Shown here piece after piece: positions 1 to 64,000 of a DNA stretch of 64,000 bases (the stretch's first letter is position 1; the number at the start of each line of letters is the position of its first letter). Position numbers and translations under genes: made by a program. The stretch is from the NCBI GenBank assembly GCA_009760855.2, contig WPIO01000048.1, positions 2,880,001 to 2,944,000 of the forward strand, written 5' to 3'. The DNA comes from Cristatella mucedo (Eukaryota; Bryozoa; Phylactolaemata; Cristatellidae). The notes below the pieces were generated by a model, which was not told where the DNA came from, did not search any database, and saw nothing but the letters and a program-made list of their open reading frames with translations.

Positions 1-466
1 CAGATCTACTCCCCCACCAGGCCAAGCATCGTACCACCTGCTTTTCGGAATCCAACAGTCTACCAATACCTCGTACAAACCTCAAATCTTTTGGAGACCA
101 TGCATTCAGTTCGTATACTCCCAAAGCCTGGAACTCCCTCCCGACTTGTCTCAGAACATCCCCTGACTTGACCACATTTAAAAAGAACTTAAAAACACAC
201 CTATTTAGGACAGCATTTAGTGGGTCACTGTGATTCGTCCTTGATGTTCTTATGCGTGCCGACACTGTGCATGCTGCCACTAACCACATTTGCATGCTGA
301 CCCTGTGCATGTCACCCCTAGCCATGTTATTCATATTGCTTAATTAGCATGATATTACTCACCATTCAATCGTGTTTCCCTTTGCAGCAAATGTAAAGCG
401 CCTAGAAAGAGATTGAGTTCTCCGAGGGCGCTTTATCAAGTGTATTATTATTATTATTAGTATTAT
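1..466 (+). mobile_element. LINE-A (CR1/L2-like) 3' fragment
   Basis: This is the 3' end of the LINE-A family: the end of the reverse-transcriptase ORF, a 3'UTR, the terminal hairpin sequence and an (ATT)n tail at about 442-466. It matches the 3' parts of the copies at 20.0-20.9 kb and 20.9-21.7 kb nearly base for base. It is cut by the left window edge. Confidence 0.9.
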
Positions 467-512
467 AGCGATGCTGGCTGCCATTTCGAATTACGACTGC
501 GCATGCTTGCAG

Positions 513-704
513 GCAGTGACATTGCTGCTGTCATACGGGGCAGATCCAACTCTGAGGAATTACGACGGGCAGACGGCGTTGGAAGTGGCCTCACCGGCGA
601 TCAAGCAGGCCTTGCTGGACTCACTGGAACGTGACGGGTCGGCTCAGCAGCGCCTGCTACAGGCCGCTTGGCAGGGCAATGTCGAGGTTGTGCGAGCGCT
701 ACTG
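513..704 (+). CDS. Gene 1 exon A: ankyrin repeats
   Basis: The acceptor is TTGCAG at 507-512 and the donor is CTG|GTAGGC at 704/705. The exon is phase 0 to phase 0, 64 codons. It encodes the end of one ankyrin repeat ([20 protein letters not shown]), a spacer helix, and the start of the next repeat ([17 protein letters not shown]). Joining to exon B completes that repeat. A reading start at 471 lies in retrotransposon-flanking DNA and is not the gene start. Upstream exons are off the window. Confidence 0.85.
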
Positions 705-3700
705 GTAGGCATGGTGTGCAGGCATGCGGTTTGCAAGAGAGCTAGCTTGCTGATACTTTTACCCAGCGACCCAATGCATAAAAAAGAATTCTAGCGATAT
801 CGTTTGCTGTCGATTTACTGCCTGGTCGACATGCAACAATGGTCGTGATCAACAGCTCGACGATATCTTGATAGGCTTTTTAGAATGAAGGATTGGCAAA
901 AGATATGCTCAACTCTGTGCAGCACTTGCACATTGATTGACGAGAACGATTGGTAAAGCTGCCGATGGCTTTGATAGAATCGCACTTGTCCAATCGTGAC
1001 CATTCAATGTCATATGGTTGCCAAGTCTCATCCAGCAGACCAGCCACCTGTGGATTCCATAATGAGCCTCTCGGAAATGATACTGGCCCATGCTATTGGC
1101 TGTTACTCCTATGCTGACGATACCTAGCCGTTCTTGTCATTTTAACCATCGGAGTAAGCTTCAGCGACTGGCAAACTGAACTTATGCATTGCAGAATTCG
1201 ATCCTGGATCATCGCCAGTTTTCTTAAGCTTAAAGATAAAAAAGAACTCACAGGACAACCTAAACGGCTGGACTAAGAGATTTTGCTCTTCCAATTGGCG
1301 TTGCAATAGTGTGTCCGTCATTGCGCTCATAGCTGATGAGTTCTTTTTGACGACTGCTTGAATTTTAGAAGTTTCATTCGGTAGACCACTTCCATGATTA
1401 GTGTCATGTGTGATCCATGTCCAAGATTAGGGTCTGCTTACCGAAATGGCTGGTTAAATATCTTACTAGAACCCTGATTCTGTCTAGACTGGACTAGTGC
1501 AATTCAGTTTTGGCTAGGCTACCGAAAAGCCATATAGCTGATGTTTGAAATGGCTGTAACGTTGGTCAATAAATCCAAGAGACACTGTGCCTCTTTGCTG
1601 ACCCACAAGACCCGCTAATGCTGGGCTCCTTCATATCTAGCTAAACTGCTGTATCAGTTTCAGCCTTACCGTGCTCTCAGGTCCTCTATGGACAATAAAT
1701 CAGCGGTTCTAATCTTTTGCCTTAAGAATGCTGGAAACAGACGCTTTTGCTTTGAGGGTCCTAGACTGTGGAACTCACTCCCGCAATCTTATACAATGAC
1801 ATCCACTCTCCTGCTGCCAACTGTGGCATATCCTTTCCAGCCGTCCTGATCTGCAACTTACGTGCTAGTCACGACCTCGGCTCCATTCCTGAATCAGCTA
1901 TGCTTCTCACTTTCTCTTTGTTGCTTGAAACGGAGTCTGTTGGCTACCATATGTGCACTGAAAGCCGCTTAGGGTTTGAGTATTCAATTGAATAAATGCT
2001 GACGTCAGACAACACCCTGCTATTCATGCTGCTTAGTTCGAGACTAGCTATCCTAATGATTGCTTTATGGTTTACCCAAACATCACCGAGGCAACGACCA
2101 AAAATTATGGATGCCTTAAACTCCACTTTTTACGAGGTGTCATTACAAATATACAGATTGGGCAACCTACTATTAAAAAATGCACACAAGTGCTGTACAA
2201 ATATTTTCCTCATTAAATTAAAATATCGAGAAATGCCTCGAACATATTTCTGGCCACTGCTACGGAATGGTTTCAAGCTGTGTGTGGGCAGCTGTTCCCA
2301 GAAGCCTTGCCAGCTGCACGTGATTGCATTTTCGAAAACAAGGGCAACTGCAGTGCAAGCCAACTAGCATATTTGTACTCACGAAGGTGCAGCTGACATT
2401 CGGTCGTGCCGTGTCGCGCTTCGGCTCGGTGAGTGGCATGCCTCGCACCGGCTCGGCAGTCACTCTCCGATGCCTTGCAGGCAGGCAGCAAGGCAGTTAG
2501 CATCGACTTCCGCAACTCGGACGGCTTCACGGCTCTGCTGCTCGCGGCGCGTGACGTGTTTCTCTTCGAGAAGCTTGGACCGCAGCTGGTCGCCGCCTAC
2601 AATCCTCGGGCCGTCGTCACCGAGCTGCTGCACCACCGCGCGTAAGCTTGGCTCCCCCATCAGTGCTGCAGCTCCAGTCCCTGCTGCTGTGCCGACTGTC
2701 TGTAGCCGCTGTTCACTGCCGCATCAAAGGTATTCAAACAGAATGTGTCGAGCTGTGGAAACCGAATCGCTTTTACTGCTGCTGCGATCGACCATTTTGC
2801 ACATGCAATCACCTGCACCAATGTATGGCCACCGTCTCTGTGTTTTGTTTCTTATAAAGGACCGTAAGCTTTGTGAGCTGTACTTGCACTCCTGTCTCTG
2901 CACAGCGGTGTGCCGTCGGTCGAGGAGGGGGTTTATTCGCAATCTCTCATTTAGCAACATGTCTGATGAGACAATGTTTAGCTATGCAGGTTGGTAACAA
3001 AAGCGATCAAAGAGATACTCAAGCATGCAGCACAACAAGGTATTTAAAATCCCTCCGATCATTGACCTAGCTGCATTCATTGTCGTCAGTCGCATCCGAT
3101 AATTGCAGCTGTCTATTGTGCCACGAATTGTGCATGTCACATCGATCGATGCCAACACATCGTGTAGACACTATCCTGTATAACTGTGACTGAAGAACTA
3201 GGCTATGCTTTCTCAAGGCCATATTCAGAAGACCGAGTTTGTGTTGTCTGATTGTGTGTGCATACAGCACAAGCTGTTGCCTGCTTAAGCATTACGGGTA
3301 TCCTTATAATCTTAAGAGATGAATCCGAAGATTATTATTCGTTCCTGCTTAGATAAGAGCTTGCATTTGTATGTCTCAGAATTTTGACGAATGGTTGCTA
3401 GTTTTCTTTTGTGATGGTGAAATGATGGGTCTCCATAAACTCCTTAATCCGAAAACTTGGTCTTTGGGTCTTCTTTTTCGGCCTGCTTGCTACTTGCTGC
3501 TAAGTCTAACTAGACAGAGGTTCCACCAACCACATTCAGCCACCCTGGACGATGCTCGTTTTTAAATTCGGGCACGTGAGCAAGGGGTTTTCTGATGTTA
3601 AAACAGTTGTGGCCAGTAGATTTTGTATTTATTTCATGATTTCAGAAAACTTTAAATCTCGAACTCAATTTCGTTCGGAGCTTTATGCCAATCTTATAAT

Positions 3701-6700
3701 CTCTTAGTATTGGACCATTTTTGCATGTGCTTTAGTTGCCTTCTATGTCAGCTTGTGATTATACTCTGCCTATTGTCCTACGTGGTTTCGCATCATGCGG
3801 CAAGTTCTGCACCGATTACAGGCTGATGGTACTGACACATGAGCACGACAACCTCTCTCGTTCGCCAAGTTTGCTCAAGAGGGCTACTTGTGGCAATAGG
3901 GATCCCGAGAGAGATGCTCAGCTATGTAGTTAGCTTTCCGATGCAAGTCAATAGTTGAAATGGAGATCTGTGAAATAACGTATAATTTTTATTAACTTTA
4001 TCCCTATAACTCATGGCCAGCCAGCAGACGATGTCGAGTTCCCATATTCGGTTTGGAAATCTTGCTAGCAGCTCAGTGCAAATAATGCCACTCAAAATGA
4101 TATTTGAAAGAATGTATTATAGAATCCGTCTTGATGATGTCGTCGTTTATCAGCACGCTCCCAGCCTCAAAATTAGAAAGCTGGCAAAGTGAGCACTGCC
4201 GGTTCCGGTTGTAGGGACGTCAATATATGTGACTTCGAGGGGAAGACTCCACTGCATCATGTTGCTGCTTGCAAGTCATCTCTGGCTGCCTCGCTTGTTT
4301 CGTGCCTTGTCAGTGCAGAAAACCTAGGTAAGGTGGTTGCTTTGTGTGTGCTATGTGCTGTAAGTCTGGCAACGATCCCTCACAAAATTTGCTCACCCAG
4401 CAGCACCTCAATAGCCTCCGCATGGAATCTGGATGTCCTGTTCTAAAACGACCCATCGATATATGACCGCATTAGCTCCACCGTAAAGCAAAAGGGCAGC
4501 TGATTTAACAGCTACATTGTATGGTGACAGAGCACCGCTTTCATCCACTTACAGCAGGCAGTAACTGATGTCTGCGGCAAGGCTCATACTAACGATCAGG
4601 GTCGAAAAGTGTTAGCTATGACTATGACGGGTTTAAACACAGCGAAGTCTGCCTACTTTCAGCTATGTTATATTGCAGGGATTCAGGCTGCTTAAATAAG
4701 GGCACCGCAGAAAATTTAGGGAATGATAATAATAATAATAATACTAGTAATGCACTTGATAAAGCGTCCTCAGAGAACTCAATCTCTTTCAAGGCGCTTC
4801 ACATTTGCTGCAAAGGGAAGTGCAATTGAATGGCGAGTAATATCATGCTTGATAAACATGAATAGCATGGTTAGGGTTGTATTCGTGACATCCCATTTGA
4901 CTCGTGTAACTATCTTCTTGCAGGTCAGCCTGCCTATGCAATCAGATGCAAGACTGAGCCGCTAGGCTAGTCTGTCATGAGCGGTGTAGCTTCGGCAGCA
5001 AACCACTTCTTTCCGTGTCCACATCAAGCAGCGAATCGATTTAAACGTCCTACTGCTTACTTATAGGTACCTCCATTCTTTGGCACCGCCGGCTTACCTG
5101 TCTGCAATTTGTACTCCTCAGGTTCCCCTTACACCTGCCACCCACTACTTGGAGACTCTAATCGGTTAGCTATGCCTGTAACCAACATCTAATCCTTCAG
5201 AAACCGTGCTTAAGCAGTTCCAACGCACCTAAAACCTATAAATCATTTCTGACTGACATCATGACATTTCAAGCCAAGCTAAAAGCTAACCACTTTCGCA
5301 TAGCAAAATGCCAAGCTGGTTTGGTCCAGTGGTTAAGTTGCTCGCCCCGACCAAGGTCTGGCTGAGGTCGTGGGCTCGAGCCCGTAGGCATATGTGAAGC
5401 ACCTGAATAGAGATTAGGTTCTCTTGGGGCGCTATACAAATGAATTATATATATATATGTCCATATGAGTCTCTTTATGTGCTAGTGCCTGGTGCACTTG
5501 TACATATTATTATTAATAAAAAAATTAAAATTGAAAAGGTTTCTGACTGAACAGCCTTATTTATCTAGCGGCAGAAGAGCCTTAAAGGCTATCACCACTG
5601 CTAGCAGTCGGCAGTAAAGGATTGCTCACTGCAGGATTTGAATCCACGACCTGGGTCGTAAAGAGCAAGCACCTTACCCCCTGGGCAAAGGCCCAGGGGC
5701 TCAGTGACATGTTTATTTTCTAACCAATGTTTAATAGTCTGAAGGAGATTTAGATTTTAGGGTGCTTTACGAACTCATTTTATTATTATTGTTGCTTTTA
5801 TTTGGCCATAATCAGATGTGATCATCATTTCTAACCGTGAGCCAGTGCAGACGTGATCATCATTTCTAACAGTGAGCCAGTGCAGATACGATCATCGTCA
5901 TTCTAGCAGCAAACCAGTGCAGATATGATCGTCGTCATTTCTACCGGTGAGCCAGTGAGTTGCTTGTCGTTGTAGAGAGGCCTGACAAGCGCTGCTTTGT
6001 GCCGATCCACTGCGCTTGTCAGTCTGGCAATGCTGACGTGCTTGGCGCCCTGCTTGCAGCAGGTTCTGATGTCAACTGCCGAGGCTTTGGTGGTGCCACA
6101 CCTCTACATGTTTCGGTGAGTTTCTCAGGTTCTAAAGTGTATTTTCAGCTGACTCTTTCTGCGTGATGTTGAGCTTTTTGTTGCATAGAGCTACTTCATT
6201 GTGTTGCATATACCTTGCGCAGCAGCAGCAGCCAAACGTATTGCCATCGAAATCTGCTTTTTAATTCCATGCGCTGGCAGAAATGTATCATAACTGCGTC
6301 TCCGATTCGTCAGCATCTTGATATGGTGTAGCATTACTTTTAGGATTTAGATCATCGGGTAGTCTTCATTTGGCTCAGGTATGACTAAACGATGCAGAAT
6401 CATGCCCGGTGTGCTCCAACACTAAGTGCTGGCTAAGAACACCTATAATTGCAAGTGTATTGTGCAACTGCCTAATAGAAATACTGCTCATGCAAGTAGC
6501 CAAGTGAACGAGTTATCTTCTTGGTAAGCTGTTCAATCCAACTGTCTAAACTCTGGCGATCGATGGGAATGGCATAATGTAAACGGGCCTTGGGCTCATT
6601 TACAGAGCAGCGTTCTTGCCAAGATTTTATCTTGAGCCGAAAGTTATCTTGTTACCAAGTGGTCACTTACCTGGTATCTGATCATTGTCGCTTAGGTCCG

Positions 6701-9700
6701 GTGATAGGCAGACAGGTTTGCACATCAGTTAGTTAGGTCAACTGTGAGTTGGGTAACAAAAGTAAACTCTGTGTTGTCAGTAAGAATAAAATATGGTAAT
6801 TCTGGAGGCACGATCAATTCTGCTCAAATGGCAGCTGGTAGCACTTCACCAATTGGTAGCTTTGCAAAGTGCCCTGAATATGAGTTACCTTACTAGATTT
6901 GAAATGACACACTCATATGACACACACAGAGTCAGGGCATCACAAATGGTAGGCTTGCCATTTGTAATATTTGAGTTGGACTGCTGTGCATCAAGTGTCT
7001 TCTTGTCTGTGCTCGGTTATATGAAATATATATATGTATATGTATATATAATTAGTTAATTTGTATAGCACTCTAAGAAAACCTAATCTCTATTCAGGGG
7101 GTTCACATATGCCACGGGGCTCGAGCCCTCGACCTCTGCCAGACCGTGGTCGGGGTACTGGGCACGGTCGGTATTGATGTTGTCAGCAGGCAACATAGCT
7201 GGCCTATTGGATGCTTTGCCAGCATTACCAGTTATGCTTTTTTCTAATTGGCTAACTCAAGTGTTAACCTGAAGCCACCTTCAAGTAGTTTAAATTAACC
7301 TTTAGGGACGGACATTGCATGACGAAATGACTGGAGGGTGAATCTATTAATCATCCTTCATAGAATGTTTCAATATTAATCATCCTTCATAGAATGCTTC
7401 TACTTGCTATCCAGTGACCCTGTACCTACTTTGTGAAGTGAGACTAGACTCATACTTTAGCACAAAGCTGTCTCTGCAAGTACCTAGAACCTAAAGTCAT
7501 TCATAGGAATTTAAACTCTCGTCCCATGAATGCTGTCTTGTGAGTGGTTTGGAGCATCCTGGTATGGTTCACTAACCATCTCTGTTAATTAAATAAATAA
7601 TAAATAAGTACTAGTTGATTTAAAAGTCTCTTGTATAGCAGCAGAAGAGCCTTAAAGGCTATCATCACTCCTTGCAGCGGCAATAAAGAATCGCCCACCA
7701 CAGGATTCGAAACCACGACATTGGCACCTTGGTCGTGAAGAGCTACCACCTTACCTAGTGCGCCATCACGGCCCACCAGTTACCGTTTTCACCACGAATG
7801 ATGCTCTCTAGTCACCGATATCATGGCTTGCTGCAAGCATTTGCTAGAAATTCCAACTTTTAAGTGATATATTTCCATGGCAAAGGTGGAAACCAGGCAT
7901 CCAACCGTGATGGATACTCTTTGTTATCAGCTCCAAGTGCACGAGGAAAGAATGTCCTGCCGACCACTTCAACGATCATCTGCAGGTGGTGCACAATAAT
8001 AATGACAATATTAATAATAAACGTTTGTGCAGCACCCATAGAGAACTTAATCTCTTTCTAGGCACTTTATATGTAATGTAAAGGAAGCAATGTCAGCAGC
8101 CGTGGAGATTGCAGCATCCATAACCGGGCAATCAATCATTTCACCAATAATTATATAAATGCATGCTGATGCAATTATGCCAAGTTGTGGGCAAACTAGC
8201 TAATAGAGCAGTTTCTTACACTTACTTACCTTAGACTCACTGTATAACCTGCCTAACTGTATCACCTAAAGAGCCGCTCAGCCAGTGTTTATGACTGCAG
8301 TATTTATGACAGTCCCGACCCTCGAACACGAGCTTACGAGACGTGTCTTAACAGTAAGAGGCTCTTTTCTTGGTTTGATGCTGCTCTTGCACATGCCGTC
8401 CGATCGATTATTTGAAACTCTAGCCACAATAATCCGAATAGCCATGTTTTGTGTATGCATCTCCATAGGAAAGTACCTAGCAATCTTTCTGTGCATGCCA
8501 TACTTGTGGATGCCGATGCATGTGTAACCTATGTACCAGCATAAACTGCACTTCTAGTTTGAAATACGCTGAGTCTGATGGTGGGTTTGTCACAAAAACT
8601 TTGTGAGTCGCACTAGTGCTTTAACCAGGTGTCTCTTAATTGGCAGTTGGCTGAAGTAACCGTTTGCCTAATGCCCAAACTGAGGTAGATGATGTATGCT
8701 GTACATTTTTATATGATCTAGGCCTAACCGCTGTGCTGTTAATATCAGCAGTGTCGTGTTTGGTACTCGAAATTCCTTACTGGTCAAGCCTCTGAACACG
8801 ATGTTTTCTTGCATTGGGCTGACTGAGAAAGCAGGTTTGCGTTTTAAAAGTGACTTTATTCTAATGCCCAGCACCGCTTAGCTCCATCACGTCCAACCAG
8901 TTGTACAGAAGTAGCACTGATACTGCCTCTGCACCACTGACCTCTCCTCCTCATGCCTCCGGGTCCTCCCAGAACCATTAAGCTGCTCCTATGAAAAAGT
9001 ATAATTCATTTTTATAGCGCCCTTAGTCTCTATTCAGGCGCTTCACATGTGCCATGGGGCTCGAGCCCACGATCTCGGTCAGCAAATACATTCACTTTGA
9101 CCTTGGTCATTAAAGGCGAGCACATTAACCACCTGGGCACACCAACTCCTATGCTCCTATGCTTTTTCATTTGGTTCAGAGCTATTGGTGACAGATGGCT
9201 GAGCTGAGCTGGTCTCAAACTTTGGTTCTATGAACATTTAGCAGTTCTAGCACAATATAATAATAATAGTAATTCATTTGATAAAGCTTTCTCAGAGAAC
9301 TCAATCTCTTTCTTGACACTTTACAATTGCAGCAAAGGAAGCACGATCGAATGGTTAGTGGCAGCATGCTCAATAAACAACAAGAATAACATGATTAGAG
9401 GTGACATGCCAGGGTCAGCATGCAAGTATGGTTTGTGGCAGGTTGAAGCTGACTTGCGAATGCTGCTGCAGATTCCAGCACGTTGCTTCCGGTCAGTTGC
9501 TTCTGCTTTGCTATTCACATCATTGATTAGTACAGCTGTCTTCATTGTGCGAAATGTATGTTGCTGGCCACGATTAGAAGTGGAAAGCTGCTCAGAATTA
9601 TTGGTCCCATGCTTCCTGTAACTCACTGCACTCATGTCTTCCGGCTTGTGCAATAAGGCGCTTACAGTTGCTGCAAACTATGCAGCAGCTAAGCTTGTCA

Positions 9701-10359
9701 GTCGTGAAAGTCACAGTTCCCACATTCCACCACTTCTCACCGACCTGGACTGGCTTCTCGTCAAGCATCGTATCGTTTTCAAGGGTTTTTTGCTCATTCT
9801 TAGGTCCCTTCACTCTCTTTCTTCAGCTTCCCTATCCGAACTACTTTCCAATCAGGATGGCATCGTACCACCTGCTCTTTGTAATCAAGTCCTTCAGCTG
9901 TACCTCTAGCCATCCTCAAATCCTTCGGTGATCGTGCCTTTAGTTCTTATGCTCCCAAAGCCTAGAGTCTCTCCCGACTGACGTCATGACCACACCCGTG
10001 GCCACATTTAGAAAGAACGATTCCACATCCGGTTTTAGGGTGATCTCTTGCGAGATTGACAATGCGGCTCTTTACGTGCTCTTTAGAACCTGTCTTTACT
10101 TTTGCCAGGCCTACAACAATCACGACCAGGTGGCCTTTACGCTGCTGGCTCACGGTGCCGACGTAAGTCTTGTGGACGACGCTGGCCTGGCGCCAGCGGA
10201 CGTGGCTCGAAGCAGCCGCATCAAGAAGGCGCTCAAGGAGGCACGCTCAGCTGCCGCTCTGCGCGCCGGCCTCCGGCTGGCCCCAGTGAAAGTGCCCGGA
10301 CTACGAGGCAGCGGCAACGGCACGCCTGGCCTGGCCAACGATGTGGACTCGCAGATACT

Positions 10360-10435
<76 letters not shown>

Positions 10436-13400
10436 CGTGTACGAACGCCATTCCCCAGCAGAAGTCGTCTCTCCGAGTGGCCTTGAGCCGTGCTTTAGCT
10501 AGCTAGCTAGCTGCTGCTGCTGTGCTAACTAGTACGAATTTCTCTTGTTTTTTTGTGGAGCCAGTGGCTGGACGGCGAGACCAGTCAGAGACTCAATGCA
10601 GCCTCTGCTAAGCTGGAAGACGGTCACTTACTAGCGACAGCATCTGCTTCTGCCCAGGATGCTGGCAATTGCGAGTACGTAGCTGCCTTCGTGCGAGCCT
10701 CTGTTGCTAGTGATTGTGGAGCTCTCTACTTTCATGCCCGTCGTGTAGATTGGGTGGCAACGACCCAGTGCGAAAGCTGGGAGCCACCAGAGGTCAGCAA
10801 CAGCGGCCTCTTACTACCAGGGGCCCGAGTGGCCGGGACGTTGTGACCTTGTCTGTAAACATAAGGACTGCCGGTCACCCCGTGCAGCTTGCTCCACCCA
10901 GTGGCGATCCGCTGACTGCCAGGAGCAGCATCGGCAGCAGCGGCGGCAGCAGCAGCAGCACTGCCTTGTCCAGTCTGCCTCTGGAAAGACGTCCGGGCGG
11001 CGGCTGCAGAGGTGAGAGCTGCTTGACTGGAGCCTGCAGCAAGAAGAAGCTGCTAGCCGCTTGCTTGCACTGGCCTCGCGGGTCAGCGTAGGATTCTGGC
11101 CGCTCTTCTTCGACTTCTCCCGTCGCGAGTAGCATGGTACTCGGATGCATGGGCAGGTGAGGGACGTAACGAAACCCATGCTTTGCCCATGACTTGCCCT
11201 TCGCATCGGCGATGAGCTTGCCAAGGCGGTTTGTCACCTCGACTTGACGCCTGGTTATTTGCTGTGGATCATGCATGTATGCTTTGTCCAGAATCAATCT
11301 GCCACTCGAAACGTGCGCTGGAGGAGTGTGATGTGTTGAAACATGCAGTTGTTACGTTGACCTCAGCCTTGGTCTTCGTCCCATGAGAAGATTTTTTCTG
11401 CTTCCCACCCTGCTCCTTCCCTCCCCAATCCACTCCATCCTAACTCAGCTCCATTGCCGGCAGCTGGTGTGTTCGCGGCAACAGATTAGCCACCCCTTTC
11501 CTTTGCTTACCGTGGAACTTACTTCCCAAATTCTCATGCAGCGATCTTGTCTACTACTACCGTTCTTGGCACTTACCTTTCGGCCATCGGTTGCTGCTAT
11601 GTTAAAGCTGTGCACTTCCTCGATTGCCCTCCTGACTCAGCTTTGCTTGTACATTTTCTTACTTGCACTAGATTTAAGTGCGAGACTTTAAGCTACTTCG
11701 TGCATACCACAATCAGTGCAGGCTTTGAGCATGCTTTAAAAATGCTCTCCAATGCAACAATGCTGGTTTGCTTCGGCGAACACGAATCGTTAGGTTCTAT
11801 GTCAATAAGTAGAACAGCCATAGAGAACAAAAAAGGGCAGATCACGCTTTTTTTATTATTAAAACAAGCCAAGTCATACGTGTGTATGTAGCATTTGCAG
11901 GCAATTTTCAATTGCCTGAAACACGGTCAGATATGCTTTTTTAGAACCAGTGTACCATATGTACTATAGAGTCCTTGGACACCAAGGCAGCAAAGCAGCT
12001 CCACACCACCACATTAAGTTGTTGCCAGCATTGGACTGTCTTTGAAGAGTTTTGTCCACTTGTGCTTTGTTGTGAAGATGGAAAGCATAACGACATCGTC
12101 GGCGCTGTGGAGCACGCAGAAACTGCTCTTCCCGGACAAAGCTTGCTCTCCAGTCTCTCGTATCTTTCATCTGTTGCGTCTGTCAGTGCCTTAAGTCAAC
12201 CCGAGATCATTGGTAGGGTCAATGTAACTAGCGCCTCTATCTAGGAATGCTCACAGGTCGCCCCCCCCCCGACGGAGTCCAAAGCGTTCGGTTTCCAGGC
12301 ATTCTGCTGTACCAGCAGCATGGTGGGCTAGCCGTGATACGTGGTAGAGCAGTCCACCAGAGGTTCAGCTCTGCCACGTATGATGGACCGGCCCGGTTGC
12401 TTCGGCTGCGCCAAACATTGGAAATTAAGACGTCTTTACAAGCTGGATTTTAGCTGCACCTTCGCGAGAGTTTAGCGATACGTGGCATTTTGCTTCGAGG
12501 ATTAATTGCTCGAGAATAGCGGCCAATGACTGTATAGCTGGCAGAGTAACACCTCCTTTCGGTGCCCTTCCTTCGAAGGCCCAAGCAGCCACAGTCTTAT
12601 CTGTATTTAGTTGCCATATAGCTGCCGATTTTCGGGATGCCCTTGCAAGGACCGTAAGCATCGAATGGTTCTACTGTCAGATACCTGTGGAGTGTACTGC
12701 TCTACTGGCATCGATCGCCTTTGCTGAACTGACTCTGTATGCCAAACGAAAGACAACACTTTCTGATCATCTTTGCCAGCCCAGCCACTTCTTGGATAGC
12801 CCGAAACGAGTGCTTGTTATCCTTCTTTGTGCACGGCACTTCTTTGTTTTAGCCGTGGCTAGACCTTTTTCCGGGTGCAGTGAGCTCAGAAGAAAATGCT
12901 GTGGGCGATGTGCGCAGCTGACTCATGTTCCGCTAAAAGCACAGGGTGCACGTGCAGCATGCGACCGCTCGGCGACTGGCCTTCTGGACGTGCTGGCTTG
13001 CGATTTCCGGAATGACAAAAGGCAGCCGTGACTGGTTGCGCGAGGGAGGCTGAACACTTGCTATGTAAGCGTGATGCAGGTGCTCTGAATTTTGTGTCCG
13101 GGTCACGTGACGATTTGCCGTTGCAGAAGACAGCACCTTGAGTGTTGCGTCAGACGCCGGCAGCGTGACGGCGCCGCACATTCTGCCTCGCAGCAACCAC
13201 CATACAATCCTGCCCCTGCAGCAGAAGCCGAGGCATCCGCTGGCAACGCCTCTCTATCCGCTGGCTTCGGTGCACGACGTGGCAGCGGCCTGTGACACCA
13301 TCATTGTGAAAGGTCAAGGTCTTTGAATTTTGCTTTGCAAGCAGCCGATCGGCTCGATTGGCATTAGCAAAGAGTGGACGCATGACAGAAGAGGGTTCCT

Positions 13401-16400
13401 GAAAAGGGGACCTATTGGTTGCTCTCTGGTGCTGAGCCTGTAGGGCACAAAGTTATGGGTGGGATGGGTTGAAGGGGGTTGAGGTGAAGGGGGTGGGGGG
13501 GAGGCTCGGCCCCCCCACTGGTGATCACGGCTGTCGTACACTGTGGCTGTGGCCTCAGCGTGTCAGCCAATGTTGGAGGATTTGAGGATCAAGCGCTGCT
13601 CCGGTAGTGATGAGTAGTCCGGCACTGATTCGTGTAACAGGCCGATCGCCCGCCGCCCTTTCGAGGATCGCCGACGCTGAGGCCGTGGATGAGGCACCTA
13701 ACTATCGTAAGCCTGACCGGGCCAAGTCTCTGACGCCCCTCAGCAGTGTCGCTGATTGGGGCAAGCTGTCGGCCCTCGGTGCTCTGCCGGAAGACGACGA
13801 CGACGCGTCAAGTACGCTGCAAAGCCGCTGGGCGCAGGTGGCACGATGCAGAGCGTCATCGTCCTGCTGTAGCTGCGGCCGCTGCCGCATCTGACCCGCG
13901 CGCTTCCTACTCGTCCTTGCAGGCTCACCAGAGCTGACCTCGGCATCGCCTTGCTTCACGCGGGCAGCAGCTGGCGCAATTGCCGAAGGTCGGGCAGGCA
14001 CGAAGCTGACGTTTTATTCCATTGGAGAAGAATCTGTAAGCAATAATAGCAATAATAATACCTGTAATATTAACAATAAGTCTGCTGTATAGCACCCTAA
14101 GAGAACCAAATCTCTGTCCAGGTGCCTTACGTCTCGATGCAAGTGAAGCAACGAACCTGAATTCATTGCAAGCGAGGTGTCTTACTTAGACAAGCATGCA
14201 AAAGTACACAAGTGTCATGCCTAGACAAACAAGTAAAAGAAAAACACACAAGAATACACTCAGGACAATGTTTAGTAGGACCCTCGGTTAGTAAAGTACG
14301 CAATCGTTAGCAGATTAGCATGCAGAGCACACAAATGAGCGGCAAAAGACAAGTTTGCTGGGGAGCAGGGAAAGATGAGCAGAGCAGATTCACATTTAGC
14401 TGAGATTGAAATGATGCAAAGTTCATGCAGATGGTGACAGACGACATAAGCAAGTTCCAGGCTTTCAGCGCATGCGAACTAAAGGCCCGATCTATGAAAA
14501 TACTTTCATTTATCGCATGGAACAGCTAGACGACTGGAAACCGTGTAGTGGGTGGCCGTGTAGTGGGTGGTTGGTATGAGAGCACAGCACGTGAGGAGGA
14601 GCAAAGACGTCGGATTGGTAGGCTCACTCATGCAAGCAAGCTTAGAGACCACTGTGGGCCAGACAGAGGATGTTGAAGTCAATGCTCGATAAGGAGCTAA
14701 TGAATACCAGACAAGAGGGATGTGATGGAGCAGCTACATGATTGATGACAGATCGGTCGAGCGATTGAGTTTTCCATTAGTTACAGGCAACTAATGACAC
14801 ATGCCAGGAGTCCTGAATAAAAAGAATTGCAATACTGTTGACACGATGTCACAAATGCGTAAACTAGTTTGGCAGTCATACTCTTACATTAAAGCAGGCT
14901 CTGATTTTTGGCAATATTCATCAGCCGAAAGTAGGCCGACTAGACAGCTCATCTGATGGCAAGTCATTTTGGAATCCCACAGCCCACGGGCAGAGTGAGA
15001 CTAGATCAATCAATCTTAATGGTGAGATCTTCCAGCTCGACAAATGAGGCTAGGCTTTCCCATAATTATTAGTTTGGTCTTATCATCATTCAGCTGTAGG
15101 ACGTTAGTGGCTATCCAAGTGTGAATGCCATCGGTACAGGCGGCAAGGGAGGTAATTGAGTCGAATGCTGAGCCAGATCAAGAAGGGTCAAATGATAGGT
15201 GGAGCTGAGTGCCATCGACCTGGAAACAAAAACCAGGTTTGTGTTTGGCGATGGCACCCACAAAAAGGAGAGTGTAGAGATAGTGAAAAGAAGGGGACCT
15301 ACAACCAAAACCCGAGGCACTCCACACCTGATGGGCTCTCCAGATGACCGACTGCCCTTTGCATCCATGCCCTGACATCTCTTACTGATACTTGCAAGTA
15401 ACACACGATACAGCAGAACTCGTAATGAATCCACAGTTCATGGCTGAACTCAGGGACGCTGTACTCTAACAGCATAGTGCGCTAGTTAGAGTGGCACATT
15501 CCGGAGGTACTATTGTTATATGCCACTGGATTGCTTCCAATAGGCGCCTTTTATTTAAGAAGGTCGGATCTCCACGGTGTCTTAAGAGAGAGAAGGCACA
15601 GCGTCGGCATAGGCCAATGGACAGGCAGAAAGTCAATTGTGTACAAGGGGGGGGTCAAATGAGTGGTGCTGGTTGGCGAGTACGTCTAGGGCGGTAAGTC
15701 CGCTGAGTCAGTAAGTGAGCGCTTGCAAGGGACTAGGCCAACATATGTAATGGATGGCCAAGCAGCGACAAGTTTGTTATCAGATGCTCCTAATCTTTCC
15801 CTCTTTGTCTACTGCCAACAATTTTGCAGTTTTATTCTAGAAGGTGGCTTCATGGGCCATTCCACGAGCCACACTTGCTATCTCCGAAGCATTAGAAACT
15901 ACTTACCACGATAGCCAGCTAACATTCTTGTTATCTCCCCGATTCTCTCAGGCTAGACTATTGTAACTCTTGTTGTTGGGTCCCTAAAATATGCCACTAA
16001 GCCTTATTTGGGCTAGATATGCCTACTAGTTTGCTCTAGATATGCCTCTTAGTTTGGGCTAAATATGCCTATTAGTTTGGGCTAAATAAGCATTGGACTA
16101 AATATGCATGCAAGTTTGGACTAAATGTGCCTTGACAAATCTAATGTCCCCCCCCCCCCCCCCCCCCCCCGTCAAGTCTCCATCACTCGCTGGCAGTGTA
16201 GCTGCATGTTGCTTGTTCTGTAGCTAGTCATTTCACCCGGTTCATTGCTGGCAGCAGCATTGCTGCTACTCTTTCTTCTTTTCCTGCCAGGACGTCACTC
16301 CTCGCGTGAGCAACAAAAGCCCAAGCGGGACCGACAGTCGGCTGCTGCTGGACAGCACGCTGTCTTCGAGTCACTTCTACATCGAGCGGAGCCGCACGGC

Positions 16401-19400
16401 CGAGCACCGCGACAGTGCTGTTGCCGGCGCCAACACGTGCCAAGTGAGTGGTGCAGATGTCGGTGCGCAGAGCGCGCCTGCTACTTCGGATGGAGCACTG
16501 GGCGGTGGTAGTAGCATCCATGCTTTGCTCGGCCCGGACGGGGAATCCAAATTCCAGAGGACCAGGACCGCAGCTGTGGCTGCACACGACGACGCTTCCG
16601 CTGCGCTGCAGGCTTTTGCCAGAAGCAGCACTGGCAACAGTGGCATTCCAGGCGCAGCCTCAGACTCTTTGCGGCTTCCGATGCTGCTCTCCGGGAGTGC
16701 CTCATCGTCGTCTGCCACGAGTTCGGAGAGGCCCGCCGGCAGAGCTTTGGCCGCAGTGGCAGGCAAAGCCAGTGCATCGTCGTCGTCGCAGACTCAGCAG
16801 CCCGGTGGCATTGCCATGGACCCTGTATCACCGCAAAAGAGCTCTGCCGGCTCTCGAGTCACTGCATCAGCCACGCGCTCAGCTGAGACGGCTCACTCGG
16901 ACGAGTCAGCAGCTCACCGAGATGCCGCCGAGTCCCCGACTGGCAGACGTGCTTCCACGCCCACGTCGTCGTCGGCCACGGCGTCAGGCGACAATGAGGC
17001 GAACGCTGCTGCTGCTGAGTCAGGTGGTGCCGCGCAACTCGGAGGTGGCGGCGGCAGCAGCAGCAGCGGGCCTCTTACCCACTACGTCAGCAGGACTGAG
17101 CCGAGAGATTACGTCGTCGCTGCAAGCAAGAAGCTCTACCAGCCGATGTCATCGCTCATCTTGGCCCGTCTACCTGGTGGAGGCGAGTTACCTTGTCCGG
17201 ATGCCGGCGATCCACCTGTGGCACGCCCGAGCCTGTCTGCCGGGGCACCTGTGCACGCTGCTGCCAGCAAGGCAGCGCACGAGCCACACATGTCGTCATC
17301 GACTGCCGGCGAGGATGTGCACGAGACAGGAAGGAAACAGTCGTCCTCAAAAACGGTACGCACCATCTCGCACCACGTGCAGAGTCTCACCGTGTGGTTT
17401 TTCTTAGGTCCACCTTAAGGCTTGCTGTCGTCTTCACCCTTGACATGACAGCAGTTGACACTCAAGCAGTGATAGCCATCGTGGGAGTGCTTAGTGGCAG
17501 TTCGGGTATTGCTACAAATTCTTTCCGATGCTACCGTGATGACAGCTGATTTGAGATTTTTCTGCTTTCACATCAAAGACAGTTCTTTTCCCACTTGCCA
17601 TTCCCCTTTGGTATCCCCACGCCGAGTTTGAGATGGGATATGCAATACGTGCAGCGCCTTTTGGATTGTATCTTTTGGGCTGGAGCAAGTCCGTGCAAAC
17701 TTGGCCGTTGCTCAAACCGGCCATTATAGTTTTCGACCTTATTGACCGACAGGAAGACAGAGTACTTGACTGCCAGATGTAATGATTATATCACTGACTC
17801 ACTCCGTGTTCAATGCTATGAGGTGCCGTTACATGTTTCTGAATTACAGACCTGCTAGCCTTCACTAATCCACCTCCTGATGTGGCAGGTGGTGATCGCG
17901 TTTTCCAGTAGACAAAGAGAAGGCTGGCAATGGGGTCTTGGTTCGACTCCTGGTGCTCGGTCTTTTTCTGCTCATGCCGTGACTGATAAGCACTGCCTGC
18001 ACATATTTTGGAGAACCGTGCTTTGTTAGTCAACAAAGAATTACAAGCAGCATGCACCGGTTAGCTTGCTTAGCTTGAATTAGATCCTGCTCTCGATCAA
18101 AGATCAATAATGCTTTCTCTAATCTCTTGCCAAAAAGGTGGGTGGGGCAGATATCGAAAGGTGCTATCAAAGATGTGACATGGTCAATGCTCATTCATGA
18201 ATTTGGTGTCATCCACTAGAGCTTCCAGCATCTCGATGATATCTTAAAAAGCTACAAGACATCCTCGCATGGCTGTGTCAGTTCAATCTGTTTGGCATCA
18301 ATATATGCTTTTGTGCATTTCAAACAATGGAGCTGCAGCAGGCGACAACTTGCTGCTAAAGATTTACGATTTATGAGTTGAGTGACTAACCTTTGTAAAA
18401 TAATACAAGCAAACTTGACGAGTGCTATTTTTGTGGTCTTTACTTTTTTTAAATGATAATCTTTTTTATTCACGACCTTACCAGAACCAACAGTAATGTG
18501 CTTGCACTCTACAGCTCAGGTCTTGGCTTTGAACCAGTCAGCAGGCAATTCGTCACTGCCCTCTGCCAACAGGATGAAAACCACTAAGGCTCGACTGCTG
18601 CTATGCAAATCTGGCTGTTAAACCTAGCAACCTTTACTGTTTTTATTATATGTAAATGGCCTCTCTTAGAAATCTCTCATGTAAACAAAGGAAGCATGCT
18701 GATCTCCCGATATAAGGTATAAGGAAATCTATTCCCATTCATTTATTTCATTTTTCATTGGCTAATAGTATATATAAGCATATATAATAATATAAGCAGA
18801 GGTTGGTCATAGCTAAGAACCGCATAAACTAAGATAATACTTACATGTACCAGCACATATTGCAGTTAAAATCAATTTAAAAATATAAGATGCTCAAGAT
18901 ACTCTAATGACATTTTTTTCGAGTATTCCTGCAAACATATTTAAAGAATAAGGATGCTCTACTGAGAGATAACCTCCATAGCGTTTGCGTATTTGCACTC
19001 AACTTTCCTGATTAGTCTCATAATATGCTTGGTCATTCTTCTGCTTATAGCTCCAGCCAAGAAGGCTGTACATGCAAAACCTATGCAGTTTGGAGCAGTT
19101 TTATATGAAAAACGGGAGCAATATTTCAGTGAATGGTCACATGACTTCGTAGTGCTATATACATTACGACTGTCCGAGCAAGTCACTCTTCAAAATTATG
19201 CATGCAAGGAGGATGCCCACAGCAAGGTTTTTCTCAATGTCTTTTTCTGGTTCCGTTATGCACTGATAGGTGTGCATAGACTCCCTGAACAACAATGAAT
19301 CATTAACTCGTGGTTCTGTACGATGTACTCTCTAGGCCCTTCTATGAAGATGACATACATCTTTACCTATATTTGGATCTCCCCCAGCCTTCCAGCACAT

Positions 19401-22400
19401 ACAATTCTCTCAACTCTCTTGCTACATGGAGTGGTGACATCTGCACATAGACTGCAGCAAACATTCTCAAATTGAGTGATGATAAAACCAACTTACTAAT
19501 TACAGGCAAACCAAGTTTCACTCAGAAATTGAAAGGTAAACACTCAAAATCAGCTGTACCAGCATATCTCCTGTAGCATCTGCACGAAATCTAGGTTTCC
19601 TGTTCCAAAGTGACCTCTAACTAGACGACCAAATCAGCTTCACAGTCAAGTGTGCCTACTTTCAGCTGTGTAACATCGCAAAATTCAGGCTTGCTTAGAC
19701 AGGGATACTACATTCAAATGGATCCGTACATTTTTGACATCCAGTCTTGATTTCTGTAACTCACTGCTTGCTGGTATACCGGCCTGCACAATAAGGGGCT
19801 TACAGTTGGTCCAAAACACCAGCTAGGTGTCTGCCGTAAGATTCGCAGTTGCCACATCACACCACTGCCGACCGGCACTGGCTCCAAATCAAGCAGCGTA
19901 TCGACTTTAAGGTTCTGCTCCACAGTCAAATCTGCCTATTTTCAGCTTCATAACATTACCAAAATTCGGGCTTGTTTAGATAAGGATACCACATACTAGT
20001 TATGGGCAAACCTAGTGTTATTCAGAAATTGGAAAGGCTGACTTTCAAAATTGGCTCTGCCAGCATATCTCCAGTTGCATCAGCTCGAAATCTAGGTGTC
20101 ATATTCCAAAGCGACCTCTCGTTAGACGACCACATCAGCTCCACAGTCAAATCTGCCTATTTTCAGCTTCATAACATTGCTAAAATTAGGGCTTGTTTAG
20201 ATAAGGATACCACGTCCAAGTTGGTCCATGCATTCGTGACATCTCGTCTCGACTTCTGCAACTCACTGCTTACTGGCCTACCAGCATGTGCGATCAGGCG
20301 ATTGCAGCTGGTGCAAAACTCTGCAGCTAGGCTTGTCTGCCGTGAGCGTCGCAGTTGCCACATTACTCCACTTCTCGCCGACCTGCACTGGTTACCAGTC
20401 AAGCAACGGATTGACTTCAAGGTTTTGTCGCTCACTTTTAGGTCTCTTCATTCTATGGCTCCAGCCTATCTTTCAGAGATACTACCCCATCAGGCAAAGC
20501 ATCGTACCACTCGCTTTTCGGAATCCAACAGTCTAGAAATACCTCGTACAAACCTTAAATCCTTTTGGAGACCGTGCATTTAGCTCGTATGCTCCCACAG
20601 CCTGGAACTCCCTCCCGACCTGCATCAGAACATCCCCTGACCTGACCACATTTAAAAGAAACTTAAAAACATACCTATTTAGGACAGCATTTAGTGGGTC
20701 CTTGTGATTCGTCCTCGATGTGCTTATGCGTGCTGACACTGTTCATGCTGCCACTAACCACATTTGCATGCTGACCCAGTGCATGTAACCCCTAACCATG
20801 TTATTCATTTTGTTTGTTTTTCAAGCATGATTTTACTTACTATTCTATTGCGTATCACTTTGCAGCAAATGTAAAGCGCCTAGAAAGAGATTAAGTTCTC
20901 TGAGGGCGCTTTATCAAGTGCAATATTATTATTATTATTATTATTATGCAAGTTGGTCCATGCATTCGTGACATCCCATCTCGACTTCTGCAACTCACTG
21001 CTTACTGGCCTACCAGCATGTGCGATCAGGCGATTGCAGCTGGTGCAAAACTCGGCAGCTAGGCTTGTCTGTCGTGAGCATCGCAGTTGCCACATTACTC
21101 CGCTTCTCGCCGACCTGCACTGGCTACCAGTCAAGCAACGGATTGACTTCAAGGTTTTGTCGCTCACTTTTAGGTCCCTTCATTCTATGTCTCCAGCCTA
21201 TCTGTCAGATATACTACCCCATCAGGCCAAGCATCGTACCACCCGCTTTTCGGAATCCAACAGTCTACAAATACCTCGTACAAACCTTAAATCCTTTGGA
21301 GACCGTGCATTTAGCTCGTATGCTCCCACAGCCTGGAACTCCCTCCCGACCTGCATCAGAACATCCCCTGACCTGACCACATTTAAAAGAAACTTAAAAA
21401 CATACCTATTTAGGACAGCATTTAGTGGGTCCCTGTGATTCGTCCTTCACGTGCTTATGCGTGCTGACACTGTGCATGCTGCCACTAACCACTTTTGTAT
21501 GCTGACCCTGTGCATGTCAACCCTAACCATATTATTCACTTTATTTGTTTTTCAAGCATGATTTTACTTACCATTCAATTGCATTTCACTTTGCAGCAAA
21601 TGTAAAGTGCCTAGAAAGAGATTAAGTTCTCTGAGGGGGCTTTATCAAGTGCATTATTATTATTATTATTATTATTGTCACGCCCATTTAGGTCCCTTAA
21701 TTTTTTTGGCTCCAGACTACATATAAACGAGAACTACTCCTCGACCAGGTTAGGCATCGCACCATTTGCTTTTCTGACTCATTTCGTTTAGCTCTACCTC
21801 GTATGAACCTCAATTCCTTTGGAAGCCGTGCGCTTAGTTCATATGCTCCCAAAGCGTGGAACTCATTCCCGACTGATGTCACGGCATCACCTGACTGGAC
21901 GACATTTAAAAAGAAGCTAAAATGCACCCATTCCTCACAGCGTTTAGTAGGTCCATGCGATTTGACTTTTGTGTGCTGACACTGCATGCTACAACTAGCC
22001 ATAGGAACATGTTGACAATGTACGTGATACCTCTAACCATATTATGCTAGTTAACATTGGGCAAGTTACCTCTAACAATTCGACCATGCTTCCTTTACAG
22101 CACACGTAAAAAGTTCTCTTAGGGTGGTATACACATGTATTATTATCATTATTATTATTATTAATTTTATTACTCCAGAACTGTATTTTGGTTCACAGAT
22201 GTCATAGTGACATTGCAATTGCCGACCTCATGAAGTGGTCTTTGCTGCTATTGGCTGAACAGATTGGCCAATATATGGGAAGTGCTTCCAGCTGTCACCA
22301 CTGAACCGCAGCTGCTTTTCTGGCTGTTGGGTCGAAGTAAATGTCTCCGGCTGCTCGAAGGCACCGCGTGCGTGCACTTCTTCTTTTACTAGCCACGTCG

Positions 22401-25400
22401 GAGGAGCAGGAGCAGATCGTCCGGGAGCGGCTGCTCACTGTCAGGACGCGAGGCTGTGAGCAAGGAGGGCCTACGGAAAGATGCTGCCGTGACGATAAGC
22501 TTTGGTCGCCACGACGGCCCGGTAATAGAGGACGTCTTCGAAAGCTATCCTAGGAACGCGTACGAGACTCCTTCCACGACCGCATGGACAAAGCCGACCG
22601 GCAGCTCCTCAGCCGAGGCAGGAGGCCGGAAGAAGGGTAAAGCGAAGGCGGCAAAAGTCGGTGGCAGGAAGAAGGCATCCTCCAAGGCGCGAGGCACTGG
22701 GGGTGCTGCTGAGGTGGGCAGCGGTGAGCAGGCAAGCGGGCCGTCGGGCAAGCAGCGGTCGTCGAAGCAGAAAAGCACGGCAGCAGTCGCTGCGGATGCT
22801 GCTGAAGCAACAGCTCAGGGCAGCAGGAGGACCCGTTCGGGGCGGCGGCGAGGACAGAAGAAGGCCGGCACCCGACCCGATGGCGACGTCAGGGGTGCCG
22901 GCTCACCTGTCAACCAGGCCCGCGAGTCGCCATCGTCGACGGCTCTCATTTCAGGTAACCGACTCATGTGTCATGGCCCAGGCGTAAGATGCTCGCTTTT
23001 TCTGTCGACAAAGGGTCGGCAGAAAAAGCGACCACCCCCTTTTTTTTACCCAGGTCGTCGGTTCGAGTCGTGCAGCAGGCTGCAATACTTTGTCGTCCGC
23101 TTCAAGCCGAGTTGTAGTCTCTTCTGCCGCTATGCAAATAAGTCTGTTTGATCAGCCCAACTGAGCTCCTTGTATTTAGCAGCTAGATACAAGGAGCTCT
23201 TCTTTATCCACCGGCTGTATGTATGTATGTATGTATGTATGTAGCCCCCAATTATGGCTCCACTACTAGAGTTGCCATATAGTGAAAGATGCTCGATCTC
23301 GGTAGTATGGTCTGCTTGTTAGCTGCAACTCATTTGCAGGTATGAAAAATTTGCCCTGTGAACGTGGAAACCTGCTGCAGGTATATCTATTGCTGCAAGC
23401 GTGGCAATTGAAAAAGGATAGATTGAGGTGGCCCTGGCCTGCATGTCTCTGGTCGACCCATACTGTAGCAGCTGATTGATCTTTCCTTGGTGAAATTAAA
23501 GCTTTCAGAAGCTCCTTGCAGACCAGCGGATTTCAACAGGCTACGGTGTCACTGGTGTACAGCCGAGATGTGAGAGTCCTGCCAGTTATTTTTCAGACTT
23601 TATAGCATGAGGGGCTTATATTTCATAATGACAATTTTCTGCCACTCTGATAGGGCTTTATGTCCAATCACTTCTTTTGTGTCTGATCTCTGTAGCAAAT
23701 CGAAGGGACTGGGCCAAAAGCAATGCGGGTCCCTGAATGATGCGGTTGCCTGTAGCTCACATCTCCTGCATCAAGATCACATGGTCCTCAAAACAAAATG
23801 GGCATCACTGCAGTAATGCAAATAAAAAATCATGAAACAGAACCGTATATAATCTGAAAAGAGAGAAGACACCACATGGACCTGCCAATAATTAAGTCAT
23901 CCAATAAGTAAAGCTAAAAATGCTGGGCGCTGTCTACAAAGCTGGAAGATCCGGTTAGTTGTTGTTTATTTTAGTCTGCTATTAATGGCTTCACTATTAG
24001 AGTTGCCTTGCAGTCTCAACTTTAAAGTCGAAAGATGATTGATCTCGGTTGAATGGTCTGTCAGTGAACTGCAGAGCATATGCAGGTACGACGAATTTGA
24101 AAATACTTAACCAGCAAAGGCTTTGATATAGGGCTGCTTGACTATTTGTCATCGATTCTTCTGCCTGTTGTTATTTGGGCTAGTGCTCTAGCGATTGTGC
24201 TATCGAGATCATCACTCCACTGCACTCAACATAGGGCTCACAGAATTGGCTTTGCATTTCCATGTATGTGTTCGGGAAGAACCTCGATTACTAACTGCCT
24301 CGTGCAAATCTCGGTGCCTTTAGTTCCTATGCTCCCAAAGCCTGGAGCTCACTCCTGACTTGCGGTACATCTCCCGACTTGTCCACATTTAAAAAGAAAT
24401 TAAAAATGCATCTATTTATCAGAGCATTTAGTAAGTCCCTGTGACTCGTCCTTTATGTACTTATGCATGCTGACACTGTGCATGCTGCCACTAACTATAC
24501 TTGCACGCTGACCCTGTGAACGTCATCCCTAACCATGTTATTCTTAATAATAATAATAATAATAATAATTCACTTGATAAAGCACCCTCAGAGAACTCAA
24601 TCTCTCTCTAAGCGCTTTACATTTGTTGTAAAGTGAAATGCAATTGGATGGTAAGTAAAATCATGCTTGAAAAACAAACGAAATGAATAATATGGTTAGG
24701 GGTGACATGCACAGGGTCAGCATGCAAATGTGGTTAGTGGCAGCATGCACAGTGTCAGCACGCATAAGCACATCAAGGATGAATCACAGGGACCCACTAA
24801 ATGCTGTCCTAAATAGGTGTGTTTTTAGGTTCCTTTTAAATGTGGTCAGGTCAGGGGATGTTCTGACGCAGGTCGGGAGGGAGTTCCAGGCTTTGGGAGC
24901 ATATGAACTAAATGCACGGTCTCCAAAGGATTTAAGGTTTGTACGAGGTATTTCTAGACTGTTGGATTCCGAAAAGCAGGTGGTACGATGCTTGGCCTGA
25001 TGGGGTAGTATATCTGAGAGATAGTCTGGAGCCATAGAATGAAGGGACCTAAAAGTGAGCGACAAAACCTTGAAGTCAATCCGTTGCTTGACTGGTAGCC
25101 AGTGCAGGTCGGCGAGAAGCGGAGTAATGTGGCAACTGCGATGCTCACGGCAGACAAGTCTAGCTGCCGAATTTTGTACCAGCTGCAATCGCCTGATCGC
25201 ACATGCTGGTAGGCCAGTAAGCAGTGAGTTGCAGAAGTCGAGACGGGATGTCCCGAATGCATGGACCAACTTGGACGTGGTATCTTTATCTAAACAAGCC
25301 CGAATTTTAGCAATGTTATGAAGCTGAAAATAGGCGGATTTGACTGTGGAGCTGATATGGTCGTCTAACGAGAGGTCGCTTTGGAATACGACACCTACAT

Positions 25401-28400
25401 TTCGAGCTGATTCAACTGGAGATGTGCTGGCAGAGCCAATTTTGAGAGTCAGCCTGTCCAATCTCTGGATCACACTGGGTTTGCCCATAACTAGTAAGTT
25501 AGTTTTATCATCCTAAGTTTTAGAAAATTTGCTGCCATCCATGTGCAGATGTCATCAATGCATGCAGCAAGTGAGTTTAGAGAATATGAGGTGCTCGAAG
25601 GCTGGGAGGGATCAAAGCAAAGGTACAACTGAGTGTCACCCGCATAGAAGTGAAAGCCTAGATTGTGCTTGGCAATCACATCAGCAAGAGGGAGAGTATA
25701 AACCGTGAACAGAACCGGACCTAGCAAGGAGCCCTGAGGTACTCCATATTTCAGAGGTACTTCAGATGATCTTTGTCCATTCACGTCAACACTCTGGAGT
25801 CTCCCACTGAGATAGGACCTGAACCACTGCAGAGCAGTGCCAGTGATGCCCAGGCGAGATGGGAGGCGCTCTAGAAGAACTTTGTGATCGATGGTATCAA
25901 AAGCTGCCGAAAGATCAAGCAAAACAAGCAGAGACACTCTACCCATGTCTGCATTCCTAAGTAGGTCGTTGTATACCCGAAGCAATGCTGACTCTGTGGA
26001 GTGATTAGCTCTAAAGCCAGACTGGAACTTACTAGCAAGGTGTGAGGTTTCGATATATGAGTTCAGCTGGTCTGCCACGACCCGTTCGAGTGTCTTTGAT
26101 AGGAATGGTAGAAGGGAAACTGGGTGGTAGTTGCTCAAGTTCTCTTGGTCTAGTGTAGCTTTCTTGAGAAGTGGCCTGACTACAGCTTTTTTGAAAGGTG
26201 CTGGGACCTGAGGCTAATGACATATTAATGATGTTGGTTATGCATGGCAGCAGCAGATCAATGCAACGTAGGAGCACGACAGTGGGAATAGGGTCCAGTG
26301 GACTTGTTGTCTTCTTTGATTGAGATACGAGCTTTAGGACTACATCACTAGTGACCTGTTTAAATGCAGACATTGAGGCGCAGCCAGGAACCGAGGAACA
26401 GCATTCTAGTGGGGAGATTTTCATCGCAGGGATGGATTCCCTGATCTTGTCTATCTTCTGCACAAAGAATTGAGAGAAGCGATCGGCTAGATCATCATTA
26501 GGATCATCAGGTAAGGAGCTAATCTGGGAACGGTTGAGGAGATGGTTTATTGTCGACATCAGCATTTTTGGATTGTGCATCTGTGATTCAACAATGTTTT
26601 TATAAAAGCTAGACTTGGCCTTTGCTAGGATCGATTGGTACGACCTACAGTAGTCTTCATATGCCTGTCGATGGACAGTTAGTCCGGATCTTTTGTATGC
26701 TTTTTCAAGCTTTCGTTTAGTAGACTTGGCTAGTTTAATGTCTGTGGTAAACCTTAGGCCGTCTGGGCGGGGGCGCACAGTGCGCTTTGTCAGAGGGGCA
26801 AACTCGTCTAGCGTGTCAGCTAGTGTCGTGTTGAAGCTATCTACTAATGATAACAGATCGGAGGGAGGACTGAGCAGCAGAGGTGAAGCAGATATTCTTG
26901 CACGGACAGCATCGAAGTCAAGGGTCTTGAGGTTTCGCGATTCACAGGTTATTTTAGAGAAGGAGGTGGGCACACACTGTAGATTGAATGAGATGTGCAT
27001 GTGGTCAGATAAGCAGGATTTGGTAATAATTGGTGATGACAAAGTGCAGTTGTATGAGAAGATCTGGTCGAGTGTGTGACCCTTGATGTGGGTAGGGCCA
27101 TGCACATGAGCCACAAGAGACAATGAGTCAGTCAATGCACGAAATTCGGTGCTGAAAGCGTCAGATAAGTTATCAAAGTGAACGTTGAAATCACCCATTA
27201 CGAGGAAGGATCGATTTCTTGCACACAGAATCGAAATGAGATCGGAGAAATCTGAGATAAAGGAGGATTTGGTACCTGGTGGGCGATATACTACTGCCAC
27301 TATCGGTAGCTTGTTTTCGGGTGAGACCAAGACAATTGATTCCAAAGACTGCTTCGAGGGTACCGCAAATGGCTTGAAGTTGAATTTCGAGCGCACGACA
27401 ATAGCAACTCCACCTCCAGTTTTGATTGATCTAGGGGTGTGAAAGAACGAGAAACCAGATGGAGTTGTGTCTTTAATTGTCGGACAGTTTATTGATTTCA
27501 GCCAAGTTTCAGTTAGGGCGAGCAGGTCGCTACCATTTTCAGAAGTAAGGTCGCTTATTACTAGAGGTTTATTGCACATTGAGCGAGGATTCCAAAGGCA
27601 AGCGTTAAGTCTGGCCGATGGGGTTACAACAGGCTTGATGACCACTAAGTGGAATTTTAGAATTTTAGTTGAGGAATTTACAGTGACGCATGTGGGGGAG
27701 CATGCTGAGCGGTTCGAGACAATGCTAGGAATACCGAACGAGCGGGTACTCAGCTTGCAGGTTCCGCCCAACGAGCAGCGTCTGAGCTGGCGGTTCCGGC
27801 CACCGGGGTGCTTTTCTTTTGTTAATGCATAGTTCATGAATCTTAGCAACAACATTAATATCTAGGAATGCATTTGATATGCGATGACAAAGCGATAACA
27901 GCTGCTGACGATCATAACTAACAAGCAGGTTACTAGCCGCCGGCAAAGCTAAGGCAGCCGCCGGCGTGGGAGACCCAGCAGCCCGAAGCGATAAGCATTT
28001 AGATGTCCATAGGCACGTAATTTCTTACGTGCTACGGTCAAATAACAATCAGAATAACTTTAAACAGGTCTTAGCTGTATCGTTCTTGCTGCTTATTGAG
28101 CATGTAATGCAATGTATCTTCGTCTGTAACTCCACAAAGCCATAAAGACTATGTGGGTGTTACACTGGAGAGTTTTTTATAGCTCACTCACAGCCTAAGT
28201 GGCTTTCGGTACGCATTCGGTAGCCAACAGACTTTGTCTCACGCAACAAAGAGAAAGTGGGAAGCATAGCAGAGTCTGGAGAGCAGTTGAGATAGTGAGC
28301 AGTATGGAAGTAGCAGCTCAGGACTGCTAAAAAGGAGGAGTCATTGTCGGCAGCAGGAGAGTAGTTGTCGGTGCGTAAGAGATGTGGAAGTGAGTTCCAC

Positions 28401-31400
28401 AGTCTAGGACCTGCAGAGCTAAATCTTCTGTCATCAACGGTCTTTAAGCAGAGGAATGGAACAGCCAATTTATTGTCCACACAGGACCTGAAAGCGCGAA
28501 GAGGCTGAAACTGGTGCAGCAGTTCAGCTAGGTATGGAGGAGCCAAGCCGTGGCGGGCCTTGTGGGTAAGGGTAAGAACTTTGCTCTGTATCCGTTGCTC
28601 AACCGGCATCTATCCTAGCTCTTTTAGCAAAGGAGACACGTGGTCAAACCTCTGCGACTTGAAGACTAGCCTTGCAGCTATATTCAAAGTCAGCTGCAGT
28701 GGCCTAGTTGCTTTCTTTGGTAGCCCAGCCAAAAGGGAATTACAATAATCAAGCCGAGACAGAACTTTGGAGCTAGTAAAATTGTTTGCAAGCCACTGTG
28801 GAAGACAGCTCCTAATCTTGGATAGGGATCAGACGTGATGGCTAGCTGTAGAAGCAGTCTTCTGACTGACGCTTTTAAAATTGAGGCAGCTGTCGGAAAC
28901 GACACCTAAATTTCGAGCACGTGATGATGGTCTCACAACAGCATCACCTATTAGAAGAGCAAAGCCATTTGATCAAGCCACATGCTTAGGGTGTCCTATG
29001 AGCAGCAGTTCGGTTTTATCGTCATTTAGTTTCAAGAAGTTTTCCGACATCCAGGCTCGAATGTTGGCAAGGCAGGCATTCAGTTTATCAGTGGCTGCAG
29101 CAGATACCGACGATTTGAATGACAAATACAGCTGAGTATCGTCCACATACAAGTGATATCCTATTCCATGAGCCTTAATCACTTTTCTCAGATGTTGAGT
29201 ATAAATGGAGAACAGCATGGGACCGAGTGGAGACCCTTGAGGGACTCCACAGGTGACCCGTCTCGTGTGTAAGACCTGACCCCCACACGACACAGATTGA
29301 ACACGATCAGACAAGTACGATTTAACCACCCCAGTGCCGCATCTAGCAGAACGATCGTTGTTCTCAATCGTTCAAGCAGAATATCGTGATCAATGGTGTC
29401 GAAGGCAGCTGGCAGATCTAGCAGAGCTAGGGCAGTGATATTTCTGTCATCGTTGACATGTAGAATGTCATTGTTAACACGGAGGAGCATGCTGCCACTA
29501 ACCATTCGATCGTGCTTCCTTTGCAGCCAAAGGAAAACTGACTAGAAGAGATTGAGTTGTCTGAACATGTACAAAGGAGCAAAAACTCGCATGTTTCTCA
29601 CGATAATGGTTTCATCCATTTTGATGTGCTTCCTTTTCAGCATGTGCAAAGAAGTGGACAGAAAAAGACTTTTTTTTAGCTCTCCAAAGGTGCTATGCAA
29701 ATTACTTATTATTATTATTGCAATTGGGCACCAAACGGCAACAATTACAGTGACTGTGGTCAACGAGCAGAGACAGTATGATCTGTTTGACGTAGCAACA
29801 AGTAATAGTATGCTATAGCTCCCAAAAGGAGGTCAGAAGGCTGTCTAGTGCAACGATATTCTATAAGGAGCACTGAATTGCAAGTAAAGGAGAAATGCAG
29901 GCATATCAGGCACAAGCACATGTGCACACGGTCTAATATTATTGCCACTTTGTGTGCTTTAATAATTGACGTGCCTATCTACCGACAATTAGGCGATGAA
30001 ATTTGAAAAAATGCTACTTTCAATAAGACCAGCCAACAGCAGCTCGTCGGAGTGCTTCTTGTGGTAGATACTTTTGTATTCTTTATTATTTGTGGTTTAA
30101 GGTTAGCTGATTTGACTGCCTCATTTGTATAGCAGCAGAAGAGCAATGACGGCTATCACCACCTCTTGCAGTGGGCAATATAGGATCGCCCACTTCAGTG
30201 GGCAATTCTTTATTGCCCACTGCAAGACGTTGTGCTAGCCGTTACAAACCTAGGTCGTGAAGAGCAAGCATCTTACTTTCTGGGCTTTGGACCCAGGGGT
30301 TTGGATTCTAGTGGGTGTGTGAGATATTGCTGCCTGACAAGTAGCCCATATTTTCACCAGTTTTACCTGCTTCACCTCTCTCTTTCTTTCCCCTTTCTGG
30401 CTACTTCTTTTCCTTCTCATTACACCCGTGTTTTTTATCTTTTTTTATTTTTATATTCTTCTCGCTATTCATTCTTTTCAATCTTACTCACCAAAGGGGA
30501 ATAACAGCAGCTTTGAAAGCTCGGTTGCCGTGGTGACCACGACTGGTCGTGCAAAGCGACTCCGAGGAAGCGGCTGGCTGCCGGCTGCTGGCTATCGTTC
30601 GCACATACGCATCTCGTGACCCGAGATTTTTCTGACACGAGCGATTATTCGGCTACTCTTTGCAGGCGTCGGCTGGCAGCTGGCAACTAAGATGAATATC
30701 ATTGAAGTCGACCCAGAGCATTACCAGTCTCCAGTGCACGTCACTAGCATCCCTGATGCTGGCGCCGTCAGCGCGCGCTCTTTCAGCTTTCACGAGATGT
30801 CGCCGCTGCAAAAGCGCGAGGAGCTGAAGCGTCTGCTTTTGGCCATGCGCGACTCGACGTCAAATTCGGCCCCTGGTGTGGCGGTGACAGCAAATGCGTC
30901 TAGTTTCATTCCGGAAACGATGAGGGCGATACACGAGTTTGCCCAGACCGTCCCAGACCTGGACGAGCAGCACGAATGGGATGCTCTGTTCGGGTTGCAC
31001 GCGAAAGATGCACTGCTCGCTGTACCGAAGTTGGCTGCGGTGGCGCTAGAGGAGCATCGTGCGAGTCATCGTGCGGATGCTGCTGATACGCTTGATCGCC
31101 GACACGGCGGCTTTGCTGCTCCCGATGCAGATGCACTGCAGCCGCGTGAGACGAGGACGCTAGCAGCGCCAGCGCAGCAGCCCGATGCATCGTCACCAGC
31201 TGCAGCGCTCTGGGTAATGCAAGAGGAGAGTGACTTGGCGCAGGCCGAAGGCCCGGATAGCAGTGGCGGCGCCATCGTTGAGCTGCGCCAGCCGCCGGTG
31301 CCGGCTCATCAACCGGATGCACTCTCTGGTGGCTCTGATGGGCTGCGACGCGGTGATGACGGCAGCCTTGTGCGGGATCGACTTCATTCGATGATCATCG

Positions 31401-34400
31401 CAGGGGCAGAGCCCACTGCAGCCACCGCTGCCACACTGGGTCGCCTCAGCATCGACAGCATGGCAGCAGCGATCGACGATATCTTGGCTTCTCCGCCGCT
31501 CACCCCAAGGAGACGCCTGTCGAAGACTCTTCTGGCCGAGATTCACAGCTCCTGGGAGGAGATCGTAGGCAGCAATAGCAGCAACAGCAGCAGCAGCAAT
31601 GCAAGCCAGAGCAACAGTCCGAGCAGCAACGGCTGGAGAGTAATGCTCGAAGCCACAGCCGATGATCTGCACCAATCGTCAAGACCACCCATGCATTCGG
31701 GTGCCATGGATGCTGAACGAGGAGAGAGAGCTGCCAACAGCGACATGACCCTGGACTTTTCTTATTGGGATGATGGGGCTAATGCGATCGACCTTCTGCT
31801 TAAACCTGACGACGATGGCAGTTCAGCAGCCGAGACAGCAGGCCACAGCAGGCCGCTCTTGCCTCGATGTCCACTGGAGTTCGTGCCCAGCAAGTCCAAG
31901 CCACCGGCTTCGAGCGGGCCTCGCACTAGCGCTCACAGCCCAAAGATGGCGGCCGCACATCCCACGACGAGGGTGAGCTTGCGACCCACGAGACACCGGC
32001 CGAGTTCTGACCCGGCTGGAGTGCACAGAGCCGACCCTGCGGGACAGGAGATCGATGAGGACCTGCAGAACCGAGTAGGTCAAGGCCATTGCTTTGTTGC
32101 CTGCATTGCTGCAGTCGCTGGTTTTGCTCAGCGATTGGCCAATGGGAGCAGCTGCTCTTATCGGATATTAGCACTGCTCCAGCAGACAGCTTGAGGCGGT
32201 CACGATGTTAGTTTAGATGCCATTGCTTAAGTTTTTTGATCGTCCGAAAAACAATAATAATAGCGATGGTTTTTATCAGCCACCAAAAAAGTAAATCTGT
32301 TTTGAGTCACTGTGCGCAGGATGGGTTGGGAGTATGTAAGTTAATCGGGGACAGTGACATGCACACATTTAGTAATTAGGGTTTGCCATTTTTTTATAGA
32401 ATAGGCTGCACGAGTTTTATGTATGCATATATTTGTACATCGCCCGAAGTAGGATCGTGAAAGAGCCTTTAGACTTATTGCCCTAAATAGTGAGACTGGG
32501 ATCAGATCAGGATAAAATGCCTAAAAGCGGAATTGAATTCAGTACCCAATTTTGACAGCACCGGAACACCGACCTTGTCTAACTATTTTTAATGCTTGCA
32601 TTGGGAATAATGTCGCATTAGTTCTTGAAAAATTTGATTTAATTAACACAGTGAGACTCAGACATGCTCCAGCTTTAGGGTGGTTTCCTCTACTAAAAGT
32701 TTAAAAAAGATCGATAGAATGCCTCTTTAATATTGCACCATTTGCACATTTTGCAGCACATTTGCACACATAATATTGCACATTTGGCAGCATAAGTCTA
32801 CGTGTAAAGTATTGCTTAAATCAGATATTCTGCAAGTAGCCGTTTGCAATATAAGTTTTGGGATATGAGTGGGTTAATTATGGCCGCTATCTTTGCAAGA
32901 ACCGATGCCTTCTTCGTGTGCTGTGCAATTAGAAGTGTGTCCTCTTCGTTCTGTTTGCTGTAAAAGTATTTGATCAACCGGTCAAAACTCAGCTGTATGA
33001 TTTTTTTGTATGCTTGTTGGATGTACTCCACCCCGGTCTTCCCGTTAGTAATCCGAAACATCCTAGCCGGGAAGCACAATCAATGGCAGCAGCTATTTTT
33101 TGAAGCATGCACTTTGACTTGCCACCGATGGTCACTTATCGAGAGTCGAAGCACTTCTGGCCAATGAAGTCCGTGCTGCATGCTGCAATGTGACCGAGGG
33201 TCTCCCAGACTGGCACGTGTCCCCAGTTTTCATCATATTCTATCGACATTTAATGTAAGCAAAATCTTATACGTGATTCGTGACCATTAACAAATAGTGC
33301 ATTTCTGTAGTACCACAGCAGTCCAGGTGAAGTATAGGTATTGTGGCTTCTGAAGAGTAACAAGTAATACATTTCTGTAGTGCCACGATGGCCAGCGTGC
33401 AATGTGCTTGCTGATGTAATGCAAAAAGGTTAAGTGATCAAAACTTGAACTAGCCGAGTTTTTGTTATCACTTCTGCTTCATTATCAATACCCATGGAGT
33501 TATTGACCCGCATGGGATCAAGCATGCTCAAGCATGCAAAAGCAGACTAGCATTACACTTAGGCCAGCATGCTAAAGCAAAAAGGAAGACACTTATGGCT
33601 ACCGGTCAGTAAGACTTCTGGCTATTAACATGCAAGTAATGCATGCCGGTAAGCAAGAACACAGAAGGATCACATTATACAAGGAGCAGGAGAAAACGCC
33701 CAAGATTGAGATTAAATAGGGAATATAATTCTCACAGATCTGGCATCCTAGCCATGTGCAAACATTGCTCATGCTTGCAGGCTGAGTAATTTAATTTTGA
33801 GAGAGTGAATAGTAGGCTCTATTTCGAACATGCAGTGGGACTGAGGCATGCTGCTGCATTAGTGTGGTTCCATATATCAAAAGCTTAAAAACTGAAAGAA
33901 CACCCTCTAATAGTGTTCCGTTTAGTCACATTATTCTATGAATACAATATTGCTTTAATAGGGTAATTCTATGAACGGCACTTTTCAGTCAAAGTTTTGA
34001 TATATGGGAGGGCTTAGATACGGCTGCTTTCTTTGCCAGAGACGATGACTTCTTCCTGTGACACTATACGGTCGGAAGCATGCCCTGTTGGTTCTGTGCA
34101 CTATAAGTTAGGCACATACTAAACTAGTTCATAAGAATAGAGCCGTGCTCAGCTAGGTAATCAATTACTCGAATGAAGTCCACATGGCTTTAGCCTAGAC
34201 GTGCTTGCTGCTTGCAGGCCGATAGCTGGGATCTGACGGTAAAAACGCCAGAGGAAGCCCATGATCTGAAAATACACGGGGCACTGGCTGGGATTCTGGT
34301 ATGCTTTCAGAAAGCTGGGTCAAGAGGACATTTTTTTTAATGGCCTCCAACTCTCAGACACACAGGTGTGCACGATAGTGAAGTAGTGATTTTAAAATGT

Positions 34401-37139
34401 CTCCCTGTGAAGTGAGCTTCTAGCACTGAGCCCTGCCCAGGTGCTCATGCCCGATAGCCCTATACTTTCGTTTTGGACCTGCTCTCTGCCATCGATTCCT
34501 CTGAAACTGTGAGGGAGACACATGCGAATGAATGTAAGCACATACATTTTGCAGCCCTCTTGTGTCACGAGAGCGGATGGCTTCACAGCTTTGCTCTTTA
34601 CGAGCTTGGCTCAATGCTCATCGTCCATGTCCTCTAACTTGAGTGCTCGGCGAAATGACGATATACTAATTTGTTTAAAAATAAGAGGGCCAGCAGTGGG
34701 CTGAAACACATTTGAGCGTCTTTCTGAGAAGTTGCTCTTTTGAGTAAGCCCACTTTTCTTACCAATCATAAAGAGCAACGTAAGTTGTTGTAAGAGCTAA
34801 TCCGTGCTTGGTCCAAAGCACGTATACCAAAAGAGATCCGGGGTCCTGTAGCAACGACAGTACTAGTACTAGTACTAGTCTCAGTAGCAACGACAGCACT
34901 AGGCCGGTTGCCACTGTGTTGTGTATACCTGTTGTTGTTATTATCATGAAATTAAATTTCTAGGATTAAACTGAGCCTTACAGATTTTCAAATGTGTGGC
35001 CAGAAAGGGACCAGAAAGCGTTGTGTCACTACACTATCATGTGGCTGTGTCCAACTACCCATCAGACAACCAATTTTTTAGCCTGTAGTGCTGATTGCGA
35101 AAAGCTAAAAGTCTCCCTGTGCAAAGCGCAATGTCACTGTAAGCTGAAGCAGTTGCACAATTTTTTTCTGAGATTCACCTTGCTTCTTGAGCCTTCAGTT
35201 CAAATCCGACGATGGACCACCTTAATCGGCATGTCATAATTCTATACCTTCTTAATGGCCACACGAACTAGAAAGGTTTGGTGAGAGAGACCGGATATGC
35301 ATGATATAGCTTATCTGCTTAACTAAATCGAACTAAGCTTTTTAACAAAGAATGATCAGTTCGGTCACGTTAATGTACCCGAGTTCTGTACTACATTTGA
35401 GTGAGGGCTATGCATTTCTGGAAGTTCTGCCGATGGTTTCAATACGTGCCAGGCGTGTTACCGTAATGTTCACGTGACCCAGTTTGTACCAGTTTAGGTA
35501 CCTTTGGGGATCAACACTGTCTGTCTGGTTTATGGAGTTAAAAATAGCCCCGTCAAAACCGTGGCCATTTGAATCTTTTTTCTTGTTCCTGCTGCCACGA
35601 AACCTTTTGCCACACCTCCCTATTGCACGGAAATCTCTCGTCTTTGGGATGATGGTTTAACTAATCTACCTATTATTTGTGAAGCAGTGCACATTTCTGG
35701 GCGCGGCAGAACAATTTTCAGCAAAGCGATTACCTTTCAGACACCTTCTCACATAATTTTGAGGGATTCTTCTAATCATACTGTTATACTAGGATGTACA
35801 CGTTTTCTTTTTTTTTCTAGGAGGCATTTCTCAGCGAAGCAAACTTGTCGACGCCCGAGCCCTCTATTCACACTGCACACGAGAGTGCTGGAGTTGCCCT
35901 CATGCATTCAATGGCAGAGGAAATACTCTCTCGACCTAGCAGTCGCGTACGTTTTACGATCGTCTGCAATTATTCCAGAATTCTTGTGTGGGCGCTGTAA
36001 TACAGCTCACCAGTCGCTCAAGATGTTGTCATTGTCTGTGTTTTGCTATTTTCTCAAGACCTACACAAGCCGCCTCGGCAGCAGACGATCGGCTCGGTCA
36101 CCGAGGTCGCAGGTCGCGAGGTCGCAGAGCGCTTCCACCGAGGACTCGCAGCTGAAAACCGTGACATCGGCAGCGGAAGCTGGCGGAGAGATACTCAAGT
36201 GGAAAAGGGGCAACGTCCTCGGCAAAGGTGCATTTGCCACGGTGAGTCCACGCTGCCATGACCGGCATGTAACATCTTTTCGGCATCGGTCAGGAGACTA
36301 TTGATGGTTTTTATGCTGCAGTACTTTGTCTGTAAGCTAAAAACATACTCGCTGCTGTGGTCGTGGTGGCGAGAGGAAGTGTGCAGATGCAAAAGAATAG
36401 CTACCTGCTGTCCAGGCACTCCATCTTAGCGTGCTTAGCGGCTTTAGAGAGCCACTAGGGCCTGTCTTCAGCTCCGTGCGTGGGTTGCAGGTCTATTGTG
36501 GCTTGACGAGCGATGGTCAGCTCATCGCCGTCAAGCAGATCGAGCTGAACACTGACGACTGGGATAAAGCCGAAAGAGAGTACGAGAGCGTACAGGAAGA
36601 GGTGGACTTGCTCAAGGCGCTAAAGCATCGCAACATCGTCGGGTATGGATGCGTGCAGCTTGTGCCAACTGCTGCTGCTGCTGCCATTGATGCCGAGACG
36701 GTTGCTGATCCGATTTTTGTGCAATGGCACTCGATAGATCTGTTCCTCTTTAAGGTTTCTTGGTACCAGTCTCGAGGACCACGTCGTGAACATATTCATG
36801 CAGTTCATACCCGGTGGTACTCTTTCATCTCTGCTCAGTCGCTTCGGCGCCTTCGAAGAGCAGATCTTCTGTCGGTACACCCGCCAGATCGTCGACGGTA
36901 TTAGCTATCTGCATTCGAATAATGTGATACACAGGTGAATACTACTAACCATATCTGCCGGCCATGACGTACTGCTGATCGCAAGAGAAATGCATTGCTA
37001 TTTGGAGGGTCCGACTTATTCGGGTTGCTTCGTGTAAGGTATCGTTAACTAGGTGTCACAGCATTTGTGCTTTCAGTCAGATATAAAATGTGAGTGTTTG
37101 CTCACCTCTGTGAGTGTGCTTGCTTGTCTTGTATTTTTG

Positions 37140-37175
<36 letters not shown>

Positions 37176-40100
37176 CTCTTGCATATTTGCATGTGAGTGC
37201 ATATGTGTGCATGTGTGTCCATGCATGCATGCTCGAGTCTGTTGGTGTGTGTGCATGCACATGCCTATGTTTAGAAAATAATTTTCACTAGACGACCACA
37301 CCAGCTCTACAGTTAAGTCTGTCTACTTTCAGCTATGTAATATTGAAAACGTTTGGGCAGGCTTAGACAGGGATACTGAATCAAAGTGGGTCAGTGCATT
37401 TGCAAAACCCTGTATCAAATTTTTCATGAATTGCCAGATCGAGCAGGCGTTCCGTGAATGGAGATCCAGGAGTGGGCAAACGTAGGCCTATGTAGCTAGG
37501 AGTTTTTCCAGGGAATATCAAACCTGGACCACGAGCCAAGGCCGCTAAGGAGCAGTCTGGGAAGGGGAGGGGGGCCAAAGTCCTCCCTGACTATGGGCCA
37601 AGGGCTGGGGCCAAGGGCTGCCCCAATCAAAGCTGTAGCCTTTGAGCTCTCTGCTCACAGAATTCTCCACCTAGCTCGTCCTGGTGGTAGCCAGATAGCA
37701 CCTTCCAGATGGCTACCAGGCTTAGGCTTCTCGGGAAGGGTTAGCAGACTTTGCAATGACTCCCGAGGCTTGTCGGTCAGCACACCCCGATTTGCGCCTT
37801 CAAGTTGAGCTACAAAGGGAAAGTAGACATTTCAGATAAGGCTGAAAACAAACTGCTCGAATTATGCCTTTGATATGCACGACCAGGATCGATTTTCTGA
37901 GGGTGATACCATTCTTTTAAGGTGGGATCGTATCTATAGTTTCTAAAAATAAAGTAATTCTTGTTAGACAGGTTCAAAGAAGCTTGCCGAATGGTTCTCC
38001 AAAAGTGTACAGCTTTGTTCTTCAAATGGGCATACCAATCTCTCTTAAATGGATGCATGATAAAGAGGCCCCCGGATGGATGGTCCATGGATCTTCAGCC
38101 TCCCAAAATGTGAAGCAACATGCTTTTAAGAGGGGGCTGAAGAGCTGTTTCGGCTGCACACATCCGATGTGCAGAATCCGAGTTCAGGAGTCCAGGAGTG
38201 GTTACCTAATCCTTTTAAAATTAAGAAGCCATCCATATTTATTATGAGGGGGCTGAAGAGGCATGGGTGCAGATGGTGTATGCTTGATGAGAATCTCCAC
38301 GATCAGTGCTGCGGGGGGGGGGGCGGCGGCGCCAGCAGGCCGAGAGAGGAATGCTGAGAAGAGAAGACACATTCTGGGAGGCACTACGTGACTGCTCTAG
38401 TTCCGAGTAGCTATGTTTAGATGGATGCCAAAGGCTTGCAAAACCCACAGGCTTAAGAGTTTTTGTATAGCGATAGCTTCTAATCAGCTGTGTTGACTGC
38501 TTAGCAGAGGCAACCAACAGGGACTAAGTGTTTCCAGCTCCATAGCAAACATAAGTGAGTGTATCGACAGCCAGGTAGACTGTATGCAGAAGCACTGCAG
38601 CATGCATTGGATATAGTGCATATACCTGTGCAACAGCCCTATGGGATGTCGAAGCATGCGTTTAGACTGTGTCTGGTAGGCCTGAGATGCTGACCCCACG
38701 ACATTCGATGCTGGAGTTCAAGGTCGACATCGGCTGCTCTCCAGTTTCGACTGAACACTGGTTATGGGCATAGATAGGCTGGCCTATCGAGCTGGTCGAT
38801 CCCCCAAAATATACCCTTACTGGAGCAACGATCACTCTCTCTCGGATATTCTAGGCTCCCCTCGGACAATCGAAAATTGCACCGTTAGACATCCCCCTCC
38901 CCGCCTGTGAGGATTGTCCTTAGGGGCACTGTTGTCCGGAGATCCTCATATTCTGGGAGGACAAATGTCGGTTAAGGGGACGGCCTGATAAGGGAACAAA
39001 CACTTGCTGCGATGAGAGCAGGGTTGGGCTACACATGCTATATTTTTTGCTTCTGCTGTAGGCATCAAATGTTAAAAATGTCCAACTAAACGAGAGTGGC
39101 AGATGGCTTTCATTGTGGAACTAAGTTGTTAAGTGTCAATAACGACTAGTAAAGATGAAAAGGAGATGCAACATTTTTGGCTCTACGACTGGTATTCTCA
39201 AGGCATCTGTCCGTTTCAGTGACAGCTTGTTTTTCTTTGTAAGGGACATCAAAGGTGCCAACATAATGCTGATGTCAAACGGTGTCATCAAGCTGATCGA
39301 TTTTGGGTGTGCCAAGCGGCTCTGTGTCAACCTAAGTCTCAGTGCCAGCCAGCTACAACGTTCAATGAAGGGCACGCCATACTGGATGGCACCAGAAGTG
39401 GTGAAAGAGACAGGGCACGGCAAGAAGTCAGACATCTGGAGCATTGGCTGCACGGTCTTTGAGATGGCAACGACGCGGCCACCGTGGTGAGTCTGCTGTC
39501 TACAGGCCTCTGTCTTTCAGTCTCGAGTTTGCAGGCCTCGAAGCCAACCGGCCCCATAACTGAGCAAAGTTGCCGCTGCCTTCACGAGCTGCTCCGAACT
39601 TGCTGTGTTTCACTGAAAAAGCTGCAGATGCCAGGACCCGTGCGCTAGGCTCTGCACGAGTAACTCTTACGCGTCAAACAGTTCTTTATGGAGGCTGCCT
39701 TAGTTACCATAATTGTACCAATTGGATACGCAAGCAGCTAGATTGCTAGGCGTCAGGCAGATGCCACACTCTTGGTGTGGACACGCCGGCTTAGCTGCGC
39801 ACTGTTGCGCTCGCACGACGTCGGCTGCCTCTATTTTTCAGGGCAGAGATGCAGCCTATGGCAGCCATATTTGCAATAGGTTCAGACAGGCCTGTGCCAC
39901 AGCTTCCAGACACTTTCAGCAGCCTTGCAAGAGAGTTTGTGAGTGCCTGCATGACACGGTATGTATGTGACCACAGCCATGCTTTAGTAGAGGAATGCAT
40001 TGCCTGACATGGCTAGCCTCTATTGGAGCTGAATTAGTGTGTGCTAACTCTGCAACAGATAAGGGTGCAGGATGTGTGGCTTGGCCGTGCTAAGTGAGAT

Positions 40101-42702
40101 GCTTTAATTGGCTTGCATTTTTTTGATAGCAGCTCAGGCTAGCAGCCACATAGCCGTCTGGTTACAAAGTCTATTGCTTAATGCCCACTGGGTATGCTGC
40201 TCCTCGCGAAACCCTGAGCGACTGACAGACTCGTATTTCAGTACCGAGAGCAGGGTGCATTCCTTCTGGTGATGGGATTTTGTTAGTGTGACATGCAGCT
40301 AATGACTGGTGACACTAGGCCCTAGACTTAGTCTCGAGAATTTTGGAGCATTGCACGCAGGCATAATCGAAAAATGCTGGATTGGGCGAGCCCGAAGATG
40401 ATGAAGCAAGCTGTTAGTCTGCGATAGCAGAGGTTCTGTCGAGATGCAAATGAGATCACTATTTTTTTCTGGCTGTCTGAAACATGAAAGAACAAGAGGG
40501 GAGGAGTGCAGGGGAGCATGTACTCCATGGCATGCAGTCAGTTTCATTCAGAAGACTGCTTCTACAGCTTGCCAGCACGTCCGATCCCTATCTAAGATTA
40601 GGAGCTGTCTTCCGAGGTGGCTTGCAAACAATTTAACTAGCTCCTTAGTTCTGCCTCGGCTTGATTATTGTAATTCACTTTTGGCCGGGCTTTTGAAAAA
40701 AGCAGCTAGGCCACTGCAGATGGCTATGAATATGGCTGCAAGGCTAGTTTGCAAATCCCAGAGGTTTGACCACGTGTCTCCTTTGCTAAAAGAGCAAGGA
40801 TGACTGTCGGTTGAGCAACAGGCACAGAGCAAATTTCTTAACGCTGACCCACAAGGCCAGCCACGGCTTGGCTCCTCCATACCTAGCTGAACTACTGCAC
40901 CAGTTTCAGTCTCCTCGTGCTCTCAGTTCCTGTAAGGATAATAAATTAGCTGTTCCATTCCTTTGCTTAAGGACCGTTGGCGACAGAAGCTTTTGCTCTG
41001 CAGGTCCTAGACTGTGGAACTAGCTTTCACGGTTCTTATGCAACATCAATTACTATCCTGCTGCCGACTATGGCTCATCCTTTCCAGCGGTCCTGAACTG
41101 CTACTTCCATGCTGCTCATTACCTCAACTGCTCTCCTGACTCTGCTATGCTTTCCACTTTCTCTTTGCTGCCGAATGTGTACCGAAAGCCGCTTAGGCTG
41201 TGAGTGCACTATAGAAAACTCTCCCGTGAAACACCCACATAGTCTTTATGACTTTGTGCATTTACAGACGGAGATACACAGCATTGCATTAATATGGCCT
41301 CTGTCATCACCATTCCCAGTGCATCGTTGAAACTACACTTATTGGTGCTCCAAGTCTTTCACGGTGGTCGGATTTTACCAGCGATCAGTTGAATGAATAC
41401 CTATAGTCTAGCTTGACGCCTCCCCCTGTATGTTTGAACTGCATCCAATCTGAGCTAACAAATGCTGTCAGGGTAAAGAGTACATATAGGGACCGTTTGT
41501 TGATGACTAGCACCGGCTGCGTAACATCAAGTCCGAGCAAAAAATTACTAGCTGATTTAACAGCCTCATTTTGTAAAGCGACAGAGGAGCCTCGTAGGCT
41601 ATCACCACAGCTTGCAGTGGCAATAAAGGATCGCCCACGGCACGATTCGAACCAACGACCTCGGAACAGAGATCCGAGGTCGTGAAGAGCAACAGCCTTA
41701 CCTAGTGTGCCATCACGGCTCGCCGAACATTAAACACGGCTCTTCGCAGTGGATCCTCTCTTTGCAATGAATTCTCTCTCCGAGTTGTCGACCACAGTGA
41801 ACGCAATGATGGCACCCGATTGCAATTAAAATCATCCAGTTCAGGCATTGCCCCGATATTCGGTCTGGGCACGTATGTGGTCATGTGCAGACAACGCTTA
41901 AGCCCCGTGTTTAGAGCACGAGATTCGATATCAAAATATTGATATATCAAAATATTTGATATCGGAGTCTCGATATCGAAAGGCTTTGCTGACCACAGGA
42001 CCGTAAAACCAGAGGCTGTGCTATCGTCACTCACCGGACGTGGCAACAATTTTTTAATCTCTGTGCCACGGCCTTCAGTTGTGTTACATTTTCAAATTAC
42101 TCTTAAAAGACGATATTGGCAACCACAGCTCTTAAAAAGCTTATCGCATGCCATTACACTTACTCGTTTGAGGTGTTACTGATATTCGATTGTGGTTAGA
42201 ATCCTTCTTTATTCTCAATATGTATCAATGTTAGCATAACTATATCTTCCCTTCTAATATTGTAGGATGATTCGCCCAAGTAGTGCTTGTAGATCTTCAT
42301 AAAACTCCACTTAAGTTTGTCATCAATCATAGTAAGCTGTTCACTGCTGTGCAGCTCATACTGCCTTTAGAGGCCGAATGGAGAATGAAAGTAGAATTCC
42401 ATAATCGAATGCTGTGCCACACCCCACACTTGACTTCTGTGCGCTCTCTCACTCACTCCTGCACATTAGTGCTTGCAGCACTGCTAACCCTTGGATGGCC
42501 TAAGATATGGCGCTGGCCTACGCCAGAACTGACGTGGCTTTGCACCTTTTGCATGCTCACCCGGCTGCTCGCCACGAGGCTCTGCTGCAGCATGCCGGGG
42601 CCTCATGCCACGTGGTATTGCAGAGATCAGTCCTCGAGGCTCGACGCAGCCGCATTGCTCGCCCATCCGTTCATCATCACGCACACTTCCGTGAAAAAGT
42701 AG
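513..42702 (+). CDS. MAP3K19-like: Ankyrin-repeat MAP3K (MAP3K19/YSK4-like kinase), 5' partial, about 20 exons
   Basis: This is a multi-exon gene encoding a probable MAP kinase kinase kinase. Candidate exons joined in order give one open frame of 1,906 codons plus a TAG stop. Approximate residue layout from 513: ankyrin repeats 1-250; poly-Gln 287-310; Ser/Ala/Pro-rich linker 311-1630 with a basic block near 960-1040; kinase domain 1635-1900. The kinase has the Gly loop (GKGAFATV), the ATP lysine (IAVKQI), an alpha-C Glu (QEEVDLL), [22 protein letters not shown] and the [14 protein letters not shown] segment. The protein ends about 8 residues after the kinase fold. Known for the family: STE11 kinases phosphorylate MAP2Ks. 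The MAP3K19 assignment rests on motif-level resemblance. Vertebrate MAP3K19, as I recall it, has no ankyrin array, so this architecture is unusual. The start codon lies left of the window. Splice sites in the linker between 10.4 and 13.6 kb are the least certain. Confidence 0.85.
705..1584. other. Intron, no recognisable feature
   Basis: AT-rich intronic DNA. I see no coding signal, RNA gene or repeat family here. Confidence 0.5.
1585..1996 (+). mobile_element. LINE-B (CR1-like) 3' fragment
   Basis: Degraded 3' end of the second LINE family. It shares blocks with 40.9-41.2 kb and 59.95-60.2 kb: the 'ctagactgtggaactc' block, 'ctcctgctgcc', and the terminal 'gaaagccgcttagg' region. Frames are broken. 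Confidence 0.8.
2481..2641 (+). CDS. Gene 1 exon B: ankyrin repeat
   Basis: Acceptor TGCCTTGCAG at 2471-2480; donor CGCGC|GTAAGC. It starts in phase 0 and ends with two bases of a codon. It reads [23 protein letters not shown], then an unusually long loop and [10 protein letters not shown]. Exon A ends VVRALL, so A+B gives a normal repeat with no gap. The long insertion between the two helices is atypical for an ankyrin repeat. Confidence 0.85.
2642..4214. other. Intron, nothing assigned
   Basis: 1.57 kb intron with only short chance reading frames. No repeat family recognised. Confidence 0.5.
4215..4327 (+). CDS. Gene 1 exon C: ankyrin repeat
   Basis: Acceptor GGTTGTAG at 4207-4214; donor CTAG|GTAAGG. 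The first base completes GC|G (Ala), giving [22 protein letters not shown], a canonical ankyrin beta-hairpin and TPLH motif. It ends one base into a codon. Confidence 0.85.
4600..5309 (+). mobile_element. Old LINE-A-like copy, interrupted
   Basis: Fragments resembling the LINE-A reverse-transcriptase C-terminus, for example the 'gtctgcctactttcagc' block near 4647 and a 'catcaagcagcgaatcgattt' block near 5023, are heavily mutated. They are split by the opposite-strand LINE-A tail at 4723-4925. Confidence 0.6.
4723..4925 (-). mobile_element. LINE-A 3' end, reverse orientation
   Basis: Begins with the tail (AATAAT)n, followed by the complement of the LINE-A terminal hairpin ('gcgtcctcagagaactcaat') and 3'UTR. 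It is a short 5'-truncated insertion lying inside an older LINE copy. Confidence 0.8.
5310..5460 (+). mobile_element. SINE-1
   Basis: tRNA-like head with box A 'tggtccagtggttaag' and box B-like 'gggctcgagccc'. It is followed by the tail 'agagattaggttctcttggggcgc' (hairpin half-sites AGAGATT and GTTCTCT) and a TA-rich end. Other copies are at about 7.1, 9.1, 47.3, 47.6, 49.1, 49.5, 50.8, 54.5 and 55.9 kb. Confidence 0.8.
5543..5703 (-). mobile_element. SINE-2
   Basis: Second tRNA-like SINE, read on the minus strand. It has a box B-like 'ggattcaaatcc' (complement) and a body 'ggcaataaaggat' related to the copies at 7.7, 30.2, 41.6 and 52.8 kb. It ends with the 'cagctgatt...cagcc' type tail. 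Confidence 0.7.
5815..5958. repeat. Minisatellite, about 4 units of 36-40 bp
   Basis: Tandem units built on 'gatcatcatttctaac' plus 'gtgagccagtgcaga', with increasing divergence to the right. The array stops about 17 bp before the exon D acceptor. Confidence 0.85.
5976..6115 (+). CDS. Gene 1 exon D: ankyrin repeat
   Basis: Acceptor CGTTGTAG; donor TTTCG|GTGAGT. Two leading bases complete G|AG (Glu) from exon C. It reads [20 protein letters not shown] then [22 protein letters not shown]: two successive ankyrin motifs, ending in phase 0. The acceptor sits directly after a minisatellite. Confidence 0.85.
6116..7050. other. Intron, nothing assigned
   Basis: Intron D-E begins here. No repeat family or coding signal recognised before the SINE-1 at 7051. 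Confidence 0.4.
7051..7165 (-). mobile_element. SINE-1, reverse orientation
   Basis: Shows the complement of the shared 3' tail ('cctaatctctattcaggg') followed by 'gggctcgagccc' and 'accgtggtcggg'. The far (box A) end is degraded. It is preceded by a TA-rich tail. Confidence 0.75.
7345..7402. repeat. Short direct duplication
   Basis: A segment containing 'ttaatcatccttcatagaat' occurs twice, about 30 bp apart. Confidence 0.85.
7613..7779 (-). mobile_element. SINE-2, reverse orientation
   Basis: Contains 'gcagcagaagagccttaaag', 'ggcaataaagaatcgcccac', 'ggattcgaaaccacga' (box B complement) and 'tagtgcgccatcacgg' (box A complement). This is one of the better preserved copies. Confidence 0.8.
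7993..8180 (-). mobile_element. LINE-A 3' end, reverse orientation
   Basis: AATAAT-rich tail, then 'gagaacttaatctctttctagg' halves of the terminal hairpin and a degraded 3'UTR. Confidence 0.65.
8181..9004. other. Intron, nothing assigned
   Basis: No recognisable feature in this part of intron D-E. Confidence 0.4.
9005..9146 (-). mobile_element. SINE-1 (longer subtype), reverse orientation
   Basis: Carries the shared tail complement and 'gggctcgagcccacgatctc'. It also has an extra 'aaatacattcactttgac' block before box A, also seen at 47.6, 49.1 and 55.8 kb, which marks a second SINE-1 subtype. Confidence 0.75.
9255..9450 (-). mobile_element. LINE-A 3' end, reverse orientation
   Basis: Tail (TAATAA)n, complement of the terminal hairpin and the 3'UTR including 'gtgacatgccagggtcagca'. 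Resembles the tail of the 24.5 kb copy. Confidence 0.8.
9600..10025 (+). mobile_element. Degraded LINE-A reverse-transcriptase C-terminus
   Basis: Matches the RT C-terminal/3' part of LINE-A ('acttctcaccgacctggactgg', 'aggtcccttcactctctttc', 'cccaaagcctagag', 'ccacatttagaaagaacg') with many frame breaks. It ends about 85 bp before exon E. Confidence 0.75.
10109..10438 (+). CDS. Gene 1 exon E: last ankyrin repeat and polyglutamine tract
   Basis: Acceptor TTTTGCCAG at 10100-10108, phase 0. It completes the repeat from exon D ([22 protein letters not shown], then [17 protein letters not shown]) and runs through a basic helix ([10 protein letters not shown]) into an Ala/Gly stretch and 24 consecutive CAG codons. 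The end is uncertain: GT dinucleotides at 10437, 10439, 10464 and 10467 are possible, with a stop at 10484. I chose 10438 because it keeps phase 0 with exon F. Confidence 0.75.
10361..10432 (+). repeat. (CAG)24 coding trinucleotide repeat
   Basis: 72 bp of uninterrupted CAG in the exon E frame, giving 24 Gln. There is no CAA interruption. Confidence 0.95.
10888..11011 (+). CDS. Gene 1 exon F: Ser/Gly-rich linker (boundaries tentative)
   Basis: Donor GCAGAG|GTGAGA at 11011/11012 is good and leaves one base of a codon, which exon G completes. The start after CCGTGCAG at 10887 is the choice that is phase-compatible with exon E. An alternative start after CTACCAG at 10820 would need a different upstream donor. 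It encodes [17 protein letters not shown] and a basic end. Confidence 0.5.
11400..11700 (+). mobile_element. Degraded LINE-B 3' fragment
   Basis: Contains mutated versions of LINE-B blocks: 'cgtggaacttacttccc', 'ctactaccg', and 'cttcctcgattgccctcctgac', comparable to 41.0-41.15 kb. Confidence 0.55.
12078..12212 (+). CDS. Gene 1 exon G: linker (tentative)
   Basis: Acceptor TTGTGAAG; donor ATTG|GTAGGG. Two leading bases complete the codon left by exon F, and it ends one base into a codon, as exon H requires. It encodes [20 protein letters not shown] then a Ser/Leu-rich stretch. There is no known domain; the support is phase fit, splice sites and composition. Confidence 0.5.
13127..13312 (+). 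CDS. Gene 1 exon H: linker
   Basis: Acceptor GCCGTTGCAG. The frame encodes [20 protein letters not shown] and onward to CDTIIVK. The donor AAAG|GTCAAG is weak, but both this and a second GT at 13319 leave the one-base phase that exon I needs. High third-position GC supports coding. Confidence 0.6.
13425..13520 (+). repeat. G-rich tract, possible G-quadruplex
   Basis: Runs of 3-7 G separated by short spacers (about 13454-13503) followed by a C run, between exons H and I. Confidence 0.6.
13641..13811 (+). CDS. Gene 1 exon I: linker
   Basis: Acceptor CGTGTAACAG; two leading bases complete a Gly codon with exon H. It encodes [20 protein letters not shown] and an acidic EDDDDAS end. The donor TCAA|GTACGC leaves one base, which with exon J forms AGC (Ser). 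A later GCAG|GTGGCA donor at 13837 would put exon J out of frame. Confidence 0.7.
13923..14035 (+). CDS. Gene 1 exon J: linker
   Basis: Acceptor GTCCTTGCAG; donor AATCT|GTAAGC. It encodes [20 protein letters not shown] and [13 protein letters not shown], ending in phase 0. Confidence 0.75.
14040..15435 (-). mobile_element. Old LINE-A-like copy, reverse orientation
   Basis: Starts with an AATAAT tail and hairpin complement and runs through a decayed 3'UTR into RT-coding sequence. Readable pieces on the minus strand include [18 protein letters not shown] near 15.3 kb, which corresponds to the RT 'GVPQGSxLGPxLF' motif. Many stops and frameshifts. It fills intron J-K. Confidence 0.75.
15987..16135 (+). 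repeat. Degenerate tandem repeat, about 28-bp unit
   Basis: Repeats of 'gggctaaatatgcctattagttt' type with variants ('gctagatatgcctactagtt', 'ggactaaatatgcatgcaagtt') five to six times, followed by a poly-C run. Confidence 0.75.
16148..16170. repeat. Poly-C run (23 bp)
   Basis: Uninterrupted C homopolymer about 120 bp upstream of exon K. Its length may be unreliable in an assembly. Confidence 0.9.
16291..17355 (+). CDS. Gene 1 exon K: large low-complexity linker exon
   Basis: Acceptor CTTTTCCTGCCAG; donor AAAACG|GTACGC. It is 355 codons, phase 0 to 0, with no stop. It begins [20 protein letters not shown] and is dominated by Ser, Ala, Gly, Thr and short acidic/basic patches. A short, more ordered patch ([19 protein letters not shown]) lies near 17110-17165. 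Probably disordered and rich in potential Ser/Pro phosphosites. No recognised domain. Confidence 0.8.
17356..18499. other. Intron, nothing firm
   Basis: No repeat family identified except a possible box B-like 'ggttcgactcc' near 17940, too decayed to assign. Confidence 0.4.
18500..18625 (+). mobile_element. SINE-2, degraded
   Basis: Contains 'ggtcttggctttgaaccagtc' (box B region) and a 3' part 'ctaaggctcgactgctgcta' then 'tctggctgtt', comparable to other SINE-2 copies read on plus. Confidence 0.5.
18640..19329. other. AT-rich intron, nothing assigned
   Basis: AT-rich DNA with an oligo-TA patch near 18770-18800. No coding or repeat assignment. Confidence 0.4.
19330..19925 (+). mobile_element. 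Old LINE-A subfamily fragment
   Basis: Reads through the RT catalytic region ([10 protein letters not shown], corresponding to the YADD box, at about 19337) to the C-terminal region, with frame breaks. Much more diverged than the copies that follow. Confidence 0.75.
19920..20947 (+). mobile_element. LINE-A, 5'-truncated, with internal duplication
   Basis: RT C-terminal ORF (about 194 codons from 20002), 3'UTR, terminal hairpin and an (ATT)n tail ending about 20947. A block of about 74 bp at 19920-19993 is repeated at 20140-20213. One frame break near 20565 distinguishes it from the downstream copy. Confidence 0.9.
20948..21677 (+). mobile_element. LINE-A, 5'-truncated, starting in the tail of the previous copy
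   Basis: Begins exactly at the end of the upstream (ATT)n tail and covers the last 160 RT codons ([20 protein letters not shown] onwards), 3'UTR and its own (ATT)n tail at about 21653-21677. It is nearly identical to the 20.2-20.9 kb copy. Confidence 0.9.
21678..22175 (+). mobile_element. Third LINE-A-related 3' fragment (older)
   Basis: Starts at the preceding (ATT)n tail with 'tttaggtcccttaattt' and runs through RT-end blocks to 'agttctcttagggtggtatacacatg' and a degenerate ATT tail. More diverged than its two neighbours. Confidence 0.85.
22453..22954 (+). CDS. Gene 1 exon L: linker with basic Lys/Arg block
   Basis: Donor ATTTCAG|GTAACC leaves one base, completed by exon M to a Gly codon. 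The start at 22453 (after GACGCGAG) is phase 0 and fits exon K. The better-looking acceptor CACTGTCAG at 22444 would need a different upstream phase. It encodes [20 protein letters not shown], then a Lys/Arg-rich run with [22 protein letters not shown] and [13 protein letters not shown]. The composition resembles a nuclear-localisation or nucleic-acid-binding tail. Confidence 0.75.
23015..23158 (+). mobile_element. SINE-2, partial
   Basis: Contains 'aggtcgtcggttcgagtcgtg' (box B region) and the 3' part 'tcttctgccgctatgcaaat' plus 'gtttgatcag'. Lies just after exon L. Confidence 0.6.
23217..23243. repeat. (GTAT)n microsatellite
   Basis: About 27 bp of perfect tetranucleotide repeat. Confidence 0.9.
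23245..24115. repeat. Two diverged direct copies of an unknown element
   Basis: About 23252-23365 and 23985-24110 share an ordered series of blocks: 'ggct(c/t)cacta(c/t)tagagttgcc', 'gatctcggt', 'atggtctg' and 'atttgcaggta'-like. The intervening sequence is unassigned. Confidence 0.6.
24300..24542 (+). mobile_element. LINE-A 3'UTR fragment truncated at its 3' end
   Basis: Plus-strand LINE-A sequence from the RT end ('cccaaagcctggagctcact') through the 3'UTR to 'aaccatgttattc'. There it abuts the tail of the minus-strand LINE-A instead of continuing to its own hairpin. Confidence 0.8.
24543..27960 (-). mobile_element. LINE-A, nearly full-length but inactive copy (endonuclease + reverse transcriptase)
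   Basis: The longest LINE copy, read on minus. The 5' end is near 27.9 kb. An apurinic-endonuclease-like domain (motifs [32 protein letters not shown]) lies at about 27.65-26.9 kb. A linker with a Lys-rich region follows, then the RT, the RT C-terminal region, 3'UTR, hairpin and an (ATT)n tail at 24543-24571. The RT is broken by a frameshift near 26.2 kb at an A-run and another near 25.5 kb, and the catalytic box reads YAGD instead of YADD. RT style and microsatellite tail are CR1/L2-like. No separate ORF1 is recognised upstream. Confidence 0.9.
28100..29485 (-). mobile_element. LINE-B (CR1-like), 5'-truncated
   Basis: On minus: RT fragments [32 protein letters not shown] and an intact catalytic YVDDTQLYL (near 29.13 kb), then [19 protein letters not shown]. 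After breaks, the C-terminal [17 protein letters not shown] and [12 protein letters not shown] follow. The 3' end near 28100 matches the right edge of the window (63.35 kb). Frames are disrupted around 28.65-28.95 and 29.2-29.35 kb. Confidence 0.85.
29486..29720 (+). mobile_element. LINE-A-like 3'UTR/tail fragments
   Basis: Has 'gcatgctgccactaaccattcgatcgtgcttcctttgcagc' style 3'UTR blocks and 'agaagagattgagttgtctg', the hairpin segment, with a second partial tail ending 'ttattattattattg' near 29720. Confidence 0.55.
30108..30300 (-). mobile_element. SINE-2 with internal inverted duplication
   Basis: Minus-strand SINE-2 in which the 'gggcaat...gcccac' segment appears twice in opposite orientation (about 30173-30223), making a short palindrome inside the element. 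Confidence 0.7.
30666..32074 (+). CDS. Gene 1 exon M: largest linker exon
   Basis: Acceptor CTCTTTGCAG; two leading bases complete Gly with exon L. The donor AACCGA|GTAGGT ends in phase 0. The 469-codon body is open throughout. It starts [20 protein letters not shown] and has a charged helical patch ([19 protein letters not shown]). Ser/Ala/Asp-rich sequence follows, with (AAC/AGC) Asn-Ser runs near 31570-31620 and a Pro/Arg-rich end. No known domain. The ATG at 30692 is internal, not the gene start. Confidence 0.85.
32075..35820. other. Long intron M-N with a diverged direct repeat
   Basis: Two copies of an unknown sequence, about 32640-33000 and 33825-34110, share several blocks in order: 'agacatgct(c/g)c', '(a)aaagtttgat/ttttgggatatg', 'gccgct...ctttgc', and 'gatg(c/a)cttcttc'. 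The rest is unassigned, with a small (ACTAGT)n array at 34859-34880. Confidence 0.5.
35821..35946 (+). CDS. Gene 1 exon N: linker
   Basis: Acceptor TTTTTTTTCTAG; donor AGTCGC|GTACGT. It is 42 codons, phase 0 to 0, reading [20 protein letters not shown], then [18 protein letters not shown]. Confidence 0.8.
36059..36241 (+). CDS. Gene 1 exon O: start of kinase domain (Gly loop)
   Basis: Acceptor TATTTTCTCAAG; donor GCCACG|GTGAGT, phase 0 to 0. After an Arg/Ser-rich stretch ([17 protein letters not shown]) it reads [17 protein letters not shown]: the GxGxF of the ATP-binding loop, with V supplied by exon P. Confidence 0.9.
36491..36642 (+). CDS. Gene 1 exon P: kinase subdomains I-III
   Basis: Acceptor GGGTTGCAG; donor GTCGG|GTATGG, ending two bases into a Gly codon. 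It reads [20 protein letters not shown] with the ATP-anchoring Lys in IAVK, then [20 protein letters not shown] with the alpha-C Glu. Confidence 0.92.
36755..36934 (+). CDS. Gene 1 exon Q: kinase hinge to catalytic loop
   Basis: Acceptor CTCTTTAAG; one leading base completes Gly. It reads [40 protein letters not shown] and [12 protein letters not shown]. It ends two bases into the Arg of HRD (donor ACAG|GTGAAT). Confidence 0.92.
37142..37173. repeat. (GT)n microsatellite
   Basis: About 16 GT units in intron Q-R, followed by degenerate GT/TGCA-rich sequence to about 37260. Confidence 0.9.
37283..37402 (+). mobile_element. LINE-A fragment
   Basis: Short piece of the RT C-terminal region ('ctagacgaccacaccagctc', 'gtctactttcagctatgtaa', 'gcttagacagggatact'). 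Confidence 0.75.
37403..39243. other. Intron Q-R remainder, possible unknown repeat
   Basis: No family assigned. The stretch 37600-37800 and 61090-61300 share loosely ordered blocks ('aatcaaagctgtagc', 'agcctgg/ggtagcc', 'gactcccgaggcttgtcgg' against 'gactcgtcgg'), suggesting a diverged repeat. A poly-G run sits at about 38310-38322. Confidence 0.35.
39244..39486 (+). CDS. Gene 1 exon R: kinase catalytic and activation segments
   Basis: Acceptor TTCTTTGTAAG; the first base completes the HRD Arg. It reads [20 protein letters not shown] with DFG, then [29 protein letters not shown] and [20 protein letters not shown]. All catalytic residues (HRD, DFG, APE) are intact. The donor CCGTG|GTGAGT splits a Trp codon. 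Confidence 0.95.
39842..39958 (+). CDS. Gene 1 exon S: kinase C-lobe
   Basis: Acceptor CTATTTTTCAG; the first base completes Trp. It reads [20 protein letters not shown] and [13 protein letters not shown], as in MAP3K C-lobes. The donor ACACG|GTATGT splits an Arg codon. Confidence 0.92.
39959..40554. other. Intron S-T, nothing assigned
   Basis: No recognisable feature before the LINE-B copy. Confidence 0.4.
40555..41290 (+). mobile_element. LINE-B, 5'-truncated, plus orientation
   Basis: RT C-terminal region ([31 protein letters not shown], then [17 protein letters not shown] and GPRLWN) with two frame breaks, followed by the family 3'UTR to 'acagacggagataca'. Confidence 0.85.
41548..41735 (-). 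mobile_element. SINE-2, reverse orientation
   Basis: A well preserved copy: 'gcgacagaggagcct', 'ggcaataaaggatcgcccac', 'cacgattcgaaccaacga' (box B complement), a local 'cctcggaac...gatccgagg' stem, and 'tagtgtgccatcacggc' (box A complement). Confidence 0.85.
41926..41985. repeat. AT-rich palindromic segment
   Basis: Repeated 'gatatc' and 'caaaatatt' motifs in both orientations form an imperfect inverted repeat. Confidence 0.6.
42624..42702 (+). CDS. Gene 1 last exon T: kinase end and stop
   Basis: Acceptor GTATTGCAG. The first base completes Arg, then [17 protein letters not shown] (the subdomain XI pattern), a short THTSVKK tail and TAG at 42700-42702. Confidence 0.9.
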
Positions 42703-43094
42703 CCGTCGACGACTCGTGGCCGACTGACGTTATGCAACGACGAGACTTTTTTATGTAGCGCCCATATCTATGCAAGACATGTGACAGGCATCTCTGTTGG
42801 CTGCAAGTGCGGCAGTTACCCTAGTAACGTCTTGCCGTGTGGCTGTCGTGCATGCCAGATCCTGCGAGTGCCAAAATTAACCGTGCGGGACTGTGCGGTG
42901 TCAATGCATTACGTGCGAATACACGTGCCCATTTTGGCTTTTTTTGTTTGTGCCAGTTTGATCGCTGAAGCTCCCGCCTAGTTTTCGCGGCCATGTTCGA
43001 CAGCGTTTTTTGAGTAGCTGGCACAGCGGTCGCATGCTACTGACTGCAGCCGTGCCTGTATTTATTGTTGTTGCTCATGCCTCTGCTGCATGCT

Positions 43095-43234
<140 letters not shown>

Positions 43235-43449
43235 ACTTCCTTTCTGTTTCTGGTGACACACATTGGAACGTGCTTTGCTATTTGTGCTATATTCATCCAG
43301 GTTTTACTGGTTCTGCTTGTTTTGTTTTGTTTTTATTACCAAAGGGGCTTCCTGGGCCTATCTAATACACGATGCCTCACGAGCGTGCACACACGTGTGT
43401 GAGCGTGTGGGTTCATGTACACAGCATTGTGGATGAAGTGGTTGTTACT

Positions 43450-43455
43450 AATAAA
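43450..43455 (+). terminator. Candidate polyadenylation signal AATAAA of gene 1
   Basis: The first clear AATAAA noted on plus after the stop, about 750 nt downstream. It is followed by T/GT-rich sequence. Inferred only. Confidence 0.45.
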
Positions 43456-44031
43456 ATTGTTCAGCTATGTCTACGAGTGGAGTTGCTGTTATCCCTGCGA
43501 TGGCTTTAATATTTCTTTCAACAGCGATGAGCAATCATCAACATGTATGATTTAGAAACTCAGTTCCGAGCTCTGCCAGTAGAAGACAGTTTTAGTTTTC
43601 TTACTTTGCTAAATAATTACTAAGCTTGTAAAGGGAGCTTTGTTACACATGCTAGACAGGAAGTAGCTACAGCAAACAGTGTCTTTTTCCGAAACTGAGA
43701 AGCAGATGACCGATGTAGAACGATTCCAGCTCCTTCATCCAGTGCTGCTTTCGGCACTGGCTTGACTCTTGAGTGGTTTCACACTTGCGAGAGTGAAATT
43801 GTTATTCGCTCACATCGTTTTGCTTGCTTTTCATGTATCGGAGAGATGCTGAACGGACTCGCAGGATAACCGAGCCCGTGATTCACGGATACTTTGCGAA
43901 CCGGACAGCTCGCAGCTGTCACAGCGCTGTGACGTTGTCAGTAAGGCTGATGTTATAGAGACTTGTGCAGGCAGTGAGCTGGTCTGCTTCCACACCTCAG
44001 CACCAGGGTGGCCGTCGAAGGGCTGCAAGTT

Positions 44032-44033
<2 letters not shown>

Positions 44034-44064
<31 letters not shown>

Positions 44065-44083
44065 AGGAGAGAGAGAGAGAGAG
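44034..44083. repeat. (CT)n-(GA)n perfect inverted repeat
   Basis: A CT run is followed by CGAG and then a GA run, so the two arms are self-complementary and can form a hairpin. It lies between the two convergent genes. Confidence 0.9.
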
Positions 44084-44097
44084 CTTCACAGGCACAG

Positions 44098-44103
44098 TTT
44101 ATT
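44098..44103 (-). terminator. Candidate polyadenylation signal of gene 2 (ENTPD)
   Basis: TTTATT on plus equals AATAAA on minus, about 930 nt past the ENTPD stop codon. The two genes' candidate signals are about 640 bp apart. Confidence 0.45.
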
Positions 44104-44697
44104 TTTCAGAATCTATCCTCTATGCAGCATGAGACAAGCAGCCACAACATAATAAGAATAATAATACTCATAATAATCTAAAGCCACACCGCCCCCGACT
44201 CATTTACTAGCAATGTGCAGCCTTGTGCTGACCGTGTGCTGCGACTGGCCACAGCCGTAAGCCGAGTGCCTGCCTTGCAGGCAAACGGGTTGCTGAACCT
44301 GCAAGCTCCCATACATGCACCTGACCGAGGTCGTCTGTGCATGTGCACAGTTGAGCACACCGGTTGTGCACGCAGAGGCCTATGCGGCAGCAGGATGCTC
44401 GGGCACTAGAAGTACTTCCCTAAATACGACGAAGCTCGTGGACGCTAGCGAAGTGAGATAGGTAGCGAGATATAGCACATCCAAAAGCAGTGATGTATCT
44501 TCGTTGTCACTGCTTTTAGATGCGATCACCGGATGCATCTTTCTTGTCCGTCTGCAGACGATGCGCTCTCGTCTATTCGAAATTTCAATGGCACACTCGA
44601 CTGCAATCGCGTCAAAACAGTAAAAAAAAGCAACACGGCAGTTGGTGCCGCTTGGTTGGCCGATGCCGTGACTGGGTGCACACTGGCAGGCGGCAGA

Positions 44698-44717
44698 CTC
44701 TCTCTCTCTCCCCCCCC

Positions 44718-44791
<74 letters not shown>
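44698..44791. repeat. (CT)n microsatellite with C interruptions
   Basis: Near-continuous CT dinucleotides with one C-rich interruption. A short AGC/CAG run lies at 44879-44899. Confidence 0.95.
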
Positions 44792-44795
<4 letters not shown>

Positions 44796-45030
44796 GACAG
44801 CTTCGACAGTGCCCTGCATTTCATCGATGCATTTTCTCCGAATTTCGACGACCCGGCTGCGGCTGTGAGTAGAAGGCGGCAGCAGCAGCAGTAGCAGCAG
44901 GGGGGGCTGCCTCGGCTAGGCACGCCCCCGGTCGAGGCGCTTGGGGAGTGCCTCCTGCCGACGACGGTGACGACGACGACTGGTGCCTTGCCATCGTCTC
45001 GCCTGCTGTGCCGGCTGCCGCCGCTGGCCG

Positions 45031-59368
<14,338 letters not shown>

Positions 59369-59759
59369 CTGTTGACAAGAGATGAGGTAGTGGGGTAGAA
59401 GGCGTTTTGCTTCAGCCAACGAGACGATGCGAGTAGCAGAGCCAAGCAGCAGACAAGCGATCGTAGTGCAAAGGTCGGTGACGCTGTCGGTAGGTAGAGC
59501 ATACATAGCAGCTAGAGGCAGAGGAACATGCAGCCACTCTAGTGCTCAATTATCACGATCGTCTGACTAGGTGCAATAGCTTGAGACACTTCTAACCCAG
59601 AGGCAGTGGGCCAGAAATAATGAAGAATTTATGGGAAGAATGTCGTTGTGCTCAAGGGCACAGGCAGACATTTATCACATGTACACAATCCACAAGTGCT
59701 GAGTCCAAACATACATCCAAGTCAGCACTACAACTAGCAATCCTAGCATTGATCTAGCA

Positions 59760-59946
59760 CGGTGGTTCTCAAACTTCCTAATGCCGCGACCCTGTAATAC
59801 AACTCCTCACTGTGTGGCGATCCCCAACCATAAAATTATTGTGTGAAAAATGTAGAAATGCGTGTTTTTCGATGGTCTTAGGCAACCCACATGAGAGGGT
59901 CGTTCGACCCCCAAAGGGGTCGCGACCCACAGGTTGAGAACCACTG
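59760..59946 (-). mobile_element. Non-autonomous hAT element, SPIN-like
   Basis: 187 bp with terminal inverted repeats. The right end reads (minus) CAGTGGTTCTCAACCTGTGG then GTCGCGACCCCTTTGGGGG; the left end reads CGGTGGTTCTCAAAC then TTCCTAATGCCGCGACCC. An internal 'cgatggtcttagg' segment is also present. As I recall them, these match the SPIN/OposCharlie hAT group. Flanking 8-mers atctagca and tcttagac resemble the group's NTCTAGAN target, but have diverged. No transposase is encoded. Confidence 0.85.
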
Positions 59947-60240
59947 TCTTAGACTGCGGAACTCGCTTCCACGATTCTTACGCAACGACAACTACTCTCC
60001 TGCTGCCGACTGTGGCTCATCCTTTCCAGCGGTCCTGAGCTGCTACTTTCATGCTACTCACTACCTCAACTGCTCTACTGACTCTGCTATGCTTTCCACT
60101 TTCTCTTTGTTGCATGAGATGAAGTATGTTGGCTACCGAATGCACACCGAAAGCTGTTTAGGCTGTGAGTTCGCTATACAAAACTCTCCTGCGTAACACC
60201 CACATAGTCTTTTTGGCAATGTGGAGTTACAGACGGAGAT
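59947..60240 (+). mobile_element. LINE-B 3' end
   Basis: Begins at the hAT edge with 'tcttagactgcggaactcgc' and runs to 'acagacggagatac', the family 3' terminus. Confidence 0.85.
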
Positions 60241-60284
60241 ACAACCCATGGACATGCCACCCGACTTGAAAATGCTGCCATATG

Positions 60285-60345
60285 TAAGGCTGTAAATGCT
60301 TGTAAAATGCTTGTAAAGGCTTGTAAATGCTGCCATTTGTATTTG
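60285..60345 (+). repeat. Short tandem repeat 'cttgtaaatg'
   Basis: Several variants of 'gcttgtaaa(a)tgct' in a row. Confidence 0.75.
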
Positions 60346-60437
60346 CATTTGTAAGCCATGTCCATGTGTACAGAGGCTAGAGCCTTACACATGGCTGCAG
60401 CCTCCTACCTAAGCTCATGGTAAAGCGACATACACAC

Positions 60438-60519
60438 ACACATATATATATATATATATAAATAAATTAATTTATATACATGCATATATATATATATATA
60501 TATATATATACATGCATGC

Positions 60520-60572
<53 letters not shown>
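60438..60572. repeat. (TA)n / (GA)n compound microsatellite
   Basis: TA tracts with 'catgcatg' interruptions to about 60545, then a GA run to about 60572. Confidence 0.9.
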
Positions 60573-60577
<5 letters not shown>

Positions 60578-63354
60578 CTTGTCGGAATGGGTGTTTTGTG
60601 TATCTGTGTGTGCAGGTGAATCTGTGTGTGCAGATGAGACAGGGTAGAGGTAGCCAGAAAATCAAGAGAACGTCACGAAGAGCACGAGAGCCAAGCACAG
60701 AAGTAGGCACCCAGAGAACAGATAGACTAACAGTAACAACCTATCGCTACTTAAATCTCCACGCAAGTAAAGCAAGGTGTCTGTAGCTTTTAGCCGGAGG
60801 CCCCAGAGGTGTCATGACTATATCAGGTCGTATCACACTTCGATTGTCAGCGCAGCCCGCTTCAGTCAGCGTGAGCAGAAGTCCTCCTACCTGAGTTTAT
60901 CGCCGAGAGCTGGACAGCTGTGCAGCTGATGGCCGCCTACAGCTTGGAGCTTGGAGCTATGGTAGGAGGCCGCAGCCCCCTTTGCGGGCCTGCGGCTCCC
61001 TACCTAAGTGCCTTGTATAGATGGCACCGGTCAGAATCAAGGCTGCTGGGAATGGGGTTGAGAGCTTAGGTAGGAGGGTGTGAGTGTGACAGAAGGGGTT
61101 GAGGCAGGCCCAACCAAAGCTATAGCTGTCCAGTCCCCCATCGCCGAGAACGCTGCTCTCTTTTTTGCCCCTTGAAGCCTGGCAGCCAGTAATAGCAGGT
61201 GGCTGGCGGACTTTCAGACAGGGGCTGCAATTAGGCTTTCAGGCCATATTCTCCAGATTCAAAAGCTGCCCCAGAGACTCGTCGGCTGCTGCTGCTCCGT
61301 GGCCTCCACGCAGCAGCTTTAAGATTTGCATTCCGAAATGAAGCAGCCATCTTTGTCTTTTAGTTTGGTGCAAAGAAGGTATCTTGAGCAGCGAGCCTTC
61401 GGCATGCTAGCCAGGGTCGGTACCTGAGGGGTTTCATATTTTGAGGGGGCTGGATAGCATTTTGGAGTGTAGTAGGTATTGTTAAGGTACTAAATAACGT
61501 TCTTTCTTTTCTTCTTCTTAAACTGGGGCAGCTGCCTAAAGGGGCTTTGACCCCACTGGAATGCAACCCAAGAAGCCGCTGAAACCGCTAGCTTTAAACC
61601 CTCCTAAAATTCAGGTAGCCCCCTACCTGGTGGCCAGCCACCAGGCAGGACCAGGGACATCCGGGCAGGGCCAGGCAGGACAAGGGAGAGTGTTGCTAGA
61701 CTTGCAGAGCAGCTCTCAAGCTCTCTTAATAGGGCAGGCAATCAGCCTTCCAGGCACCGCCATCTTACAGGACCTTCTCAGGAGCCTCTGGGCAGCCAGC
61801 CAGCTTTTGTTGCAGAAATGTCTGGCCAGTGACAGGTTGAAATGTTCCACTCATTTATTTACTGCTATCCACCCATTACCTTCAACTTGTTTGGAGAGGA
61901 GATTTTTCAGGTCCTATTGGTCGCACTGTCCGGCCGAGTGGCACTTATACTCTCAGTGCACTTACTCGACTTTCGAGTCTGTGTCTCTCGGGGAGAAGGA
62001 GCTGTAGTGACTGCCGTGACTCATCTGGTCAAGGAATTGCCTTAATATTTTCTATTCAAAACCAGCTCTGTATGCTAATAAACAGGTTCGATCTGTGACT
62101 ATTTGCCTCCTTAGCCGAATCGCACGAGGATTGTAATATAGAGCAGTACCATTTCTGGCTACTCTACCTCAGGGAATGCAGTGCACTGCTGCAATGCAGT
62201 ACAGCCAAAAGGGCGACCTCTTGTTTATTAGGTGTGCAACCCCTCGCTAGGTGATCACAACTGCACAGCCAGCTCAGCTGCTTGCTTTACATAAACGCTT
62301 GGAGAAAATTTAATGCTGCCAGCTAATGGTATGGGCTGTATCGTACTATCTAATATCTCTCCTAACTTTACCATACCTGTGGTGATGACACTACATCTAA
62401 ACGACCTCTGGCCCTCCAATCACTTAGTTGGTTCAAGTAAAAAGGGCACAGTCGGTGGAAGGAGACAAGCCAGCTCTGGGATTGATGAGCTATTCGCTCG
62501 GCTATTGGTCCACACAATATCACCTCAGACAAATTTCCAGTTATGCCCATTCAATGTCAAGGTGTATTGCACTGATAAAATCTTGGATGTGTGCCGATAT
62601 CCATCCATTCCCACCGGCATAGGCAAAGTGAGTGTGGTTGGATGCAGGAGACCCATTTTGTACAAGTACAAGCCCAGTCAGACAGTAGCAACCGCTGGCT
62701 AACCAATCGCTTGCCAGCTGTGCGGCCAATCCCTCTCTCGAGGTCAGTCAACCCAAACCCACACCAGTCTTGTTTTGGCAGACAAAGGACACTTCCCTTC
62801 TGCCGCTTGGGGCTCAGCAGATGCACCTTTCTCTGCCTGCCATTCGGCCTGATTGGAATCTACTCTCTTTGCCTCTGTCTCTCTTTACATCGGTTGCTGA
62901 ATAAATAGTCATACCCTGACTACCTGTTAACAACCATCAACGAACACAGTCTCCAACAAGACTACCTGGAGTCAGCAAACTGGCAGACTGCCCAGGTTCA
63001 TGATTCCAACCCCCTTGGGATCTGAGTGTTCATACCTATTGTTAGCAGACAGTAAACGCTCCATATGCATCGCTAGTCTGCCAAATGTATACATACTTGA
63101 GCGGTGCCACACTTTCAGCATTTTCTCTAAATGTTGTAGTTGGTGTTTTGCCAATGCATTCGCTTTGCTCATACCATGTATCACTTACCACGTTAGATAT
63201 CATAGTTTGTTTTGATTTCGGAACGATGCATCCCCAAACTAGTCAATTTGTCACATTTCTGATCCTAGGCCATCAAAGCAATGCTGGCAAGCATTGCTTC
63301 CAAAGAAGCGCTTAATTGTCACTTGCCATCCGTAGGCAAATGTCGTCGATGTAA
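60573..63354. other. Unassigned region
   Basis: No family recognised. Open frames on plus (61561-62007, 62313-62702) lack motifs I can name. This region should lie in the intron upstream of the visible ENTPD exons, but no ACR1 or ACR2 exon was found. Confidence 0.4.
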
Positions 63355-64000
63355 TGTATGTATAAATGTATCTCCGTCTGTAACCCCAAAAAGCTACAAA
63401 GACTGTGTGGGTGTTAAGCAGGAGAGTTTTGCATGGCTCACTCACAGCCTAAGCGGCTTTCGGTACGCATTCGGTAGCCGACCGACTCTATCTCATGAAA
63501 CAAAGAGAAAGTGAGAGTCATAGCTGAGCCAGGAGAGCTGTTGAGGTAGTGAGCAGCATGGAAGTAGCAGCTCAAGACTGCTGGAGAGGATGTGCCATAG
63601 TCGGCAGCAGGAGATTAGTTGTCGTTGCATAAGTATTGTGGAAGTGAGTTCCACAGTCTAGGACCTGCAGAACAAAAGCTTCTGTCGCCAAAGGTCTTTA
63701 AGCAGAGGAATGGAATAGCTAATTTATTGTTCATACAGGACCTGAGGGCATGAGGAGGCTGAAACTGGTGCAGCAGTTCAGCTAGGTATGAAAGCCAAGC
63801 CGTGACGGGCCTTGTGGGTCACCATACGAACTTTGCTCAGTATCGGTTGATCAACCGGCAACCATCCAAGCTCTTTCAGCAAAGGAGACACACGGTCAAA
63901 CCTCTGGGATTTGTAAACTAGCTTTGCAGCCATATTCATCACCAGCTGCAGTAGCCTAGTGGCTTTTTTGGTAGCTCTGCCAAAAGGGAATGCCAATAAT
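63355..64000 (-). mobile_element. LINE-B, reverse orientation, cut by window edge
   Basis: 3' end near 63360 ('tatctccgtctgtaacccc'), the family 3'UTR, then RT C-terminal sequence on minus (LLQLVMNMAAKLVYKSQRFD, KARHGLA). Collinear with the 28.1 kb copy. Confidence 0.85.

What the first reader, a model, noticed from the sequence alone, without database searches (positions are those of the whole stretch)
59760..59946. SPIN-like hAT MITE in an invertebrate genome: candidate horizontal transfer
The right 45-50 bp (TIR plus GTCGCGACCCC...GGGGGTCG) and the left TIR plus CCTAATGCCGCGACCC look like the SPIN/OposCharlie non-autonomous hAT elements. That group is a textbook case of horizontal transfer among tetrapods and some invertebrates. 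It abuts a LINE-B fragment whose edge ('tcttagac') corresponds to the LINE-B block 'tcctagac', which fits the NTCTAGAN target preference. Finding it in a LINE/SINE-rich non-vertebrate genome would extend the host range. The resemblance is from memory, not from a search.
Basis: partly seen in the sequence, partly recalled or inferred. Interest (0 to 1): 0.75.

Follow-up and report, generated by a model that had tools for sequence, protein, structure and literature searches.

The report
SPIN jumping-gene remnants in an invertebrate
A 187-base dead jumping gene that looks nearly the same as the SPIN family known from mammals, reptiles and a blood-feeding bug sits in over a thousand copies in an invertebrate genome, best explained by DNA passing between very distant animals.

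Summary
Window 59760-59946 is a 187-bp hAT MITE. The 572-Mb genome holding the window has 1,281 left ends with up to 3 mismatches (backwards control 0). Target duplications are 8 bp, nnnTAnnn, as in the Buster/SPIN group.

SPIN identity rests on my memory of the rodent sequence; no Repbase or Dfam was at hand. A recalled 90-nt internal stretch, absent from the window and queried before any call had shown it, gave 40 hits at 85-92%. Recalled ends match the genome consensus at 165 of 166 positions.

The mitochondrial contig reads by code 5, with a lophotrochozoan-like gene order. Nuclear contig C166 carries both a mitochondrial insertion and SPIN copies, so contamination is unlikely. Horizontal transfer is the best explanation. 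Species, donor and autonomous partner were not found.

The window copy is not a clean insertion into LINE-B. Its left half-site (ATCTAGCA) matches that of a SPIN insertion 122 kb away; its right one (TCTTAGAC) lies in LINE-B. It looks like a mosaic of two insertions. The 40 best-scored copies are 94-96% identical to the consensus, suggesting an extinct burst.

The parts
59760..59946 (+). SPIN_NA-type hAT MITE, 187 bp, non-coding, 18 of 187 positions differ from the family consensus
59760..59775 (+). left terminal inverted repeat CGGTGGTTCTCAAACT (family consensus CAGTGGTTCTCAACCT)
59931..59946 (-). right terminal inverted repeat, read inward CAGTGGTTCTCAACCT (family consensus CAGCGGTTCTCAACCT)
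59752..59759 (+). left half-site ATCTAGCA; the same octamer flanks both sides of another SPIN copy at C430:3062105, 122 kb away
59947..59954 (+). right half-site TCTTAGAC, the first bases of the LINE-B fragment (TCCTAGAC in 4 of 4 other LINE-B copies of the window)
59674..59759 (+). left flank, 86 bp, 91% identical to one other place in the genome search (C430:3062019-3062104), where it also abuts a SPIN copy
59947..60243 (+). LINE-B fragment, 297 bp, beginning at the right half-site; its upstream part is missing here
28113..28409 (-). LINE-B copy with the site uninterrupted (TCCTAGAC)
63367..63663 (-). LINE-B copy with the site uninterrupted
41005..41278 (+). LINE-B copy with the site uninterrupted
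1759..1981 (+). LINE-B copy with the site uninterrupted

Best explanation
The element is a non-autonomous member of the SPIN lineage (hAT superfamily, Buster group) in the genome of a non-vertebrate animal, probably a lophotrochozoan. Inferred mechanism: an autonomous SPIN entered this lineage by horizontal transfer, its transposase moved internally deleted derivatives (187, about 316-330 and about 550-640 bp) by cut and paste into nnnTAnnn sites with 8-bp duplications, and activity then ceased. Shown here: family structure, copy number, target duplications, several size classes, native residence. Inferred: transfer, transposition in trans, extinction. The window copy is a dead passenger whose two edges come from two different insertions, most simply by ectopic exchange between SPIN copies.
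For: 187-bp consensus with 16-bp TIRs CAGYGGTTCTCAACCT. Octamer flanks agree at 6 or more of 8 in 33 of 41 copies against 6.9% of mispaired flanks; the T and A at octamer positions 4 and 5 stand in 34-39 and 36-37 of 41; Buster group contains SPIN and TcBuster's TSD is nnnTAnnn (PMC3499496, passages). 1,281 left ends, backwards control 0. Recalled internal SPIN_NA 90-mer, typed at unanswered before any call had shown such sequence, gave 40 scored hits of 107 candidates, 85-92%; longer copies carry both SPIN ends around it. Recalled ends match consensus at 165 of 166 positions and side with it at 16 of 16 sites where the window copy deviates. Recalled OC1 end: 0 matches. Host: mt contig with 11 in-frame TGA in COX1, AGR=Ser, ATA=Met, AAA=Lys by conserved positions, lophotrochozoan-like order; nuclear contig C166 has a 96-97% mt insertion and SPIN copies. 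Mosaic: L117 has the window's left flank, perfect ATCTAGCA duplication, and a body that differs from the window's at 33 of 172 sites with 0 shared derived sites.
Against: No vertebrate SPIN sequence could be obtained: scans of viral contigs, genome contigs, phages, plasmids, E. coli genomes and paper texts all found nothing, so the SPIN label and the identity figure rest on recall. The recalled ends were written into a search only after the consensus was computed, so the calls do not prove that the recall came first. No autonomous SPIN was found: 30 of 138 PF05699 loci and 20 of 150 Buster-like loci held carried no SPIN end, though both loci sets are partial. Host phylum and species unidentified; the mollusc haemocyanin search found nothing but its control rang nowhere. 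The 41 copies behind the consensus were chosen by likeness to the window copy.
Confidence: 0.86

Rival explanations
1. A local Buster-group MITE that only shares TIR and subterminal motifs with SPIN and descended vertically in this lineage.
For: The genome is rich in other hATs, among them Buster-type elements with different TIRs; Buster elements are known to share about 106 bp of terminal similarity (PMC4298943, passages); no vertebrate reference was at hand.
Against: The recalled inner stretch, outside the termini, was found by search before it had been seen; ends match recall at 165 of 166. Non-coding sequence does not stay that alike over protostome-vertebrate time.
Confidence: 0.09
2. Vertebrate contamination of the assembly.
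Against: 1,281 left ends; the 40 further copies lie on 28 other contigs, the fetched ones 0.1-24.8 Mb long; the copies sit in host repeats; C166 carries a mitochondrial insertion of the non-vertebrate mt type and SPIN copies.
Confidence: 0.01
3. For the window copy only: a simple insertion into LINE-B whose left target duplication and left LINE part were later lost by deletion or mutation.
For: The right edge starts exactly at a LINE-B octamer of the right kind; 7 of the other 40 copies also lack agreement at 6 or more of 8.
Against: The left half-site ATCTAGCA is not random: the same flank abuts another SPIN copy with a perfect ATCTAGCA duplication 122 kb away, and the left TIR is intact.
Confidence: 0.2

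Closest known systems
SPIN_NA (Space Invaders non-autonomous hAT elements; rodent form recalled as URR1/SPIN_NA)
   Same: TIR CAGYGGTTCTCAACCT, subterminal GTCGCGACCC and GGTCGTTCGACC motifs, inner stretch, 8-bp nnnTAnnn target duplications, several internally deleted size classes; comparison sequence is recalled, not fetched
   Different: 187-bp form has a shorter inner part than the recalled rodent form; host is a protostome; no autonomous partner found
TcBuster and Buster1/Buster2 (hAT, Buster group)
   Same: 8-bp nnnTAnnn duplications (PMC3499496, passages); subterminal TGGGTCGCG repeats reported for Buster1 (PMC4298943, passages)
   Different: Buster1 TIR CAGGGCTTCTTAAAC and Buster2 CAGGGGTGGCCAACCT (same passages) differ from CAGYGGTTCTCAACCT
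OposCharlie1 (OC1)
   Same: hAT family also known from Rhodnius and tetrapods (PMC11614815, PMC3621081, passages)
   Different: recalled OC1 end pattern: 0 matches with up to 3 mismatches in this genome

Membership tests
hAT superfamily | 8-bp target-site duplication and short TIRs beginning CA | tested here: met
   33 of 41 copies agree at 6 or more of 8; consensus ends CAGTGG...CGCTG; not met by the window copy itself (3 of 8)
Buster group (with SPIN) | nnnTAnnn target preference | tested here: met
   octamer position 4 is T in 34 (left) and 39 (right) of 41, position 5 is A in 36 and 37 of 41; rule from PMC3499496 passages
SPIN | near full-length nucleotide identity to the SPIN_NA consensus | tested here: inconclusive
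   only a recalled consensus was at hand: 165 of 166 end positions, inner 90-mer 85-92% in 40 scored hits
SPIN | autonomous relative with SPIN transposase and the same ends | tested here: inconclusive
   none among the loci held; longest copies seen are non-coding, about 550-640 bp; searches capped
SPIN | horizontal transfer: identity far above that of host genes, patchy distribution in relatives | not testable with these tools
   no vertebrate or invertebrate relatives' genomes are searchable here
OposCharlie1 | OC1 subterminal sequence | tested here: not met
   recalled pattern, 0 matches; a wrong recall would also give 0

The most novel reading that the evidence does not exclude
SPIN invaded a lophotrochozoan phylum from which it has never been reported, reaching more than a thousand copies, so that this lineage is a further node, perhaps a go-between, in the chain of transfers among tetrapods, a triatomine bug and aquatic invertebrates.
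Probability: 0.55. Interest if true: 0.7.

Novelty: new member of a known kind. Interest (0 to 1): 0.58.

Why it matters
SPIN is one of the best-known cases of transposons crossing between phyla, but the invertebrate side of its route is thin: among papers seen here only Rhodnius is named (PMC11614815, PMC5791352, passages). A high-copy, multi-size SPIN population in a protostome with a long-read-like assembly would let the transfer be dated and its direction tested. The mosaic window copy also shows such invaders serving as sites of later rearrangement.

Tried and rejected
Vertebrate SPIN copies were sought in public collections by exact patterns, by distant blastn and in paper texts: nothing in any. 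Gilbert 2010 and Gilbert 2012 are not held. Host naming by genome and mitochondrial size in papers gave no match; the 18S search did not complete. Mollusc haemocyanin: 0 matches, control rang nowhere, so no conclusion. Autonomous partner: an Ac-type hAT (63 of 138 matches at 69 bits or more, my count; 30 loci, no SPIN end in the stretches held), a Buster-type hAT with TIR CAGGGGTGTCCAAC (20 loci, no SPIN end) and one flank of a third group with CAGGGGTCGGCAACC (L116) were looked at and rejected as partners; walking inward from the longest copy gave 13 matches and one further non-coding copy (L115). A simple insertion into LINE-B was considered and put second.

Full report
What is there. Window 59760-59946 is 187 bp with TIRs of 16 bp, no reading frame of note, and G+C-rich subterminal motifs. 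The own genome is G000, 572,011,866 bp in 688 contigs, the window being C430:2880001-2944000. That search had 2135 first-look candidates, scored 40 and listed 41 places: the window itself and 40 others on 28 other contigs (my count), 77-90% identical to the window copy. I fetched these with flanks (contigs 0.1-24.8 Mb).

Family structure. The 40 copies and the window copy give a 187-bp consensus; mean identity to it is 93.7%, the window copy 90.4%. These copies were picked by likeness to the window copy, so this is not an unbiased divergence. A search with the consensus scored 40 of 2336 candidates: 40 listed rows are 94-96% identical and one more 85%. No listed copy exceeds 96%, which suggests one past burst and no recent activity, though only scored copies were seen. 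The left-end pattern with up to 3 mismatches occurs 645 times forward and 636 reverse, 0 times read backwards.

Target sites. Flanking octamers agree at 8, 7 and 6 of 8 positions in 10, 15 and 8 of 41 copies; 8 of 41, the window copy among them, agree at 5 or fewer. Mispaired flanks reach 6 or more in 6.9%. Positions 4 and 5 are T and A in 34 and 36 of 41 left octamers and 39 and 37 of 41 right ones. TcBuster is reported to give 8-bp duplications nnnTAnnn, and its Buster group is said to hold SPIN (PMC3499496, passages).

Is it SPIN? No curated SPIN sequence could be obtained here (the two Gilbert papers are not held). I used recall. The strongest test: a recalled 90-nt inner stretch, most of it absent from the window element (its first 18 nt overlap it), was typed (not completed), before any call had shown it; it gave 40 scored hits of 107 candidates at 85-92%. 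The fetched longer copies carry SPIN ends around it: both ends in L048, L052-L055, one end or partial ends in L049-L051. A further 74-nt stretch, typed after one search had shown such sequence, matched 8 of 9 loci (not L052), its reversal none; it is weaker evidence. Recalled ends agree with the consensus at 165 of 166 positions and with the window copy at 149 of 166; at 16 of 16 sites where the window copy departs from the consensus, recall has the consensus base. I recalled these ends before by my own account; the first call that holds them is note 40, after it. A recalled OC1 end pattern gave 0 matches.

Host. COX1 is on contig C688 (21,008 bp), E 2.1e-132, with 11 in-frame TGA. Read by table 5, conserved COX1 and cytochrome b positions make sense with AGR as Ser, ATA as Met and AAA as Lys (by eye). 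Gene names other than COX1 and the large rRNA are my reading of translations. The order nad1-nad6-cob-Ser-nad4L-nad4-His-nad5-Phe on one strand, and cox3-Lys-Ala-Asn and cox1-Ile-nad3 (ARAGORN calls are noisy), recall the chiton-like lophotrochozoan order (from memory). A vertebrate is excluded by the code. A mitochondrial insertion on nuclear contig C166 is 96-97% identical to C688, and C166 also carries SPIN, so nuclear and mitochondrial DNA belong together. Phylum and species stay open; mollusc haemocyanin gave 0 matches with a silent control. SPIN in Rhodnius is in print (PMC11614815, passages); mammalian hosts are listed as galago, murine rodents, opossum, tenrec and vespertilionid bats (PMC5857283, passages); 385 copies in the painted turtle (PMC4054807, passages). 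SPIN in Lymnaea is recalled only: it is not named in the passages I saw. Searches for other reports showed none for a lophotrochozoan in their listings, which were capped.

Partner. PF05699 gave 138 matches of 150 scored. Its main group, 63 rows at 69 bits or more, is a young Ac-type hAT (98-99.9% identical to L070 in the main pieces of the 29 other loci; PDB relatives are Hermes). A recalled Buster-type query gave 150 matches; the 20 loci held are a 2.7-kb family with TIR CAGGGGTGTCCAAC. Neither set carries SPIN ends in the stretches held.

The window copy. The right flank is the 3' part of a LINE whose other four window copies continue upstream past TCCTAGAC; here that upstream part is missing and the left flank has no LINE match. 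The left flank (59674-59759) occurs once more in the search, 91% over 86 bp at C430:3062019-3062104. There it runs into another SPIN copy with perfect ATCTAGCA on both sides. The two bodies differ at 33 of 172 positions and share no derived base, while their flanks differ by about 9%. So the left edge belongs to an ATCTAGCA insertion, the right edge to an insertion in LINE-B, and the body does not descend from the body now at C430:3062105. Ectopic exchange or repair between SPIN copies is the simplest reading; it is inferred.

Mechanism and status. Shown: a native, multicopy, multi-size hAT family with Buster-type target sites. Inferred: arrival by horizontal transfer, mobilisation in trans by a SPIN transposase, extinction. 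No function for the host is suggested.

Verdict. Known kind of element; the host is the news, if it proves unreported.

Noticed in passing
L065-L094 (own genome): A very young Ac-type hAT family: 63 of 138 PF05699 matches at 69 bits or more (my count), main pieces of 29 loci 98-99.9% identical to L070, open frames up to about 640 aa in several copies.
   Followed up: partly
L095-L114 (own genome): A 2.7-kb Buster-type hAT family with TIR CAGGGGTGTCCAAC, about 94-96% identical between copies.
   Followed up: partly
L062, L064, L063 (contig C688): A 21-kb mitochondrial contig, 44% G+C, with two identical 2,119-bp direct repeats and a further inverted copy of up to 1,795 bp of them.
   Followed up: partly
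L057 (contig C166): A nuclear mitochondrial insertion of at least 3.7 kb, 96-97% identical to C688.
   Followed up: yes
window 24784-27861: A fairly complete LINE with endonuclease and reverse transcriptase domains on the minus strand.
   Followed up: no
window 58939-59511 and 36000-40000: Exons of a GDA1/CD39 nucleoside phosphatase (E 1.4e-8) and of a MAP3K-like protein kinase (Pkinase 2.1e-24).
   Followed up: no
L027 and L028: Two SPIN copies on different contigs share the same 14 bases of right flank, as if nested in another repeat.
   Followed up: no
L032 (C676:2827836-2828708): Two SPIN copies in opposite orientation within about 0.5 kb.
   Followed up: no
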